Assembly (NCBI RefSeq): GCF_963667045.1
Contig: NZ_OY762934.1
Coordinates: forward strand, 3,116,501-3,180,500
Direction: 5' to 3'
From: an uncultured Cohaesibacter sp.
GTDB lineage: Bacteria; Pseudomonadota; Alphaproteobacteria; Rhizobiales; Cohaesibacteraceae
Length of the DNA: 64,000 nucleotides
The notes under the pieces were generated by a model that saw only the letters and a list, made by a program, of their open reading frames with translations, made no database searches and was not told the DNA's origin. Numbering within the stretch: the stretch's first letter is position 1; each line of letters opens with the position of its first letter. Shown piece by piece: positions 1-64,000 of this stretch. A program made the position numbers and the translations under genes.

Positions 1-15
1 TGCGCGAAGAGCTGA

Positions 16-1251
16 TTACAGGGAAGCGGCTTTCTTCTTGATCGCGCCATTCTGCAGGATGAGCGGCATGTGCGCTCCCTGATCGGCCAGAAGGCCAAGA
101 TCGTCAAGCGGGTTGCCATCCACAACGATGAGGTCGGCAAAGGCGCCCGGCGCGATTGTGCCGATCTGACCCTCCATGCGCAGCACTTTGGCAGCATCGA
201 TGGTGGCTGAGCGAATGACGGCGTCAGATGGAAGGTAGCGACCGCGCAGTTCAAATTCGCCGGACTGTTGGGGATGCATGCCGCCTAGCAGGTCCGTGCC
301 ATAGCCCATGACAATGCCAGCCTTGTGCATCTTGGCGAGACGCTCAAGGCCCGCCTCCCGTACATCCTCGATCTTGGCGACCGATTCGGGTGGCAAGCCG
401 AACTGGGCGCCTTCCTTGGCCAGATAGTCGAAGGTGATGTTGGTTGGCACCACGACCTGTCCTTCCCGGGCAATGCGGGCCATGGTATCATCGCTCATCA
501 GGTTGCCGTGTTCGATACACTCGACGCCGCAGTCAAGGGCGCGCACGATAGCCGCGTCGTCGTAGAGATGGGCCGCAACATAAGAGCCAAAGCCCTTGGC
601 AACTTCGACGGCGGCCTTGATCTCATCCACCGAGAAGACCAGATAGCCAACCGGATCAGACGGCGAAGAGACGCCACCATCGGCCATGATCTTGATAAAT
701 TGTGCGCCGTTTTTCAGCTCTTCCCGAGCGGCCTGAAGAACGGCAGGCACACCGTCACAGACACGGCCAAGGGCGCCGAGTTTGTCGGGGTAGTAGCTGA
801 CATCTCGATTATGATAGGCACCTCGATAGTCGGTGTGGCCACCTGACTGGGACAAGGCCTTGCCACAAATCACAAGCCGCGGTGCGTCAATCAGGCTGGC
901 TTCGGTCGCCATCTGAAGGCCACGATCAGCACCGCCCAGATCGCGCACGGTGGTGAAGCCGCGCATCAGCATGTTCTTCATGATCCGGGCTGACTGAAGC
1001 GCCACCCAGGCATTTGGCAGTTCCGCATTCTGGCCCAGATTTGCCGTTGTCGCGATCACATGCACATGGCAGTCGATCAGGCCCGGCATCACGATTGCGC
1101 CTTTGAGATCAAGGGTTTCGTCTGCATCGAATGTGACATCTGCGGCGACATCGACGAACTTTCCATCCTTGATGGCAATATCAACGGTGCAAGACGGCTC
1201 CGGGCTTGTTCCGTCAACGATGCGGGCATTCCTGATCAACAATGATGACAT
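16..1251 (-). CDS. amidohydrolase-family metal-dependent hydrolase
   Basis: This 411-aa protein belongs to the amidohydrolase superfamily, in the group of imidazolonepropionase and Xaa-Pro-dipeptidase-like enzymes. The metal-site pattern is visible: DCHVHV with H62 and H64, the likely carboxylated lysine K187 in FIKIMADGG, H228 in AAHLYD, H248 in IEHGN, and D320 in GYGTD. There is no signal peptide, so it should be cytoplasmic and cleave an amide or cyclic amide bond. It diverges from the TRAP importer at 1464 with about 210 bp between them, so its substrate may enter through that carrier; that link is inference. The exact substrate cannot be read from the sequence. Confidence 0.85.
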   Translation of the reverse strand: MSSLLIRNARIVDGTSPEPSCTVDIAIKDGKFVDVAADVTFDADETLDLKGAIVMPGLIDCHVHVIATTANLGQNAELPNAWVALQSARIMKNMLMRGFTTVRDLGGADRGLQMATEASLIDAPRLVICGKALSQSGGHTDYRGAYHNRDVSYYPDKLGALGRVCDGVPAVLQAAREELKNGAQFIKIMADGGVSSPSDPVGYLVFSVDEIKAAVEVAKGFGSYVAAHLYDDAAIVRALDCGVECIEHGNLMSDDTMARIAREGQVVVPTNITFDYLAKEGAQFGLPPESVAKIEDVREAGLERLAKMHKAGIVMGYGTDLLGGMHPQQSGEFELRGRYLPSDAVIRSATIDAAKVLRMEGQIGTIAPGAFADLIVVDGNPLDDLGLLADQGAHMPLILQNGAIKKKAASL

Positions 1252-1463
1252 GGCCTTTTGAAATCCTTTTTGAGTTTGTCGTGGCTTACAATTGAAACGA
1301 GCCTTGATTTACGAACAGCTTTGCTTGTAACATAAGAACAGCACAGTCTGTAACTGAGGTAAAGTCCTAGCTGACATTTCTTCAAGGCAAAGTGCAAAGC
1401 AGCACCTATAAGCTGCATCCAACTGATCAGCCCCTCGGGGCACTCCATGGGAACATAACAATC

Positions 1464-2441
1464 ATGCTTCGCAATCTCCTTCTTACAACCGTTGGCTTTT
1501 TGGCTCTTGCGAGCACAGCAGCCAATGCCGCCAATTGGGATTTCGCATCGGAATATCCCGCAAGCTCCCTGAATGGCCAGACCGCGGACAAATTCGCCGA
1601 AGCGGTCGCCCAAAAGACCGTCGGCTCTCTGACAATCACCGTGCATCACGGCGGAGCGCTCGGATACAAGAGCATTGACCAGTTTGACGCTGTTGGCGAC
1701 GGTGCCTTGCAGGCGGCCTCTTCGGCCTTCGTTTTCTGGCCCGGAATTGATCCCATTTTCCAGCTGTCCGCTCTGCCATTTCTCGCCCCTACCACCGAAG
1801 ATGTTGCAAGGCTCTATGAACTCGCCCGGCCCGAATATGACGCCGTCTTTGCCGCAAACAACCAGATGCTGCTGTTCGCAACACCGTGGCCATCGTCCGG
1901 GCTCTGGGGCAACAAGGCTTTCACGTCCCTCGCAGATCTTGAGGGTGTGAAGGTGCGCACCTATGATGTCGGCTCGACCGAAGTGATGCGCAATGCCGGG
2001 GCCTTTCCGATCCAGATTGCCTGGAGCGATGTGCCCGCCCAGCTTTCAACCAATGCCATTGATGCGGTGCTGACCTCGGCCAATGGCGGCATCGGCATTC
2101 AGATGTGGGAGCAGCAGTCCAACTTCACCAATGTAAACTATGCCGCGACCCTTCAGGGGATTCACGTCAATCTGGATGCCTTCAATGCTCTGACGCCTGA
2201 AGAGCAGAAGGCCGTGAAGGCAGCTGCCAAGGAAGCCGAAGATTTTGGCTGGTCTCTGCTCAAGGAAGGTATGACCAAGGATTTCGCAACCCTGCGGGAA
2301 AATGGTGTAACGGTGACCGAGACGGTGCCTCCTGAATTCTCCCAGGCCCTTAGCGAGGCCGCCCAGCCCTTTATCAACAAATGGATCGAAGCGACCGGAG
2401 AGCGTGCCACGCGCATTCTCGACGCGTATAACAGCAAGTAA
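1464..2441 (+). CDS. TRAP transporter substrate-binding protein, DctP type
   Basis: A 325-aa periplasmic solute receptor of a TRAP carrier. I chose the ATG at 1464 because it opens directly with a signal peptide, MLRNLLLTTVGFLALASTAA, cleaved near ANA-ANW; the longer reading from 1392 puts 24 unconvincing residues in front. The mature part has the DctP pattern, with LNGQTADKFAEAV early, the VRTYDVGSTEVMRNAGAFPI segment and the AIDAVLTSANGG ligand region. It is followed by the small and large membrane subunits, giving a complete DctPQM system. The ligand is unknown; most DctP proteins bind carboxylates. Confidence 0.88.
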   Translation: MLRNLLLTTVGFLALASTAANAANWDFASEYPASSLNGQTADKFAEAVAQKTVGSLTITVHHGGALGYKSIDQFDAVGDGALQAASSAFVFWPGIDPIFQLSALPFLAPTTEDVARLYELARPEYDAVFAANNQMLLFATPWPSSGLWGNKAFTSLADLEGVKVRTYDVGSTEVMRNAGAFPIQIAWSDVPAQLSTNAIDAVLTSANGGIGIQMWEQQSNFTNVNYAATLQGIHVNLDAFNALTPEEQKAVKAAAKEAEDFGWSLLKEGMTKDFATLRENGVTVTETVPPEFSQALSEAAQPFINKWIEATGERATRILDAYNSK

Positions 2442-2599
2442 AATGCCCGTGCCCGCCCCGAAGGGGGATGTCGCAAACGCATATGACGGCATCGCTCTGC
2501 CGGGGCAGGCATGATCGCTTCTTTCTGTTTCACCTCGGATGGGGCCGCCTGTGAAAGAGCCGGATTGTCGGCTTGCTTCCTCAGGGCAACGGAGCTGCT

Positions 2600-3121
2600 A
2601 TGTCTCGCTTTTATCGACTTGTCTATTTCATCTCCACGCTTGCTGCGATTGTGGCCGCGGCTGCGCTGGTCTTCATGGTCGGTTTGATCGCACTGGAAAT
2701 CCTGCTGCGGTCGCTGTTCTCGACCTCCACTTTCATGACCGCTGAATTTGTCGGCTATGCAGTGGCCACATCCACGGTCTGGTCTCTGGGCTATGTGCTC
2801 GAGCATGAGCAGCTCATCCGGGTCAACCTGTTGCTCGCGCGGCTTCCTGAGCGACTGCAAGATGTCATGACCGCTATTTCCGCTGGTCTGCTACTTGCCG
2901 GGACACTGGGCCTTGCCTGGATGTTCTGGCTCCGCGCGGCAAAGGCATGGGCACGCGGCACCGTGTCGCCTTCGATTGCTGCGGTTCCGGTGTGGATACC
3001 GGAGAGCGTGATCCTCGCCGGATTGCTCGTCTTTGCGCTGCAGGTTTTCGCGCATGGTCTGCGGCATCTGCAAGGCTATCCGACGCCAGCCCCGCGCGAA
3101 CCCCAACCCTTTACCGAATAG
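2600..3121 (+). CDS. TRAP transporter small permease, DctQ type
   Basis: A 173-aa membrane protein with four predicted hydrophobic segments, the size and pattern of a DctQ small permease. The start at 2600 (MSRFYRLVYF) is preceded by GGAG at 2591; the in-frame ATG at 2573 lacks such a site. The sequence carries the family's VGYAVATSTVWSLGYVLEHE region between helices two and three. It lies between the receptor gene and the large permease, 19 bp before the latter, and should form the integral membrane complex with it. Confidence 0.87.
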   Translation: MSRFYRLVYFISTLAAIVAAAALVFMVGLIALEILLRSLFSTSTFMTAEFVGYAVATSTVWSLGYVLEHEQLIRVNLLLARLPERLQDVMTAISAGLLLAGTLGLAWMFWLRAAKAWARGTVSPSIAAVPVWIPESVILAGLLVFALQVFAHGLRHLQGYPTPAPREPQPFTE

Positions 3122-3140
3122 CAGCCAAAGGCACACCCTT

Positions 3141-4451
3141 ATGGAAACACTCGTCTCTTTTGGCATCGTACTGGTGCTTTTGTTTGCGTTTCTTGGCTTC
3201 GGAACCTGGGTTTTTGCGAGCCTTGCCATGGTTGCATTCTGTTCGCTCAGCCTCATTCTGGAGATGCCACCCTTCCGCATTGGCAGCATCGCGGCGAATA
3301 TCTTCTATCGCTATGCCTCGAGCTGGGAGCTTGCCGCCATTCCGATGTTCATCTGGATGGGAGAAATCATCTTTCGCACCGATATCTCTGCCCGATTGTT
3401 CCGGGGACTCTCTCCCTTTGTTGACTATGTTCCCGGTCGTCTTCTGCACACCAACGTGCTGGGTTGCACCCTGTTTGCCGCTGTGTCCGGCTCGTCTCCG
3501 GCAACAACGGCGACCGTCGGCAAGATCACGACGGCAGAGCTATCCAGTCGCGGTTATAGCCAATCGCTGTCGCTCGGTTCCCTTGCAGGGGCTGGCAGTC
3601 TGGGGCTGTTGATCCCTCCGTCGATCGTCATGATCGTCTATGGCATTCTGGCCGAGCAGTCGATCAGTCGCCTGTTCGCGGCCGGTCTGGTGCCCGGCAT
3701 CATGATCTCGGCGCTCTATTCTGCCTATATCATGATCCGGTCGTGGCTTGATCCCACTCTTGTCCCGACGGATCGTCCCCGCCACACTCCTCTCGATTTC
3801 GCCAAGGCATGTCTGAATCTGGCCCCGCTCGTGATCCTGATGACCATCGTCCTCGGCTCGATCTACACCGGTATTGCCACGCCTTCGGAAGCGGCGGCGG
3901 TCGGGGTGATTGCATCCATTGTGATCGCCATGGTGATGGGGCAGTTTTCCCTCTCTCTTTTGGCCGAGACGCTGATGGGCGCGCTCATAACCTCCACCAT
4001 GGTCTGCTCGATCCTGATTGCTGCTGCCTTGATGTCGACTGCCATGGGCTATCTCCACATCCCCGCCAATGTGGCGCAGGCCATTGCCAGCCTCGATCCG
4101 TCGCCATGGATGCTGCTGATCATCCTGTCGCTCTTCTATCTTGGTCTTGGTTTCATTCTGGATGGCAACTCCATCGTGGTGATGAGCCTGCCGATTGCGC
4201 TGCCGCTGGCGCAACAGGCCGGATTCGATCCAATCTGGTTCGGGGTCTATCTCGTGCTGATGGTCGAAATGGCGCAAGTCACGCCACCTGTGGGGTTCAA
4301 CCTGTTTGTCCTGCAAGGAATTTCGGGACGATCCATCGGCTATGTCGCGCGAGCGGCACTCCCCTTCTTCTTCCTCATGCTGCTCGGCGTCACCATTCTG
4401 GCCCTGTTCCCGGATATCGCCCTGTGGCTCCCCAACACGCTTTACGGATAG
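3141..4451 (+). CDS. TRAP transporter large permease, DctM type
   Basis: A 436-aa polytopic inner-membrane protein of the DctM family, the ion-coupled translocation subunit of the TRAP carrier. The start at 3141 (METLVSFGIV) follows the DctQ stop closely; the open frame from 3033 overlaps DctQ and is not needed. Family hallmarks include AVSGSSPATTATVGKIT near residue 120, the LGLLIPPSIVMIVYG region, and GFILDGNSIVVMSLPI with VEMAQVTPPVGFNLFVLQG near the C-terminus. Length and helix pattern are normal for the family. Confidence 0.9.
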   Translation: METLVSFGIVLVLLFAFLGFGTWVFASLAMVAFCSLSLILEMPPFRIGSIAANIFYRYASSWELAAIPMFIWMGEIIFRTDISARLFRGLSPFVDYVPGRLLHTNVLGCTLFAAVSGSSPATTATVGKITTAELSSRGYSQSLSLGSLAGAGSLGLLIPPSIVMIVYGILAEQSISRLFAAGLVPGIMISALYSAYIMIRSWLDPTLVPTDRPRHTPLDFAKACLNLAPLVILMTIVLGSIYTGIATPSEAAAVGVIASIVIAMVMGQFSLSLLAETLMGALITSTMVCSILIAAALMSTAMGYLHIPANVAQAIASLDPSPWMLLIILSLFYLGLGFILDGNSIVVMSLPIALPLAQQAGFDPIWFGVYLVLMVEMAQVTPPVGFNLFVLQGISGRSIGYVARAALPFFFLMLLGVTILALFPDIALWLPNTLYG

Positions 4452-4459
4452 ACACAACA

Positions 4460-4945
4460 ATGCATCCTGATAAATCGCGCCCGGTGCCAGAAGCGCATGG
4501 CACCTGTGCACCCATGCCTGTGATGAGTTTCGAGTTGGCCATGGACATCTGTCGCAAGGCCTATGGCTTCCGGCTCTTCACCATTTTGCTCAACGATGGC
4601 GAGGCGGGTGAAATCATGCGTTTGTTCAGTTCGAACGAGACAGACTATCCCCCCGGCGGACGCAAGCCCATGGGCCCCACCCCCTGGGGTGACCGTGTGC
4701 TGAAAGAGAAACTCTGCTGGCTTGGTGATGGTGAGGCGGCGATCCGCTGGGCCTTCCCCGATGCCGAGAAAATCCTCTCGCTTGGCTGTCAATCCTGCGC
4801 CTGTGCACCGATTGTGTCTGACGGGCAAGTGATCGGCGTTCTCTCCCTCAGTCATGTTGAGGGGCATTACAGCCTTGAGGATCTGGCAGGCATTGCTGTG
4901 ATCGCGGGTCTGTTGGCACCCTGCCTTCCAGCCCGCAGCCTCTAG
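4460..4945 (+). CDS. GAF-domain protein
   Basis: A 161-aa soluble protein, almost entirely a single GAF domain. It begins 8 bp after the DctM stop, so it is the last gene of the TRAP operon. The SLGCQSCACAP segment places cysteines at residues 110, 113 and 115 just before the last strands (APIVSDGQVIGVLSLSH). Cysteines at 110 and 113 are usual in small GAF proteins of this kind, while the third is less common. A sensory or regulatory role is likely, with a small molecule or redox signal as the cue; no DNA-binding or catalytic domain is attached. Confidence 0.75.
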   Translation: MHPDKSRPVPEAHGTCAPMPVMSFELAMDICRKAYGFRLFTILLNDGEAGEIMRLFSSNETDYPPGGRKPMGPTPWGDRVLKEKLCWLGDGEAAIRWAFPDAEKILSLGCQSCACAPIVSDGQVIGVLSLSHVEGHYSLEDLAGIAVIAGLLAPCLPARSL

Positions 4946-4990
4946 AGCGATTTAAATCTAAACCGGGTCTCCGGTTTAGATTTAAACGCT
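4946..4990. terminator. long hairpin after the TRAP operon
   Basis: A near-perfect inverted repeat: the left arm AGCGATTTAAATCTAAACCGG (one unpaired A) at 4946-4966 pairs with 4971-4990 around a GTCT loop. It lies directly after the GAF gene and downstream of the convergent HyuA gene. There is no clear T-run, so it may be a bidirectional terminator, an mRNA 3' stabiliser or a dispersed palindromic repeat. Confidence 0.55.
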
Positions 4991-5205
4991 ATTTCTCAGA
5001 ATGCTATTGCATTCCCGTGAACGGGTGTTCCCGCGCATTGCTCTGGTGCCAATCGCCCGCGATATCGCGATTCTCGACAAGCTTGAGCAAAGCGTCTTGC
5101 ACGGCTCAAGCCGCAGGTCATGGCGCTTCTCCATTATGGAAGATCAACCAAGAGGCAAAAAATCATCTTTCCCTGTGTCAGGCAAACGTGTTGCTACTGC
5201 GCCTT

Positions 5206-6747
5206 TCAGATGAACCCCAAATCTCCGACAAGACGGATCCGTACTCTAAGAGGGTTGCCAGGCATGTAAGAGAGTGGGGCATCCTCTATGTCGATCAGTT
5301 TGAGAGACTTTGCATCTGCACCCGCCTCTATGGCCCGATCTTCAGCGAGGAGGCGAGCAGCGTCGAGTGCTTCATCCCGGCTCATGTCGTAGTAGACCTT
5401 GTCGACTTCCCCGCTCACCTGCGCCATGGCCGCGCCAACAGCATTGGCGACGCCTGCATTTTCGACCTTGATGATCGTGGAAACACCTTCAAGTTGGTCC
5501 GGGGCGAGCGCAGCACCGCCGCCAACGACGATGACTGGCACGTCTGCAGCACTGGTTTTCATTCGGTCCACCAGGTCGCAAAGCGTCTGGTTGATCCATG
5601 CGGATATCTTTTCGATGATAGCCGGATCAAGATCCTCGACGCTCTGCGGCTCGCCAAATGACATCAGACCGGTCTTGACGGCAAAATCACTGAGGGTCAG
5701 GGTATCCCCGCCAAAAACACGGGCTTTTTCTGTCATGCGATACCCGACGCTGTCAGGCCCAATCCTTGCACCGTCCTGTCTAATGATCGTCCCTCCACCC
5801 AAGGCAACGGCCATGACATCCGGCATGGGGAAGAAGGTTGCGACACCGCCAATATCGACCTTGCTGTTGGCTTCTCTTGGAAAGCCATTTTGCAGAAATC
5901 CTGCATCGGTGGTGGTGCCGCCAATATCAAGTACGACAGCATCATCAAGCCCGGAAAGCATACGAGCACCGCGCATGCTGTTGGTCGGCCCGGACGCAAA
6001 ACACCTCACGGGATATTGCGCAGCCTGCTCGGACTGCATCACAGTGCCGTCATTCTGGGTCAGAAACAGGGGTGCTTTGAGACCACTTTCCGCGATTGCC
6101 TTTTTGAAGGCATCCACCGTTTCACGCGCCAGAGGATGAAGGGCGCTGTTGAGGATCGTTGCATTTTCGCGTTCGAGCAGACCGATCCTTCCCAGATGGC
6201 AAGATAGGGTTACCGTTGCATCCGGCACAATTTCCTTGAGTATAGCTTCTGCCTCTAACTCACATTCAGCGGTGATAGGCGAGAAGACCGAGGTAATCGC
6301 AACAGAGCGAACGTCACTTTGTGCAATGGCAAGGGCAGCCTTGCGCATTCCGTCCCGATCAAAAGGCACGATCGGGCGACCATCGAACTCATGTCCGCCC
6401 CTGATCAGATAGCTGCCCCCGTCCAATCGGGTGTGCAGATCTTCGGGCCACCCCTGCATCGGCAGAATCGTAGAAGCTGCAGGCAATCCGATACGCACAC
6501 TTGCCACGCGCGCCAGACTGCGCCGCTCGACAACCGCATTGGTAAAATGGGTTGTTCCGATCATCACGGCATGGATCGTGTCCTGCTCCGCCGGAGCCAA
6601 GTCCATGAGGACATGATTGAGGGCCTTTCGGATGCCGGAAAAGACGTCCATGGTCGTGGATGTCTTGATCGAGGACAGGATCCTGTCTCCGTCCATCAGA
6701 ACGGCATCCGTATTGGTGCCGCCAACATCAATGCCAATCCGCCTCAT
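5206..6747 (-). CDS. hydantoinase/oxoprolinase HyuA-like subunit
   Basis: A 513-aa member of the hydantoinase A/oxoprolinase family, ATP-dependent enzymes that open hydantoin or 5-oxoproline rings. The N-terminal phosphate loop IGIDVGGTNTDAVLMD and a second ATPase-fold signature, VVLDIGGTTTDAGFL near residue 280, are both present. I chose the ATG at 6747 because it overlaps the stop of the upstream DUF917 gene in an ATGA junction, indicating translational coupling; a start at 6771 would lie inside that gene. The usual partner HyuB is absent, but pairing with a DUF917 gene is a recognised arrangement. It is the last gene of a transport and catabolic operon. Confidence 0.87.
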   Translation of the reverse strand: MRRIGIDVGGTNTDAVLMDGDRILSSIKTSTTMDVFSGIRKALNHVLMDLAPAEQDTIHAVMIGTTHFTNAVVERRSLARVASVRIGLPAASTILPMQGWPEDLHTRLDGGSYLIRGGHEFDGRPIVPFDRDGMRKAALAIAQSDVRSVAITSVFSPITAECELEAEAILKEIVPDATVTLSCHLGRIGLLERENATILNSALHPLARETVDAFKKAIAESGLKAPLFLTQNDGTVMQSEQAAQYPVRCFASGPTNSMRGARMLSGLDDAVVLDIGGTTTDAGFLQNGFPREANSKVDIGGVATFFPMPDVMAVALGGGTIIRQDGARIGPDSVGYRMTEKARVFGGDTLTLSDFAVKTGLMSFGEPQSVEDLDPAIIEKISAWINQTLCDLVDRMKTSAADVPVIVVGGGAALAPDQLEGVSTIIKVENAGVANAVGAAMAQVSGEVDKVYYDMSRDEALDAARLLAEDRAIEAGADAKSLKLIDIEDAPLSYMPGNPLRVRIRLVGDLGFI

Positions 6748-7826
6748 GCCAGGCACTCCTTGAAAGAACAATGGTCGAAGTCAAAGCCGAAGGATCGAGG
6801 CCCAACGACGGCTAGTCCTTCGGCGCTGGTCATGATGGGGTTGGCGGGCAATGCAATCACCTGAACCCTTTGGCCGTAACGCAAGATTTCTGCTCCGATC
6901 GCTTCTGCGGTATCTTCATCCAGCACGGTGATCAGATCAGGCACGCAGGCGACCAATTGGCCATCAAGGCGCGCAACTGAGAATTCATTCTGGAAATCAA
7001 TCTCAAGCCGTCGGCCAGAAAAGGCATCCTTGCCCGAGAGCACCGCTTTGCCGCGCACAAATCCGTCGGTCGTTCGGCGCGAGACGTCCAGCACCTTGCC
7101 CGAAAACAGCAAAGCCCCGTCTTCGACATCAAGAATGGCGGCCACCGGGTCCGTGCCGCTGGCCCGCGCCTCCAGAACCGCCTGACCAATGCGCAGCGCC
7201 TGGCTTATGGAATGGAGAATGGCATGATCCTTGACCTCGCGGCCCGACCGCGGCGCGGCACATGTGCCAGCGATGGAGCCAAGCTCGACCACCGTCTTGC
7301 GGCCGATCCGTTCCACCCGCAGCGCGTTTTCGGCCTCAGGTATAAGGAATGAATTGGCGCGAATATCGGCAATGGCAAAAGGCGCAACAGAAAGGCCGCG
7401 AATGGCAAAGCTGGCCATCTGCGCCTCGGGGAAGGCCCGGCCCATGGTATCCGCATCCACCACGGGCAGCCCCAATTCCATCCCGACCAGCAAAGCGAAG
7501 AAAGCATTTTCACCGCCGATCTCAATGGACATGATCGCATCAAATGGCTGGCCGCAATGGCTCTCCATAAGCTTGACCGCCTTGCAGATGGCCTGTGGCT
7601 CTGGCAACCGTTCCTTGGTTACCAGTGGCGCTCCCATGATACAGACCACGGCAACCCGGGCATCATCGGCCAATTCGTCCGGGCTCAGCAGGGTTACTTT
7701 CTTGCCCTGCTGATAGGCTGCCTCGGCACACATCAGCTCAAGTGCAGGATGATTGCCGCCACCGGTTCCCAGCACGCCAGCACCAATGGCGAGCGCGGTC
7801 AGTTCGTTGAATTCGAGTTCACGCAT
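6744..7826 (-). CDS. DUF917 family protein (S-methyl-thiohydantoin desulfurase-like)
   Basis: A 360-aa protein of the DUF917 family, recognised by the N-terminal GAGVLGTGGGNHP glycine-rich motif and the VVDADTMGRAFPEAQM segment. Members are often annotated as S-methyl-thiohydantoin desulfurase-like and commonly sit beside HyuA genes, as here with a 4-bp ATGA overlap. This supports joint action on a hydantoin-like ring, but the biochemical role is weakly established. It starts 44 bp after the ABC ATPase gene and is cytoplasmic. Confidence 0.83.
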   Translation of the reverse strand: MRELEFNELTALAIGAGVLGTGGGNHPALELMCAEAAYQQGKKVTLLSPDELADDARVAVVCIMGAPLVTKERLPEPQAICKAVKLMESHCGQPFDAIMSIEIGGENAFFALLVGMELGLPVVDADTMGRAFPEAQMASFAIRGLSVAPFAIADIRANSFLIPEAENALRVERIGRKTVVELGSIAGTCAAPRSGREVKDHAILHSISQALRIGQAVLEARASGTDPVAAILDVEDGALLFSGKVLDVSRRTTDGFVRGKAVLSGKDAFSGRRLEIDFQNEFSVARLDGQLVACVPDLITVLDEDTAEAIGAEILRYGQRVQVIALPANPIMTSAEGLAVVGPRSFGFDFDHCSFKECLA

Positions 7827-7870
7827 TCATTCAGTCCGTTCAAAAATATCAGAATTTGAGAGGGCGCTGT

Positions 7871-8956
7871 TTAGTGGTCGACAATCCATGAAGTCGCGCC
7901 GGGCCAGGAAAAACGCAGACGTTCACCTCTGGCCGGCAGATCCTTTAGCGCACTTTCGTGGGCGGCAAACTCGGCCCCGTTATCAAGCCGACCAACGATA
8001 CGCAGAGAAGCCCCGGAGAAGAGCACTTCTTCGACCGTCGCTTCCAGCCCGCAATGATCTTCCCTGAGAGGTGCATCCAGCCCATCGGTGATAACCACTT
8101 CAGGGCGCACGACGATGGAAAGGCTCTGTCCCGGCAACCGACCTTCAATCAGCGTCGGGTCAATGCTCTTGAAGGGAGCCCCGTGCACCAGCAGCGTTTG
8201 CGCATCACCCACTGTTGCTTCGATCAGATTGGCCCCGCCCACAAAGTCGGCAACAAACCGACTGGCTGGCTGACGATAAAGCGTTTCAGGGGTGTCAAAC
8301 TGCTCCAGATAACCAGCATTCATGATGGCAATCCGGTCCGATAGGGTCAGGGCTTCTTCCTGATCGTGGGTCACTGCGATGAAGGTGAGCCCCAGCTCGC
8401 GGTGAATGCGCTTGAGCTCTGCCTGCATCTGTTTGCGTAGCTTCATGTCCAGAGCACCAAGCGGCTCATCGAGCAAAAGCACCGACGGACGTACGATCAG
8501 AGCGCGTCCAAGGGCGACGCGCTGAGCCTGACCACCAGAAATTTCACTCACGCGACGGTTGCCAAATCCGGGCAGGCTGATCAGTTCCAGCATCGCATCG
8601 ACCTGTCTTGTGATCTCAGCCTTGCCCATCTTGCGCATGCGCAGGCCGAAAGCGATGTTTTCAGCCACCGTGCGATGTGGAAACAGGGCATAGTCCTGAA
8701 AGACCATGGCCGTATCGCGCTTATAGGGCGGCAGGCCAACGACAGAGCGCCCGACAATACGCACATCACCGCTTGTCGGATCCTCGAACCCGCTGATCAT
8801 GCGCAGCAATGTCGATTTTCCGCATCCGGACGGACCTAGGATGGTCACGAAATCGCCTTCACTGACCTGCATCGAAATTTTGTGGATTGCGGTGATGTCG
8901 CCAAAGCTCTTGGTGACGTTGGAAATCTCGACCGCAGTTTCTGCTTTTGACATCAT
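7871..8956 (-). CDS. ABC transporter ATPase, polyamine/opine type (PotA-like)
   Basis: A 361-aa ATPase of the Pot/Fbp importer class. Walker A GPSGCGKSTLLRMI, Q-loop VFQDYALFPH, signature ISGGQAQRVALGRAL, Walker B VLLLDEP and a C-terminal TOBE domain with IVVRPEV are visible. The start is one of two adjacent ATG codons at 8956 or 8953, five bases after the stop of the permease gene; the open frame further upstream overlaps that permease in another frame. It energises the two permeases encoded just before it. Confidence 0.9.
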   Translation of the reverse strand: MMSKAETAVEISNVTKSFGDITAIHKISMQVSEGDFVTILGPSGCGKSTLLRMISGFEDPTSGDVRIVGRSVVGLPPYKRDTAMVFQDYALFPHRTVAENIAFGLRMRKMGKAEITRQVDAMLELISLPGFGNRRVSEISGGQAQRVALGRALIVRPSVLLLDEPLGALDMKLRKQMQAELKRIHRELGLTFIAVTHDQEEALTLSDRIAIMNAGYLEQFDTPETLYRQPASRFVADFVGGANLIEATVGDAQTLLVHGAPFKSIDPTLIEGRLPGQSLSIVVRPEVVITDGLDAPLREDHCGLEATVEEVLFSGASLRIVGRLDNGAEFAAHESALKDLPARGERLRFSWPGATSWIVDH

Positions 8957-8961
8957 GACAT

Positions 8962-9780
8962 TCAAGCTTTGTTCGTGCGACGCGTCTGCCGGAGAATCCA
9001 TAGCTGGGAGGCAACGCTGATGATCAGGGTAAGGATGATGATGATCGAGGACAGGGCATAGACCTTGGGAGAAATCACCTGCCTGAGGGATGTCCAGATC
9101 GAGATCGGCAAGGTCTGGGTGAAGCCCGAGACGAACCACGCCACAAGAAACTCACCGAAGGCATCGGTAAAGGCCAACAGGAACACCGAGATGAAGGCCG
9201 GACGCATCAGTGGCAGGACAACTTCATAAAAGGCTCTCAGCTCGTTGGCCCCCAAATTCATCGCCGCCTCTATATAGCTGCGGCGGAAGCCCAGAAAGCG
9301 GGAATAAAGGATCAAGGCCGCATAACTCGAGGTGATTGTGGTATGGGCCAGAATGATCGCTGGTTGCCCGATCAGTTCGGGGGTGGCGCGAAACAGGGCC
9401 GACAGGCCGAGACCAAGCACCAACTGGGGCAGGATCACAGGCCCCATGACCAGGCACATCACCGCAGACTTGTAGCGCAGAGGCACCCAGGCCAGCACCA
9501 TGGCGGAGGGCATGGCCAACAACGTTGAAAGCGCTGCCGAGATCAGAGCCAACTTGATGCTGACAAAGAGTGAGCCGACAAGCTTGGTATCGTTGATGGC
9601 CGCCGAGAACCAATCCGTCGTCAAGCTGTCAAGCGGCAGACCCGGGATCGGCTTGGCATCGAATGCAAACAGAATGATCACGGCGATCGGCAGGTAGAGG
9701 AACAGGTAGATCAGCGTTGCGTAGGCTACAAAGGCCACCTTGGCGCCACTGGTCCTGTTCTTGGCAAAAACAGCCCTCAT
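8962..9780 (-). CDS. ABC transporter permease, PotC type
   Basis: A 272-aa inner-membrane permease with six predicted helices. The cytoplasmic EAA loop that docks the ATPase reads EAAMNLGANELRAFYEVVLP. The start at 9780 (MRAVFAKN) overlaps the stop of the previous permease in an ATGA junction. It pairs with the PotB-type permease as the heterodimeric channel of the importer. Confidence 0.89.
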   Translation of the reverse strand: MRAVFAKNRTSGAKVAFVAYATLIYLFLYLPIAVIILFAFDAKPIPGLPLDSLTTDWFSAAINDTKLVGSLFVSIKLALISAALSTLLAMPSAMVLAWVPLRYKSAVMCLVMGPVILPQLVLGLGLSALFRATPELIGQPAIILAHTTITSSYAALILYSRFLGFRRSYIEAAMNLGANELRAFYEVVLPLMRPAFISVFLLAFTDAFGEFLVAWFVSGFTQTLPISIWTSLRQVISPKVYALSSIIIILTLIISVASQLWILRQTRRTNKA

Positions 9781-10688
9781 AGTTTTTCCCCGCTTGCTTG
9801 ACGGAACCATTTCATCGACAGGGCGAGTAACCCGAAGACCAGACACAACAACACCATGGCAATGGCAGCACCGGTTGGCCAGTCGAGCCGGCGATGGAAT
9901 TCATCCTCGATGATCTGGGAGAACATCATCTGCTTGCCACCGCCGAGCAGAGCCGGTGTTACGAATTCGCCAAGACCAAAGATGAAGCAGAACACCGCGC
10001 CGACGATCAGTCCCGGCAGGGAAAGCGGCAAGGTCACCTCCCAGAAGGCACGCAATGGGCCGGCATTGAGGTCTTTGGCCGCATCGATCAGATTATCCTC
10101 GATATTATCGATCGCTGCATAGAGCGGCAGGATATAGATCGGCAGATAGGCATAGATCAGTCCAATGGCGCTTGAGAGGGGTGAGTAGAGCAGAAAGCTC
10201 AAGGGCTCATCCACCAGACCCGTGAACAGGAAGAACTGGTTGAGAACGCCGTTTTCTCCCAGCAGCAACCGCCAGGCAGCCACACGCATGACAATGGAAA
10301 TCCAGAACGGCGCGATCACAGCAACCAATAGAATGCTCTTGAAAGGCCCGGCCTTCTTGGCGATGAAATAGGCGATCGGATATGATAGCACCGCGCAGAC
10401 AATCGTCACGAAGGCTGCCGTCTCCACTGACAGCAATAAAGACCGCCAGATGGCTGGATTGGCGAAGATATTGGCATAGTTGTCGAGGGTAAAACCCGGC
10501 ACCATACGATAGCGCTCGGTATGCCAGAAGCTGATTGTCAGCAGCAACAGCACCGGCGCAACGAAGAATACCAGTTGCCAAAGCATCAAAGGCGCAAGGC
10601 CGGATACTGCAAACAGCCTTCGGCGCTTCTGCCCTGACGTCAGGGCGACCGCCGACGATGCTGACATCTCGCTATTGGCTGAAGCCAT
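9777..10688 (-). CDS. ABC transporter permease, PotB type
   Basis: A 303-aa permease with a cytoplasmic N-terminus and about six helices. Its EAA loop reads DAAKDLNAGPLRAFWEVTLP. The ATG at 10688 shares one base with the TAA of the racemase gene, so translation is tightly coupled. Residues 50-75 (FWHTERYRMVPGFTLDNYAN) are typical of the PotB side of spermidine, putrescine and opine importers. Confidence 0.89.
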   Translation of the reverse strand: MASANSEMSASSAVALTSGQKRRRLFAVSGLAPLMLWQLVFFVAPVLLLLTISFWHTERYRMVPGFTLDNYANIFANPAIWRSLLLSVETAAFVTIVCAVLSYPIAYFIAKKAGPFKSILLVAVIAPFWISIVMRVAAWRLLLGENGVLNQFFLFTGLVDEPLSFLLYSPLSSAIGLIYAYLPIYILPLYAAIDNIEDNLIDAAKDLNAGPLRAFWEVTLPLSLPGLIVGAVFCFIFGLGEFVTPALLGGGKQMMFSQIIEDEFHRRLDWPTGAAIAMVLLCLVFGLLALSMKWFRQASGEKL

Positions 10689-11419
10689 TATGCAAACCTG
10701 TATTCTTGGCGTGAAAAGGCCGGTTTCGGATAGGCCACCTTGGAGTGGCTAAGATTGGTCGCCACCATTGCACGAGCCATGTGCAAGGCCACCTTGCCCG
10801 GATCAATCACCGGAATATAGCATCTGAAATGCTCCCTCAGCGCCTTTTCGATCTCCAGCGCCATATCGAAGCCCGTGCCAGTGCAGGCCATGACAATGGC
10901 TTCTGCATCATCCCGTTGCACAGTGTCGATACATTCATCGACAATATGGCCGATATGGCTCTCGTTGAGGTTCATGACGCTGGCCCCGGCTTCCCGCACC
11001 GATGCGAGATTGCTTGAAAGGCCATAGTGCCCAACGGTTCTGCGAATGGTCGAAAAGAAGGACCGTTCCGTGATGACAACGGAAAAGCGGGTGGCAAGCA
11101 TGGCCGCCATATGAAGGGCGGCCTCTCCTTCCCCCACCACCGGGATGGATACCAGCTCGCGTGCGCCGAGCAGGCCGGGGTCCGTAAAGCAGGCGATGGT
11201 GCAGGCATCCACACCATCGGCTTCGGCTTCTCTTGCACATCGGATCACATCCGGAGCTGCAAGCGAGGAATCAAAGCCGCACTCGATGGAACAAGTGCCG
11301 CGTTTGAGGGGGACCACAGAAACGGTCACCCCTTCGTCTGCAAAGGAGCTGTATTCTTTCTCGGCTTTGCCGACCAGTTCCTCGCTGTCCAGAACTGGAA
11401 CGATAACTCGAATATGCAT
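10688..11419 (-). CDS. Asp/Glu/hydantoin racemase family protein
   Basis: A 243-aa protein of the aspartate/glutamate/hydantoin racemase family. The two catalytic cysteines of the family appear as ACFTDPGL and MACTGTGFDM. I chose the ATG at 11419 (MHIRVIVPVLD), where the first beta strand begins; a longer frame to 11488 adds an unlikely tail. Its position between the binding protein and the permeases suggests racemisation of the imported hydantoin, allantoin-like compound or amino-acid derivative. The substrate is not evident. Confidence 0.83.
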   Translation of the reverse strand: MHIRVIVPVLDSEELVGKAEKEYSSFADEGVTVSVVPLKRGTCSIECGFDSSLAAPDVIRCAREAEADGVDACTIACFTDPGLLGARELVSIPVVGEGEAALHMAAMLATRFSVVITERSFFSTIRRTVGHYGLSSNLASVREAGASVMNLNESHIGHIVDECIDTVQRDDAEAIVMACTGTGFDMALEIEKALREHFRCYIPVIDPGKVALHMARAMVATNLSHSKVAYPKPAFSRQEYRFA

Positions 11420-11463
11420 GAGCGGTCTTTCTTTTCTTTCATTGTCTGGCTCAGGGCGAAGGA

Positions 11464-12588
11464 TTAGGCCGTTTTGAACGTCTGCCAAGCATCAGACCAG
11501 GCCAGTTCATCAATCGGCGCCTGAGACATGCCGCACTGGGCAACCCACTCTTCCATCATGTCCAGACCAAGAGCCTTGACCTGTTCGGCTGAAAGCAGGT
11601 CCTTGACCTTGGCGTTGGTCACGGCGAACTTGTCCGCTCCCCAGGCCATCTGCTTCATGGCTTTGGCGCTGGTCATATAGTTGATATAGGCCAGAGCAGA
11701 TGCGAGGTGCTCGGTGCCACGGACAACCTGCAAGGTTTCCATCCACATCGCACCGCCCTGTTTCGGAATGGTGAGTTCCACATTGGCGCCAGCAAGACGC
11801 GCTGTTGTCCGCACGTTGTCACTGGAAGACCCCCAGACCATCCAGGCTTCCCGGTTGGCCAGATCGGTTTTGACCGTTCCCATATCGGATTGCAGGGCAC
11901 GCATGTTGGGGCGGAAGGCGATCATGCGATCAAGGATCTTCTGAAGATCGGCGCCGGTGGCCTTTCTTGGCTCTTCCATGCCGAGCCATTTGCCGGTCAT
12001 CCACAAATAGAGTTCCATCCAGTCGATGATCTCGACGCGATTTTTAAGAGATGGATCCCAGGCCAGATCAGCGTCTGCGGCGGCTTCTGCCGAGATTTTA
12101 TCTGGCCAATAGACAAAGCCATTCACCCCATAACGGGTCGGAATGCCATAGGTTTCCCCTCCGATCATCGTCTCGGGACGATTGCGGAAGATCGGCATGG
12201 TTTCATCCTGCGAGGACAATTGCGTTGTATCGATTGGCAGTGTCAATCCGGCTTCAGCGAATTTGGAGGTCCAAACCGCGTCCGGGTTGATCACGTCAAA
12301 CTTGATGGATCCGGCTTGCAGCAGGCTCAACTGCGCACCGTTGCTTTCGGCTTCCTTGACGTTCAACTCGACGCCGGTCAGTTCGGTGAAGCCCTTCATC
12401 AAATCAGGGTCATCATATCCGGACCACGCCAGAACATTCAAAGGGCCGGTCAATTTCTGTTCATTGGCAAATGCTGGTTTGGTAAAATCAACCTGAGAAG
12501 CGACGGCGGCAAACATGGCGGCGTTGGCACCAAATCGCATTAGCTGACGGCGAGAAAGATTGAAGTTAGGCTTTTTTTCCGTGGTCAT
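11464..12588 (-). CDS. ABC transporter substrate-binding protein, PotD type with Tat-like signal
   Basis: A 374-aa periplasmic binding protein of the spermidine/putrescine class. The start at 12588 gives MTTEKKPNFNLSRRQLMRFG, a twin-arginine motif followed by a hydrophobic stretch and an export site near AFA-NEQ, so Tat export is likely. The mature domain starts LNVLAWSGYDDPDLMKGF, the usual PotD opening. It is the first gene of the minus-strand operon and diverges from the LuxR gene across about 220 bp. The ligand is probably a hydantoin or amide related to the downstream enzymes. Confidence 0.86.
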   Translation of the reverse strand: MTTEKKPNFNLSRRQLMRFGANAAMFAAVASQVDFTKPAFANEQKLTGPLNVLAWSGYDDPDLMKGFTELTGVELNVKEAESNGAQLSLLQAGSIKFDVINPDAVWTSKFAEAGLTLPIDTTQLSSQDETMPIFRNRPETMIGGETYGIPTRYGVNGFVYWPDKISAEAAADADLAWDPSLKNRVEIIDWMELYLWMTGKWLGMEEPRKATGADLQKILDRMIAFRPNMRALQSDMGTVKTDLANREAWMVWGSSSDNVRTTARLAGANVELTIPKQGGAMWMETLQVVRGTEHLASALAYINYMTSAKAMKQMAWGADKFAVTNAKVKDLLSAEQVKALGLDMMEEWVAQCGMSQAPIDELAWSDAWQTFKTA

Positions 12589-12684
12589 GCTTATAGTTCC
12601 AGTTGGAAGGTTGCTCGATTGCGGGACATTTTTGCTTAATTTTCTTGCATGCACAATAAAGCAACAGTTGCCTTCAAAGCCATA

Positions 12685-12702
12685 GTGACTACAGTAACAA
12701 GC
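12685..12702. promoter_or_regulatory. candidate LuxR-type operator near the importer promoter
   Basis: GTGACTACAG (12685-12694) followed by TAAC lies about 100 bp upstream of the binding-protein start. The same core with one change, GTGACTATAG, sits in a palindrome before the amidase. Both flank the LuxR-type gene, which suggests that regulator binds here. The dyad is weaker at this site. Confidence 0.35.
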
Positions 12703-12807
12703 ATGGCGCAGTCCCTTTTGGCGGTATCGCGCCATTTCGGACCCAAGGCACAAGACTTGCATGAGAGTTCGTGACATTTCCCGGGAGGATGAACCAGGTG
12801 GCACACC

Positions 12808-13842
12808 ATGCAAGACGCTCCGATGACAACACAACCCGTAAGCCTGCCTCCTAATTTCAGCAGCCTGATGGCTCAGAGCCTCAGCAATATCGGCCGATCA
12901 TCCTTCTATGAGAGCGTCGTTGAACTCGTGCGCCAGATGATCCCCTGTGACTTCTGGATCATCGCGCGCTATGAGACATGCACCTCACCATTCATCGTCT
13001 CGGAAAACGGCATGCGCCCAACTGCCAAGACCATGTATGCCGATACGCTTTGGCAATATGACCCCTTGCTGGAGGGGCTGACCAATCCTGACTCTCGTGT
13101 CGTAAGTCTCTCGCGGCTGCGCCTGGATGGAGCGCTCGATACGACATTTGCACGCTATATCGATACCAAATTGCAGATCGAAGACGAGCTCGCCCTGCTC
13201 CTTCCGATCAACGAAAACAGCTTTCTTGCCTTGTGCCTGGACCGGCAGGACAACCCGTTCTCCGAAGCGGAGATCCTGCTGGCCCAGCAGCTACAGGAAA
13301 TGCTGTTCGAAATGCACCAGCAACATATCCTCCGCTCGATCGACCATGAAGTTTCCCTGTTCCTGCATCGCAACGGATTGGGCCGACCGGAAGTGATGAT
13401 CCTGCGCAACGACAGCTCGGTGCTATACAAATCCGACACCTGGTCTCATGCCGCAGAGCAGGCATTCAGCTATGACCCCAAACCAGAAAGCATCAGTGCC
13501 GGGTCTCTTGCGGAGATTTCCGGCAAGGATGGCTGGCTGCTGACACAGCTGCAATGTGTATCCGATGACGCCATTCTTGGCGGTGCGCATGTCTTTTTGC
13601 TGCGCAAGAACAGCATTTCCCTAGCCGACCGGATTGATGATTTCGGCCGCCTGCATCATCTGACAGAGCGACAGCAGGAGATCGTGCATCTTTCCCTGCG
13701 CGGCCACCACAATGCGTCGATTGCCAATCAGCTGGGCATCTCTGTCGGGAGCGTGAAAAACCACAAACTGCGCATCTACAGTAAGCTCGATATCACCAGT
13801 GAGCGCGAGCTGGTATCCGCGATCCTGCAGCATCGCGACTGA
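12808..13842 (+). CDS. LuxR-family transcriptional regulator
   Basis: A 344-aa regulator. Residues from about 283 to the end form a LuxR/FixJ-type helix-turn-helix (LTERQQEIVHLSLRG, then IANQLGISVGSVKNHKLRIY). The N-terminal 250 residues look like a sensory fold but show no clear autoinducer or response-regulator signature. It diverges from the importer operon and precedes the amidase, so it likely controls both. The ATG at 12808 is followed by another at 12823; either could be used. Confidence 0.83.
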   Translation: MQDAPMTTQPVSLPPNFSSLMAQSLSNIGRSSFYESVVELVRQMIPCDFWIIARYETCTSPFIVSENGMRPTAKTMYADTLWQYDPLLEGLTNPDSRVVSLSRLRLDGALDTTFARYIDTKLQIEDELALLLPINENSFLALCLDRQDNPFSEAEILLAQQLQEMLFEMHQQHILRSIDHEVSLFLHRNGLGRPEVMILRNDSSVLYKSDTWSHAAEQAFSYDPKPESISAGSLAEISGKDGWLLTQLQCVSDDAILGGAHVFLLRKNSISLADRIDDFGRLHHLTERQQEIVHLSLRGHHNASIANQLGISVGSVKNHKLRIYSKLDITSERELVSAILQHRD

Positions 13843-13884
13843 CTGGACGAACAAGTGATCCAAGGCGTTGGTCTTGCCTGGCAG

Positions 13885-13902
13885 TGGTGACTATAGCCAC
13901 CA
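13885..13902. promoter_or_regulatory. candidate LuxR-type operator, palindromic
   Basis: TGGTGACTATAGCCACCA is an 18-bp near-perfect dyad that starts 97 bp before the amidase start codon. Its core GTGACTATAG matches nine of ten bases of the motif in the importer promoter at 12685. The neighbouring LuxR-type protein is the obvious candidate binder. Confidence 0.42.
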
Positions 13903-13981
13903 TTGAGCTTGTACCCTTGTGCAGCGACACTTGCCGCAAGACGGTTGTCCTACCTTGAGCCTATTCTGAGTGTATGACCCT

Positions 13982-15328
13982 ATGAATAATATAGACCCCT
14001 TCCTATCCGTTGCAGATCTTGGCAGAGGCTTCCGAGATGGCTCCTTTACGCCTCTGGATGTTTGCAAGGCGTCTCTTGCGCGTCTCCATGCGCTTGACCC
14101 TCAGCTCAATGCCTTTATCGACCCTCTTGACGACTTTGTCCTTGCTCAAGCAGAGATGGCAACCGCAGACCTCGCTGCAGGAAAGGACAAGGGCCCGCTG
14201 CATGGCATTCCGGTTGCTATCAAGGACATCATCGATATTGCAGGCATCCCGACCGGTTATGCCACAAAAGCGGTGGCGCCGCGCATTGCCTCCACCGATG
14301 CTTTGGTCATCAGCCGGTTGAAAGAGGCGGGCGCCATTCTTTTTGGCAAGACCAACCTTCTGGAATTTGCCTATGGCGTCGTTCACCCCGATTTCGGCCA
14401 GACCAACAATCCCTATGCGCCAGACAGAACAGCGGGTGGCTCCAGCGGCGGATCGGCAGCAGCAGTCGCTGCGGGCATCGTCCCTCTTGCTCTTGGCACA
14501 GATACGGGCGGATCTGTCCGCGCGCCCGCGTCCTACTGCGGCATCACCGGTTTGAAGCCAAGCTTTGGCGCCCTGCCGCTGGACGGCGTTTTCCCTTTGT
14601 CCCAGTCACTCGACCATCTGGGCGTTCTGGCCCGTAGCGTTGAGGACGCATCACTGGCGTTTGCGGTGATGGCTGCGTCTGAAAGAGCAAAACCAGAAGA
14701 GAAGCGCCCTTTACGGATCGGACTGGTAGAAAGCCAATGGAACAGCAAGGCAATTGCACCAGACATTCGAGCAACCCTCGACCACACTCTCGACCTGCTC
14801 CGACAGGCTGGACACCAGATACTTCCCGTAGATCTGGCCGACCCTCAGGAAATGGCGACCGCATTGCTCGATATTCTGCTGCCAGAAGCTGCCCTTGTGC
14901 ATGAAAACATCCACGCGAGCAACCCAGATGGATATGCTGAAGGAACACGCGAGCAAATTGCGCGTGGCAAGACAATGGGCGCTATTCCTTATCTGCGCGC
15001 GAAAGTCGTTCAGAAAACGCTTAAACAGGATCTTCAAGCCCTGTTTGAAACGGTGGATCTGATCATGACGCCGACCGTCCCCTTCGTCGCTCCAGATAGC
15101 GATCCAGCACTGTCAGCAGAAGGGGATGATGAAATCCTGTTTCTATCGCATGCCAACCTAACCGGAGCACCTTGTATAAGTCTTTGTTGCGGATATGGTT
15201 CTGGACTGAGCGGGGAAGGCGGCCTTCCCGTTGGCATCCAACTCACTGGTGCGATAGGCACAGACACGACTTTTCTGGATCATTGCAGCTCGATAGAAGC
15301 TTGCCTTCCCGAATCGAGAAGACCTTGA
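13982..15328 (+). CDS. amidase (amidase-signature family)
   Basis: A 448-aa amidase-signature hydrolase. The Ser-cisSer-Lys triad is evident: lysine in [11 protein letters not shown], the [14 protein letters not shown] loop, and the nucleophile in [16 protein letters not shown]. It resembles GatA-like and AtzF-like amidases without the gatCAB context. The start is uncertain between GTG 13970 and ATG 13982; neither has a strong ribosome site. The last 28 bp overlap the end of an antisense IS3 remnant, so the final residues may have been changed by that insertion, although the fold appears complete through [10 protein letters not shown]. It probably acts on the same amide substrates as the divergent operon. 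Confidence 0.85.
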
Positions 15329-15602
15329 AACATTTCTGTCAGGTTTTCCTTGGTCATCTTGACGCTTTCACAGTAGCCGTTTTCACAGGGTGATCCCGGT
15401 TCGATGCGAGCTGTCTGCGCTCCGACAGCCTTGATCCAATCTCGTACATTCCGAGCAACGAACTCTGGGCCGGCAATTGGTTTGCTCAGTCACGCCAATC
15501 TGACGGATCGCGTCAAGACGAGACATTCCTTGCCCAGTCAAGATTTCAACCTACCGTGACTTCGTGACAATTTCCTCGGGCATGGGTCGTTTGTTCGCCA
15601 TA
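15301..15602 (-). pseudogene. IS3-family transposase remnant, orfA head joined to orfB tail
   Basis: Read on the minus strand from 15602, MANKRPMPEEIVTKSR is followed by TAG and then in frame VEILTGQGMSRLDAIRQIGV, matching the N-terminus of IS3-group OrfA. The reading then jumps directly into GPEFVARNVRDWIKAVG and ARIEPGSPCENGYCES, the last part of the OrfB DDE core including its final glutamate. Most of the element is therefore deleted, with one nonsense codon added. It abuts and slightly overlaps the amidase 3' end. It cannot encode an active enzyme. Confidence 0.85.
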
Positions 15603-15828
15603 TCGAATCCTCCGTTTTTCTAACTATAACGGTGGGCCAAATCATTGGGGGAGGATCACCCAAAAATTCGCAATCAAGTCGGACCAAACTGAAGGGGCAA
15701 GACCAGGGCGTGCAGGTCAATCGTGAAAACTCTTGTTGCATTCTTAAGGCAATTGGATTGATCCTTGTGGTCAAACCGGACGTAAGGCTTGGCGTGTTTC
15801 TTGTTGACCGCGGATTGGAGCGAATTTT

Positions 15829-16749
15829 GTGGCGAGCAAAATAATTGATCTTCGTTTGATAACCTACTTTCTTCGAACGGCTGAACTCGGCAATATCACC
15901 AAAGCAGCAAGGTCCCTGAATGTTGCTCAACCCACCTTGTCAAAGGCCATTCAGCAGCTTGAATACCAGTTGCGAGCGCCGCTGTTCAATCGAACGGCAC
16001 AAGGTGTTGAAGTTACTCCGGTTGGCGAACGCCTGCTCCGCCACGCTCGATTGGTGTCAGCGCAGGTGACTGATGCGATCGAAGAGGTCGAGGCCATGCG
16101 GGATGGATCCGCAGGGCAGGTGCGTATCGGTGCTGGACCTTCCTGGGTGCGCCGCAAGTTGCCAGATGCCGTGTCGATCGCGCTGAAGGAACGACCCGGT
16201 GTTCAAATTTCTGTTACCAGCGGTTTTGACGAAGGCTTGCTAGCAGGGCTGGAGGATGGCGCCCTTGATTTTGTTGTGGCAGAGAAACCGCTCTCGGGAG
16301 GAAAGCAGAAAAATGCCTTCGAGTTTTTGACCGATGATGCGTTGATTGTCATGGGGCGACCAGATCACCCTTTGGCGAAACGAAACAGTATTTCTCCCCG
16401 CGAGGCGTTGGCGGCCGACTGGGCACTTCCACCCCAGCATTCGCTTGCTCGCCGAAAGCTGGATGGCCGCATCATCAGTCTGGGGGAAACACCTCCAGAG
16501 CCCATTCTGGTGACCAACTCCCAATCCTTTTTGCTTAGTTTCGTCTTGAAGCATGACGTGTTGCTCTACACCACCCGTTCGGTGACACGTACGCCTGAAG
16601 GTCGCGATCTGGTGGAGATCGACGTTCCCGAACTCGCGTCCTCGCGCACTGCTGGATTGATTTATCGTCAACCGAAATTGTTGACACCTGCGGCACAGTT
16701 CCTTGCGGAGAAAATCAAGCAAGTCTGTCAGGAAGACCCCATCAATTGA
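15829..16749 (+). CDS. LysR-family transcriptional regulator
   Basis: A 306-aa LysR-type regulator. The N-terminal winged helix-turn-helix reads LRLITYFLRTAELGNITKAA then LNVAQPTLSKAIQQLE, followed by the effector-binding domain from about residue 90. The start is a GTG at 15829, with GGATTGGAG upstream. It is encoded in the same direction as the sulfatase operon, and a T-N11-A dyad at 16874 lies between them, so it probably activates that operon in response to the imported sulfated compound or its product. Confidence 0.86.
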   Translation: MASKIIDLRLITYFLRTAELGNITKAARSLNVAQPTLSKAIQQLEYQLRAPLFNRTAQGVEVTPVGERLLRHARLVSAQVTDAIEEVEAMRDGSAGQVRIGAGPSWVRRKLPDAVSIALKERPGVQISVTSGFDEGLLAGLEDGALDFVVAEKPLSGGKQKNAFEFLTDDALIVMGRPDHPLAKRNSISPREALAADWALPPQHSLARRKLDGRIISLGETPPEPILVTNSQSFLLSFVLKHDVLLYTTRSVTRTPEGRDLVEIDVPELASSRTAGLIYRQPKLLTPAAQFLAEKIKQVCQEDPIN

Positions 16750-16873
16750 TACTTTGGTGATTGGAGTGCTTGTCCTGCGTTGATCGCAGTTCGGTATGTT
16801 CTGGGCGCATGCCTTTAAAATTATTGCCTTTCTGGTTTTTCGAGCCGAAGTGGAAGCGCAGTCCAGCTTCAGG

Positions 16874-16890
16874 CATAGCTATTGGCTATG
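16874..16890. promoter_or_regulatory. candidate LysR box upstream of the sulfatase operon
   Basis: CATAGCTATTGGCTATG is an inverted repeat (CATAGC, 5-base spacer, GCTATG) with exact T-N11-A geometry, the classical LysR recognition form. It lies about 107 bp upstream of the binding-protein start and 125 bp after the LysR gene. Confidence 0.42.
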
Positions 16891-16996
16891 AAGATCATAG
16901 TTTTTATCATTTCAGGAATGAAAAGGGGGATGGCATAGTTGTTTTGTAGTCCGTTGGGCAGAGGAGGCCTGATTTGGACGCAATGGGAGGAAATCT

Positions 16997-18331
16997 ATGA
17001 TCAAGAGGCATCTGAGTGCCGCCGGTCTGTTGGCCGGCACAGCGCTTTCGTTTGCTTTGGCGAGCTCAGCCATGGCAAAGGAAGCACCAATCACGATTGT
17101 CATCAATCAGTCGCCGTGGTTCCCCGGCTTCCAGTCGGTTGTCGAATTGTATGAAAAGACCACAGGCAACACAATTAATCTCGATGTCAATCCTTTCGCG
17201 GGATCCCTGGAGAAGCAGCGGACAGCGGTCAGGACGGATCAGAGTCCATTTGATTTGCTGATCATGAATGCAGGCTTTTTCGTCGAATTCTACAAGGGCG
17301 GCTTCCTTGATCCCCTCACCGATATCGACCCGGACTTCAAGCTTTCGGCGGACATCTATGACTTTGATGAGTCTGTTTGCTGGGATGCGACATCTATGAG
17401 CGTTACTTGCGGCGGGGATGGCAAACTGTTGAGTGTTCCGGTGAACCCGAACATTCTGATTCTGCACTATCGATCCGATCTATATGAGGAAAAAGGCCTG
17501 AAAGTCCCCAAAAACTGGGATGAGTTGATGGCCAATGCCAAGGTCCTCAACGACCCGCCAAGAATGTATGGGATTAGCCAGCGTGGCCAGCGCGGCGCCT
17601 TTGACGTCACTTATGATGTCTTTCCCTATATTTGGTCCTTTGGTGGCGGCATCTTCAAGGATCAGAAAGCTGGTGACTTCACCATCACGATCAACAGCCC
17701 TGAAACCCTTGCGGGGATGGAAACCTATATCAAGCTGGCCCGGGAAGTCGGCCATCCTTCGACGGCAGGCCAGACACAGACCAACGTCATCCAGAATATG
17801 GCAACGGGAAAAGCAGGACATATCATGTCGGTCCTGTCTCCGGGCCTGTTTGACGATCCGAACCAGTCGGCGGTCGTGAACAAGGTGAATTACGCACCAA
17901 CGCCTGCCTCCAAGGACCATGAAGCGGCAACACCGCTCGGCCACTGGCTGGCAGGTGTGCCAAAGAATGTGCCGGACGACCGCAAGAAAGCCGCCCTGGC
18001 GTTCCTGAACTGGTTCCAGAGTCAGGAAGCACAAGAGGCTTATGCCCGTGCGGGCTCAGCTCCCGTCAGCCGAGCCGTGCTTGAAGGCCCGATGTCCGAC
18101 ACACAGGAGTTCCGCTGGATGAAGGCTATGGCCAAGGCCATTCCGACAGCCAAGCTGACTTTCCTTATCCCGGAATCAAGTCAGGTTCTGGCTGTTACGG
18201 AATTGCGGCTGAATGAAGCGATCGGCGGGCAAATGGAGCTCAAGGATGCGCTGAATACCGCAGCGAAGGAAATCGCCGAGATCATGTCCAATGCGGGCTA
18301 TGACGCCCCAACCCTGCCCGATCTCGAGTAG
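16997..18331 (+). CDS. ABC transporter substrate-binding protein, sugar type
   Basis: A 444-aa extracellular solute-binding protein of the carbohydrate class. Residues 1-28 form a signal peptide cleaved near AMA-KEA. The mature sequence begins ITIVINQSPWFPGFQSVVEL and shows family patterns such as LLIMNAGFFVEFYKGGFLDPLTDI and the C-terminal AFLNWFQSQEAQEAYARAG. A GGGAGG site precedes the start. It opens an operon with two permeases, a sulfatase, an epimerase-like protein, an ATPase and a sulfatase maturase, so I infer a sulfated sugar or similar ester as ligand. Confidence 0.87.
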   Translation: MIKRHLSAAGLLAGTALSFALASSAMAKEAPITIVINQSPWFPGFQSVVELYEKTTGNTINLDVNPFAGSLEKQRTAVRTDQSPFDLLIMNAGFFVEFYKGGFLDPLTDIDPDFKLSADIYDFDESVCWDATSMSVTCGGDGKLLSVPVNPNILILHYRSDLYEEKGLKVPKNWDELMANAKVLNDPPRMYGISQRGQRGAFDVTYDVFPYIWSFGGGIFKDQKAGDFTITINSPETLAGMETYIKLAREVGHPSTAGQTQTNVIQNMATGKAGHIMSVLSPGLFDDPNQSAVVNKVNYAPTPASKDHEAATPLGHWLAGVPKNVPDDRKKAALAFLNWFQSQEAQEAYARAGSAPVSRAVLEGPMSDTQEFRWMKAMAKAIPTAKLTFLIPESSQVLAVTELRLNEAIGGQMELKDALNTAAKEIAEIMSNAGYDAPTLPDLE

Positions 18332-18341
18332 TTCTCCCATG

Positions 18342-18367
18342 GCTGTCCCGCGTCCGCGCGGGGCAGC
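18342..18367 (+). terminator. intra-operon hairpin after the binding-protein gene
   Basis: GCTGTCCCGCG (18342-18352) pairs with CGCGGGGCAGC (18357-18367) around TCCG, an 11-bp stem with one wobble. Such hairpins between a binding-protein gene and its permeases commonly stabilise the 5' message and lower downstream expression. No T-run follows. Confidence 0.5.
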
Positions 18368-18390
18368 TCCTTAAAGCATGGAAAATCTTC

Positions 18391-19266
18391 ATGAAAACGG
18401 ATCGCTTTTGGCGCTACGCCACATTAGCACCCGCAGTCCTGCTCTTTCTCCTTCTGACGATCCTTCCGCTTTTCAATCTGTTGGCTTTGAGTTTCAACGA
18501 TATCGAGTGGGTGAATCGCGAGGCCGTCTGGGAATGGGTCGGTTTGCGCAACTATGTTCAACTGTTCTCCGATACACTGTTCCGTGCGGGGATCGGCAAC
18601 ACCATTCTGTTTGCTGTGGTTGCTGTTGCCTTCCAGATGGTACTCGGTTTCTGGCTGGCGCTGCTGACCAGTCGCGTCACGAGACTGAAAATTTTCTATC
18701 GAACCGTCTTCATTTTGCCCATTCTGGTGCCCGGCATCATCATCGGGGCAATCTGGAAGCTGATGTATTCCTATGATTTTGGCGTCCTCAATCAGGCTAT
18801 CCTGTGGCTTGGCGGCAATCCGGTCGACTGGCTTGGCAACCCCAATCTTGCCTTGATGAGTGTCGTCATCGTCGACGTCTGGCACTGGACGCCCTTCTGC
18901 TTTCTTTTGATGCTGGCCAGCCTTGAAAGCCTGCCGCAGGACATTTTTGAAGCGGCCGAGGTTGATGGTGCCCGCAACTGGCAGGTTCTGCGCTTTCTCA
19001 TTCTGCCGCTCATGATGCCCGCGATTATCGTCACCTTCATCTTCCGGATGATCCTTGCCTTCAAGGTTTTCGATGAGGTCTACCTGCTGACAGGTGGCGG
19101 ACCCGGCACCTCGACAGAGGTCATTTCCTTCACGATCTATCGACGCTTCTTTACCGAAGATCAGGCCGGATATGGATCGGCCATGTCGCTCGCGACCATC
19201 ATCGTCATTGCGTCCATGATCATCGCGGCCTCTCGCTTTGCTGCCCGAAAGGAGCCTAACGCATGA
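18391..19266 (+). CDS. ABC transporter permease, MalF/UgpA type
   Basis: A 291-aa permease with six predicted helices, MKTDRFWRYATLAPAVLLFL at the start, and the docking loop EAAEVDGARNWQVLRFLILP. GGGPGTSTEVISFTIYRRFF near the C-terminus is typical of the MalF/UgpA side of sugar importers. It overlaps the next permease by four bases (ATGA). Confidence 0.9.
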   Translation: MKTDRFWRYATLAPAVLLFLLLTILPLFNLLALSFNDIEWVNREAVWEWVGLRNYVQLFSDTLFRAGIGNTILFAVVAVAFQMVLGFWLALLTSRVTRLKIFYRTVFILPILVPGIIIGAIWKLMYSYDFGVLNQAILWLGGNPVDWLGNPNLALMSVVIVDVWHWTPFCFLLMLASLESLPQDIFEAAEVDGARNWQVLRFLILPLMMPAIIVTFIFRMILAFKVFDEVYLLTGGGPGTSTEVISFTIYRRFFTEDQAGYGSAMSLATIIVIASMIIAASRFAARKEPNA

Positions 19267-20093
19267 TCAATCTGACCAAATTCGGCCCCCTCGCACGCCA
19301 TGCGATGTTGTTCGGCTTTGCCATGATCGTGCTGTTTCCATTCGCATGGATCATCATGGCCAGCTTCAAGACCCAGATTGCCTTGTTGATGGGCCAATGG
19401 AGCTTTTCGCCGACCCTTTACTCGTATGACTCGGTGATGAATGGCAAGACGTCCGACTTTCTGACCAATTTCAAGAATTCCACCATTATCGCCATCAGTT
19501 CGACCGTCATCGTGCTGACGGTTGCCACACTGGCGGCCTTTTCCCTCTATCGGTTGCGGTGGGCAGGCTGGGTCTTGCGCTTGCTTCTGGCCTGGTCCGT
19601 CATCTTTCATATGGTGCCGCCCATCACACTTGCCGGGGCTTGGTACACGATGTTCCGTTTTATCGGTCTCGATAACACCTACACCGGCATCATCCTCGCT
19701 CACACGACCATCAATCTGCCGATGGCTCTGTGGATGATGGGTGTTTTCATTCGGGACGTCCCGAAAGAGCTGGTCGAAGCGGCCAAGATTGACGGCGCCA
19801 GAACGCCTCAGATCCTTCGCTCCGTCGTTGTGCCTATCGTCCGACCCGGATTGGCTGCCACTGGTATCCTGTGTTTCATCTTCTCGTGGAACGAGTTCCC
19901 TGTCACTCTGACCCTGTCACAAAGGGCAACGGCGACAGTGCCCCTTGGCATCGGCAAATATGCGCAGGAAAACACCATCGCCTTCACTGAAATGGCAGCA
20001 GCCTCGGCGCTGTCCATCATACCAGCCTTCATACTGCTGATCTTTGCCCAGCGCTTCATCGTGCGTGGGTTGACATCCGGTGCAGTCAAATAG
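19263..20093 (+). CDS. ABC transporter permease, MalG/UgpE type
   Basis: A 276-aa permease pairing with the preceding one. Six helices are predicted; the docking loop reads EAAKIDGARTPQILRSVVVP, and ILCFIFSWNEFPVTLTLSQ is the usual late-helix signature. The sulfatase begins 9 bp after its stop. Confidence 0.9.
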   Translation: MINLTKFGPLARHAMLFGFAMIVLFPFAWIIMASFKTQIALLMGQWSFSPTLYSYDSVMNGKTSDFLTNFKNSTIIAISSTVIVLTVATLAAFSLYRLRWAGWVLRLLLAWSVIFHMVPPITLAGAWYTMFRFIGLDNTYTGIILAHTTINLPMALWMMGVFIRDVPKELVEAAKIDGARTPQILRSVVVPIVRPGLAATGILCFIFSWNEFPVTLTLSQRATATVPLGIGKYAQENTIAFTEMAAASALSIIPAFILLIFAQRFIVRGLTSGAVK

Positions 20094-20102
20094 GAGTCCT
20101 GC

Positions 20103-21629
20103 ATGCGTACCGTTTTTCTTCTATTCGACAGCCTCAATCGGCACATGCTCGAGCCTTATGGGGGCTCGACGGTTCCAACGCCCAACTTTAACCGGCTGGC
20201 AGCCCGCTGCGCCACGTTCGAGAAGCATTATGTCGGCTCCATGCCCTGCATGCCTGCCCGACGTGACATGCTGACCGGGCGGCTCGGGTTCCTGCATCGC
20301 AGTTGGGGGCCTGTGGAACCGTTTGACGTCTGCTTCACCGAAGAGCTGATGGAGCAGAAAGGAACCTATTCCCACCTCGCGACGGATCATTTCCACTATT
20401 GGGAAGACGGTGGTGCCACCTATCACAATCGCTACGACAGCTATGACTTGATCCGTGGACAGGAAGGCGACCCTTGGGTGCCCGCTGCCTGTCCCGATTG
20501 GCAGGCCCTTCGGGCACTGGTCCACGAGAAGCAGTATTCTGAAAAGCCGCGTAGTTATCCGCGCAAGAATATGGTCAATCGCGAGCGCATTCGCTCGGAA
20601 GAGGATTTCCCCAGTCACAAGACGGTTGAAGCTGGTCTTCAGTTCATTGATCGCAACAAGGCTTGCGACAACTGGTTTCTGCAGATCGAGTGTTTCGATC
20701 CGCATGAACCGTTCCAAGCACCGGATCGCTTCAAGGAACCTTTCCGAACTGACTGGAACGGTCCGGCTCGTGACTGGCCACCCTATGATCGGGTCGGAGA
20801 ATCCGAGCTTGAAAGCGAGGAATTGCGTGCCAACTATCGGGCAACTCTGTCTCATTGCGATTATTTGCTTGGCCGGATCCTTGATGCCTTTGACGATCAG
20901 GATTTGTGGAAAGATACAGCACTGATCGTCACCACCGATCACGGCTTCCTTCTCGGTGAGCATGACTTTTGGGCCAAGAACCGGATGAACCTCTACGAAG
21001 AACTGGCTCATATCCCGCTCTTCCTGCATGACCCCCGTCATCCCTGCCCGGGAGAGCGGGTCGATGCGCTGACCCAGACACCTGATTTGTGCGCGACCTT
21101 TATGGACTTGTATGAGGCATCGATGGCACCGGAGATGCAAGGGCTGTCGCTTCTGCCGATGCTGAAGGGTTCTCCGGGGCATGAGGCCGTCATGTTCGGC
21201 TTTTTCGGGGGGGCGGTGAATGTCACCGACGGGCATCATACCTATTTCCGGTATCCTTTCGATCTCGCCGAGCAGGACATTTATCAGTACACCCTGATGC
21301 CGACCCACATCTTTGATTTCTTTGCAGACGCCGAGCTGGAAAAGGCAACACTGGTTCCGCCATTTTCCTTCAGTCGGAACATGCCGTTGTTACGGGTGCC
21401 GGTCCATGAAACAAGTGCGATGTACAAGACCTATGGTCCGGGTTGCCTGATGGAAAACACGACGGTCCTTTACGATCTTGATGCGGACCCCGGTCAGACG
21501 ACCCCGCTTGATGATCCGGAATGCGAAGCCCGGATGGTAAGTCTCCTATCACGCCTGATGGAACAGGTTGACGCCCCCACTGAAGCATGGCTGCGCCTGC
21601 GACTGGATCTCCCTGGAGAAGTGTCATGA
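20103..21629 (+). CDS. Cys-type sulfatase, predicted cytoplasmic
   Basis: A 508-aa type I sulfatase. The formylglycine motif C-X-P-X-R is C49-M-P-A-R53 in SMPCMPARRDMLTGR, so the catalytic residue would be made from cysteine. Metal-site regions are LFDSLNRHMLEPYGG at the N-terminus and VTTDHGFLLGEHDFWAKN near residue 280. No signal peptide or lipobox is present, so unlike most sulfatases it should act in the cytoplasm on an ester brought in by the adjacent ABC importer. The matching maturase is the last gene of the operon. The stop overlaps the start of the DUF4432 gene (ATGA). A phosphonate monoester hydrolase role is a less likely alternative. Confidence 0.88.
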   Translation: MRTVFLLFDSLNRHMLEPYGGSTVPTPNFNRLAARCATFEKHYVGSMPCMPARRDMLTGRLGFLHRSWGPVEPFDVCFTEELMEQKGTYSHLATDHFHYWEDGGATYHNRYDSYDLIRGQEGDPWVPAACPDWQALRALVHEKQYSEKPRSYPRKNMVNRERIRSEEDFPSHKTVEAGLQFIDRNKACDNWFLQIECFDPHEPFQAPDRFKEPFRTDWNGPARDWPPYDRVGESELESEELRANYRATLSHCDYLLGRILDAFDDQDLWKDTALIVTTDHGFLLGEHDFWAKNRMNLYEELAHIPLFLHDPRHPCPGERVDALTQTPDLCATFMDLYEASMAPEMQGLSLLPMLKGSPGHEAVMFGFFGGAVNVTDGHHTYFRYPFDLAEQDIYQYTLMPTHIFDFFADAELEKATLVPPFSFSRNMPLLRVPVHETSAMYKTYGPGCLMENTTVLYDLDADPGQTTPLDDPECEARMVSLLSRLMEQVDAPTEAWLRLRLDLPGEVS

Positions 21630-22642
21630 CAGACAAACGCAAAGCCACCCCGAAGGCACAGCTCAAACAACTAACCGGCAACTTGCAGCAGTTGGCGGCC
21701 GTGCGCAGCATTATTCTGGATGAGGGGCCCGCACTGGGGCAACGTGCGCTTGCTTTCTCAACCGGTGGCGGTCTTGATTTCTGGATCTTCTCGGACCGCA
21801 CGATGGATATCGGACCGCTTTGGTTCCACGGCATGCCGGTTGCGTGGCATCATCCCGCCGGCATCCTCTCGCCCGCACTTCACGACGCTCACAGAGACCG
21901 GGAAACCGGCATCGAAAGGGCCTTGACCGGTTTTCTGATGACATGCGGTCTTGACAATGTGCGCCAGCCTCAGAATGGCCTGCCACTGCATGGCACGCTG
22001 CCCTTTACGCCAGCACGTGTCACCGCTTATGGCGAAGACTGGAACGCGGCCACTCCGATCCTGTTTGCCGAAGGCACCATTGTCAGTGCGCATTTGGGCG
22101 GGTCCAGCTTTTCACTGCAGCGCCGGATCGAGGCCCCCATCGGCGGCACCAGTCTGGAGGTGACAGACACGATTGAGAATATCGGGCCAGAGCCCGGCCT
22201 CTTCCGCATCCTTTATCACACCAACTTCGGGTTTCCTGCCGTTGGCGAAGGAACGCGGGTTTTGTTGAACGGCCGTGAGCTGATGCAGCATGAGCCGCCC
22301 AGTGAAGACACGCAACACCGCAGCGCCCAAGCCGAATGTCATCCGTCAGGCACTGGCCGTTTCCTGGCCTCGCTTGAGCGCCCTGCCTCGGGACAATGGC
22401 AGGGCATCAAGGTCAACCTCGAGGGTGACGCCCGGAGTTTGCCCTATGTCCAGCTATGGTCGGATCCGCGCCCCTATCGCAATATTGTCGCCATTGAACC
22501 GGCAAATTGTGACCGCCGCGACGATGGCACCAGCACGGACGGCATGAAACTGATGCCCGGAGAGGGGTGGACGTCCACCCTCAAATACTCATTCAACTAT
22601 CTCGATGCGTTCAAGAAAGGAGCCCCAAATGGCAACGGTTGA
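21626..22642 (+). CDS. DUF4432/aldose-1-epimerase-like protein
   Basis: A 338-aa protein of the DUF4432 group in the galactose mutarotase-like fold. Recognisable parts are FSDRTMDIGPLWFHGMPVAW, LMTCGLDNVR with PLHGTLPFTPA, and FRILYHTNFGFP. The start at 21626 (MTDKRK) couples to the sulfatase stop. It probably interconverts anomers of the desulfated sugar, or epimerises it. It overlaps the ATPase gene by 14 bp. Confidence 0.8.
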   Translation: MTDKRKATPKAQLKQLTGNLQQLAAVRSIILDEGPALGQRALAFSTGGGLDFWIFSDRTMDIGPLWFHGMPVAWHHPAGILSPALHDAHRDRETGIERALTGFLMTCGLDNVRQPQNGLPLHGTLPFTPARVTAYGEDWNAATPILFAEGTIVSAHLGGSSFSLQRRIEAPIGGTSLEVTDTIENIGPEPGLFRILYHTNFGFPAVGEGTRVLLNGRELMQHEPPSEDTQHRSAQAECHPSGTGRFLASLERPASGQWQGIKVNLEGDARSLPYVQLWSDPRPYRNIVAIEPANCDRRDDGTSTDGMKLMPGEGWTSTLKYSFNYLDAFKKGAPNGNG

Positions 22643-23723
22643 ACTGAAGGAGGTCAGCAAGAGTTTTGGCAAGCTTGAAGTCATCAAGCCACTCAACCTG
22701 TCGATCCATGAGGGTGAGTTTCTGGTGCTGGTTGGACCATCGGGGTGTGGAAAATCAACCTTGCTGCGGATGATTTCGGGACTGGAGTCCATTTCCAGCG
22801 GCGACCTTTTCATAGGGGAACGTCGTGTCAATGATGTACCGGCACGCGATCGGGGCATTTCCATGGTGTTTCAGTCCTATGCGCTTTATCCGCACATGAC
22901 GAGTGCCGAGAACATGAGCTTTTCACTCCGTCTGGCGGGACTGAGCGCAGACGATCAGGCTAAACAGATTGCTCCAGCAGCCAACGTGCTTGGTCTTGAT
23001 GCCTATCTGGACAGACTTCCCAAAGAATTGTCGGGTGGTCAGCGGCAAAGGGTGGCAATGGGCCGTGCCATCGTGCGTGAACCGGATGTGTTCCTGTTCG
23101 ATGAACCACTCAGCAACCTTGACGCCAAGCTGCGTGTCCGCATGCGTGCCGAGCTCAAGGAACTGCATCAGAAGCTTGGCACGACAACCGTCTATGTGAC
23201 CCATGATCAGATCGAGGCCATGACGTTGGCAGACAGGATCGTCGTTCTCAGAGACGGAGTGATCGAGCAGATCGGTGAGCCTTTGGACCTCTATGATCAT
23301 CCGGCCAACCGCTTTGTTGCATCCTTTCTTGGCTCTCCGTCCATGAATTTCTTCGATTTACCGGTTGTGCGAGACGGTGGCTGTCGGGCCGTTTTTGATG
23401 ATGGGGATAGCCTGATGTTGCCCGAATCCATCCCAGATGTCGACAAAATCACCGTGGGCATACGCCCCGAAGCCCTCCGGCTGGTTGCTGAAGCCGAGGA
23501 AGGAAGCATATCTGCTCAGGTGGTCGTGGTCGAAGCGACAGGGGCCGAAACCGAACTTGTGCTGCGCAAGGGAACGCACGAGCTTGTCGCCAGTTTCCGC
23601 GATCGCATCAGCATACGCCCCGGAGAGACCGTCCATCTCGCCACGGATCCGAAATCTTTTCACCTGTTCGACCCTCAAACAGAGGCCGCCTTGGTCAGCA
23701 CCCACTCTGGCGGTAGCCGATAA
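22629..23723 (+). CDS. ABC transporter ATPase, MalK/UgpC type
   Basis: A 364-aa ATPase of the sugar-importer class. Walker A GPSGCGKSTLLRMI, Q-loop VFQSYALYPH, signature LSGGQRQRVAMGRAI and Walker B VFLFDEPLSNLD are present, followed by a TOBE domain with VGIRPEALRL. The start MATVELKEV at 22629 has GAAAGGAG in front of it. It energises the two permeases encoded upstream. Confidence 0.9.
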   Translation: MATVELKEVSKSFGKLEVIKPLNLSIHEGEFLVLVGPSGCGKSTLLRMISGLESISSGDLFIGERRVNDVPARDRGISMVFQSYALYPHMTSAENMSFSLRLAGLSADDQAKQIAPAANVLGLDAYLDRLPKELSGGQRQRVAMGRAIVREPDVFLFDEPLSNLDAKLRVRMRAELKELHQKLGTTTVYVTHDQIEAMTLADRIVVLRDGVIEQIGEPLDLYDHPANRFVASFLGSPSMNFFDLPVVRDGGCRAVFDDGDSLMLPESIPDVDKITVGIRPEALRLVAEAEEGSISAQVVVVEATGAETELVLRKGTHELVASFRDRISIRPGETVHLATDPKSFHLFDPQTEAALVSTHSGGSR

Positions 23724-23759
23724 ACTGGAAAGAAATCCAGATCAAAGGAGCATCGCTGC

Positions 23760-25091
23760 ATGGAGGCAATGAAGGACCGACCCTTTCAGGTGATGGCGAA
23801 GCCCATCGGGCCGCGGTGCAACCTTGACTGCAAATATTGCTACTATCTGGAAAAGGAAAAGCTGTATCCCGAAACAAAGAAATTCGAGATGCAGGCCGAC
23901 GTGCTGGAGACCTATATCCGCGACTTCATCGCCTCGCAGGTTCGCCTCAAGGTGCCTGAAATCTGGTTCAACTGGCAAGGCGGCGAGCCGACCATTCTCG
24001 GGCTCGACTATTTCCGCCAGATCGTCGCATTGCAAAAGCGCCATGCGCCCAAAAGTGCCACCATCCGCAATGCGTTGCAGACCAACGGCATGCTGCTGGA
24101 TGAAGAATGGGCCGTGTTCCTCAAGGAAAACGGCTTTCTCGTCGGCATCAGCATCGACGGGCCGCAGGAGATCCATGATGCCTTTCGCTACGACAAGGCA
24201 GGCCGGGCAAGCTTCAAGAGTGTCATGCGTGGCTATGAGCTGCTGAAATCCCACGGGGTCGAGCACAATATCCTCACCGTGGTGCATCGGGAAAATGCAA
24301 AGCGGCCGCTCGAAGTCTACCGCTTCCTCAAGGAGATTGGCGCTGATTTCATCCAGTTCATCCCCATCGTGGAGAGGAGCGCGGACGGCGAAACCCTTGC
24401 TAGCGCACCACAGATCGACGAAGACGGGGTGCGGTATGAGGTGACGCCGTGGAGTGTGTTGCCGCGCAGCTACGGCTCCTTCCTGACGACCATCTTCGAT
24501 GAATGGGTGACCCGTGATGTCGGATCCGTCTTTGTTCAGTTCTTCGACATGCAACTGGGGCTCTTCATGGGAAAGCCCGCCTCCTTGTGCGTTTTTGCCG
24601 AGACATGCGGTCAGGGGCTGGCGATGGAGCATAATGGCGATCTTTATGCCTGCGATCATTATGTCTATCCGCAGTTCAAGCTTGGCAACATCACCGAAAC
24701 ACCGGTTGATGTGCTCGCCAATTCCGCCCTGCAACAGCAATTTGGCGATGCCAAGCGCGACACGCTGACCGAACAATGCCGGACATGCGATATCCGCTTC
24801 GCCTGCAATGGCGGCTGCCCCAAACACCGGTTCCTCAAGACAAAGAGCGGCGAGCCCGGGCTCAACTATTTCTGCCGCTCAACCACCCAGTTTGTGAAGC
24901 ATGCCCGGCCTTATCTCGAAACCATGGTTAAACTGCTGGATGCGGGGCGACCGGCGAGCGATATCATGGGTCTCATAAACAGTGGCCAGATATGCGGAGC
25001 CAACAGGCTGAAACCCGCCAGCGCCCCAAGCCGCAATGCACCCTGTCCATGCGGCAGTGGCCGCAAATTCAAGCATTGTTGCGGGGCTTGA
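23760..25091 (+). CDS. anaerobic sulfatase-maturating enzyme, radical SAM, with C-terminal SEC-C motif
   Basis: A 443-aa radical-SAM enzyme. The iron-sulfur motif is C20-X3-C24-X2-C27 in GPRCNLDCKYCYYL. The SPASM region contains ETCGQGLAMEHNGDLYACDH and CRTCDIRFACNGGCPKHRF, binding auxiliary clusters. This layout is that of anaerobic sulfatase maturases, which oxidise the sulfatase cysteine or serine to formylglycine without oxygen. The last 20 residues (NAPCPCGSGRKFKHCCG) form a SEC-C zinc-binding motif, an unusual addition. The start at 23760 has AAAGGAG nine bases upstream. Being in the sulfatase operon, its client is almost certainly C49 of that protein. Confidence 0.9.
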   Translation: MEAMKDRPFQVMAKPIGPRCNLDCKYCYYLEKEKLYPETKKFEMQADVLETYIRDFIASQVRLKVPEIWFNWQGGEPTILGLDYFRQIVALQKRHAPKSATIRNALQTNGMLLDEEWAVFLKENGFLVGISIDGPQEIHDAFRYDKAGRASFKSVMRGYELLKSHGVEHNILTVVHRENAKRPLEVYRFLKEIGADFIQFIPIVERSADGETLASAPQIDEDGVRYEVTPWSVLPRSYGSFLTTIFDEWVTRDVGSVFVQFFDMQLGLFMGKPASLCVFAETCGQGLAMEHNGDLYACDHYVYPQFKLGNITETPVDVLANSALQQQFGDAKRDTLTEQCRTCDIRFACNGGCPKHRFLKTKSGEPGLNYFCRSTTQFVKHARPYLETMVKLLDAGRPASDIMGLINSGQICGANRLKPASAPSRNAPCPCGSGRKFKHCCGA

Positions 25092-25165
25092 GAAGCGTGC
25101 TGGAGGTGCGAAGCTGCAGCAAGGCGGACGAGGGCGATTTCAACCTTATGTCAGAAGGGCAAACG

Positions 25166-25270
25166 ATGTTTTTCGATTCAACACTTGAACATTGGCAAAA
25201 ACTCGGCTACATGCCACCCATGATCAAAAACGCACCCATCGCTGCCAACTATTATGCGACCCTCCCATAA
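25166..25270 (+). CDS. 34-aa small ORF, possible tyrS leader peptide
   Basis: A short frame starts at ATG 25166 behind AGAAGGG (six-base spacing) and encodes 34 residues ending APIAANYYATLP. Three tyrosines are present, two adjacent near the end (codons 25250-25255). An intrinsic terminator follows at 25303-25322, and tyrS starts at 25366. The order of leader, terminator and aminoacyl-tRNA synthetase is that expected for ribosome-mediated attenuation. It may instead be an ordinary small protein of unknown role. An upstream in-frame ATG at 25148 lacks a good ribosome site. Confidence 0.45.
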   Translation: MFFDSTLEHWQKLGYMPPMIKNAPIAANYYATLP

Positions 25271-25302
25271 GGAGCGGCGCGTTTTCATCATGCCTTGAAA
25301 CA

Positions 25303-25322
25303 AGCCGCCGTCAGGCGGCTTT
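25303..25322 (+). terminator. intrinsic terminator upstream of tyrS
   Basis: AAGCCGCC-GTCA-GGCGGCTT is a perfect stem with a tetraloop, running into TTTTT at 25321. It can end the sulfatase operon or act as an attenuator for tyrS. A competing 5-bp pairing between GCGGC at 25274-25278 and GCCGC at 25305-25309 is possible. Confidence 0.8.
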
Positions 25323-25365
25323 TTCATGTTCGGAGCACCCTGGCGGTAGCAGCAGGAAAGTTCCG

Positions 25366-26628
25366 ATGACACAACCCCAAATACCAAATGATGATTTTGT
25401 ACCCCGTTCCGCTGTTATGAAGACATTGACGGAGCGCGGCTACATCAACCAGACCACAGCTACGAGCGAACTCGATGCAAGTTTTGAAGCCGGTATCGTT
25501 CCCGCCTATGTCGGGTTTGATGCGACTGCCGACAGCCTGCATGTGGGGCACCTGTTACCCATCATGTCGCTGCGCAGGCTCCAGCAGGCGGGCCACAAGC
25601 CGATTGTTCTGATTGGAGGTGGCACAACACGGATCGGAGATCCGAGCTTTCGCTCCGAGGCCCGCCCGATGCTTTCCGAAGAGCAAATCGCCAGCAACAT
25701 AGAGGGGATCAGAAAGGTGTTTGACCGTCTCCTCGTCTTCGGTGACGGCCCGACCGACGCAATAATGGTGAACAATGCCGAATGGCTCGACAGTGTCCAC
25801 TGGGTGGACATGCTCAGAGATGTTGGCAGTCACTTCTCTGTCAATCGGATGCTGTCTTTCGACAGCGTAAAAGCCAGACTCGAGAAGCAGGAAAATCTAA
25901 GCTTTCTGGAGTTCAACTACATGATATTGCAGGCCTACGATTTTCTGGAGCTGTCTCGCCGTACCGGTTGCAAATTGCAGATGGGTGGGGCGGACCAATG
26001 GGGCAACATCATCAACGGCATTGATCTTGTGCGCAGAGTTGACAGGCAAGAGGTTTTTGGGATGACCGCACCTCTGCTGTCAACGTCATCGGGTGTGAAG
26101 ATGGGCAAGACGGCAGCTGGAGCCGTCTGGTTGAATGCAGATCGCCTGTCGCCATACGACTACTGGCAGTTCTGGCGCAATACCGAAGATGCCGACGTCT
26201 CGCGCTTCCTCAAACTGTTCACAGATCTGCCGATGGAAGAGATCGACCGACTTGGTGAAGCAGAGGGCGCGGAGCTCAATGGTGTTAAGGAACGCTTGGC
26301 CAATGAGGCCACAGCGCTTGTCCACGGCAAGGAGGCTGCCGAGCAAGCATGCAAAACCGCCAAGCAGACTTTCGAGGATGGCAGCGCAGCACATGGTCTA
26401 CCAACCCTTGAGCTTGGTGATGAAGAACGGGTCCATGGGGTTTCGATTGTTGACCTTCTGGTCCGGTCCGGCTTGACGTCTTCCAAAGGGGAGGCACGGC
26501 GAGCTATCGCCGGTCGCGGCATACGCATTGATGACGCCTGTATCGAAGATGTTGACGCAACCTTTGTTTTCAGAGGCCAGCCTATGCGGCTTTCTCATGG
26601 GCGCAAACGCCACGTCGTCATAAAATAA
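25366..26628 (+). CDS. tyrS: tyrosyl-tRNA synthetase
   Basis: A 420-aa class I aminoacyl-tRNA synthetase that charges tRNA-Tyr. The HIGH-type motif is HVGHL at residues 59-63, preceded by YVGFDATADSL. Tyrosine-pocket segments QAYDFLELSRRTGCKLQMGG and DQWGNI are present. The KMSKS-type motif reads KMGKT, a variant seen in part of this family. The C-terminal S4 RNA-binding domain begins near residue 350 (DLLVRSGLTSSKGEARRAI). The start at 25366 (MTQPQIPNDD) follows AGGAAAG. It is monocistronic between two terminators. Confidence 0.96.
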   Translation: MTQPQIPNDDFVPRSAVMKTLTERGYINQTTATSELDASFEAGIVPAYVGFDATADSLHVGHLLPIMSLRRLQQAGHKPIVLIGGGTTRIGDPSFRSEARPMLSEEQIASNIEGIRKVFDRLLVFGDGPTDAIMVNNAEWLDSVHWVDMLRDVGSHFSVNRMLSFDSVKARLEKQENLSFLEFNYMILQAYDFLELSRRTGCKLQMGGADQWGNIINGIDLVRRVDRQEVFGMTAPLLSTSSGVKMGKTAAGAVWLNADRLSPYDYWQFWRNTEDADVSRFLKLFTDLPMEEIDRLGEAEGAELNGVKERLANEATALVHGKEAAEQACKTAKQTFEDGSAAHGLPTLELGDEERVHGVSIVDLLVRSGLTSSKGEARRAIAGRGIRIDDACIEDVDATFVFRGQPMRLSHGRKRHVVIK

Positions 26629-26630
26629 AC

Positions 26631-26665
26631 GAAGAGGCGCCGAATTTCCAAACCGGCGCCTCTTC
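26631..26665 (+). terminator. terminator after tyrS
   Basis: GAAGAGGCGCCG (26631-26642) pairs perfectly with CGGCGCCTCTTC (26654-26665) across an 11-base loop, directly after the tyrS stop. The T-tract is short. Confidence 0.75.
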
Positions 26666-26911
26666 CAAAAATGAGCTCAGAGAGCGGATGCGGGCCTGTT
26701 ACAAGACACAGATTAGAAGCAAGTTTGTGGGCTCATATGTATCCGGCCTGTTGATCGACACGCGGGTCGTGGCCTTGTTGGGGTTACGCTCGCAGCCTGA
26801 TTTCATGAGCTGCAAGGTCTAAGTTGACCGAATGGGCCGTCAGATTCTGGGGCGTATCTTTCCGTTCCATGCATTTGGTCTATCGCGAGCTCCTTTGAGG
26901 CCGAGATTGTT
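26666..26911. other. non-coding stretch between tyrS and the IS110 remnant
   Basis: About 250 bases without a convincing gene, start site or RNA motif. They may include degraded flanking sequence of the neighbouring insertion remnant, but I see no terminal repeat. Confidence 0.5.
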
Positions 26912-27111
26912 TCAGATTCCAATCACGACCGCATGTCTTGGCGCATCAAACGCCGTTTTGTGTTTGAGGATACTCCAGGCCATCCGGGCCAGCTTGTTCT
27001 TGCTTATGCGCTCCGCTGCGCATGTCTGCTTTTCACCAGAACAAGCTGGCCATCAAGATCAAAGCCAACCAGATGGACCGTGTCTTTGCCGATATCGATG
27101 CCAATCGACAT
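26912..27111 (-). pseudogene. IS110/IS1111-type transposase remnant with internal deletion
   Basis: On the minus strand ATG 27111 opens MSIGIDIGKDTVHLVGFDLD and continues to a stop at 27004, matching the first residues of IS110-family DEDD transposases. Immediately beyond it, in another frame, NKLARMAWSILKHKTAFDAP runs to a stop at 26912, matching the C-terminal end of the same family. About 250 internal residues are missing, so the gene is dead. Confidence 0.78.
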
Positions 27112-27392
27112 CAAGGTATCAATTGCTTTCTTCGTCCTGCCACTTCTCCTTATCTGCAGGTGAAACAGTCAAATTATACCCTACTATGCTCAGGGGAAGC
27201 CGCCGGTACATCCCATTCGCTGACTTTGAAGTTGGCGATCCGTGCCGCGATGCAGCTTCACCGAACCGGCCATTCGTGCATCGTGCAGCAGTTCCGACTG
27301 TCGATCTGTCGCTTGTCTCAGGTCAATGAACCTGCCGCGCGAACCATGTATGTTTGCGCTGTCAGGAAATCAGGCGCAGGGCCGGAGATACG

Positions 27393-28985
27393 ATGACCGC
27401 AAGACGAAAGCTTCTTTATTTGGTGCTGGCCATTGTCGCCGCGCTCACGCTCGCCTTGGGGATTTTCGTGACCTGGCAGGCTTCAAAGGTCAGAGAGATT
27501 TTCGCGGCCAACGAGACGCTCAAGAGCGAGAGCTACGATCTCTCGGCATTCGAATTCGAGCTTTTGAGCGCAATGTATTTCATCGATCACGGGCAGTATC
27601 TGCGCGGCCTGCGCCGTCTCGACGCGATCCACGACAAATATGTTGATCGGCAGGGGCTGGTGAAGATCCCCGATTTCGCGAGTCCCGAAGAGAGGCTGGA
27701 CTTCTATCTTAACCGGCAAAACCCTGAGACCGGTGCCTTCTATCCGAACGGCACGGACCCGCTCTTCGCCTATGTCGGCGTGACTGCGAACATGATCAAT
27801 TTCATCAAGGTGCTGTCGCAGAATGCTGGCAGACCCTTCGCGCTGAAATATCCGCTGCGCTTCCTCGACGATATTTCGACGCCCGACAAGGTGACAGCGA
27901 TGCTGGACGACGTTTCCCACGTCGGTTGGATCGGTGCGCATTTCAAGCCGCCCTTCGTCAGCGCTATCGAATTGAACGACCTGATCGGGCAGGACGAGCA
28001 TCTGGGTATCTACGGTTTCACCGACGCGTGGAAACACGCCTTCTATCAGTGGTTCTATGACAACCAGAACCCCGACACCGGCTTGTGGGGTGCCCGCGAC
28101 CGGGCGTCCGGCGCAATGCTCGGCGGCGGCGATGTTGGGGACAGCGGCAAGATCATCAAGATGTTCGTCGACATTGAAGGCAACGACATTCGTCCCGATG
28201 AATTCCCGCTACGCCATGTCGACCGGATATTCGCGACGTCGATTGACCAATTGGCCGATCCCATGCCGACCCGTCCCGACGAGCAGCACCGCTGGATCCT
28301 CGACCGGGACCGCGGCTTCCGCTTCCTGACCCGCTATCTGTGGCCCCGCCTCTCCACCGATGATCGGCAGCAGGCGCGGGCACTGATGGAGACTTTTGTC
28401 CGCGCCCGTTTCGAGCGCTATTTCGTCGCGTCGGACGGCGCGTTCAGCCTCTATCCCGATGCCGGTCATGCCGATCTGGACGGCACTGGCGAGGCAATCG
28501 GGATGGCCGATTACATCGGCGCGCTCGCGCCTGAAAAGCAGGCGCGTCTCTGGGGTGCGCCAGCGGAGACGGTCGTTGATCTCGGCAGGCAGGTCGTCCC
28601 GCTCCGGGCGCTGCGCGATCTTGACCTCATCGCTCGTCAAAAGGCCGTCAATTCGCTGCGATTTTACCGCACCGATCCCGGCGGGGATTTCGTTGGCAAT
28701 GCCGCAGCCATCCTCTATCCGAGCGAAACACCCGTTCTTGATCTCGTTGACCTTGCGCCCCGGCTGACGCACTGGCTGGAGACCACGCCGCAATCCATGG
28801 GCAACTGGGTCAACCGCGACGCGACGCTTGCGAAGCTGTCGGATGTTGGCATCGCCGCGGCGCCCGTTATCGGGGAGAATCTGGACGAGATCGCTCGCCT
28901 GCTGAAGGAAAACGGCAAGCTGTTCGTGGTCGGGTTCGACACGCTACAGGTGCCCCGCTTCCGCGTTGTCTACGAGGCGATGTAG
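27393..28985 (+). CDS. unrecognised membrane-anchored protein, 530 aa
   Basis: I do not recognise the family. The start at 27393 (MTARRKLLYLVL) has GGAG in front and leads straight into one N-terminal membrane segment (about residues 6-27). The rest should be periplasmic. It contains repeated aromatic and acidic stretches such as YLNRQNPETGAFYPNGTDPL and WFYDNQNPDTGLWGARDR: each has an N-P-(E/D)-T-G turn, which suggests an alpha/alpha-barrel built from repeats, as in terpene-cyclase-like or glycan-active proteins. That fold is only a guess. It looks more GC-rich than its surroundings and lies between a transposase remnant and a degenerate tRNA, which suggests horizontal acquisition. Confidence 0.72.
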   Translation: MTARRKLLYLVLAIVAALTLALGIFVTWQASKVREIFAANETLKSESYDLSAFEFELLSAMYFIDHGQYLRGLRRLDAIHDKYVDRQGLVKIPDFASPEERLDFYLNRQNPETGAFYPNGTDPLFAYVGVTANMINFIKVLSQNAGRPFALKYPLRFLDDISTPDKVTAMLDDVSHVGWIGAHFKPPFVSAIELNDLIGQDEHLGIYGFTDAWKHAFYQWFYDNQNPDTGLWGARDRASGAMLGGGDVGDSGKIIKMFVDIEGNDIRPDEFPLRHVDRIFATSIDQLADPMPTRPDEQHRWILDRDRGFRFLTRYLWPRLSTDDRQQARALMETFVRARFERYFVASDGAFSLYPDAGHADLDGTGEAIGMADYIGALAPEKQARLWGAPAETVVDLGRQVVPLRALRDLDLIARQKAVNSLRFYRTDPGGDFVGNAAAILYPSETPVLDLVDLAPRLTHWLETTPQSMGNWVNRDATLAKLSDVGIAAAPVIGENLDEIARLLKENGKLFVVGFDTLQVPRFRVVYEAM

Positions 28986-29015
28986 CGGTCAGGCTTGTGC
29001 TGCGAAGCATGGCCC

Positions 29016-29092
29016 GCACCCGTAGCCCAGCTTGATAGAGCGCAGCCCTCCGAAGGCAGAGGCCACAGGTTCGAATCCTGTCGGGTGCACCA
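29016..29092 (+). tRNA. tRNA-Arg(CCG)-like, probably degenerate
   Basis: A 77-nt cloverleaf with encoded CCA. The acceptor stem GCACCCG/CGGGTGC is 7 of 7, the T arm ACAGG-TTCGAAT-CCTGT is intact, and the anticodon loop CTCCGAA gives CCG (Arg). Three defects stand out: a C12-A23 mismatch in the D stem, an A28-A42 mismatch in the anticodon stem, and T in place of the conserved G18 in the D loop. It is probably a decayed copy or an integration-site relic; a functional arginine CCG tRNA should exist elsewhere. Confidence 0.7.
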
Positions 29093-29189
29093 ATATCTCA
29101 TTGATATAGTTAGCGTTCTCGGAAAGCCCGTATTCCTGCTGGACTGTATCTGACTTAAAGTGATGCAATCGAAGTGATATCCGCATTTC

Positions 29190-29372
29190 ACTTTGGCGTT
29201 CTTTATTGGAATTGAAAGGGAATTCGGTGAGAGACAGATGCATGAGCCTGTCTACTAATCCGGAGCTGCCCTGCAACTGTGAGTGACGAGTATGCTCGAG
29301 CTGACCACTGAACATCCCGTGTTTGGGAAGGTCAAGGCGTGTGATGACGCGCGAGCCAGAAGACCTGCCGGT
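29190..29372 (+). promoter_or_regulatory. cobalamin (B12) riboswitch, without an intact downstream gene
   Basis: The conserved blocks occur in order: GGGAA then GGTG at 29218-29229, AATCCGGAGCTGCCCTGCAA with CTGT to 29280, CCACTG at 29305, GGGAAGG at 29325-29331, and the B12 box GAGCCAGAAGACCTGCC at 29353-29369. These match the cobalamin aptamer core. A 6-bp hairpin (CAACCC/GGGTTG, 29382-29398) follows and may be the expression platform. Behind it is only a 23-codon frame from ATG 29412, cut by an IS6-type remnant, so the regulated gene is lost. Confidence 0.88.
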
Positions 29373-29452
29373 AGATTTTGACAACCCCGAGCGGGTTGGC
29401 CTGGGCAGATCATGTCTGTTGTGCGCCTATTGGGATCATGGAGTTTGTCTGT

Positions 29453-29739
29453 CTATCCGACCCAAGGGTTGATGCTACTGTGATCAACTGCGAAGCCACG
29501 CTCCAGGAACATTTCTTCTAAATCCCGATAACTCGGCGGGTAGCACAGATACCACGACACCGCTTGAATGATCTGCCATGCCTCGAATTGTCTACCCTTG
29601 AAATCATTCTTTGATTTCCGCTTCAGTCTTTCGGCAATGGCATCAAGAAGCATATGACGCTCCTTCAATAAATCGGCGCACCTTCTCACCGTAAAAATCT
29701 CAAATCCCGGTTAACGATAAAAGTTTGCGACAGGGCCCT
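29453..29739 (-). mobile_element. truncated IS6-type element: terminal repeat plus transposase N-terminus
   Basis: The minus strand encodes MLLDAIAERLKRKSKNDFKG from 29653, then AVSWYLCYPPSYRDLEEMFL and VDHSSI, the N-terminal helix-turn-helix of IS6-family transposases, stopping after 67 residues at 29453. The catalytic DDE domain is absent. Ahead of the gene the end GGCCCTGTCGCAAACT (minus strand, 29737-29722) resembles IS6-family terminal repeats. A copy of the same end lies alone at 43384-43399. Confidence 0.78.
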
Positions 29740-30116
29740 CAAATGCCATTGGCATAAAATGCAGTTATGTCGGCAAGATATAATTCAAATACATAAAAAG
29801 AATTACCATTGAAACAATCTCTTTTTTATATTGTATAAAACGGATTCTGCAGTCTTTCTGGAAGTTGGTCGATTTTCGATGGTGTTGTATAAAGTAATGT
29901 TGCGACCTAAACTCGATATTGACTGAATGTAAGATGTGAAGTCGCAATAAGATTACTGATCAGTGCAAAATTATTTACGTATACTGTCTTTTTGATCGGT
30001 TTTCGCATTCGCTTTGCCACCAGTTTTCGATTGACCGCAGTGTTCCCGATTGGTCCGCTATCCGTTCGATAGTGCGGCTTCGCTTTCATTTTCAGGAACA
30101 ACAAAGAGTCATCCAG
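29740..30116. other. AT-rich upstream region of the BKACE operon
   Basis: About 375 AT-rich bases with no gene. It should hold the operon promoter. AAAAAGAATTACC at 29795-29807 resembles motifs in other promoters of this catabolic island. Confidence 0.5.
29795..29807. promoter_or_regulatory. island motif copy 1 (upstream of BKACE)
   Basis: AAAAAGAATTACC shares its first ten bases (AAAAAGAATT) with copies upstream of the crotonase gene and the second thiolase gene. It lies about 310 bp before the BKACE start, so it is the weakest placed copy. Confidence 0.3.
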
Positions 30117-30962
30117 ATGAGTCTAGAAAACAAAGTCATTATTTCTGCGGCACTGACTGGTGCCATGACGCCCAAAAGTGCGAACGAGGCAATTCCTCTT
30201 ACCCCAGAAGAAATCGCTGAAGATGCCTACAAGTGCTGGAAAGCCGGAGCTGCTGTGGTTCACCTGCATATGCGGGATGATGAAGGCATGGGTGTCATGG
30301 ACCCGGCCAGATTCGAGGAAACCATCAAGCTGATCCGGGCTCATGAAGATTGCGATCTCGTGATCAACTGCACCACCTCTGGCGATCATCGTGCTGATGA
30401 CGATCTGCGTATGGCGCATGTACGCACGCTCGACGGCATCGAAATCGCATCCTATGACGCAGGTTCCTTCAATTGGATGCCGGGGGGGATCTTTGCGAAC
30501 TCGCCGCAGTTTCTTGCCAAACTTGGTCAGGTGATGATCGACAGGAATGTCAAGCCGGAAATCGAGATCTTTGACGCCGGCATGCTCGGGGTTGCCGACT
30601 ATTTCATCAATGATGGAAAGATCAAGGCCCCCGCACATTACCAGCTCTGCCTCGGTGTTGTCGGCGCAATGCCCGCAACCGTCGAAAACCTGCTGTATCT
30701 GTCATCCAAATTGCCGAAGGGATCAACCTGGTCCGCTTTCGGCATCGGTCGCGGTCATTTGCCAATCATGTATGCCACACTGGCTCTCGGCGGACATCTG
30801 CGTGTCGGCCTTGAAGACAATATCTATTTCTCCAAGGGGGTGAAGGCCACCAACGTCCAGTTGGTCAATCGCGCCGCCGATGCCATCAAAGTGTTCGGAA
30901 AGCAGACTGCCACTCCTGCTGAAGCTCGCGAAATTCTCGGCCTTCCTGCCCTGCAGCGCTGA
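30117..30962 (+). CDS. beta-keto acid cleavage enzyme (BKACE, DUF849)
   Basis: A 281-aa TIM-barrel enzyme of the BKACE family. Known members condense a beta-keto acid with acetyl-CoA and split it to acetoacetate and a new acyl-CoA. The zinc-binding histidines are H49 and H51 in AAVVHLHMRD; EIEIFDAGM and FGIGRGHLP are further family segments. The start at 30117 (MSLENKVIISAALTGA) fits the family opening. It leads an operon-like series with thiolase and CoA-transferase genes that would convert the acetoacetate back to acetyl-CoA. The specific keto acid is unknown. Confidence 0.88.
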   Translation: MSLENKVIISAALTGAMTPKSANEAIPLTPEEIAEDAYKCWKAGAAVVHLHMRDDEGMGVMDPARFEETIKLIRAHEDCDLVINCTTSGDHRADDDLRMAHVRTLDGIEIASYDAGSFNWMPGGIFANSPQFLAKLGQVMIDRNVKPEIEIFDAGMLGVADYFINDGKIKAPAHYQLCLGVVGAMPATVENLLYLSSKLPKGSTWSAFGIGRGHLPIMYATLALGGHLRVGLEDNIYFSKGVKATNVQLVNRAADAIKVFGKQTATPAEAREILGLPALQR

Positions 30963-31062
30963 GAGTTGAGTCATGCCGCTCTGCCGCTCTGCCCCTCCCC
31001 GCCGTGGAGCGGCATGACTGCCTGCGAGACATAATAATAATAAGCAAGTTGGAGTAATATCA

Positions 31063-32235
31063 ATGAAAGAAGCAGTTATTGTATCTGCTGTACGCACACC
31101 TGTTGGCCGATGTCGCGGCAAGCTGGCCTCTGTCCCTGCGCATATTCTCGGCGCTGCGGCTGTCAAGGAAGCTGTAAGTCGCTCCGGGATTGATCCCAAT
31201 CGCATCGAGGATTGCATTTTCGGCAACCTGATGAACAATGAAATCCTGAACATGGGGCGGATGGTGGCACTGGAAGCCGATCTGCCGATCTCTGTTCCGG
31301 GGATCACTCTCGATCGCCAGTGTGCCGCCTCGCTCAACGCGCTCGCTTATGGTGCAATGCAGATCATGTGCGGTTTTTCCGATGTGATTGTTGCTGGCGG
31401 TGTGGAAAGCGACAGTCGCCGCACCTACACCATGCAGAAGCTGGAACAGCCCTATTCTGTTGCTCCTCCGGTGATTGATGCCCGCTGGACCGCCCCGGAC
31501 CGCAAGGGCAACGTGCCGATGGGGATTACCGCCGAGAATATTGCCAAACGCTATGGCTTCAGCCGCACCCAGCTTGACGAGTTTGCGGTACGCAGCCACC
31601 AGCTGGCCGCTGCCGCAGTTGAAGCTGGCCGGTTTGTTGAACAGATTGTTCCGATCTCGGTGCCGCAACGCAAAATGGCCCCGATCATCGTTGACCGCGA
31701 CGAATGTGTCCGTGCAGAGAGTTCTGTCGAAACTCTGGCTGGTCTGCGTCCGGCCTTTATCAAGGATGGCCTTGTCACCGCGGGCAACTCCTCACCGATG
31801 AGTGATGGTGCCGGCGCCATGGTGATCATGGAGCGGTCGCTGGCCGAAGCGGAAGGCCTTGACTGTCTCGGTGTCTTTCGTGGCTATGCGGCAACCGGCG
31901 TTGATCCACATTACATGGGGCTTGGTCCGATTGCTGCAACGGAAAAGCTGATGAGGCAGACTGGTCTCAAGGTTGACGATATCGACCTTTGGGAGCTGAA
32001 CGAGGCCTTCTCGGCCCAGTCTCTGGCCTGCATCAAGGAAATAGGCATGCCGCTTGATCGTGTCAATCCGAATGGCGGCGCACTGGCTCTGGGCCATCCA
32101 TTGGCTGGCACCGGCGCAATCCTTACTGCCAAAACTGTACACGAGATGAAGCGCAACTCCAACATCAACAAGGCGGTCATTTCCTTCTGTGTTGGCGGTG
32201 GTCAGGGCGTTTCGGTGCTTTTGACGAGGGACTGA
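31063..32235 (+). CDS. acetyl-CoA acyltransferase (thiolase)
   Basis: A 390-aa thiolase. The nucleophilic cysteine is C87 in DRQCAASLNAL, the histidine lies in NGGALALGHPLAGTG, and the second cysteine is in SFCVGGGQG. NEAF is also present. DRQC replaces the more usual NQVC seen in biosynthetic acetoacetyl-CoA thiolases, so a degradative enzyme with longer or branched acyl substrates is likely. It sits 100 bp after BKACE and 2 bp before the CoA-transferase alpha subunit. Confidence 0.9.
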   Translation: MKEAVIVSAVRTPVGRCRGKLASVPAHILGAAAVKEAVSRSGIDPNRIEDCIFGNLMNNEILNMGRMVALEADLPISVPGITLDRQCAASLNALAYGAMQIMCGFSDVIVAGGVESDSRRTYTMQKLEQPYSVAPPVIDARWTAPDRKGNVPMGITAENIAKRYGFSRTQLDEFAVRSHQLAAAAVEAGRFVEQIVPISVPQRKMAPIIVDRDECVRAESSVETLAGLRPAFIKDGLVTAGNSSPMSDGAGAMVIMERSLAEAEGLDCLGVFRGYAATGVDPHYMGLGPIAATEKLMRQTGLKVDDIDLWELNEAFSAQSLACIKEIGMPLDRVNPNGGALALGHPLAGTGAILTAKTVHEMKRNSNINKAVISFCVGGGQGVSVLLTRD

Positions 32236-32237
32236 AC

Positions 32238-32891
32238 ATGACAACAGGAAAATTGGCCAATCGTGACGCCATCATTGCCAAATTCAAGGATGGCATGACC
32301 ATCATGAATGGCGGCTTCGCAAACAAGGGCATGCCGGAGGCAATCATCGACTGCGTTCTGGAAAGCGGCGCCCGCCACCTTACCCTGATCTCGAACGACA
32401 CCGGCGACCCCAACGAAACCGTTGGCCGCCTCGTGCATGAAGGCCGCATTGACAAGGCCATCTGTTCCCATATCGGCATGAACAGCGAAACCGTTGGCCT
32501 TTATCGTGAGGGCAAGATCGAAATCGAGTTCTGTCCGCAAGGTTCGCTGATGGAACGCATCCGGGCCGGCGGCTCGGGGCTTGGTGGTGTGCTGACCAAG
32601 ACGGGCCTTGGCACTCTGATGGAAGAAGGCAAGCAGATCATCGAAGTGGATGGGCAGCCTTACATTCTGGAGACCGCCCTGCGCGCAGATATCTCCATGG
32701 TGCGTTGCCGCATGGCTGATCCGCTTGGCAACCTTGCCTACCGAGGCACTTCCCGCAACACCAATGCCCTTGTCGCCATGGCTGGGGATCTGACGATTGT
32801 GGATGCTGATCTGATCGTGGAACTGGACGAAATCGGTATCGACCACATCCACACACCCGGTGTGTTCATCGACATGGTTCTGGCCAAGTAA
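32238..32891 (+). CDS. 3-oxoacid CoA-transferase subunit A
   Basis: A 217-aa alpha subunit of a class I CoA-transferase. The N-terminal GMTIMNGGFANKGMPEAII and the CPQGSLMERIRAGGSGLGGVL region are typical of AtoD/ScoA proteins. With subunit B it moves CoA between acyl-CoA and a free acid such as acetoacetate. It starts 2 bp after the thiolase stop. Confidence 0.91.
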   Translation: MTTGKLANRDAIIAKFKDGMTIMNGGFANKGMPEAIIDCVLESGARHLTLISNDTGDPNETVGRLVHEGRIDKAICSHIGMNSETVGLYREGKIEIEFCPQGSLMERIRAGGSGLGGVLTKTGLGTLMEEGKQIIEVDGQPYILETALRADISMVRCRMADPLGNLAYRGTSRNTNALVAMAGDLTIVDADLIVELDEIGIDHIHTPGVFIDMVLAK

Positions 32892-32903
32892 GAGGAGTGC
32901 GAG

Positions 32904-33548
32904 ATGGATATCCGCAACAGAATTGCAAAACGCGTTGCCGCCTTCTTCAAGCCTGGCGATGTTGTGAATCTCGGCATCGGCATGCCGAGCCTGTGTCCGA
33001 ACTATTCCGATCCGTCCGTCATGTTCCATACGGAAAACGGCCTGATCGGCACCGGGGCGACGGCAACAGGGCTGCATTCTCGTGACAACTTCACCAATGC
33101 ATCTGGGCAACCCTTCATCCCGTTGGCCGGAGCCGTCTCCTTCGACAGCGCAACCTCCTTTGCCATCGTTCGCTCGGGTCGGCTAGCTGCCACCGTTCTG
33201 GGGGCGCTCCAAGTGGCCGAGAATGGCGATCTGGCAAACTGGGCCCGCCCCGGCTTCATGGTCGGTATGGGCGGTGCCATGGATCTGGTAACCGGGGTTC
33301 CCAACGTCATCATCGCCATGGAGCTTTGCACCAAGAAGGGCGAGCCGAAGATTCTCAAGGAGTGCTCTTTCCCGCTGACCGGCAAGAAGGTGGTCAGTCA
33401 CATCGTTACCGAGTTCTGCGTGATCGATGTGACTCCGAAAGGTCTTGTCCTGACGGATCTTCTTGAAGGGGTTACGCCTGACGAGATCAGAAGCAAGATC
33501 GAGCCAGATCTTCTCATCGCTGATGACCTCAAGGTCATGGAGGCCTGA
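32904..33548 (+). CDS. 3-oxoacid CoA-transferase subunit B
   Basis: A 214-aa beta subunit carrying the catalytic glutamate, E44 in HTENGLIGTG. The VNLGIGMPSL opening and MVGMGGAMDLVTG segment match AtoA/ScoB proteins. A GAGGAG ribosome site precedes the ATG at 32904. In this cluster the likely job is charging acetoacetate released by BKACE so the thiolase can split it. Confidence 0.91.
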   Translation: MDIRNRIAKRVAAFFKPGDVVNLGIGMPSLCPNYSDPSVMFHTENGLIGTGATATGLHSRDNFTNASGQPFIPLAGAVSFDSATSFAIVRSGRLAATVLGALQVAENGDLANWARPGFMVGMGGAMDLVTGVPNVIIAMELCTKKGEPKILKECSFPLTGKKVVSHIVTEFCVIDVTPKGLVLTDLLEGVTPDEIRSKIEPDLLIADDLKVMEA

Positions 33549-33577
33549 AGCCACCTTGGCGCAACGACACGAACTGT

Positions 33578-33606
33578 GCCTGAGGGCGGCAATGCCACCC
33601 TCGGGC
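33578..33606 (+). terminator. hairpin after the CoA-transferase genes
   Basis: GCCTGAGGG (33578-33586) pairs with CCCTCGGGC (33598-33606), 9 bp with one wobble and an 11-base loop, followed by CTCTTT. It is a modest terminator or partial read-through element before the carrier genes. Confidence 0.5.
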
Positions 33607-33659
33607 CTCTTTAGCGCCTATAGGAAATGTATGTGGACGTATGGCAGGGAGGACTAGCC

Positions 33660-33773
33660 ATGACTGAAGACACCAGAGCGGGAAAGCCAGGCGATCTGGC
33701 TACCGTATCAAAAACACGAAACACGATGAGCCGCCAGCACTGGAAGGCGCAAAATGGGAGATCTGGGAAATGA
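33660..33773 (+). CDS. 37-aa ORF translationally coupled to the MFS gene
   Basis: ATG 33660 lies eight bases after a strong GGGAGGA ribosome site and opens a 37-residue frame beginning MTEDTRAGKPGDLATVSK and rich in basic residues. Its TGA overlaps the ATG of the carrier in an ATGA junction. The carrier's own start sits behind GGGA only. The arrangement implies ribosomes load here and re-initiate on the carrier. No family is recognised; it may be purely a translational leader. Confidence 0.5.
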   Translation: MTEDTRAGKPGDLATVSKTRNTMSRQHWKAQNGRSGK

Positions 33774-35065
33774 CCGATAATTCTGAGGCGATTGTCGCAA
33801 GTGAGCTTGGCAGAGCTCCCGACACAAAGGCGAATTTTACTGGCAAACACTGGCAGGTAATCATCTTTCAAGGATTGCTGTTCTTCCTTGGTGCAGGCGT
33901 AACGACGCATGGTCTCAATGTTGTTATTCCAACATTGTCCAAGACATATAATCTGGACTATGCGCAACTGCTTGCGCTCGCAACGCCTGCCTCTTGGGCC
34001 GGGATTGTTTCAAGCTATCTCGCTGCCAAGTCGTCAGAGAAGTGGGGTGCAAAACTCACCCTCCTCGTTTGCCTGCTTTTCACTGCAGTCTTCTATGCCG
34101 CATTGGGGTATGCAAGCTCGATGATGCTGTTCGTCTTCTTCTTCTCCGGTGTCGCATTCTTTGCTTCGGGGGGCGCCTATATTGCCGGTCCGTCGATCAT
34201 TGCCAACTGGTTTCCCAACAAGAAAGATCTTGCCTTTGGTTGGACCACCATTGGCCAGAACCTGTCATCGGCCTTCTTTGTGATGCTGCTTGCCTGGTTC
34301 CTCGCAACATTTGGCCCCCAGTGGGGCTTCTCGGGCATGTCGGTGCTGCTTGTCATCCTGTTTTTGCTGTTTGCGGTGTTTTCCAAGAATACGCCTGAAG
34401 AAGCGGGTTGCTTTCCGGACAATGATCCGAACTGGAAACAGCATGCGGCTGTTGACGAAGGCAATGTGGGGGCTGTCAATCCGGCCCTGACCACCGGTGC
34501 CCTGCTCAGAAACAAAGATGTCTGGCTGCTCGGTCTTGGCGCCGGAGGTGTCTATATCGTGCTCGTTGGTGTGCTCAGCCAGTTGGTCCCTCGTATGATG
34601 GACATGGGGCTCGATCTGCAGACCGCAATCTGGTACATGAGCCTTTCTGCTCTGATCGGCACCGTTGGCGCGCCATTCTGGGGCTGGCTTGGTCAGAAGA
34701 TCGGAACGAAATGGGCGCTTGCATTCTATGAAGCCTGGTGGGTTGTGGCGATTGTCATAAACCTGCTGGCGGGTTCCAGCGTCGTGATCCTCTGGGTATC
34801 GCTGTTGATGATCGGCCTTAGCCTTGGAGGCGCAACAAATCTGACGACCTCTGTGGTCGCCGGCAAATTCCGTCGCAAGGCCTTTGCTCCGGCCTTCGGT
34901 GTCGTGTCGCCGATCCAGTCAATCGTTCGCTGCTTTGCCTTCTCAATTCTAGCGCTTGGCCTCAACTATCTGGGAGGGCTCGCTGGCGCCTGGGCCCTGC
35001 TTGGTGGTATTGGAGTCCTCACGGTCATCTGCTATCTGCTGGTTGATCCGACACCGGTAGACTAA
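33770..35065 (+). CDS. MFS transporter (first of two)
   Basis: A 431-aa major-facilitator carrier with about 12 predicted helices. The loop after helix 2 reads SSEKWGAKLTLL, helix 4 has GGAYIAGPSIIANWFPNKKD, and the second half has LGGATNLTTSVVAGKFRRKA. The pattern resembles carboxylate carriers related to oxalate/formate exchangers. It probably imports the acid or cyclic substrate of this island. The next gene encodes a clear paralogue. Confidence 0.86.
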   Translation: MTDNSEAIVASELGRAPDTKANFTGKHWQVIIFQGLLFFLGAGVTTHGLNVVIPTLSKTYNLDYAQLLALATPASWAGIVSSYLAAKSSEKWGAKLTLLVCLLFTAVFYAALGYASSMMLFVFFFSGVAFFASGGAYIAGPSIIANWFPNKKDLAFGWTTIGQNLSSAFFVMLLAWFLATFGPQWGFSGMSVLLVILFLLFAVFSKNTPEEAGCFPDNDPNWKQHAAVDEGNVGAVNPALTTGALLRNKDVWLLGLGAGGVYIVLVGVLSQLVPRMMDMGLDLQTAIWYMSLSALIGTVGAPFWGWLGQKIGTKWALAFYEAWWVVAIVINLLAGSSVVILWVSLLMIGLSLGGATNLTTSVVAGKFRRKAFAPAFGVVSPIQSIVRCFAFSILALGLNYLGGLAGAWALLGGIGVLTVICYLLVDPTPVD

Positions 35066-35076
35066 ACGACAAAATC

Positions 35077-35101
35077 AACCGCGAGGCGTTGTCTCGCGGT
35101 T
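35077..35101 (+). terminator. hairpin between the two MFS genes
   Basis: AACCGCGAG (35077-35085) pairs perfectly with CTCGCGGTT (35093-35101) around a 7-base loop, 11 bp after the first carrier's stop. The T-run is poor, so termination may be partial. Confidence 0.55.
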
Positions 35102-35200
35102 CTGGCCTGTTATCGGGCCCAACAACATCTGTTTTTTCTCAATAAACAGATTATCGTGCACAGGGCTCGAGGACTCGTAGGTGCACGCAGAGGAAACGTT

Positions 35201-36511
35201 ATGCTTGAGGAAAAAACCCAAGCCGCAGGTGGGATTGGCGGCAATCTGACAACCACAGCAGCAGCCAACGATTTGCGCAGTAACTTTGGACCGCACGGCT
35301 GGACCATGATCGTATTTTCAGGACTTTTGTTCTGGATAAATACGGGCTCGACCGTGGATGGTCTCAACGTGATTTTAGGGGCTCTCTCTTCTACTTTCTC
35401 GCTCGACTATAACACCATGCTGGCATGGGCAACGCCTGCCACATTGTTTTCCATTCCGGCGGCCCCTGTTTTTGCCTGGATCAGCCAGCGCTACGGTCCG
35501 AAAACCGCAATATTGATCGGCCTTGCCCTGGGAGGAACCTGTTTCGGTCTTCTGGGTGTCTGGGGCACGATGATCGGCTTTCTGGTTCTCTTTTCCGGAG
35601 TCTGCTTTTGTGCCACCGGCTATGCCCATATTGGTGGCAATGCCATGATTGCCACGTGGTTTCCCCGCAAGAAAGGGCTGGCTCTTGGCTGGTCGACGAT
35701 GGGACAGAATTTCTCCACTGCGCTTTTCGTCCCGGCTATGGCCTGGCTTCTGGCTACTTTCGGCACCAGATATGCCTTCTGGGGGATTACTGCCCTCATC
35801 GTCATCTTGATGATCCTGTTTAGCCTGTTCGCAAAAAACACCCCCGAAGAAGCAGGTGTCGCCCCGGACAATGACGTTATGTCAGCCGAGGAAATTGCTC
35901 AGAGCGCCTGCTTGCACCGCGAGTATGTCTGTCCCTTGAGCACAAAAGAAATGCTGGGCTTGAAAGCCGTTTGGTATATCGGCCTGGCTTATGGGGCATT
36001 GTACATGGTCACGGTCGGCCTGGTCAGTCAGTTGGTGCCCCGCCTCATGTCGATTGGCTATGATCTGCAAACGGCCATTTCCTATCTGACAATTGTAGCT
36101 TTGGTCGGGGTCATCGGGTCCTACGCTTGGGGATGGCTGGACCAGAAGGTAGGGACGCGCAAGGCTTCGCTTATCTATTCGTTCTGGTATATTATCGCCC
36201 TGGCCCTTAACATATTTGAACTGAATGAAATCACGCTCTGGATTTCAGTGTTCATGATTGGTTTTGGAATCGGCGGCTGCGGCAATCTGGCAACATCGAT
36301 CGTGGCAACAAAATTCACCCGCGGAGCCTTTATCAAGGCTTGGGGTATCATCAACCCGATCCAATCAGTCGTGCGGTCCTGCGCTTTCGCACTTCTAGCC
36401 TTTGGCCTCACCTACATGGGAGGCTATGCCGGAGCCTACAGCATCTTCATTGTGGTCAACCTGATTGCCATCGTCATGATCTGGGCCCTTGATGAAAGAA
36501 AAATAGGATAG
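35201..36511 (+). CDS. MFS transporter (second, paralogue)
   Basis: A 436-aa carrier with the same layout as the previous one: shared blocks include HWQ/HGW before helix 1, LNVVI/LNVIL, NTPEEAG after helix 6, TAIWYMS/TAISYLT and the late IQSIVR/IQSVVR motif. The start at 35201 (MLEEKTQAAGG) is chosen over 35156 because it follows GAGGAAA. Tandem related carriers may serve uptake and efflux, or two related substrates. A strong terminator follows. Confidence 0.86.
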   Translation: MLEEKTQAAGGIGGNLTTTAAANDLRSNFGPHGWTMIVFSGLLFWINTGSTVDGLNVILGALSSTFSLDYNTMLAWATPATLFSIPAAPVFAWISQRYGPKTAILIGLALGGTCFGLLGVWGTMIGFLVLFSGVCFCATGYAHIGGNAMIATWFPRKKGLALGWSTMGQNFSTALFVPAMAWLLATFGTRYAFWGITALIVILMILFSLFAKNTPEEAGVAPDNDVMSAEEIAQSACLHREYVCPLSTKEMLGLKAVWYIGLAYGALYMVTVGLVSQLVPRLMSIGYDLQTAISYLTIVALVGVIGSYAWGWLDQKVGTRKASLIYSFWYIIALALNIFELNEITLWISVFMIGFGIGGCGNLATSIVATKFTRGAFIKAWGIINPIQSVVRSCAFALLAFGLTYMGGYAGAYSIFIVVNLIAIVMIWALDERKIG

Positions 36512-36543
36512 AGTGAAAGTCTTTCAGTCTACTTCAAATAAAC

Positions 36544-36589
36544 GCCCCTAGCTTTGACCAAAATGGTTGAAAATTTAGGGGCTTTTTTT
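36544..36589 (+). terminator. terminator after the second MFS gene
   Basis: GCCCCTA (36544-36550) pairs with TAGGGGC (36576-36582), followed by seven T residues at 36583-36589. Confidence 0.82.
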
Positions 36590-36750
36590 GTTTCCGACAT
36601 GTCTAGCTACCTTCAGGCACCCTATTCACACATCGCATTCTTCTTAGGGTTTCTCTATCGCGTTGCATTCACTTTTTCTCTTTCGAGGTTCCCGCTGCTC
36701 TCAACTGTTTTCCGAATTTGGTTATTACATGCCGACATAGCCGATAACTT

Positions 36751-36763
36751 AAAAAGAATTTCA
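36751..36763. promoter_or_regulatory. island motif copy 2
   Basis: AAAAAGAATTTCA, identical over 13 bases to 40658-40670 upstream of the second thiolase gene. Confidence 0.4.
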
Positions 36764-36845
36764 GTCGCTTGATTTTCGATGATAGCCTATTTCAAGAAAA
36801 CGCAAGGTTTTCATTGCGTAGTAGTCTTTTAAAATGCCGATTTTG

Positions 36846-36867
36846 AAGAATTAAAAAGATTCTTTCC
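36846..36867. promoter_or_regulatory. island dyad upstream of the crotonase gene
   Basis: AAGAAT-N7-ATTCTT is a perfect 6+6 dyad at 36846-36864. The 15 bases AAAAAGATTCTTTCC at 36853-36867 recur exactly, inverted, at 43219-43233 in front of the LysR gene. It lies about 60 bp upstream of the crotonase start. Confidence 0.45.
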
Positions 36868-36922
36868 AGTGGTCGGAAGTAGAAGACAGAAATAGATAAA
36901 ATTGGCTAAAGGAGAAACCTGA

Positions 36923-37918
36923 ATGGTCATCAAGAAAAACTACGATTCTGATCATGACAAGCGCAAAGAATATTCTCACAAAGAACTCGGCACGATCCCG
37001 CACATGCCTTTTGAGGAATATGCTGAGAAGCTGAAACATTGCATGAAGCTGACCCGGAAGAACGGTATTCTCGAAGCCAAGATGCATACCAACAACGGGC
37101 CTATCCAGTGGGGTGCCCCTCTGCATCAGGGTCTGCATTATTTCTTCGACTGGGCAGGTCGTGACCCGGACAACGAGGTCATCATTCTTGGCGGCATTGG
37201 CCCTGACACCTTCAAGGGTATCGGCCGGGTTGACGCCGACGGCAACTGGGTACCGGCAACCGAATTTGGTTCCGAGCCTGAAGAATCCTGGAAGATGTAC
37301 AACTACCAGTATTATGATGGCACCAAAGACATTGAGGGCCAGGTCTTCGATGTGCAGGTCCCGACCATTGGTGTATGGGCCGGTGCGACCTTCCACTCTG
37401 ACCTTGTTTTGTTCAGCGACATCACCCTGTGTACAGAAGATGCATGGACCACGGAAATGCACTTCCGTACCAATATGGTGCCTGGCGATGGCGTCCAGAT
37501 CGCATGGCGCGAATTGATGGGCCGCAAGCGCTTTGCCTATGCCGAGCTTACCGGTGAAATCATCACCGCTCGTAAGGCTCTGGAACTGGGTATGGTCAAC
37601 GAAATCTGTGAAGACGTGGATGCAGCCTACAAGCGCGCTTGGGAAATTGCTGAACTGATCATGTGCACCGGTACGCGTGTTACCCGTCGCATGACCGTGC
37701 AACAACTGCGCAAGCCTTGGAAAGAGGATATCTCCAACGAATTGCGCAACGCATTCTCCACCGAGATGTTCGTGACCGCAACCGACCACTCTCCGCATGA
37801 AGCGAAATATTGGGACGATGCCAAGGAAGAAGCCGCTCTGGTTCGCAAGGCAGAAGCAGAAGGCAAGGTGGTACGCCCACGACTTGGTGGCGGCGAATTC
37901 GAAACCCCGATCAAGTAA
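36923..37918 (+). CDS. crotonase-fold hydrolase, 6-oxocamphor-hydrolase-like
   Basis: A 331-aa crotonase-superfamily protein. The segment SDLVLFSDITLCTEDAW, then MHFRTNMVPGDGVQIAW and LTGEIITARKALELGMVNE follow 6-oxocamphor hydrolase, which breaks a C-C bond of cyclic beta-diketones. H180 and D189 keep the nine-residue spacing of that enzyme's catalytic His and Asp, as I recall them. Typical enoyl-CoA hydratase glutamates are not evident. It has its own upstream dyad and a terminator behind it. I infer retro-Claisen ring opening to a keto acid that BKACE could use; an ordinary hydratase is less likely. Confidence 0.8.
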   Translation: MVIKKNYDSDHDKRKEYSHKELGTIPHMPFEEYAEKLKHCMKLTRKNGILEAKMHTNNGPIQWGAPLHQGLHYFFDWAGRDPDNEVIILGGIGPDTFKGIGRVDADGNWVPATEFGSEPEESWKMYNYQYYDGTKDIEGQVFDVQVPTIGVWAGATFHSDLVLFSDITLCTEDAWTTEMHFRTNMVPGDGVQIAWRELMGRKRFAYAELTGEIITARKALELGMVNEICEDVDAAYKRAWEIAELIMCTGTRVTRRMTVQQLRKPWKEDISNELRNAFSTEMFVTATDHSPHEAKYWDDAKEEAALVRKAEAEGKVVRPRLGGGEFETPIK

Positions 37919-37949
37919 TGTAGGCACTTTTGCCATCCAAATTTCCTGA

Positions 37950-37990
37950 CAGGCGGTATTGGCGAGCAGTTGACACCGCCTGTTTTTTTT
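37950..37990 (+). terminator. terminator after the crotonase gene
   Basis: CAGGCGGT (37950-37957) pairs with ACCGCCTG (37975-37982), followed by eight T residues at 37983-37990. A strong intrinsic terminator, so the SDR behind it depends on read-through or its own promoter. Confidence 0.85.
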
Positions 37991-38039
37991 GAAGAATCGG
38001 GCGCGCAAGAAGCGCAGCCCTTTGAAATGAGGAAATATC

Positions 38040-38801
38040 ATGTCCCGTCTTGAGGGAAAAATTGCCATTATCACGGGCGCAAGTGCCGGTATCGGAGAGG
38101 CTACGGCCTGTCTTTTCGCAAAAGAAGGCGCAACCGTCGTCCTCGCTGCCCGTCGCGAAAAGAAACTGAATGAAATCAAAACCACCATTGAAGCAAATGG
38201 CGGCAAGGCTCTCGTTGTCAAAACCGACGTAACCAAGCTTGAAGACTGCAAAAACCTCGTTGCCAAGGTGGTTGAAGCCTTTGGGCGCATCGACATTCTG
38301 GTCAACAATGCCGGTATTGCAGACATGCACAAGTCTGCCGTTGCGACCAGCGACGCGTTCTGGGATCAAGTCGTACTGATGAACCAGACCAGTTTATTCT
38401 GGATGTGCCGCGAAGTCCTGCCCCACATGGAAAAGGCAGGATATGGCTCCATCGTCAATGTTTCCTCCATCGGCGGCGTGTTCGGTAGCGCAGGCATTGC
38501 CTACTCCGCAACCAAATCTGCTGTTCTTGGCATGACCAAAAATATTGCCATCCAGTATGCCGGTCGCGGTATCCGGTGCAATGCGACAGCTCCCGGCCCG
38601 ACGCCAACCGAGCTGAACACACCTGACAAACTGGCAACATTCGATCAGGAAATGCGCGAGATTACGGGACGCCATATGGATGTGACCCTGCCAGAATCTG
38701 AAGTTATTGATCAGGCCAATGGTATTCTATTCTATGCTTCTGACGAAGCACGTGCCGTTACGGGACAATGCATGATTATCGATCATGGTTGGACGCTATA
38801 G
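38040..38801 (+). CDS. short-chain dehydrogenase/reductase
   Basis: A 253-aa classical SDR. The dinucleotide motif is TGASAGIG at residues 12-19, NNAG is at 89-92, and the catalytic S142 or S143, Y155 and K159 lie in VSSIGG and YSATK. The R39 after the second strand (AARREKK) would favour NADP, though D63 in the KTDVT segment is only an adenine-pocket residue. In context it should oxidise a secondary alcohol to the ketone needed by the diketone hydrolase. AGGAAATATC precedes the ATG. Confidence 0.89.
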   Translation: MSRLEGKIAIITGASAGIGEATACLFAKEGATVVLAARREKKLNEIKTTIEANGGKALVVKTDVTKLEDCKNLVAKVVEAFGRIDILVNNAGIADMHKSAVATSDAFWDQVVLMNQTSLFWMCREVLPHMEKAGYGSIVNVSSIGGVFGSAGIAYSATKSAVLGMTKNIAIQYAGRGIRCNATAPGPTPTELNTPDKLATFDQEMREITGRHMDVTLPESEVIDQANGILFYASDEARAVTGQCMIIDHGWTL

Positions 38802-38851
38802 AACTTATTTTATAAAATACAAATAATTTTATATTTGTAAAAACACGATTA

Positions 38852-38884
38852 CCTGACAGCATAGTTTCTGTCAGGTATTTTTGT
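38852..38884 (+). terminator. terminator after the SDR gene
   Basis: ACCTGACAG (38852-38860) pairs with CTGTCAGGT (38869-38877), followed by ATTTTTG. Confidence 0.78.
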
Positions 38885-39196
38885 TTGTAGGTCCTATTGT
38901 TGAAATATAAGAACGTATATTCTTATATTTCAAATTTTTAGACAATGCTATTTTGAAGCGGATACATGATTTCTATGAAACTATTTTGTTATGTCGTGGC
39001 CGCATAAGCACTTGCCTAGTTAGAATTGGACCCCTTCAAAAAGCGATGCTAGCTCTTTACTGAACAGCCTGTCGGTTTGGGCTGTTGGGATATCAAGAAT
39101 AACTCGACAGGAGGAGTTCGGGTGACAATAACCATAGAGAAAGCCCCGCACGCAGATTGTGTCGGCGTCTTCGATGCTCAGGAGTCAATTCGCATC
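38885..39196. other. upstream region of the porin gene
   Basis: About 310 AT-rich bases without a recognisable gene. An in-frame extension upstream of the porin start exists from 39077 but puts 40 hydrophilic residues before the signal peptide, so I regard this stretch as leader and promoter. Confidence 0.45.
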
Positions 39197-40546
39197 ATGA
39201 CTACAGTAAAAGGCACCACAATTGCTGCGATAGGTTCCATTTTGTTGTGTGGTACAGCCTGCGCGCAATCTGCAAATGCCAGCAACGAGGCAACCGAGGC
39301 TACCGGCGTCATGTCCAGCCTCGTTGACTATTTGAACGGTCCCGGCGTTGCTGGGCCGCTTGCCCCGGTCGGCAAGGCGCTACATGAGCATGGCATCAAG
39401 CCGGTTCTGGTGCTGAGCAACAACTACATGACCAATCCGTCTCTGGGACTGGTAAAGGGTAAGACCGAGCGTGTCACGACAATCTCATACGGTGTGGACC
39501 TTGATCTGGAGCGTATTCTCGGTCTTCAGGGCTCTGCATTCCATGTCCTCGGGCAATACAACATGTGGACCCACGGCAGCGAAGATTTTGCCAATGCCAC
39601 CGGTGACAGCATCATCGGCCATGCTGCACCGTTTGCCCCGACAGATGAACGTCTGACAAAACTGACCTTTGAGCAGAAACTGTTTGATGACAGGTTCTCT
39701 TTTGAAGTCGGCATCGATAATGCTGCCAACCATTTTGGTACCCCTGTCTGCAACACCCCTTTCCTGTGTCAAGGCAGTGTGACCCAATTCTACAATGGCC
39801 TGAACCCGCCGCCGTTCGGCAACTACAGCGCACGAGCAGCTTACAAGGTAACCCCGCAAATTACCGCGCAAGCCGGGTATTACCGCACCAACCTGAACTT
39901 CCCCTTCTCTCACGGCTGGGAAGGCTGGAACGGCAAGGTCGAGCTACCCAATGGCGCTAAGGTTGAATCCAACTACAATCTGTTTTTGGCTAATCTGAGC
40001 TATGACACGTCACCTCAGACGGATCTCTACCCGACTCACCTGGAAGCGATGATCTATTATAATGACACCGATTTCGCGAGCCCGAAGACACCGGAAGTCT
40101 ATGACAGCATGACCGGACTTTATCTGGGAGCCAAGCAAACTGTCTGGCGCGAGAACAACGATCCGGCCTCAACCTCTGTTGCCCTGTATGGCAGCCTGTT
40201 TGCAGACTTTGGGGAAGGTGATGATGTCAATAGTGAGCTGGATGCCGGTGTCATTCTGCAGGGGCCATTCAAGAGCCGTCCGTTTGACAGCTATTCTGCC
40301 AAATTCATCTGGAACCATTTGTCTGATGACTACGCCTCCTACGCCAACGTTGGAGCTCAGGACGAGTTTTCTGCTGGGGTGGATGCAAACCTGGTTCTGG
40401 CTGGAAACACCATTCTACAGCCTTGGGCCATGTATAGCTGGAATACCAACAAGGCCATGAACCCTACGTCCACCGCATCCTCGGATGATGGATTGGCTGT
40501 CGGCGTGAATATGATATTCCTGATGGACAAGGCTTTGGGTCTTTGA
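39197..40546 (+). CDS. outer-membrane porin, OprB-like
   Basis: A 449-aa predicted outer-membrane beta-barrel. The start at 39197 (MTTVKGTTIAAIGSIL) gives a signal peptide cleaved near CAQSANA. The mature protein has alternating beta strands, with HVLGQYNMWTHGS, FEVGIDNAANHFG, CNTPFLCQGSVTQFYN and repeated aromatic strand ends, as in carbohydrate-selective OprB porins. The cysteine pair around residue 180 may form a loop disulfide. It would let the island's substrate cross the outer membrane. A UUCG-capped terminator follows. Confidence 0.74.
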   Translation: MTTVKGTTIAAIGSILLCGTACAQSANASNEATEATGVMSSLVDYLNGPGVAGPLAPVGKALHEHGIKPVLVLSNNYMTNPSLGLVKGKTERVTTISYGVDLDLERILGLQGSAFHVLGQYNMWTHGSEDFANATGDSIIGHAAPFAPTDERLTKLTFEQKLFDDRFSFEVGIDNAANHFGTPVCNTPFLCQGSVTQFYNGLNPPPFGNYSARAAYKVTPQITAQAGYYRTNLNFPFSHGWEGWNGKVELPNGAKVESNYNLFLANLSYDTSPQTDLYPTHLEAMIYYNDTDFASPKTPEVYDSMTGLYLGAKQTVWRENNDPASTSVALYGSLFADFGEGDDVNSELDAGVILQGPFKSRPFDSYSAKFIWNHLSDDYASYANVGAQDEFSAGVDANLVLAGNTILQPWAMYSWNTNKAMNPTSTASSDDGLAVGVNMIFLMDKALGL

Positions 40547-40578
40547 TCTTCAACTCTCGCAATAGAGTTACCTCTGTG

Positions 40579-40605
40579 AAGGCTCCTTCGGGAGCCTTTC
40601 TTTTT
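40579..40605 (+). terminator. terminator after the porin gene
   Basis: AAGGCTCC-TTCG-GGAGCCTT (40579-40598) is an 8-bp stem with a stable TTCG loop, followed by TCTTTTT. Confidence 0.85.
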
Positions 40606-40887
40606 GGTTGTTGGATTGGCAGGGGCCCCGTCTCTTGTCACACATAACATTATTCAAAAAAAGAATTTCACATATGCCTGCACGCTTCCGATTATGTGGG
40701 CGATTAGGCATGGGACGGTTCGCGTCAGAAGCTGAACAAATGCAGGTTCTGTCCTCGATGTTTGCCTGTTTTGTTGCTGTGCTTTGATTTTTGGCAACGT
40801 CAGAGGGCCTTGGTTTACTTGGCCCACCCGCCCGATGATTGACACTTTGAAACTCCTATTTGTCCAGTTATCCGAAAAGGAAAAAGA
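40606..40887. other. upstream region of the second thiolase gene
   Basis: About 280 bases with no gene. They carry an island motif at 40652-40670 and presumably the thiolase promoter. Confidence 0.45.
40652..40670. promoter_or_regulatory. island motif copy 3, LysR-box geometry
   Basis: ATTC-AAAAAAA-GAAT (40652-40666) has exact T-N11-A dyad form, and AAAAAGAATTTCA at 40658-40670 is identical to 36751-36763. It lies about 220 bp before the second thiolase gene. Confidence 0.42.
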
Positions 40888-42072
40888 ATGACCGAAATCG
40901 TCATCGCAGCTGCAGCTCGAACTGCTGTCGGGAATTTTAACGGGAACCTTGCGAGTGTTCCTGCCCACGAGTTGGGCGCGAGCGTCATCAAGTCGCTTTT
41001 GGAGCGTGCTCACCTCAATCCGGAAGAAATCGACGACGTCATTCTGGGGCAGGTGCTTACTGGCGCGCAGGGACAGAATCCGGCCCGCCAGGCCTCAATC
41101 GCTGCCGGACTGCCGATTGAAACGACAGCCCTTACCATCAATCAGGTCTGCGGGTCCGGTTTGCGTGCCGTTGCATTGGGATATCAGGCTCTGATGGCGG
41201 GAGATGCTTCTGTCGTGATTGCGGGGGGGCAGGAAAACATGAGCCTTGCACCGCATGCTGCCAATATCCGGATCCCGACCAAGATGGGGGCTGCGACTTT
41301 GCAAGACACCATGATCAAGGATGGATTATGGGATGCTTTTAACAATTATCACATGGGACAAACTGCCGAAAATGTTGCCACGAAATTCGGTATTTCGCGT
41401 AGCATGCAGGACGAATTGGCCGTTGGTTCGCAGATGAAAGCGGCAAAAGCGCAAAATGAAGGTCGGTTTTCTGACGAGATTGTTCCGATTTGCGTCAAGA
41501 CGCGCAAGGGGGATCTTGTTGTTGATCAGGATGAGTTTATTCGTCCTGGCACTACGATCGAAGGGTTGGCGAAACTGCGTCCTGCTTTCGCCAAAGACGG
41601 CACAGTAACGGCTGGCAATGCGTCCGGTATCAATGATGGTGCCGCAGCCGTTGTTTTGATGACTGCTGAAGAAGCCAATAGGCGCGGTATCAAGCCAATC
41701 GCTCGTATTGTGTCTTGGGGCACCGCTGGTGTCGATCCGAGCTTGATGGGAACTGGCCCGATACCGTCCTCACGCAAGGCTCTTTCCAAGGCTGGGTGGA
41801 CCGTTGATGAGCTTGATCTAATCGAGGCCAATGAAGCGTTCGCGGCTCAAGCGGTTGCCGTCAACAGGGAAATGGGCTGGGATCTGGATAAGGTCAACGT
41901 TAATGGGGGGGCAATCGCAATTGGTCATCCAATTGGAGCGTCTGGGGCCCGTATATTGGTCACCTTGCTGCACGAAATGAAAAGACGTGAAGCTGGAAAA
42001 GGTATTGCAACGCTTTGCATCGGGGGGGGCATGGGAATCGCTCTTTGTGTGGAACGATCCCCATCCCTGTGA
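40888..42072 (+). CDS. acetyl-CoA acetyltransferase (thiolase)
   Basis: A 394-aa thiolase of the acetoacetyl-CoA type. The nucleophile is C88 in [11 protein letters not shown], with [24 protein letters not shown] and CIGGGMGIA completing the active site. It fits the PhaA/AtoB group more closely than the first thiolase, so it may split acetoacetyl-CoA made from BKACE-derived acetoacetate. GGAAAAAGA precedes the start. It converges with the LysR gene across a strong terminator. Confidence 0.92.
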
Positions 42073-42138
42073 GACGTTACCAAGAAAGAAAAATGCCTTC
42101 CTAGCCCCAAAAATCCGAAAAGGCCCCGATTTTAAATT

Positions 42139-42175
42139 AAACAGGCTTCAAACTCGATTTGTCTGAAGCCTGTTT
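42139..42175. terminator. bidirectional terminator between thiolase and LysR
   Basis: AAACAGGCTTCA (42139-42150) pairs perfectly with TGAAGCCTGTTT (42164-42175). T-rich sequence flanks both sides, so it can serve both convergent genes. Confidence 0.82.
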
Positions 42176-42221
42176 TTGGGACGCAGAGCAAAGGGAACAG
42201 CAGTCTAGATGCTACTGTCAC

Positions 42222-43139
42222 TCAAATGTTGGTAAAGTTAGGATGCTCGTTTAGAAAGCTAGTCAGTTCGTCTGTGAATTTGGAAAGGCTGGGATTGCGG
42301 TTTTTGGGATCCCAAATCAGTTCAAGATTAAACTGGTAGCCTTTTTCCTCTACTTCTATCAAGCTTGCATTCTTTCCCAAATGAACTCTCTGATGCTTCG
42401 GGAGTATCACTATTGCGTCTTCGTTAAGTTCCAAGTTGAAGCAGCAAGTCGCCAGATTGGGGCTGACGATGTCTGGTCCGTAGACTATGCCGCTTTTCTC
42501 GAGAAAATAACTATTGCAGTCACCTGCTAGAGGTGACTGCTTCTTGTCTACTCCAATGATCGGATAATTTCCTACTTCTACGATTGAAACATCTCGGCGA
42601 CCAGCAAGTGGGTGGTTTTTGTGTACCGCAATGCAAAGTGGATCGCTAAACAACTTGAGGTATTTGAAGCGTGTATCGGTTATTTGCCGGTCCGGGCGAA
42701 TGATGAAAGCAAGATCACAGTCGTGTCTTTCCAATGCTTCCGGGACATGATCAAGCTCGGAATCGCAGCAGTTTATTTCCACGGCTTCATGGTGCTTGCG
42801 AAACTGTATCAGGAAATCGGAAAAGAACTCGCGCGTTGCAGCACCGAGAAACATGATTGAAAGGGAGTGTTTGTTCTTGCCGATTGCTTCCCGAATGACG
42901 TGAAAAGTGGCCTCATATTGGGCAACAATTTTTTCAGCTTCTTCTGCAAGCATCTTGCCGACGGGAGTGAGCTCAACTTGATGGGTGTTGCGTTCGAGCA
43001 ATTTGGCATCAAATTGTTCCTCCAGATACTTTAGGTGGCGGCTAAGTACGGGTTGGGTCATACCCAACTGCTCGGCAGCTCTGCTGAAATTTAGCAGTCT
43101 AGATAGCACCAAATACTCTCGAAAGAGCCTGATTTCCAT
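42222..43139 (-). CDS. LysR-family transcriptional regulator of the catabolic island
   Basis: A 305-aa LysR-type regulator. The start at 43139 (MEIRLFREYLVLSRLLNFSR) leads directly into the helix-turn-helix with AAEQLGMTQPVLSRHLKYLE. The effector domain begins near residue 90 (SLSIMFLGAATREFF). It is the only regulator of the island. An exact 15-base match between its own upstream region (43219-43233) and the crotonase upstream region suggests autoregulation and control of the island. Effector identity is unknown. Confidence 0.88.
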   Translation of the reverse strand: MEIRLFREYLVLSRLLNFSRAAEQLGMTQPVLSRHLKYLEEQFDAKLLERNTHQVELTPVGKMLAEEAEKIVAQYEATFHVIREAIGKNKHSLSIMFLGAATREFFSDFLIQFRKHHEAVEINCCDSELDHVPEALERHDCDLAFIIRPDRQITDTRFKYLKLFSDPLCIAVHKNHPLAGRRDVSIVEVGNYPIIGVDKKQSPLAGDCNSYFLEKSGIVYGPDIVSPNLATCCFNLELNEDAIVILPKHQRVHLGKNASLIEVEEKGYQFNLELIWDPKNRNPSLSKFTDELTSFLNEHPNFTNI

Positions 43140-43218
43140 GATGTGTTTCCTCCCCTTTTGCCCTTCTATTTCCCAAGACACTCGATATCGGTGAGCAATT
43201 GAAAGCTCCGCAAGTTTC

Positions 43219-43233
43219 GGAAAGAATCTTTTT
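43219..43233. promoter_or_regulatory. island motif in front of the LysR gene
   Basis: GGAAAGAATCTTTTT is the exact reverse complement of 36853-36867 upstream of the crotonase gene. It lies 80 bp before the LysR start, a normal place for an autoregulatory site. Confidence 0.45.
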
Positions 43234-43383
43234 GGCTTCCCAAATCGCGCAAGAAGTGCCTGTTTTTATTGGCCAAGAGACATAAATGCTAAATTTATAG
43301 AGAGCTTTGGTCGTTCTCTATGTTGGTGTAGGACACTTTGCCTTCATGTTGCAAGATGTTGTATTGGTTTGAATTGCCGCCAA

Positions 43384-43399
43384 GGCCCTGTCGCAAACT
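43384..43399 (+). repeat. solo IS6-type terminal repeat
   Basis: GGCCCTGTCGCAAACT is identical to the end of the truncated IS6-type element at 29737-29722 (minus strand). No transposase of that family follows it; IS3 fragments do instead. Confidence 0.6.
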
Positions 43400-43462
43400 G
43401 ACCCGCGCCCCCAAACCTCCTTCAGAATTTGGTAGAGTCCGCCCACATGACGGAGACGGATA

Positions 43463-43557
43463 ATGGAGCGCACAGGATTTTCGGAAGACTAGATCATCGG
43501 CATGATCAAGGAACAGGAATCCGGGATTCCGATGGCGGAGGTTTGTCGCAAGCATAG
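43463..43557 (+). pseudogene. IS3-family orfA fragment
   Basis: Plus strand: MERTGFSED, then TAG, then in frame IIGMIKEQESGIPMAEVCRK ending in HR. This is the N-terminus of an IS3-group OrfA with one nonsense codon. It ends abruptly at a second, oppositely oriented IS3 fragment. Confidence 0.75.
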
Positions 43558-43875
43558 GGCCAGATCTTGTGGCCGGGTTCTTCTTGCTGGTATTGGGCTC
43601 CTGATTGATTGGGACCCACCTCATCAACGCATCAGGCGACGCACCCGATGCCGGCCGTATTGGTGGCTCTGACGCTTCATATGACGGGCCATCTGTCGCG
43701 AGCCATACCATGGCGTTTCCAGAAACTGTTTGTCTAAGAGTGCCATGAACCGCAGAGTCTCGGCACATTCTCCGACCGGCTGGTAGTAAAGGCTTGAAAG
43801 CGTCAATTCTTCGCGAATTGCTTCAAGCGCAACCTTGGCCTTGAGTTCGGCGGAATAGCGTTATCTCTTCGTCAT
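43558..43875 (-). pseudogene. second IS3-family remnant, orfA head fused to orfB
   Basis: Minus strand from ATG 43875: MTKR, stop, RYSAELKAKVALEAIREEL (OrfA start), which passes directly into TLSSLYYQPVGECAETLRFM and FLETPWYGSRQMARHMKR with GRHRVRRLMR, the early part of OrfB. A frameshift follows into WVPINQEPNTSKKNPA. Internal deletion, a nonsense codon and the frameshift make it inactive. Confidence 0.78.
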
Positions 43876-43953
43876 GTCGGATCGTCTTTCTGTTCAGGCG
43901 ATCCCCCTTACCACATGGTCCGAATTCCTGAGACCAGTTCTGTCTTGTGCCTG

Positions 43954-44958
43954 TCAGGCTTTTGCGCGCACGCTGTTGCGCTCGATCAGCTCTACCGGGA
44001 TGTTGCGGTGGGAGGTCGGGCCGTTGGCCGGGCCCAGTACTGCTTCAAGGGTTGCTTCGGTGAGGGCCGAAAGAGACTGGCGCACGGTCGTCAGGCCGTG
44101 CGACGACCATGCGGAAATCGGCGCATCGTCAAAGCCGATGATGGAGAGGTCGTCGGGCACTGAAAGGCCCAGCTCGTGGCGTGCCGTGTTGAGGGCGCCA
44201 AGGGCCAGCTCGTCGCTGACGGCGAAAATGCCGTCGATGCCGGGTTTTGCCAGAAGGGCACGGGCAGCCTCGGCGCCGGTTTCATAGCAATGGGCACCGT
44301 CGCGCCACTGGGTGACCGGAATGCCGCTTGCTTCGACTTCAGCAACAAAGGCTTCGGCGCGGGCGCGCTTGGCGTGGGTGCGGGAGGCGGAGACCAGAAC
44401 AGCGATGCGGCGACAGCCTGCTTCAATCAGACGTTGGGCAGCGAGGCGGCCGCCAGCCGCCGAATCCGCCTCGATCAGATCCGCATGGGCTATGGCATGG
44501 GGTATGGAGCGGTTGATCAGCACCAGACGCGTGCCATTGGCCGCGCAGATGCGAACCACTTCGTCCGGGGCAGCGCCCGAGAGCAGCACCACCGTGCGGA
44601 CGCGATATTCGAGCAGTCGCTCGACGGATTTGGTGATGTCGCCATCCACCTCGGCCAGATTGACCAGAATGCACTGCAGATCGTGCTTGCTGAGCGCGGC
44701 GCTGAGGGCATCGATCTGGGCGGAAATATAAGGGCTGGAGAGATTCTTGCCCACCACGCCTACCAGATCGGAGCGGCTCATGTGCAGGGTGCGGGCCAGA
44801 AGATTGACCTTGTAGCCGAGCTCTTCGGCGGCGGCCGTGACCTTGCTGCGGGTCTTCTCCGAGACGCTTGCGCCCGATGTGAAGGTGCGCGAGACCGCCG
44901 AGCGGGAAACCCCGGCCCGCTTGGCAACATCGGAGGCGGAAATGAATTTGCTGTTCAT
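43954..44958 (-). CDS. LacI-family transcriptional regulator
   Basis: A 334-aa LacI/GalR-type repressor. The helix-turn-helix and hinge read ISASDVAKRAGVSRSAVSRT and GYKVNLLARTL; the periplasmic-binding-like effector domain follows from about residue 60. The start at 44958 (MNSKFISASD) overlaps the phosphatase stop by four bases. It is the last gene of the importer operon and probably binds the palindrome at 50443, giving feedback control. Confidence 0.88.
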   Translation of the reverse strand: MNSKFISASDVAKRAGVSRSAVSRTFTSGASVSEKTRSKVTAAAEELGYKVNLLARTLHMSRSDLVGVVGKNLSSPYISAQIDALSAALSKHDLQCILVNLAEVDGDITKSVERLLEYRVRTVVLLSGAAPDEVVRICAANGTRLVLINRSIPHAIAHADLIEADSAAGGRLAAQRLIEAGCRRIAVLVSASRTHAKRARAEAFVAEVEASGIPVTQWRDGAHCYETGAEAARALLAKPGIDGIFAVSDELALGALNTARHELGLSVPDDLSIIGFDDAPISAWSSHGLTTVRQSLSALTEATLEAVLGPANGPTSHRNIPVELIERNSVRAKA

Positions 44959-45611
44959 CGCGTCTGTTGTGTCTGGCGTGGAATCATCTGATTGGTGATC
45001 ACCGCGTTTGCCAGTGCCATCATGCCCGGCAATGGGTAGCTCTGGGGCAGTGGGCGCAATTGGCGCAGGAAGGTTATGGCCGCCTCGAAGGAGGCAAAGC
45101 GCTCGGGGCAGAAAGTGGCGAGCCACAGGGCAAGGACGGTGACCGAACGCGAGCGTCCGCCGCGGCAATGCAGGAGGATGTTGCCGCAATGATGCTGCGG
45201 ATAGTGGGGCTTGCCCGCGATATAGCCATGCATCATGCCCTCCAGTGCCATGACGGCAGAGGCCAGCAGCCAGGGACTGTTGCCCGGTCCGTCGATCATG
45301 CCGATCTGGGTGCGGCGGATGTTGGTGCCGTCGGGCAGGACCAGCGGCAGCGGGAAGATGTTGATCGAGACATTGAGGCTTTCAGTGATGTTGGCCGCCA
45401 GCAGCGCTGCTGCGTCTTCCGCTGCGGTGAGGTTGCCCAGATAGAGCGTCTTTTGATGCGGGCCGTAGTCCTCGATGATGGGGATCAGGACGGTCTGTGC
45501 GTCTTCCGTTGCCTCGGTCGCGTCGACATCTGTTGGCAGACCGTGATGGGGGAGGTTGGTGTTCAAGGTCTCAAATCTCCATTTCCCGCTGAAGGGCGAG
45601 GCGGTCGCCAA
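44955..45611 (-). CDS. dual-specificity/tyrosine-type phosphatase-like protein
   Basis: A 218-aa protein with a cysteine-phosphatase loop HCRGGRSRS: C149, five residues, R155, S156. D107 in GMIDGPGNSP is a candidate general acid. There is no signal peptide or membrane anchor. In an importer operon it more likely removes phosphate from the imported compound than from proteins, but that is inference. The ATG at 45611 overlaps the upstream gene by 41 bp; a TTG at 45566 with GGAG ten bases ahead would give a 202-aa product and is a realistic alternative. Confidence 0.78.
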   Translation of the reverse strand: MATASPFSGKWRFETLNTNLPHHGLPTDVDATEATEDAQTVLIPIIEDYGPHQKTLYLGNLTAAEDAAALLAANITESLNVSINIFPLPLVLPDGTNIRRTQIGMIDGPGNSPWLLASAVMALEGMMHGYIAGKPHYPQHHCGNILLHCRGGRSRSVTVLALWLATFCPERFASFEAAITFLRQLRPLPQSYPLPGMMALANAVITNQMIPRQTQQTR

Positions 45612-46596
45612 GGCCGGTAACCAGTCTTGGGGCTTTGGTAATGTCTAGAAAGGCGGGGATGACACGCTTCGCCCGGCAACTGTCCGCCCAGGCGAGAATG
45701 TCGCCAAGGCGGGGGTGGACGTTCCATTCAAGCCAGCGTGCCTTTCCCTGTTCAATGAGAGGATAGGCCGGGCTGCCCTTGGGCACATGGCTGGAGAAGA
45801 GGAAACGGTAACCTTCCTGTTGCAGCAGCTCTGCCGACAGGCCGTCTTCCCCGTTCGATCCGGTCGTCACGATGACATCATCCGGTCTGGCGGTTTGTGC
45901 GTCAACCACCGGAACACTCCTGCCCATGGCGGCTTGATATTCGCGGGCGATCACAGCTTCTGCCTTGACGTCAAGGCCAGCCTTCAACAGGGCCGTGACC
46001 ATGTCGGCTCCCCGGCCGGCGGGCGGGCAACAGACAACGGCGCCCCCTCGGGCAGCCTTGATGACGGCCTGTCGCTGATCGGCAAGGGCGCTGTCGCGAT
46101 CGCCATAGGAGGCGTCTATCAGCAGGGTGGCCACCGGGGGCATGGGATCGAACGGCATGCTTTCGGATTCGGCCGAGACGTCGCCGGAATAGAGAAAACC
46201 ACCGCGATCGGTCGGCAGGTGAAACCAGACGCCGCCCGGCGCGTGGCCACTGCGTCCCACCGATATGGTATGGCCAAAAAGATCGAACTGGCCGCGCTCG
46301 GGTATCTCCCGGCAGTCATCGGGCACCATCTGAGGCGGAATATGGCCGAACGCCTTGCTTGTGGCAAAGACCGGCGGGCTGCCGACCTCGCCAAGGCGCG
46401 ACAGGGAACCGATGTGGTCCACATGGGCATGGCTGAGGCAAAGGGCGTCAACCTTGCCGACGCTGGCAATGTCGGGATGTTCTCCCGGCTCCAGCCCGTC
46501 GCCGAAATCGAACAGGATGCGTCGCCCGTCGATCTCGACGAGGAACAGCGCTGCGCTTTTGCGGAACAGGCCGCTGATGGCCGTCAATCGCGCCAT
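45571..46596 (-). CDS. metallo-beta-lactamase-fold hydrolase
   Basis: A 341-aa MBL-fold protein. The metal motif is H56-A-H58-V-D60-H61 in CLSHAHVDHIGSL, with further ligands in GRSGHAPGG and FLYSGDVSAE. The C-terminal half (RFLFSSHVPKGSPAYPL, EWNVHPRLGDILAWAD) resembles beta-CASP-type nucleic-acid or phosphodiester hydrolases. Together with the phosphatase it could open a phosphodiester before phosphate removal. It overlaps the permease gene by 13 bp. The substrate is unknown. Confidence 0.82.
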   Translation of the reverse strand: MARLTAISGLFRKSAALFLVEIDGRRILFDFGDGLEPGEHPDIASVGKVDALCLSHAHVDHIGSLSRLGEVGSPPVFATSKAFGHIPPQMVPDDCREIPERGQFDLFGHTISVGRSGHAPGGVWFHLPTDRGGFLYSGDVSAESESMPFDPMPPVATLLIDASYGDRDSALADQRQAVIKAARGGAVVCCPPAGRGADMVTALLKAGLDVKAEAVIAREYQAAMGRSVPVVDAQTARPDDVIVTTGSNGEDGLSAELLQQEGYRFLFSSHVPKGSPAYPLIEQGKARWLEWNVHPRLGDILAWADSCRAKRVIPAFLDITKAPRLVTGLGDRLALQREMEI

Positions 46597-48323
46597 GGCA
46601 GCACCCCCTTGGGCAGATATTTGCTGAAGCAGAGCGAGACGAGCATCAGCGTCAGGATGAGCAGCACCATCAGGCAGCCGACGGCGGCGGCAAGGGTGGA
46701 AGATCCGGCTTCCTCAAGAAAGATGATCATCGGGCCGATGGTCTGGGCGCGTGAGGAGACGAGCAGGACCGAGGTCTGGATCTCGTTGATGGCGGTCATG
46801 AACACCAGAATGGCGGCGGCGGCGGCAGAGGGTGCCAGAACCGGCAGCACGATATCCCTGAGGCGGGAGAGAATGCCCGCCCCGGCGATCTGGGCGGCCT
46901 CGTTGAGCGACCGGTCGACCTGGGCAAAGCCGCCAAGGATTGGCCGCAGGGCAAGGGCCAGATAGTTGGATAGATAGGCGGCGAAAATCACCCAGATGGT
47001 GCCATAGATGCTGACATCGATAAACGGCAGCGGGCGCAGAAAGAACAAGATCATCGCCACACCGATGATGATGCCGGGCAGGGCATAGGCCAGCTCGGAG
47101 GCCAGATGCAGAAGGCGCGACAAGAGCCCTGATCGCCAGACCAGAAAATAGCCAAGTGCGATGGAGACGGGGATCAGGATGAAGACCGTGAGACCCGTAA
47201 GCAGGAAGCTGGTGGCAAAGGCCTCGCGGATTCCCTCATGCTGGAACAGCGCGTTGTGGAAATTCTCGAAGGTGATGGTGTCAAGGCTGAGGGGCTGGCC
47301 ATAGCCGCGCACGAGGGCCGACCCGGCCAACGCTGACAGGGGCAGAACCAGAACGGCGGCCAGATATCCCCATGCCATGGTGGCGACCGGCAGATGCCAG
47401 CGTCCAAGGGTCAGGCGCAGCGTGAGGCTGGCGCCATCGACCCGCTGGTCGCCCTGTCGGCCCAGCCATCCGGTGATGGTCATGCCGATGATGGTCAGAA
47501 CCGCCAGCAGCAGGGCCAGCAGTGCCATGTCATTGAGGGCGGACGGGCCGTAGCTGTTGAGACGCTGGTAGATCATGGTGATGAGGGTCGGTACACGGGC
47601 GGGGATGCCCAGCATGGCCTGAATGCCGAAATTGCCGATGGACGAGACAAAGGCCAGCGCAGCCCCGGCAAAGATGCCACTGCGGACCAGCGGCAGGATG
47701 ATGTCGATGATGACGGAGAGGGGCTTTGCTCCGGCGCTCTGGGCGGCTTCCAGCAGGTTGGCCGGGACCCGCCTGAGGCTGGCGCGCACGGACAGGAAGA
47801 CCAGCGGCGCGTTATAAAGACCAAGCAGCAGGATGATGCCCCAGGCGGAATAGAGCGGATGACGCATGCCAGGCTCAAGGGTGAGCCCGAGGGGTGCGAG
47901 CAGCGGGCTGGCGGGCGAGAAGGATTGCACCCAGGCAAGGGCGGTGACCTGTGGCGGGATCATCAGCGGCAGCACGAAGCCGAACACCCAGGCGGTGCGC
48001 GCTTTCATGTCCGTCATGCCGACGAGCAGCGCGGCCAGTGTGCCAATGAGACTGGCAAGCAGCATCGAGGTCAGCGAAATCCAGATGGTGTTGCCCGTTG
48101 CTTGAAGCACGCGGCGACCGCCAAGCACATGGGCGATGCGGCCAAGATCCAGCGCGCCATCGGTGAAGAAGGCCGCATAGACCAAGCGTCCCAGCGGCGC
48201 GATGGACAACAGGCCGACAAACAGGGCAAGGCTGAGGATCAGGCGCATCTCGCCAGAGAGCTTGAGACGCGACAAGCGGAACGCCCGCGCGGGGCGTTCC
48301 TGTTTTAGTGCGAGATCTGACAC
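46584..48323 (-). CDS. ABC transporter permease, fused double-domain Fbp/Afu type
   Basis: A 579-aa permease with two copies of the permease domain. The two docking loops are EAAQSAGAKPLSVIIDIILP and EAAQIAGAGILSRLRDIVLP. I chose the GTG at 48323, four bases after the binding-protein stop, because the next in-frame ATG lies inside the first helix region and upstream ATGs lie within the preceding gene. Fused permeases of this kind serve ferric-iron, sugar-phosphate and phosphonate importers. Confidence 0.87.
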   Translation of the reverse strand: MSDLALKQERPARAFRLSRLKLSGEMRLILSLALFVGLLSIAPLGRLVYAAFFTDGALDLGRIAHVLGGRRVLQATGNTIWISLTSMLLASLIGTLAALLVGMTDMKARTAWVFGFVLPLMIPPQVTALAWVQSFSPASPLLAPLGLTLEPGMRHPLYSAWGIILLLGLYNAPLVFLSVRASLRRVPANLLEAAQSAGAKPLSVIIDIILPLVRSGIFAGAALAFVSSIGNFGIQAMLGIPARVPTLITMIYQRLNSYGPSALNDMALLALLLAVLTIIGMTITGWLGRQGDQRVDGASLTLRLTLGRWHLPVATMAWGYLAAVLVLPLSALAGSALVRGYGQPLSLDTITFENFHNALFQHEGIREAFATSFLLTGLTVFILIPVSIALGYFLVWRSGLLSRLLHLASELAYALPGIIIGVAMILFFLRPLPFIDVSIYGTIWVIFAAYLSNYLALALRPILGGFAQVDRSLNEAAQIAGAGILSRLRDIVLPVLAPSAAAAAILVFMTAINEIQTSVLLVSSRAQTIGPMIIFLEEAGSSTLAAAVGCLMVLLILTLMLVSLCFSKYLPKGVLPWRD

Positions 48324-48327
48324 GCGA

Positions 48328-49296
48328 TTACATTCCAAAGATGTCTGCGAATTTGGCGCGAACCTTTTCGTTCGCCTTGACTGCGGCATCGACATCATAG
48401 CCGAGCAGCTTCATGGAAGAGAGGGCCGGGAAGCCTTCCGGGCTGGCGACGCTGGACAGAAGCGGCAGGTTGCCCTGTTTGGAAACCAGTTCCTGCCCTT
48501 CCTTGGACAACAAGAAGTCGACGAATTTCTTGGCTTCGGCAACATGCTTGGAGCTTTTCAGGATGGCAACCGGTTCGCCGATGAAGGACACGCCGTCTTC
48601 CGGGGCAATATAGTCGATCGGTGAGCCCTGTGCCTTGGCGCGCAGGGCGTTGGCGTCGACCAGAATGGCGTATTTGGCCATGCCGGACGCAACGGCCTTG
48701 GTGGCCGGTCCATTGCCGCCTTCAGGGGCGATGTCGAGCTTGGCGAGACCTTCATAGAAGCTCCAGCCGATCGTCTCGTCGTTGATCAGCGCATGCAAAT
48801 GGTTGAGAGCCGCACCGGAATAGAGCGGGCTTGGCACGGCGATCTGGCCGCGGTTCTCTTCGGTCAGCAGGTCGGCCCATTTCTTGACCGGCTTGGCGTT
48901 GTTGGTGTTGTAGGCGATCCCGGTGGTGATGCCCTTGGTGCCGAAGAAGGTCATGTCCTTGTCGTAGGTTGCCTTGTCATAGTCAGCGATCGGGGCTTCC
49001 TTATAGGCCAGCAGCTGATCCTGTGCCTTCAGCAGGCCAAGGTTGATCGGGTCGGCAACCAGCAGGACATCGGCCTGCACCTGACCGGCTTCGATTTCGG
49101 CGCGCATGACATTCATCAGGGCCGAGGTACCGTTGCGGGTCCAGTTGACCTTGATGTCCGGGTTGGCCTTTTCGAAGGCGTCAACGGTTTCCTGAGCCTG
49201 CTCGGGAGCCTGGCTGGTGTAAAGGGTGATGGTGGTTTCGGCGTGAGCTGCCGTTGCTGCCATGAGGGCAAGGGCAGCAAGAGTAAGGGTACGCAT
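48328..49296 (-). CDS. ABC transporter substrate-binding protein, AfuA/FbpA type
   Basis: A 322-aa periplasmic binding protein. The start at 49296 gives MRTLTLAALALMAATAAHA, a clean signal peptide. The mature part opens ETTITLYTSQAPEQAQETVD and contains ADVLLVADPINLGLLKAQDQ and the PSPLYSGAALNHLHAL segment, typical of the iron and sugar-phosphate class. The tyrosine pair expected in ferric-binding proteins is not obvious, which argues for an organic, perhaps phosphorylated, ligand. Confidence 0.86.
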   Translation of the reverse strand: MRTLTLAALALMAATAAHAETTITLYTSQAPEQAQETVDAFEKANPDIKVNWTRNGTSALMNVMRAEIEAGQVQADVLLVADPINLGLLKAQDQLLAYKEAPIADYDKATYDKDMTFFGTKGITTGIAYNTNNAKPVKKWADLLTEENRGQIAVPSPLYSGAALNHLHALINDETIGWSFYEGLAKLDIAPEGGNGPATKAVASGMAKYAILVDANALRAKAQGSPIDYIAPEDGVSFIGEPVAILKSSKHVAEAKKFVDFLLSKEGQELVSKQGNLPLLSSVASPEGFPALSSMKLLGYDVDAAVKANEKVRAKFADIFGM

Positions 49297-49346
49297 GATT
49301 TCGTCCTTGAATGACTGATAATGGTAAGTTTGAGAGAGGGATCGGT

Positions 49347-50423
49347 TCAGGCAAAATGCGGGTCGGGCAGGACCCATCCATCGTTAAGGGCGATGGAGAC
49401 ATGCTGCCCCTGCTCAATGCAGAAGGGGGGCATGACATTCAGGGTGAGCGAGATATCCGGGGCCGGATCCGGAGCAACTTCGGCCCTCAGATGATCGCCG
49501 CGATAGGTGATGCGCTTGACGGTGGCCGGAATGCCGACACCAGCGTCGGCCAGCGACAGGTCGGAGGGATGGAAGGAAATCCGGGCTTCCGAGCGGGCGC
49601 GGGCATCTTCGGCACAGCGCAGCCGGATCGGCTGGCCGAACAGGTGGGCGTGGGCCCTGCCATCATTGCCCGGCGTGAGATTGGAGACGTCCATCAGCTT
49701 GCCCTCGCCGATGAAGCCGGCCACCATCTCGTTGGTCGGTTCCAGATAGAGGGTGCTGGGCGCCGCGAACTGGGCGATCCGGCCCTTGTCCATGACGGCC
49801 ACCCGGTCTGCCAGCGCCAGAGCTTCGGACTGGTCGTGGGTGATGTAGAACATGGTGGCACCGGAGCGGCGATGGAAGCGGGAGAATTCCTCTTCCAGTG
49901 TTGCCCGCAGATGCACATCAAGGTTGGCGAGCGGTTCGTCCAGCAGCACGACACCGGCCTGCATGGCAAGGCAGCGGGCAAGTGCCACACGCTGGCGCTG
50001 GCCGCCGGAGAGGTCGGCAGGTCGGCGGGTAGAAAGGGTATCAAGGCCGACCAGTTCGAGAACGTCCCTGGTGCGGCGGGTGCGATCCGGGCGGGACATG
50101 CCCTTGACCTTGAGGCTATAGGAGACATTCTGCTCAACGCTCATGTGCGGCCAGAGGGCATAATTCTGGAACACCACGCCGATGTTGCGTTCCTCTGGCG
50201 ACAGGTGCACATCCTTGCCGGAGAGCAGGCGGCCATCCACATGGATCTCGCCGCTGTCCAGTTTTTCAAACCCCGCCAGCGTACGCAATAGCGTGGTCTT
50301 GCCGCAGCCTGAAGGGCCGAGGACGGCAACGAATTCACCGGACCTGATCGACAGCGAGATGTCTCTGAGCACCTCGGTCTGCCCGAATGATTTGTGAATG
50401 CCAGCAATTTCAATAGCGCTCAT
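49347..50423 (-). CDS. ABC transporter ATPase, Fbp/Afu type
   Basis: A 358-aa ATPase. Walker A GPSGCGKTTLLRTL, Q-loop VFQNYALWPH, signature LSGGQRQRVALARCL and Walker B VVLLDEP are all present, with a C-terminal TOBE domain. It is the first gene of the operon. A perfect 16-bp palindrome lies 20-35 bp before its ATG, placing expression under a likely repressor. Confidence 0.9.
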   Translation of the reverse strand: MSAIEIAGIHKSFGQTEVLRDISLSIRSGEFVAVLGPSGCGKTTLLRTLAGFEKLDSGEIHVDGRLLSGKDVHLSPEERNIGVVFQNYALWPHMSVEQNVSYSLKVKGMSRPDRTRRTRDVLELVGLDTLSTRRPADLSGGQRQRVALARCLAMQAGVVLLDEPLANLDVHLRATLEEEFSRFHRRSGATMFYITHDQSEALALADRVAVMDKGRIAQFAAPSTLYLEPTNEMVAGFIGEGKLMDVSNLTPGNDGRAHAHLFGQPIRLRCAEDARARSEARISFHPSDLSLADAGVGIPATVKRITYRGDHLRAEVAPDPAPDISLTLNVMPPFCIEQGQHVSIALNDGWVLPDPHFA

Positions 50424-50442
50424 AGCGAAGAATCCATCCAGT

Positions 50443-50458
50443 TTGCACAGCTGTGCAA
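50443..50458. promoter_or_regulatory. perfect 16-bp palindrome, candidate LacI-type operator
   Basis: TTGCACAGCTGTGCAA is fully symmetric and lies 20-35 bp upstream of the ATPase start. The operon ends with a LacI-family gene, so this is the obvious operator candidate. Confidence 0.55.
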
Positions 50459-50767
50459 TTCAGTTGGCGGCACTATGGCGGCGCATTGCGAAGCTTTCTT
50501 TTCGGTTTTGTGTCAGTTTGGTGAAATCGCTGGAAGAGGTGTTCAAGCCATTGAAAAGGTGTAGCTATTCGTCTATTTGTCGCTGCGGACAAGAAGACGC
50601 AGGTCCGTTCTGGTGGTCATGGCTGCAGATATCTGCTTTCCCTTCTTTCCTCATCCGGTGCATGAGTGGCAAAGGGGCTGGGATAAGCGCGAGGATTGGG
50701 TTACCATTTTCCTCTCGCATGCAATTGATGGCGAGCCGACCGGCTCGAACCGCTTAAGGATGATGAT
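50459..50767. other. intergenic stretch before the DUF2301 gene
   Basis: About 310 bases between divergent genes. Short frames exist but have no start site or family resemblance. It should contain both promoters. Confidence 0.4.
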
Positions 50768-51277
50768 TTGGCAGACCCGCATATCAAGCCTGAAATGGAC
50801 TGGCTCGACTATCTCTCCGTTTGTGTCTACAGGATGGGCTTCGTGCTCGCGGCACCGTCAGTATTGCTGTTGCCATGGGATACGGTCTATCCGGCTCAGA
50901 AAATGTGCTTTGTGGCGGCCATCATGTGTGCGTCCTGCCTGCATATCTACGTGAAGCCGTTTCGTCTGCTGTTGCAGGCGGCAACCTGGGGCGGGCTTGG
51001 CTGTGCACTGTTCGGGTTCGAGCTGTTCGGGCTTGGCGGGGCGTTCATCACCCTCGGCGGTCTCTGCTACAAGGAATATTTCTGCTTCCGGGTGCCCGGT
51101 CTGCCGCTGCAGCCGCTGTTTCTAGCGGGGTTGTGGTTTGCACTGGCTTTCGGGATTCTGCCATTTGCGCAAATCCTGGCGGTCATAGCGGCCCTGCTGT
51201 TCCTGATCGTCAGCGTTGCGAAATGGCGGATGCCGCTGTATTTCGACATTGGCGACAAGAGCAAATATGTGGTGTAG
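50768..51277 (+). CDS. DUF2301-like integral membrane protein
   Basis: A 169-aa membrane protein with about five hydrophobic segments. GLGGAFITLGGLCYKEYFCF is the recognisable block of the DUF2301 family. The start appears to be TTG 50768, with AAGGA eleven bases upstream; the next ATG would begin at residue 10 (MDWLDYL). The function of the family is unknown. Confidence 0.7.
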   Translation: MADPHIKPEMDWLDYLSVCVYRMGFVLAAPSVLLLPWDTVYPAQKMCFVAAIMCASCLHIYVKPFRLLLQAATWGGLGCALFGFELFGLGGAFITLGGLCYKEYFCFRVPGLPLQPLFLAGLWFALAFGILPFAQILAVIAALLFLIVSVAKWRMPLYFDIGDKSKYVV

Positions 51278-51502
51278 CGGCAAGCAAATCCTACCGAAAT
51301 TTAATTTTTTCTGCCTGTTCATAGACAAAATTTCGCCATAACCGCGGCCTTGATAGGGGACGTCCTGTTTTCTTTTGACCTTTGCGCATCCTTCGCCCGA
51401 AGGCCGCAAGGTGGAAAAGAAGGCAGACGCGGGGGGAACTTGTGTTGATTGCCAGTCTGTGGCTTACAGCTTGTTGCTCCTGTTTTCTCGTCATTCATCT
51501 TA

Positions 51503-51922
51503 ATGCAGATATGCAAGATCATGATCAAGAAGCCAGCCAGTCTGATGAAAGCCGATGATGTCCTGCGCCGGATCCGTCTGTGGTCGCGCAGCGCGGCCGG
51601 TCTGTTGCTGGCGCTTCTGCTTCTTGTGTTCTCCATTCCGCAGATGGATCCGGCGAGCGCTGGCAAGGTGCAATGGCTTGGCTCCATGCAGCTTGGTAGC
51701 TATCAGGACCGGGTCTATGCCCGACCGATTGCCGATGTGGAGGTGCGAGACGACTCATCGGAGAGTCTCGACCGTTTTATCCATTCCGACAAGGCTGCTC
51801 TGCGCCATCCTGATCCCGTTTTCATCAAACTGGCGCGGGTCTGGATCTCCTCCCTTTTCCATGAAACCTCCTTTTGCACCAAACCGCTCAACCGCGGCCC
51901 GCCTGCCCTTGTAGAAGCCTGA
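51503..51922 (+). CDS. hypothetical membrane or secreted protein
   Basis: A reading frame of up to 139 residues. A hydrophobic stretch (LWSRSAAGLLLALLLLVFSI) follows basic residues, then a hydrophilic tail. Codon use in the third position looks like neighbouring genes, which supports a real gene. Starts at 51503, 51521 and 51545 are all possible and none has a strong ribosome site. No family is recognised. Confidence 0.38.
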   Translation: MQICKIMIKKPASLMKADDVLRRIRLWSRSAAGLLLALLLLVFSIPQMDPASAGKVQWLGSMQLGSYQDRVYARPIADVEVRDDSSESLDRFIHSDKAALRHPDPVFIKLARVWISSLFHETSFCTKPLNRGPPALVEA

Positions 51923-52069
51923 AATTTTCAATTCCGCTGCATGTGGTCTTTTCCATCGCGGCTGCCTTTACGCCCCATCTGAAGCCTGGGGTGGCAGTGG
52001 CGGGACTAGAGCCAGTGTGCGGCAGGTCTTACCGACTTGAGTTTCAAAGTTCTTACGAGGAAGAGTTCC

Positions 52070-53281
52070 ATGGAATCTCTCGCTAAATGCGCTCGACTGG
52101 CGCTGTTCGGGGCCGTTTTGGCCGCTACCCCCATTCTGTCTTCCAACGCCTTTGCCGAGGCCTTTACGCAGCCCGCGAGCGGCCCGGCCATTCATGGCTT
52201 CTGGCTGACGGCGGATCATCCCGATGTTGCCGTTTCGGCTGGCAAGACCGTTTCCATTCCGCTGTCGCTGCTCAACGCCCTCGACCAGCCGGTTCGCACC
52301 AAGCTTGACGTCAAGGGCCTGCCGGATGGCTGGACCTATTCCATCAAGGCAGGCGGCTCCGAGGTTACCTCGGCGATGCCATTGCCCAATGAGATCGACA
52401 ATCTGACCCTGATGGTGGTGCCACCCAAGGACGCCAAGAAGCAGGTCTATGACTTCGAGGTGGATGCGGTCGCCAACGGGGACCAGTTCAAGCTGCCGCT
52501 CAGCGTGGCAATTGCCGACATTCCGCTCGGTGATACGACCCTTGTGCCGGAACTGCCCGCATTGCACGGGACGGTCAACACCAGCTTCGAGTACAAGATG
52601 AAACTGACCAACGGTTCCAACCACGACATCCTGTTCAACCTTGGTGCCGATGCGCCGGATGGTTTCAACGCCACCTTCAAGAAGGGTTATGGCACAGAGG
52701 AAATCACCGGCATTCCGGTCAAGGCCGGAGCCACCGAATCGGTCTCGATGACCATAAAGCTCAACCACAATGTCTCTGAGGGTGACTATCCGATCGAAAT
52801 TTCCGCTGTTGCCGGACCAGATGATCCTGCCGCCAAGGCCAAGGTCAGCCTGAAGGTCAGCGGCTCACCGCGGCTTGCTCTCAGTGGACCGAATGAACGG
52901 CTGAGCGGGCAGGCCGTCGCTGGCAAGGAAACCACCTTCCCGTTCGTGCTGGTCAACAACGGCACGGCAGCGGCCAGTAAGGTCAAGCTCAGTGCTACCT
53001 CGCCAAGCGACTGGAAGGTCAGCTTTGATCCCAAGGAACTGGACAAGCTCGAAGCTGGCAAGACCCAGAATGTCAATGTCAAGATCCAGCCATCCAGCAA
53101 GGCTATTGCCGGTGACTATATGGTTCAGATCCGGGCCAACGGCGACGACGGGGTCTCCAAGGAGGTCGACTATCGCGTGACCGTTGAAACCTCCACCATG
53201 TGGGGCATCATCGGTGTGGCCATCATCGCCATCGCCGTCATCGTTCTGCTGGGTGCCATCTTCCGGTACGGCCGCAGATGA
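52070..53281 (+). CDS. NEW3-domain membrane-anchored protein
   Basis: A 403-aa exported protein. A signal peptide ends near AFA-EAF. Three tandem Ig-like NEW3/CARDB-type domains follow (for example ISLP-like LSLLNALDQPVRTKLDVKGLP and FVLVNNGTAAASKVKLSAT), and a C-terminal membrane helix with FRYGRR end anchors it facing the periplasm. GAGGAAGAG precedes the ATG at 52070. Its stop overlaps the ABC ATPase start (ATGA), so it is probably the extracytoplasmic partner of that ABC system. Confidence 0.82.
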   Translation: MESLAKCARLALFGAVLAATPILSSNAFAEAFTQPASGPAIHGFWLTADHPDVAVSAGKTVSIPLSLLNALDQPVRTKLDVKGLPDGWTYSIKAGGSEVTSAMPLPNEIDNLTLMVVPPKDAKKQVYDFEVDAVANGDQFKLPLSVAIADIPLGDTTLVPELPALHGTVNTSFEYKMKLTNGSNHDILFNLGADAPDGFNATFKKGYGTEEITGIPVKAGATESVSMTIKLNHNVSEGDYPIEISAVAGPDDPAAKAKVSLKVSGSPRLALSGPNERLSGQAVAGKETTFPFVLVNNGTAAASKVKLSATSPSDWKVSFDPKELDKLEAGKTQNVNVKIQPSSKAIAGDYMVQIRANGDDGVSKEVDYRVTVETSTMWGIIGVAIIAIAVIVLLGAIFRYGRR

Positions 53282-54210
53282 GCCGGCCGGTCATTGAAGC
53301 CGTAGGCCTTACCAAGCGCTACGGCAGATCCACTGTTGTTGACGGGGTCAATATCGCAGTGGATGAGGGCGAGATCGTCGGTCTGCTCGGCCCCAACGGG
53401 GCGGGCAAGACCACGACCATCCTGATGATCATCGGCCTGACCGAACCCACTGCGGGTTCGGTTCGGGTGCTCGATCTGGATCCCTTGCGCGATCCTCTGG
53501 CGGTCAAGGCACAGGTTGGCTATCTGCCGGATTCCGTCGGTTTCTACGACGGCATGACGGGGTTGGAAAACCTGCGTTATACCGCAAGGCTTGGTGGCAT
53601 TCATCCCGACGAGATGGATGACCGGATCATGACCGCGCTGAGGCAGGTGCATCTTGATCATGTGGCAGGTAATCGGGTGGGCACCTACTCGCGCGGCATG
53701 CGACAGCGGCTTGGACTTGCGGAACTGGCCATGCGTCAGATCCGTCTGGCGGTGCTGGACGAGCCCACGTCCGGGCTTGATCCGCGCTCGACCGATGAGC
53801 TGCTCGATCTGATCCGGGCCTTTGCCGCAGACGGGATGACGCTGCTCATCTCCTCTCACATGCTGGACGTGGTGCAGTCCATCTGTACCCGCGTTGCGCT
53901 GTTCAACCAGGGCAAGATCGGCTTCATGGGGTCGGTGGAGAAATTCACCAATGATGTAGCAGGTGGGTCCTTCCAGATCGATGTTGCCGCTCGCAAGATC
54001 GATCTCAGCGCTTGTACGGAGGTCATTTCCGCCGTCGGTGCTGTCGAGCATCTAGATGATGAGCACTGGAAGGTGTCGGCGACCCATGATGTGCGGCCCG
54101 AGCTGGCCCGCCTGATCACCGGCCATGGCGGGGATCTTCTCTCCCTGCAGGCCCACCGGGCGAGCCTCAGCGAAGCGTATAACCGCTTCTTTAGTCAGAT
54201 AGAGCAGTAA
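53278..54210 (+). CDS. ABC transporter ATPase, NosF-like
   Basis: A 310-aa ATPase of the ABC-2 export class. Walker A GPNGAGKTTTILMI, signature YSRGMRQRLGLAELA and Walker B LAVLDEPTSGLDP are present, followed by a C-terminal extension of about 90 residues. SRGMRQR rather than SGGQ and the general pattern resemble NosF and related copper- or drug-export ATPases. It is coupled to the NEW3 gene and is 12 bp before the permease. Confidence 0.87.
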   Translation: MSRPVIEAVGLTKRYGRSTVVDGVNIAVDEGEIVGLLGPNGAGKTTTILMIIGLTEPTAGSVRVLDLDPLRDPLAVKAQVGYLPDSVGFYDGMTGLENLRYTARLGGIHPDEMDDRIMTALRQVHLDHVAGNRVGTYSRGMRQRLGLAELAMRQIRLAVLDEPTSGLDPRSTDELLDLIRAFAADGMTLLISSHMLDVVQSICTRVALFNQGKIGFMGSVEKFTNDVAGGSFQIDVAARKIDLSACTEVISAVGAVEHLDDEHWKVSATHDVRPELARLITGHGGDLLSLQAHRASLSEAYNRFFSQIEQ

Positions 54211-54222
54211 GGAGACAAGGCA

Positions 54223-55176
54223 ATGAAGCGAAAAGGTTCTCCTCTCACCGGGGTGACGTCGATTGCCCTCAAGGAGGCTGCCGATCACATGACCAGTGCG
54301 CGGATGCATCTGATCATGCTGCTCGTCCTGCTCACCGCGATCGGGGCTGTCTATGCCGCGATCGGCCAGATCAAGACGACCACGGCGCAGGATGACTATC
54401 TGTTCCTCAAGCTGTTCACCGTGGCGCAGCAACCCCTGCCGTCCTTCTCATCCTTCATGGGCTTCCTGTTGCCTCTATTGGCAATCGCCCTTGGATTTGA
54501 TGCGGTGAACGGCGAATTCAGTCGTCGTACCATGAGCCGGATTCTGGCCCAGCCGATCTATCGCGATGCGGTTCTGATCGGCAAGTTTCTGGGCGGGCTG
54601 ATGGTGCTGGCGGTGGCTCTGGTCACCCTGTGGCTGCTGATGGTCGGGCTTGGCATCCTGTTTCTGGGGTTGCCACCCTCTGGGGCCGATGTGGCGCGGG
54701 GGCTGGTCTATCTGGCCGCCACGCTGTTCTACACCGGTGTCTGGCTGGCGTTGGCGCTGGCCTTCTCGACCATCACCCGGTCGCCTGCCACTTCGGCGCT
54801 GGCATCGCTGTCGGTATGGCTGATCTTTACCATCTTCTGGCAGATGATCACGCCGCTGTTGGCCAGCGTCATCTCTCCGATCAACCCCTATGATCCGATG
54901 ACGATGCTGGCCCAGTTCAATACCCAGCAGGGACTGGCCCGCATTTCGCCCGCCATTCTCTACGGCGAGATTGCCACCATGCTGCTTGATCCGACCTCTC
55001 GCTCGGTCGGGCCGATCTTCATGTCGCAATTGCAGGGTGCCCTCATCGGGTCACCGCTGCCGACCATGCAGAGCATCAAGATTATCTGGCCGCAAATCGC
55101 CGGTCTGATAGCCGGGATGCTGTTCATGTTCACGCTGGCCTATGTCAGCTTCCAGCGGCAGGAAGTCCGCTCATAA
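54223..55176 (+). CDS. ABC-2 type permease, NosY-like
   Basis: A 317-aa membrane protein with six predicted helices. FDAVNGEFSRRTMSRILAQP and VLIGKFLGGLMVL form the typical NosY/ABC-2 cytoplasmic loop and helix 2. Helices five and six flank a long outer loop containing SPINPYDPMTMLAQFN. With the ATPase and NEW3 protein it forms a three-gene unit; export or maturation of an envelope component is likely. A hairpin follows. Confidence 0.85.
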   Translation: MKRKGSPLTGVTSIALKEAADHMTSARMHLIMLLVLLTAIGAVYAAIGQIKTTTAQDDYLFLKLFTVAQQPLPSFSSFMGFLLPLLAIALGFDAVNGEFSRRTMSRILAQPIYRDAVLIGKFLGGLMVLAVALVTLWLLMVGLGILFLGLPPSGADVARGLVYLAATLFYTGVWLALALAFSTITRSPATSALASLSVWLIFTIFWQMITPLLASVISPINPYDPMTMLAQFNTQQGLARISPAILYGEIATMLLDPTSRSVGPIFMSQLQGALIGSPLPTMQSIKIIWPQIAGLIAGMLFMFTLAYVSFQRQEVRS

Positions 55177-55181
55177 ATCCC

Positions 55182-55211
55182 GCCATCGCGGTTGTTTGCC
55201 CCCGCGATGGC
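55182..55211 (+). terminator. hairpin after the ABC-2 permease
   Basis: GCCATCGCGG (55182-55191) pairs perfectly with CCGCGATGGC (55202-55211). No T-run follows, so termination strength is uncertain. Confidence 0.6.
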
Positions 55212-55213
55212 CT

Positions 55214-55265
55214 GATGTCTGCTCTCGTGCACCCCAAAAAATGCCACAGTGCGAGAGCAGACATC
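55214..55265. repeat. 14-bp inverted repeat directly after the hairpin
   Basis: GATGTCTGCTCTCG (55214-55227) and CGAGAGCAGACATC (55252-55265) are perfect reverse complements around a 24-base loop. This second, longer dyad two bases after the first is not needed for a normal terminator. Confidence 0.6.
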
Positions 55266-55499
55266 GCCTGTCTTTTTCCCCATTTCCCTCTCATACAGAT
55301 GTCCTGTGCGACGAAAGAACGGCGTGGGCAGGGGGCGAAATGCTCTATTCTGACAGAAGCCATTCCGACAGGGGCGCGTCTGACTTCTTGCCTTTGGCCT
55401 CTTGCCTTTTGGGCACTGCCTGCATCGGGGTGCCGGGATCTGGCGTTGCTGCTGCGGCAGATGCTCGTCCTGTCTTTTCTGTTGGGGGAGCGAAACAGG
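55266..55499. other. non-coding stretch before the bPH-like pair
   Basis: About 230 bases. An in-frame extension of the next gene runs through here but lacks a signal peptide, ribosome site or conserved look, so I treat it as untranslated. Confidence 0.4.
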
Positions 55500-56069
55500 A
55501 TGACCGACTATCATCGATCCGGTGATCTTCAGTGGGAGATCAATGTTCCTCTGGCGACCAACAGGCTCGTCCTGCGCCAGCTTGGCCTTATCCTCGTGAT
55601 CCCTGCCGCCATTGTGGCACTGCTCCTCTTCACCCTCGGTGTCATCGACAACGACCCCGCTGAAATGCGGGCTGCGGGGCTGGTTTTCCTGTTGGTCGCC
55701 GGAATCTTCATTGTGCTGCTCGCCTTTGCCATCCTGCTGGTGTTCAGCAACCGGATGCGCATGACCTTCACGCTTGACGAGGCGGGCGTCCACTCCCTTG
55801 TCATTGACCAGAAGGCAAGGGTCGGTCGCATTCTGGCGATGCTGCTCGGCTTTCTGACCCTCAATCCGACGCTTGCGGGCGCCGGTCTGCTGGCACAGGC
55901 CAACCGTGGCAGGAGCACGCCATGGGCGGACGTGCGCAAGATCGAGCTTATGGAAAAGGACCGCACCATCGTTCTCAGGGGCAAGCGGCTGGTTCTGGAT
56001 GCCATCTTCTGCAGCGAGGAAAATTTCGACGATGTGCTGGGATTTGTCCAGGCGCGCCTGAAGGGCTGA
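55500..56069 (+). CDS. two-helix membrane protein with C-terminal PH-like domain (first of pair)
   Basis: A 189-aa protein. The start at 55500 (MTDYHRSGDLQWEINVP) follows GGGGGAGCG. Two membrane helices (about residues 25-45 and 55-80) are followed by a soluble domain with MTFTLDEAGVHSLVID, WADVRKIELME and IVLRGKRLVLDAIFC strands, like a bacterial PH domain. The next gene has the same architecture. The function is unknown. Confidence 0.68.
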   Translation: MTDYHRSGDLQWEINVPLATNRLVLRQLGLILVIPAAIVALLLFTLGVIDNDPAEMRAAGLVFLLVAGIFIVLLAFAILLVFSNRMRMTFTLDEAGVHSLVIDQKARVGRILAMLLGFLTLNPTLAGAGLLAQANRGRSTPWADVRKIELMEKDRTIVLRGKRLVLDAIFCSEENFDDVLGFVQARLKG

Positions 56070-56090
56070 TTCCGGAAAGGGGGAGCGCAG

Positions 56091-56690
56091 ATGGCAGGCG
56101 AAACGCCCATGGTCTGGCATGCGTATGTCAAGGCAACGAGCGGCCCGATGATGAAGCAGATCGTGCCCGCCATTGCCATTCCCTCCCTCATTGTCTGTGG
56201 CGGCTTTGCGATCATCACTGGCTACGAGCATGGCGTTGCGGAAGGGCTCAAGCTGTTTTTCGCCTTCACGGGGATTGTCGTCGCACTATTCGGCTTCAGC
56301 TTTCTGGTGATGATCCTGTTTGTCCGGTCGGACGGAATCCGGACGCTGTTCCTGATGAATGACGACGGCATCTATTCCACGGCCGATGATGAGGTGGCAC
56401 GCATGATCATCTCTCTAGGAGGTTCTGTGGGTGTTGCAACCGCAGACCCGGTGCTGGTTGCCAACAGTCTGGCCAATCAGACGTGCCGGGTGGGGCATGT
56501 CGCATGGAACCAGATCGAGCGGGTGGTTGAACGGCCGAGCCGCAACTGCCTCGTCTTCTATCGCGGTCGCAAGATGGTCTATGCGATCTATACCAATGAC
56601 GACAATTTTGTCGACGTCCGGTCTTTTGTGAAACAGCATCTTGGCAAGGTGGGAAAGGCCAGGGAAGCGCTTTCCGTGCCGTCGACCTGA
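56091..56690 (+). CDS. two-helix membrane protein with C-terminal PH-like domain (second of pair)
   Basis: A 199-aa protein with the layout of the previous gene: two helices near the N-terminus, then a domain containing FLMNDDGIYSTADDEVAR, WNQIERVVERPSRNCLVFYR and FVDVRSFVKQHL. Shared elements are the W-x-x-(I/V)-x-x-(I/V)-E strand and the closing F-x-D-V-x-x-F-V helix. A GGGGGAG site precedes the ATG. The pair probably arose by duplication and may act together at the membrane. Confidence 0.68.
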   Translation: MAGETPMVWHAYVKATSGPMMKQIVPAIAIPSLIVCGGFAIITGYEHGVAEGLKLFFAFTGIVVALFGFSFLVMILFVRSDGIRTLFLMNDDGIYSTADDEVARMIISLGGSVGVATADPVLVANSLANQTCRVGHVAWNQIERVVERPSRNCLVFYRGRKMVYAIYTNDDNFVDVRSFVKQHLGKVGKAREALSVPST

Positions 56691-56916
56691 AACAACCTCC
56701 TGAAACAATTCGTCATGGGGTGAGGATTTTTCGTTTATTGCAATGGCCCGGCAAAAGGGTTTTACTCCGCCATAGTCAAAATCTGTCGTCAAAATCCCGT
56801 CCGCCCTCGAGATCCTTAAAGCCGCGGTTCCCTGCCGGTCCTCCCTGAGGGGCGATGGGTGTTTGGCGATGGCCTCCTCCGCCTCGCATCTTTCGCTATA
56901 CTTTAAGGACAGAACA

Positions 56917-57963
56917 ATGAAATCAATTGGTTATGCAGCGCATTCGGTCGGGAGTGCGCTGGAGCCCTTTTCCTTTGAGCGCCGGGCCCTGCGCGACAAT
57001 GATGTTGCCATGGACATTCTCTATTGCGGCGTCTGCCATTCGGACCTGCATTATGTAAAAAATGACTGGGGCAAGACCGTGTATCCTTTTGTGCCCGGCC
57101 ATGAGATTGTCGGTCGCGTGAGCGAGATCGGGCCGGATGTCAGCAAATACAAGGTTGGCGATATCGTTGCCGTCGGCTGCATGGTGGACAGCTGTCAGGA
57201 ATGTGACCAGTGCAGGAAGGACCACGAACAATATTGCCGCGAAGGCTGGACCGGCACCTACAATGCCCCGGACCGCCAGACCGGCGACATTACCCGCGGG
57301 GGCTATTCCAACAATATCATCGTGCGCGAGGAATTTGTGTTGTCCGTTCCCGAGGGGCTCGACATCAGCAAGGCCGCGCCGCTGCTCTGCGCCGGGATCA
57401 CCACCTATTCGCCGCTGCGCGAGTGGAATGTCGGGCCGGGGTCTCGCGTCGGTGTTGTCGGCATGGGTGGCCTTGGTCACATGGCCATCAAGCTGGCCCA
57501 CGCGATGGGCGCCATCGTCACGGTGATTTCCCGTTCCGCCGACAAGAAGAAGGATGCGGACGACCTCGGGGCGCACAATTTCCTCGTCTCCAAGGATGCC
57601 GAGCAGATGGGCGCCTATGCCAATGCCTTCGACCTGATCATCGACACGGTTCCGGTTAAGCATGACATCAACCCGTATCTGCCGCTGCTGGATATCGACG
57701 GCACGCTGTGTCTGGTTGGTCAAATCGGGCCACTGGAAGAGCTGACAACGCCGTTCATGGTCCGTGGTCGTCGCCGGGTCGCCGGGTCGATTATCGGAGG
57801 CATCAGGGAAACCCAGGAATGTCTCGATTTCTGCGCCCGCTTCGGTATCAATCCGGAAGTAGAGATGATTGATATCAAGGATATCAATACCGCCTACGAG
57901 CGGATGGAACGCTCGGATGTGCATTACCGTTTTGTCATCGACATGAAGAGCCTTGCCGCCTGA
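56917..57963 (+). CDS. zinc-dependent NAD(P) alcohol dehydrogenase, YahK/CAD-like
   Basis: A 348-aa medium-chain dehydrogenase. Catalytic zinc ligands are C37 in CGVCHSD and H62 in GHE; the structural-zinc cysteines lie in CQECDQCRKDHEQYC. The cofactor motif GMGGLGHMAIK and following ISRSADKK suggest NADP. The start at 56917 (MKSIGYAAHS) matches the family. It probably reduces aldehydes of broad range. A terminator follows. Confidence 0.91.
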   Translation: MKSIGYAAHSVGSALEPFSFERRALRDNDVAMDILYCGVCHSDLHYVKNDWGKTVYPFVPGHEIVGRVSEIGPDVSKYKVGDIVAVGCMVDSCQECDQCRKDHEQYCREGWTGTYNAPDRQTGDITRGGYSNNIIVREEFVLSVPEGLDISKAAPLLCAGITTYSPLREWNVGPGSRVGVVGMGGLGHMAIKLAHAMGAIVTVISRSADKKKDADDLGAHNFLVSKDAEQMGAYANAFDLIIDTVPVKHDINPYLPLLDIDGTLCLVGQIGPLEELTTPFMVRGRRRVAGSIIGGIRETQECLDFCARFGINPEVEMIDIKDINTAYERMERSDVHYRFVIDMKSLAA

Positions 57964-57984
57964 AGGCAGGTTGGCCCAAATAGG

Positions 57985-58010
57985 AAACCCCGCCAGTTGG
58001 CGGGGTTTTT
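57985..58010. terminator. terminator between alcohol dehydrogenase and aldo/keto reductase
   Basis: AAACCCCGCC-AGTT-GGCGGGGTTT (57985-58008) is perfect and ends in TTTTT at 58006-58010. It can serve both convergent genes. Confidence 0.88.
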
Positions 58011-58038
58011 ATGTTTGAATACCGGGATCGCGTAGGGA

Positions 58039-59022
58039 TCAATAAGCGCCACGGACATGCTGGGCGACCTTTTCCTTGTAGAAGGAGACGAGATCGTCGT
58101 GCAGCTGCTGCGGTAGTGGTGCGAGATCAGAGATAACCGCATTGCGCCCGATCTGGTCGGGCCGGCTGGCTCCGGGGATGATGGTGGAGACGGCGTCATG
58201 ATCCAGAATCCAGCGTTGGGCCATGTCGGCCATGCTCATGCCTTCGGGCAGCATCGTCTTCAGTTCCTCAACCAGCTCCAGCCCCTTCTCGTAGGGCAGA
58301 CCGGCGAAGGTTTCGCCAACGTTGAAGCACTGGCCGTCGCGGTTGAAGTTGCGGTGGTCATTTTCGGCGAATTTCGTGTCGGCAGAGAATTTGCCGGACA
58401 GGATGCCACTGGCCAGTGGCAGGCGCACGATGATGCCGACACCTTTGGCCTTGGCCTGTGGCAACAGCTCATCGGTCAGCTTCTGGCGGAAGATGTTATA
58501 GATCACCTGAAGGCTCAACAGGCCCTCCTGCTCGATGCACATCAGGCCTTCCTCGACCGTTTCCACGCTGGCACCGAAATGCCTGATCACGCCTTCGGAC
58601 TGCAGGGCGCGCAGCCAGTCGAAAATGGCTCCTTGCCGCATGACCTCGGTCGGGATGCAATGGAGCTGCACCAGATCAAGGCAGTCCATGCCGAGGCGCT
58701 TGCGGGATGCGTCGATACCGGCCCGCAGGGACTGTTCGGTGTAGCCATCGGGATAGACGTCGCCGCGGCCGAACTTGGTGGCAACGCGGATGTCCGGGCG
58801 GTCCTTGCCCTTGAGGAACTTGCCGATCAGGCTTTCGCTCTTGCCGTCGCCATAGACGTTGGCGGTGTCAAAGAAGGTGACACCCTTCTCAAGGGCGGTT
58901 TCAAGAATGGCAAGGCCGGTTTCCTCTGCCACTGCCGCACCCCAGTCGGCACCAAGTTGCCAACAGCCAAGACCGACTTCGCTGACGCTGAATCCATCTT
59001 TTCCCAATTTGCGACTATGCAT
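58039..59022 (-). CDS. aldo/keto reductase
   Basis: A 327-aa aldo/keto reductase. Asp and Tyr of the catalytic tetrad are in FFDTANVYGDGKSE, Lys in VATKFGRG and His in LVQLHCIP. The C-terminal cofactor segment is STIIPGASRPDQIGRN. The ATG at 59022 follows GGGAGGA at good spacing; a start at 59040 would include that ribosome site. It reduces carbonyls with NAD(P)H; the substrate is unknown. Confidence 0.9.
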   Translation of the reverse strand: MHSRKLGKDGFSVSEVGLGCWQLGADWGAAVAEETGLAILETALEKGVTFFDTANVYGDGKSESLIGKFLKGKDRPDIRVATKFGRGDVYPDGYTEQSLRAGIDASRKRLGMDCLDLVQLHCIPTEVMRQGAIFDWLRALQSEGVIRHFGASVETVEEGLMCIEQEGLLSLQVIYNIFRQKLTDELLPQAKAKGVGIIVRLPLASGILSGKFSADTKFAENDHRNFNRDGQCFNVGETFAGLPYEKGLELVEELKTMLPEGMSMADMAQRWILDHDAVSTIIPGASRPDQIGRNAVISDLAPLPQQLHDDLVSFYKEKVAQHVRGAY

Positions 59023-59287
59023 GATATCCTCCCGTAACATGATTCTTTGAGTTTGATTGTCTTTTCAAATAACACTGATCTATATGATCAACCTGACGTA
59101 TTCTCGAAATATTCACCTCCGACCCTATATGATTTGGCCACAGACTATTCCCATTGTTGCCAAAGGGAAAGCGACAGACACTGTCGAATATATGGATCAT
59201 TCTTTGAATCAGAATAGTCTGTCCATATAATTGACTGAAATATCTGCATGATTATATGTAGTAAGAAAAACAAGACTGGAATTGACA

Positions 59288-59758
59288 ATGTTTGATAGCC
59301 TGATGCAGCTGTTTCGCGATCTTGCCGGAGCCTCGGATGAGAGCCATGTCTTCTCCGACAATGATCTGCGGGTGGCAACCGCGGCGCTCCTCGTCCACCT
59401 GATGTCGATTGATGGCGAGGTTGACGATACGGAGGCCGACGAAATCCGCAAGGTGCTGAAGCGTCACTATGCGCTCAGTGAAGACGAGACCGATGCCCTG
59501 ATCGACTTTGCCAGCAAATGCGATGACGAGTCGGTGGACCTCTACAAGTTCACTTCGGTGTTGAAGCGCGAGCTTGATGAAAAGGGACGGATCCAGATCA
59601 TCGAGATGATGTGGCAGCTTGTCTTCGCCGATGGTCATATTCATGAATTCGAGGACAATCTGGTCTGGCGGGTTTCCGAGCTGCTTGGGGTTTCCCGCCG
59701 TGATCGTATCAGGATGCGGCAGCATGTTCAGGGGCAGATTGAAAAAGAGGCCGAATGA
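59288..59758 (+). CDS. TerB-family protein
   Basis: A 156-aa all-helical acidic protein of the TerB-like type. The conserved block is AALLVHLMSIDGEVDDTEAD near residue 35 and its later repeat MWQLVFADGHIHEFEDNL, both probable metal-binding acidic turns. It couples to the amidotransferase by ATGA. TerB proteins are tied to tellurite and stress phenotypes, but single-gene versions like this are uncharacterised. Confidence 0.84.
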   Translation: MFDSLMQLFRDLAGASDESHVFSDNDLRVATAALLVHLMSIDGEVDDTEADEIRKVLKRHYALSEDETDALIDFASKCDDESVDLYKFTSVLKRELDEKGRIQIIEMMWQLVFADGHIHEFEDNLVWRVSELLGVSRRDRIRMRQHVQGQIEKEAE

Positions 59759-60459
59759 CGGATGATTTGCGAAAGATACTGATTGTTTTGCATCAGGAGA
59801 ACTCCACGCCGGGGCGCGTGGGCTATCTTCTCGAGCGGAGGGGCTTTGCGCTTGATATTCGTCGCCCGCGTTTTGGCGACCCATTGCCTCAGAGCATGCA
59901 GGAGCATGTGGGCGCGGTTGTTTTCGGTGGCCCCATGAGCGCCAATGACGAGGAGGATTATGTCCGGCAGGAGATCGACTGGATATCGGTTCCCCTGCGT
60001 GACGGTGCGCCGTTTCTCGGGATCTGTCTGGGCGCGCAAATGTTGTCGCGGCAGCTCGGTGGGCAGGTGGATCTACATCCATGCGGCCTGGTGGAGCGTG
60101 GCTATTATGACATCGAGCCGACCGAACAGGGGCAGACGCTGTTGCCCTGGCCCCAGAAGGTCTATCAGTGGCACAAGGAAGGCTTTTCGCTGCCAGCCGG
60201 TGCCGAGCGGTTGGCGACCAGCTGCTATTTCCAGAATCAGGCCATGCGCTATGGTCAGAACGCCTATGGCATCCAGTTTCATCCGGAAGTGACCCTGCAG
60301 ATGATGCACCAGTGGACGACCGTTGCCGCCGATCATCTGACGGTTGCCGGAGCTCGCAAGCGGGGCGATCATTTCCGTGAACGCAGTGTGTATGATCCGG
60401 ATGTCGAGCGCTGGCTGAACCGGTTTCTCGACATGTGGATCGGGTCCGGGCCAGAGTGA
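59755..60459 (+). CDS. class I glutamine amidotransferase-like protein
   Basis: A 234-aa GATase1 domain. The nucleophile is C91 in FLGICLGAQ, with H176 and E178 in QFHPEV completing the triad. It resembles the free-standing GMP-synthase-like group. It transfers or hydrolyses glutamine amide nitrogen in a reaction not defined here. Pairing with a TerB-like gene has no obvious metabolic logic. Confidence 0.88.
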   Translation: MTDDLRKILIVLHQENSTPGRVGYLLERRGFALDIRRPRFGDPLPQSMQEHVGAVVFGGPMSANDEEDYVRQEIDWISVPLRDGAPFLGICLGAQMLSRQLGGQVDLHPCGLVERGYYDIEPTEQGQTLLPWPQKVYQWHKEGFSLPAGAERLATSCYFQNQAMRYGQNAYGIQFHPEVTLQMMHQWTTVAADHLTVAGARKRGDHFRERSVYDPDVERWLNRFLDMWIGSGPE

Positions 60460-61021
60460 CAGGGTGCATGTGACAGGTGGCTGGGTTCATTCGTGCAAAT
60501 TGCGAGGTGAGCTTTGCAATTTGCGGCGAGACTCCTTACCAAAGCGTTTTTGTTCTTGTTGGTCTTTCAATATCTTGTATCGTATTTTTGCGTGTTAGCA
60601 CCAGATCTGCCCTTGCGGTTGCAGTCTGCCGGTTGGCATGCCTCTTGCTCTTTATCAGGCAAGCTGGCATCTGGTGTTGCGTAGCCAGCATTTTCTTTCA
60701 GAAAGCCCCGATGCAGCTGTGTTTGCGTATGTATCGGGGCTTTTTGTGCGTAAAGGGGGCTGCAATCCGGCGTCTCTTTTTGAAACGTTAAGAGAGTTTT
60801 GCGATAAGACAATCAGGCTTCAGGGCTATTGCTCACGGCATCTGGAGAATTCACAGCAAGCTCGAATGCGGCGGTGAATAACCGATCTGCCCTTGCAGGG
60901 TCGGGTGGGGATCGCTACATGTCTGGCAACAGGGGCTCCGGCGTATGAGGGTCGGGCCCAGCACACGATATTCGGAAGAGTCCTGTAGGCCTCGAAGGCT
61001 TTTCTGAAAATGAGGGTAACT
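60460..61021. other. 560-bp gap with a strong terminator
   Basis: No convincing protein gene. A good intrinsic terminator at 60702-60745 stands over 240 bases after the nearest stop, so something transcribed may end there. GATCTGCCCTTGC occurs at 60605 and again near 60886. Confidence 0.5.
60702..60745 (+). terminator. intrinsic terminator, possible small-RNA end
   Basis: AAAGCCCCGAT (60702-60712) pairs perfectly with ATCGGGGCTTT (60733-60743) and runs into TTTTT. It is far from the preceding gene, so it may end a small RNA rather than the amidotransferase message. Confidence 0.75.
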
Positions 61022-61300
61022 ATGACGGCTTTACTTCTTCTGATCGATCAGGTTCTGGCAATCTACACCTATGTGGTGATTGCATCCGCAGTGTTTTCCT
61101 GGCTGTTTGCCTTCAATATTGTCAATCCGCGTAACCAGATCGTCTCATCCATCTATGAAGTCTGCTGGCGTCTGACCGAGCCGGTGCTGGGGCGTATCCG
61201 CTCTGTCATTCCGGCCATTGGCGGGCTGGACCTGTCGCCGGTCATTCTGCTGCTGGCGATCTTCTTCATCCGGAACCTGCTGCGCACCGGCGTCTATTGA
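61022..61300 (+). CDS. YggT-family membrane protein
   Basis: A 92-aa protein of the YggT family with two main hydrophobic segments, VLAIYTYVVIASAVFSWLFA and SPVILLLAIFFIRNLL. The internal block NPRNQIVSSIYEVCWRLTEP is diagnostic. I chose ATG 61022 because GAGGG stands five bases ahead; ATG 61010 is four codons longer. Family members are linked to cell division and osmotic stress, with no firm mechanism. Confidence 0.87.
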   Translation: MTALLLLIDQVLAIYTYVVIASAVFSWLFAFNIVNPRNQIVSSIYEVCWRLTEPVLGRIRSVIPAIGGLDLSPVILLLAIFFIRNLLRTGVY

Positions 61301-61367
61301 GCCGAGAACGCTGAATGAGGCGCCGCTAGCGTCTTACCCCACAGGACCCGTTTGTTCATTCATGAGA

Positions 61368-61400
61368 AAAGCGCGGAACCGCAAGGTTGCCGCGCTTTCT
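61368..61400. terminator. terminator between YggT and ppa
   Basis: AAAGCGCGGAACC pairs with GGTT-G-CCGCGCTTT across GCAA, with one bulged G. It lies between convergent genes. Confidence 0.78.
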
Positions 61401-61422
61401 TGATTCTGCTCGACCTGAAGGC

Positions 61423-61947
61423 TTATTTCTTCATGTTGTCGATAGAAATCTGGATCATTTCCTTGGCCTTTTCCGGGCCGGCCCAGTCTTCGATCTTGAC
61501 CCATTTGCCGGGTTCGAGATCCTTGTAGTGCTCGAAGAAATGCTTGATCTGTTCGACGAGGTTCTTGGGCAGATCCTCATAAGTCTTGATGTGATCATAA
61601 TGCGTGGTCAGCTTGCTGTGCGGAACAGCGACGACTTTCTCGTCCTTGCCACCATCGTCTTCCATGATCAGAACGCCAATCGGGCGGGCGCGCATGACAA
61701 CGCCCGGGGTCAGCTGTGCGTCGCCGACGACCAGTACGTCGATCGGGTCGCCATCATCGGCCAGGGTGTTCGGGATGAAGCCGTAATCGCAGGGATAGGC
61801 CATCGGGGTGAAGAGGAAGCGGTCGACGAAGACCGCGCCAGAGGCCTTGTCGACTTCATATTTAACCGAGGAGCCCTTTGGGACTTCGATGACAACGTAG
61901 ATGTCTTCCGGGGCGTCCTTGCCAGCAGGGATTTCGCTAATATTCAT
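61423..61947 (-). CDS. ppa: inorganic pyrophosphatase
   Basis: A 174-aa family I soluble pyrophosphatase, hydrolysing PPi to two phosphates. The metal-binding signature [10 protein letters not shown] is present, as are [17 protein letters not shown] and [11 protein letters not shown]. The ATG at 61947 ([11 protein letters not shown]) fits the family start; the frame to 61971 adds eight residues with no support. Length is normal. Confidence 0.96.
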
Positions 61948-62255
61948 GGGTGCAACTCCAATTGAGATCACGGGGTTACAGCCGGTTTAGGGGGTCTTTG
62001 GGGTGATGGCAAGACAAACATTCGGTTTAGGCGCAAGAAGGCGGGAATTTGGTTGAATTTCAGGATTTGTCCGGGCGCTGCCCTCGCAAGGGGCTATTTG
62101 CTGCGGGGGTGATGCCACCGTCATGAGTGCGATGATGCGGACAAAAAGAAACCCGCCGGAAGTCCGACGGGTTTCCCCCTCTGGGCCTGTGCAAGTAGGC
62201 CATGGGCTGGTTAGGCGGAGAAGGTGATCAGGAGGACTCCGCCGTTGCCCATTTA
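61948..62255. other. gap between ppa and amtB with a terminator
   Basis: About 310 bases without a gene. It holds the ppa promoter and the amtB terminator described separately; nothing else is seen. Confidence 0.5.
62148..62175 (-). terminator. terminator after amtB
   Basis: GAAACCCG-C-CGG pairs with CCG-A-CGGGTTTC (one mismatch). On the minus strand it is followed by TTTTTG, as expected for the end of the glnK-amtB message. Confidence 0.78.
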
Positions 62256-63605
62256 TTATACGCGCTGACTGCCAACGCCGAATTCCGGGTAAGCTTCGAC
62301 ACCGATTTCGGCTTTGTCGAGACCCATGTATTCTTCTTCTTCGGTGACACGAATGCCCATGGTTGCTTTCAGGACGCCCCAGACGATGAAGGAGCAGACC
62401 AGCGTGAAGGCACCGTAGGAGACAACACCGATGAACTGGGTGACGTAGGAAGTCTCAGAGTTGGTGAACGGAACAATCATGGTGCCCCAGATACCGCAGA
62501 CAAGGTGAACCGGGATGGCACCGACCACGTCGTCGATTTTCAGCTTGTCGAGAAGCGGAACAACGATGATGACCAGAGCAGCACCGATGGCGCCGATGAT
62601 GATGGACTGGCCGAGGGTCGGGTTCAGAGGCTCTGCGGTGATGGAGACCAGGCCGGCCAGAGCGCCGTTGAGAACCATGGTCACGTCGACCTTCTTGTAG
62701 AGGATCTGCAGCAGGATCATTGCGGCAACCACACCACCGGCAGCAGCCATGTTGGTGTTGGCAAAGATGCGGGAAACGTCTGAAACGTCACCAATGGTGC
62801 CCATAGCGAGCTGGGAAGCGCCGTTGAAGCCGAACCAGCCGAGCCACAGGATGAAGGTGCCGAGAGTTGCCAGCGGGATGTTGGAAGCAGGCATCGGGTT
62901 GACGGAGCCGTCTGCACCATATTTGCCCTTACGAGCACCGAGCAGAAGAACACCAGCCAAAGCAGCCCAGCCGCCTACGGAGTGAACAAGGGTGGACCCT
63001 GCGAAATCGGAGAAGCCCATTTCGGAGAGCCAGCCTGCACCCCACTGCCAGGAACCGGCAATCGGGTATATGAAGGCGGTCAGGACACAGGTGAAGATCA
63101 TGAACGGCCACAGTTTGACGCGCTCGGCCAGGGTGCCGGAAACAACCGATGCTGCGGTTGCAACGAACACCATCTGGAAGAACCAGTCGGAGCCGGTGGA
63201 ATAGCCGGTATCAAGAGCGTTGCCGCCAACCGGATCCAGTTCATACATGAAGGAGAAGGTACCGATGTAGCCACCGTCAACACCGACATACATCAGATTG
63301 TAGCCGACGAGGTAGTACATGATGCCTGCAACGGCATAAAGGGAGACGTTCTTCATGCTCTGCATCGATACGTTCTTGGAGCGAACGAGACCGGCCTCGA
63401 GCATGGCAAAGCCCGCGGCCATCCACATCACAAGGAAGCCACCGATCAAGAAGAGCAGGGTGTTGAAGATATATTGCGTATGAGCTGCAGCTTCGCCGGT
63501 TGCTGCAGGCGCTGCGGCTGCGGCTTCTGCAGCTTCCTGTGCAAGGGCCGGACCGGCCAGAAGGCTTGCTGCGCCAACAAGAAGGGCAAGGGTTACTTTT
63601 GACAT
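62256..63605 (-). CDS. amtB: ammonium transporter
   Basis: A 449-aa ammonium channel. A signal peptide (MSKVTLALLVGAASLLAGPA) is followed by an Ala-rich linker and eleven helices. The twin pore histidines lie in STLVHSVGGW and IPVHLVCGIWG; DWFFQMVFVATAASVVSGTL is the family signature. The start at 63605 lies 44 bp after glnK. Ammonium or ammonia enters through it, and GlnK can close it when nitrogen is sufficient. Confidence 0.96.
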   Translation of the reverse strand: MSKVTLALLVGAASLLAGPALAQEAAEAAAAAPAATGEAAAHTQYIFNTLLFLIGGFLVMWMAAGFAMLEAGLVRSKNVSMQSMKNVSLYAVAGIMYYLVGYNLMYVGVDGGYIGTFSFMYELDPVGGNALDTGYSTGSDWFFQMVFVATAASVVSGTLAERVKLWPFMIFTCVLTAFIYPIAGSWQWGAGWLSEMGFSDFAGSTLVHSVGGWAALAGVLLLGARKGKYGADGSVNPMPASNIPLATLGTFILWLGWFGFNGASQLAMGTIGDVSDVSRIFANTNMAAAGGVVAAMILLQILYKKVDVTMVLNGALAGLVSITAEPLNPTLGQSIIIGAIGAALVIIVVPLLDKLKIDDVVGAIPVHLVCGIWGTMIVPFTNSETSYVTQFIGVVSYGAFTLVCSFIVWGVLKATMGIRVTEEEEYMGLDKAEIGVEAYPEFGVGSQRV

Positions 63606-63648
63606 TTGATTGTCCTTGTTTTTCACTTCTACTTGATTGGGGTTTGGC

Positions 63649-63996
<348 letters not shown>

Positions 63997-64000
63997 TCAT

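Follow-up and report, generated by a model that had tools for sequence, protein, structure and literature searches.

The 64,000-nucleotide stretch of DNA analyzed here (hereafter the window) comes from an uncultured Cohaesibacter species and raises the question of which compound is degraded by a gene set in which a 6-oxocamphor-hydrolase-like crotonase (OCHL) lies close to a beta-keto acid cleavage enzyme (BKACE), a CoA-transferase and two thiolases. All genes listed in the initial annotation (an SDR, the crotonase, BKACE, the CoA-transferase, two thiolases, a porin and two carriers) were confirmed on the + strand at 30117-42072, with intergenic gaps of 2-411 bases (counting the porin ORF from 39077), and a LysR gene follows on the - strand (Table 1). 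ORF calling was mechanical, with over-long starts in GC-rich loci; judging from a signal-like N-terminus, the likely start of the porin is the internal ATG at 39197. The LysR-type protein is likely the regulator of the gene set, and a relative of it was found inside the flanks of 22 of 38 OCHL loci.

Table 1. Genes of the OCHL-containing set, with positions counted from the first nucleotide of the window.
Feature	Position	Strand	Basis
BKACE (beta-keto acid cleavage enzyme)	30117..30962	+	PF05853, 323.7 bits (curated cut-off 24.8); Met at Kce Glu14 position
Thiolase 1 (THL1), cluster-type, beside BKACE	31063..32235	+	PF00108/PF02803; in 29-row clade, SH-aLRT 99
3-oxoacid CoA-transferase subunit A (CtfA)	32238..32891	+	PF01144; TIGR02429, 207 bits, above cut-off 128.5
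3-oxoacid CoA-transferase subunit B (CtfB)	32904..33548	+	PF01144; TIGR02428, 240.9 bits, slightly below cut-off 243.55
MFS carrier 1, monocarboxylate / oxalate-formate antiporter-like	33770..35065	+	PF07690; NCBIfam scores far below cut-offs
MFS carrier 2	35201..36511	+	PF07690; 44% identity to carrier 1
6-oxocamphor-hydrolase-like crotonase (OCHL), predicted to open rings by C-C hydrolysis	36923..37918	+	PDB sequences, Foldseek, residues, tree
Short-chain dehydrogenase/reductase (SDR), accessory	38040..38801	+	PF00106; PDB matches; presence/absence profiles
OprB-family outer membrane porin	39197..40546 (ORF opens 39077)	+	PF04966, 91.3 bits
Thiolase 2 (THL2), acetoacetyl-CoA thiolase type	40888..42072	+	PF00108/PF02803; PRK05656, 573 bits, below cut-off 688; tree
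LysR-type regulator (likely)	42222..43139	-	LysR-family NCBIfam matches below equivalog cut-offs

The crotonase had been described as a relative of 6-oxocamphor hydrolase (OCH) and other beta-diketone hydrolases that keeps the His/Asp spacing of OCH, and both statements were borne out. Among PDB sequences, OCHL best matched OCH (1o8u, 1.7e-28) and the Anabaena beta-diketone hydrolase ABDH (2j5g, 9.5e-26), whereas the best hydratase reached 3.5e-9; with a Foldseek match of its predicted fold to 1o8u at 2.7e-18, OCHL resembles OCH/ABDH more closely than enoyl-CoA hydratases in both sequence and fold. It shares the fold and active-site residues of OCH (1o8u, 1szo; 26-27% identity in Foldseek) and ABDH (2j5g, 2j5s; 30-32%) but is longer (331 aa, compared with 257 and 263 aa, respectively). 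H158, H180 and D189 of OCHL align with H122, H145 and D154, the active-site residues of OCH (numbered from the 1o8u row); 1szo, titled His122Ala, differs at the His122 position. All 23 aligned sequences, a selection of OCHL loci that includes two distant relatives, keep the OCH-type His/His/Asp unchanged. It has also been proposed that grouping with ordinary hydratases be checked, and in a quick, midpoint-rooted tree with several long branches OCHL instead sits in a 48-row group that includes OCH and ABDH (SH-aLRT 99), apart from eight ordinary crotonases. Within OCHL, window positions 67, 92, 96 and 153 separate two subclades (3 rows vs 17 rows). A CoA-dependent, enoyl-CoA hydratase-like enzyme of ordinary acyl-CoA degradation might be suggested by a weak Pfam match to ECH_1 (1.4e-07), but the E-values above and the invariant His/His/Asp make this extremely improbable. 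By sequence and predicted fold, OCHL belongs with OCH and ABDH and apart from enoyl-CoA hydratases. Unlike OCH, however, it has genes for BKACE, a CoA-transferase and thiolases as neighbors, and on the OCHL side this context with BKACE and thiolase is conserved.

We collected 38 OCHL loci from five phyla (71-83% identity) by exact peptide patterns of one protein, which biases the sample toward close relatives; L017/L020 and L013/L032 are each a pair from one genome. The carriers include Pasteurellaceae (such as Lonepinella koalarum), Enterobacterales (Brenneria, Kosakonia), spirochaetes, actinomycetes and alphaproteobacteria, many of them presumably from tannin-rich guts, bark or peat. At these loci, BKACE was found 30 times, CtfA and CtfB 27 times and the cluster-type thiolase THL1 25 times, and among 61 genomes the window-type BKACE was present in exactly the four with a close OCHL. 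The possibility that adjacent but separate modules serve unrelated substrates draws on the variation of gene order among phyla, on three loci without any partner (L023, L025 and L029), and on Rhodoplanes, Breoghania and Demequina, in which the SDR or the BKACE block lies more than 10 kb away from OCHL or is carried by a separate contig. It is nevertheless highly unlikely, since OCHL, BKACE and THL1 recur jointly across phyla. From this recurrence and the presence/absence profiles, we judge the association of OCHL with its partners to be far beyond chance. The gene set is an inherited unit widely shared among bacteria, and the earlier suggestion that the genes form one pathway unit is supported by the recurring neighborhoods as well as by the profiles. 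THL1 of the main clade was not seen in the flanks of the BKACE-bearing actinomycete loci L027, L030 and L038 or of the spirochaete loci L002 and L032.

Judged from its sequence, the gene set probably breaks small, plant-phenol-like rings into acetate units through successive C-C cuts. More specifically, with a probability of about 0.55, the operon would serve the catabolism of a 1,3,5-trioxygenated six-membered ring, namely phloroglucinol or a close, perhaps C-substituted, analog. This reading is based on family membership, catalytic residues, co-inheritance, the close relationship of BKACE with its counterparts in phloroglucinol-type clusters, and the cluster-type thiolase. OCHL would add water across the beta-diketone (keto-tautomer) form of the ring to give a 3,5-dioxo acid, and BKACE, following the chemistry of its family, would move the terminal acetate unit onto acetyl-CoA, yielding acetoacetate and a 3-oxoacyl-CoA. 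The latter would be cut by THL1, while CtfAB would activate acetoacetate and THL2 would cut the acetoacetyl-CoA. The end products would be acetyl units, and ATP could be gained via acetate kinase; acetate-kinase-family or phosphotransacetylase-family genes adjoin the set in L066, L106, L140 and L030. Hydroxyhydroquinone, pyrogallol and resorcinol yield no beta-keto acid by hydrolysis and were therefore rejected on paper as direct substrates. A molybdoenzyme at L023, considered as a pyrogallol transhydroxylase, has acetylene hydratase as its best PDB match, and phloretin hydrolase (PF18089), considered as a regular partner, was present in just 4 of 39 OCHL genomes.

The SDR had been thought to make the ketone from an alicyclic alcohol, giving a cyclic beta-diketone that OCHL would open before BKACE and the thiolases act. 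Its best PDB match is 5epo, and the seventh-best, cyclohexanol dehydrogenase (4ure), would fit this proposal, as would the window porin, whose family (OprB) is named carbohydrate-selective. The distribution of the SDR makes such a role doubtful. It was found in 24 of 39 OCHL genomes (the genome of L009 being left out of the SDR searches), and a match was absent in the other 15, including all 10 Enterobacterales searched. Moreover, BKACE requires a beta-keto acid, which simple cyclohexane-1,3-dione does not yield, and an outer membrane protein (X8) of a family other than that of the window porin occurs in 11 of 42 loci, that of L001 matching PF13557, a family named for phenol degradation. An alicyclic alcohol as the starting compound is thus quite improbable and ranks below a phloroglucinol-type ring. 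Among relatives of the window, the SDR goes with OCHL: it occurs in 3 of 61 genomes, each of which carries OCHL, and at E 1e-65 a search of the 57 genomes that have no close OCHL gave no match. We regard it as accessory to the set.

The initial annotation knew of no pathway with exactly this set. The exact set was indeed not found in the literature searched, but the same logic underlies the anaerobic phloroglucinol pathway of Clostridium scatologenes (PGR-DPGC-TfD-TAL), which comprises a C-C hydrolase, a BKACE-family lyase, a CoA-transferase and a thiolase, plus redox steps (Zhou et al. 2023, PMC10470551). Opening of a 1,3-dioxo ring by a C-C hydrolase, followed by these other three enzymes, is common to that pathway and the one predicted here; the CoA-transferase and thiolase of the Zhou-type cluster are both present in the window set, and an MFS carrier occurs in both clusters. 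The ring opener differs, being an OCH-type crotonase in the window and an Mn-dependent cyclase in the Zhou system. The window cluster also lacks a PGR-like or 3HCDH-type gene and, unlike the Zhou cluster, has a second, cluster-type thiolase and an SDR of another lineage. Neither PF04199 (the DPGC cyclase family, with Trp20/Tyr22) nor a 3HCDH domain (TfD) was detected in the ten cluster proteins scanned, and a DPGC-like protein (71%) is encoded in the window genome about 1 Mb from the operon. No PGR was found in the cluster, and the genome had no match at E 1e-48 to the Brenneria PGR candidate, which is named by synteny only and carries a TGRT motif, not TR(S/N).

The window BKACE scored below every NCBIfam equivalog cut-off that it matched, the best being Lys_ferment_KCE (285.9 of 382 bits). 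It shares family and reaction type with Kce, but Glu14 of Kce, which contacts the 5-amino group, is replaced by Met in the window protein and by Val in most aligned relatives (Met in L036 and L066, Leu in L067), while the characterized TAL has Trp there. With the 3,5-dioxohexanoate model (NF053538, cut-off 430) the window BKACE reached 181.8 bits and the Brenneria TGAW BKACE 238.3 bits; this model was discarded as a TAL marker, as both proteins fail it and it occurs in 62 of 150 genomes of the order. The Met/Val in place of Trp and the score below this cut-off count against the phloroglucinol-type pathway. The OCHL, first BKACE and thiolase trees were quick and the fuller BKACE tree careful. 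In the latter, a single group (100/98), separate from 14 other sequences, unites the BKACEs linked to OCHL with seven of the Trp/Phe type, of which three come from Zhou-type clusters. The first tree, with four different TGAW sequences, one of which was duplicated in a second, identical row, had suggested an origin of the OCHL-linked BKACEs within the TGAW types; this was rejected, because the fuller tree resolves the subgroups as sisters with moderate support (94/86 and 89/80). A TGGW label for the L014 BKACE was a pattern artifact on an N-terminally over-long ORF (TGAV in the alignment). The moderate subgroup support was also counted against the pathway, as were the missing main-clade THL1 at five loci and a flavin reductase (X9) near the set in eight Enterobacterales loci.

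It is worth noting that a Zhou-type cluster is also present in 3 of 39 OCHL genomes, one of the three without a visible reductase. OCHL may therefore act on a related compound; keeping both cluster types would be odd if the substrate were phloroglucinol itself. In Brenneria izbisi and an Enterobacterales MAG, the Zhou-type cluster found besides the OCHL operon contains an SDR, a 3HCDH protein, a W20/Y22 cyclase, a thiolase, a TGAW BKACE and an MFS carrier (CtfAB was seen in Brenneria), and an outer membrane protein beside these genes in the MAG is 60% identical to one within a Brenneria OCHL operon. These two observations were counted in favor of the phloroglucinol-type pathway. OCHL could also stand in for DPGC: a reductase would form a 5-hydroxy-1,3-dione, OCHL would open it to 3-hydroxy-5-oxohexanoate, and the SDR, in the role of TfD, would supply 3,5-dioxohexanoate for BKACE. 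As a true cyclic 1,3-diketone, dihydrophloroglucinol falls into the substrate class of OCH, and the SDR distribution among OCHL genomes and those without a close OCHL agrees with this scheme. However, 37 of the 39 OCHL genomes lack a close PGR (their best match reaches 43%, although PGRs may diverge so far), the SDR is missing from the Enterobacterales searched, and the window SDR, rejected as a PGR, shares just 31% identity with the PGR candidate, the SDR of the Brenneria cluster. Replacement of DPGC therefore seems unlikely, if less so than an alicyclic start. In eight of the 10 SDR-lacking Enterobacterales OCHL genomes, close PGR and DPGC are both absent.

Returning to the 1,3,5-trioxygenated ring, a bolder form of the pathway, which we put forward tentatively, is free of both redox steps and metal. 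OCHL might hydrolyze phloroglucinol in its keto form, or a C-substituted phloroglucinol such as the A ring of flavan-3-ols, straight to a 3,5-dioxo acid without a reductase, and the ring would become acyl-CoA units through three consecutive C-C cuts, made by water, acetyl-CoA exchange and CoA. In favor of the phloroglucinol-type pathway as a whole, no redox gene lies between OCHL and THL2 in the 11 Enterobacterales loci that cover both (a twelfth, L021, is truncated), which is allowed by the redox level of phloroglucinol, equal to three acetyl units. The presence of the SDR in 24 OCHL genomes was counted against that pathway, as it suggests that a redox step is required in many hosts.

We know of no report of genes for catechin A-ring fission, and a literature search found none either; if C-substituted rings are the substrates, such fission would become directly testable. 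If the proposed pathway is true, the OCH/ABDH branch of crotonases would gain a widespread role beyond camphor, and phloroglucinol-type rings, for example those of tannins and flavonoids, could be opened by two routes instead of one. Polyphenol degraders would then be missed when genomes are judged by PGR and DPGC alone.

All genes that the initial annotation placed between 30117 and 43139 are present, and its inventory was correct; the intergenic gaps within the set range from 2 to 411 bases. Its assignment of the 331-aa crotonase (OCHL) to the relatives of 6-oxocamphor hydrolase (OCH) and beta-diketone hydrolases, not to the ordinary hydratases, was supported by PDB matches, a model match and a tree. 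When PDB sequences were searched, OCH was the top hit (1o8u, E 1.7e-28), followed by Anabaena beta-diketone hydrolase (ABDH; 2j5g, E 9.5e-26), and the top hydratase reached E 3.5e-9. Residues H158, H180 and D189 of OCHL align with OCH H122, H145 and D154, which have roles in OCH catalysis, and this His/His/Asp trio is invariant in all 23 aligned sequences; one OCH structure in the PDB bears the title 'His122Ala mutant'. The AlphaFold2 model (mean pLDDT 77.4, pTM 0.81) also retrieved OCH first (2.7e-18, TM 0.85 by target) and ABDH second in a structure search, with hydratases lower (2.1e-13). A quick crotonase tree (56 rows; midpoint root, several long branches) placed OCHL, OCH and ABDH in one group of 48 rows (SH-aLRT 99), with eight ordinary crotonases outside.

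Locations of the gene set and other features (BKACE, beta-keto acid cleavage enzyme; THL1/THL2, first and second thiolase; CtfA/CtfB, CoA-transferase subunits; DPGC, cyclase of the phloroglucinol route; G000, the window's own genome; L numbers, examined stretches)
Feature	Location	Strand	Remarks
BKACE, THL1, CtfA, CtfB, two MFS carriers, OCHL, SDR, OprB porin, THL2	window 30117-42072	+	gene order as listed
LysR gene	window 42222-43139	-	
Solute-binding protein, sulfatase, MalK-type ATPase, radical SAM/SPASM/SEC-C protein	window 16997-25091		
LacI-type regulator	window 43954-45189		accompanies the ABC importer
ABC importer (permease, solute-binding protein, ATPase)	window 46584-50423	-	
DPGC-like cyclase of G000 (71%, W20/Y22)	L086:1078-2025 (G000:C1:4201737-4202663)		adjoined by a hydantoinase-like gene (own reading)
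Two OCHL paralogues of one spirochaete genome	L002:9549-10544; L002:13211-14209		one per subclade
More distant OCH relative (34-36%)	L140:2941-3816; L023:9115-10029		

A pattern scan detected 38 OCHL loci (71-83% identity) in Pasteurellaceae, Enterobacterales, Tolumonas, Alphaproteobacteria, Spirochaetota, Actinomycetota, Chloroflexota and a MAG placed in Myxococcota. Within the examined flanks of these 38 loci, BKACE was found in 30, CtfA plus CtfB in 27, THL1 in 25, THL2 in 23, LysR in 22, MFS in 20 and SDR in 15, and BKACE adjoins THL1 in 20. Where both flanks extend for 7.9 kb or more (27 loci), BKACE and CtfAB were each found in 24. No partner gene was found at the thresholds used in the examined flanks of three loci (L023, L025 and L029), and the Rhodoplanes flank (L035) shows LysR only, with a BKACE-THL1-CtfB-MFS-SDR block on the same contig just beyond it. 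As a profile control, the genome that contains the window was analyzed together with 60 relatives (61 genomes). Close OCHL (E 1.1e-189 or better) occurs in G000, G003, G013 and G015, with more distant OCH-like or crotonase matches in others; window-type BKACE (E 1e-90) is present in exactly these four. SDR (E 1e-65) was found in three genomes, all with close OCHL, and not in G015.

The BKACE and thiolase sequences bear on the likely substrate. At the position of Glu14 in the characterised enzyme Kce, the window BKACE has Met, and the other aligned rows have Val, except for Met in L036; a 5-amino substrate is therefore unlikely, judging from this replacement. According to the main text of Zhou et al. 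2023 (PMC10470551), the BKACE-type enzyme TAL, including CsTAL of Clostridium, has Trp at this position, unlike the Met/Val of OCHL-linked BKACEs. In a careful BKACE tree (54 rows, Kce left out), the OCHL-linked group (33 rows, 89/80) is sister to seven Trp/Phe-type BKACEs (94/86), three from Zhou-type clusters (L112, L135 and L136) and four from other settings, and a node of 100/98 unites the two groups to the exclusion of 14 other rows, most of them NF053538-type. THL1 forms one clade (29 rows, SH-aLRT 99), and THL2 is scattered over several thiolase groups, the Pasteurellaceae members adjoining the Zhou-type cluster thiolase. The Brenneria Zhou-type cluster has a single thiolase, of the THL2 kind. 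THL1 would act on the BKACE product, and this product may differ from plain acetoacetyl-CoA, an indication of a substituted ring. Actinomycete OCHL loci, where BKACE is present and no THL1 of the main clade was found, count against this.

The main text of PMC10470551 describes a phloroglucinol route in which the reductase PGR is followed by the Mn-dependent cyclase DPGC (Trp20, Tyr22), 3HCDH-type TfD, TAL, and finally CoA-transferase and thiolase. In that text, a word search found no oxocamphor or Brenneria, and crotonase in the reference list alone. Both systems occur in 3 of 39 OCHL genomes. Brenneria izbisi (the genome of L007) carries them on one contig, its Zhou-type cluster comprising MFS, CtfAB, SDR, 3HCDH, W20/Y22 cyclase, thiolase and TGAW BKACE (three domains verified); its PGR candidate, named by position only, has the motif TGRT versus TR(S/N) in the published main text. 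These enzymes recur in an Enterobacterales MAG (L136; 78-90% identity). In a spirochaete MAG (L135), TAL (58%), DPGC (82%) and 3HCDH were found, with no match to PGR. DPGC-like proteins (71-72%) are also found in G000, G003 and G013, and DPGC was not found at E 1e-40 in the remaining 33 genomes. PGR had no match above 43% identity in 37/39. G000 has no close PGR or TAL, the top TAL match being the window BKACE (49%), and its DPGC-like cyclase perhaps serves another cyclic substrate. Some Cyclase-family protein occurs in 17 of a subset of 23 OCHL genomes, and none in six. Literature searches, with most subscription journals outside coverage, found no description of this gene set among the titles and abstract openings returned, PMC10470551 as the one paper joining phloroglucinol and triacetate acetoacetate-lyase, no pairing of phloroglucinol with 6-oxocamphor hydrolase, BKACE, or enoyl-CoA hydratase plus retro-Claisen, and nothing on the catechin A-ring.

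The Enterobacterales operons run OCHL-BKACE-THL1-CtfAB-MFS-THL2 (in the L015 variant OCHL faces the rest), and no redox gene lies between OCHL and THL2 in the 11 of 12 loci with both ends covered. In redox terms, phloroglucinol is equivalent to three acetyl units. Thus, the simplest reading for these genomes is direct hydrolysis, in which OCHL would convert the keto tautomer of phloroglucinol to a 3,5-dioxo acid; a redox enzyme may alternatively be encoded elsewhere. SDR is present in 24/39 OCHL genomes, all at E 4e-80 or better (8/20 and 15/20 in two sets sharing two negative genomes, plus G000). Searches at E 1e-50 or 1e-55 gave no SDR match in the other 15, some of whose assemblies are perhaps incomplete: all ten Enterobacterales searched, G015, and one MAG each from Tolumonas, Propionibacteriaceae, Deltaproteobacteria (1.3 Mb) and Chloroflexi. 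SDR-bearing genomes may have an added redox step, with OCHL acting on a reduced ring. The substrate is perhaps C-substituted, such as the catechin A ring, based on gut metabolites and the second thiolase.

Several other genes accompany the set. An acetate-kinase-family gene adjoins it in L066 and L140, a phosphotransacetylase-family gene in L106, and a phosphate acyltransferase gene adjoins BKACE in L030. Outer membrane proteins of one family (X8) were found in 11/42 loci (the L001 member matches PF13557), and the outer membrane protein near the L136 Zhou-type genes is 60% identical to that of the OCHL operon in L009; between the two cluster types, the inner-membrane carriers share only 29-34% identity. 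A flavin reductase family (X9) lies near OCHL in L007, L008, L009, L010, L014, L019, L020 and L033, with FMN_bind and FAD_binding_2 domains in L007, and with NrfD-like and ApbE-like genes (own reading) in Kosakonia L014. Another family (X11; L002, L005, L013, L029 and L032), found near OCHL in spirochaetes and a Chloroflexi MAG, has an HpaB-like member in L002 and may have a Cys/His pattern like that of 4-hydroxybutyryl-CoA dehydratase. Elsewhere in the window, the sulfatase region looks like a sulfated-sugar uptake and desulfation set with an anaerobic-type sulfatase maturase, as read from a scan of the named genes.

In the tree, OCHL splits into two main subclades, and both are represented in the spirochaete locus L002; their co-occurrence in one genome suggests two related substrates. 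L013 and L032, which share one contig, likewise form a spirochaete paralogue pair. The more distant OCH relative in L140 lies near CtfAB-like genes (own reading), a TGAV BKACE (65%) and THL1 (59%), and therefore the wider family may share the pathway.
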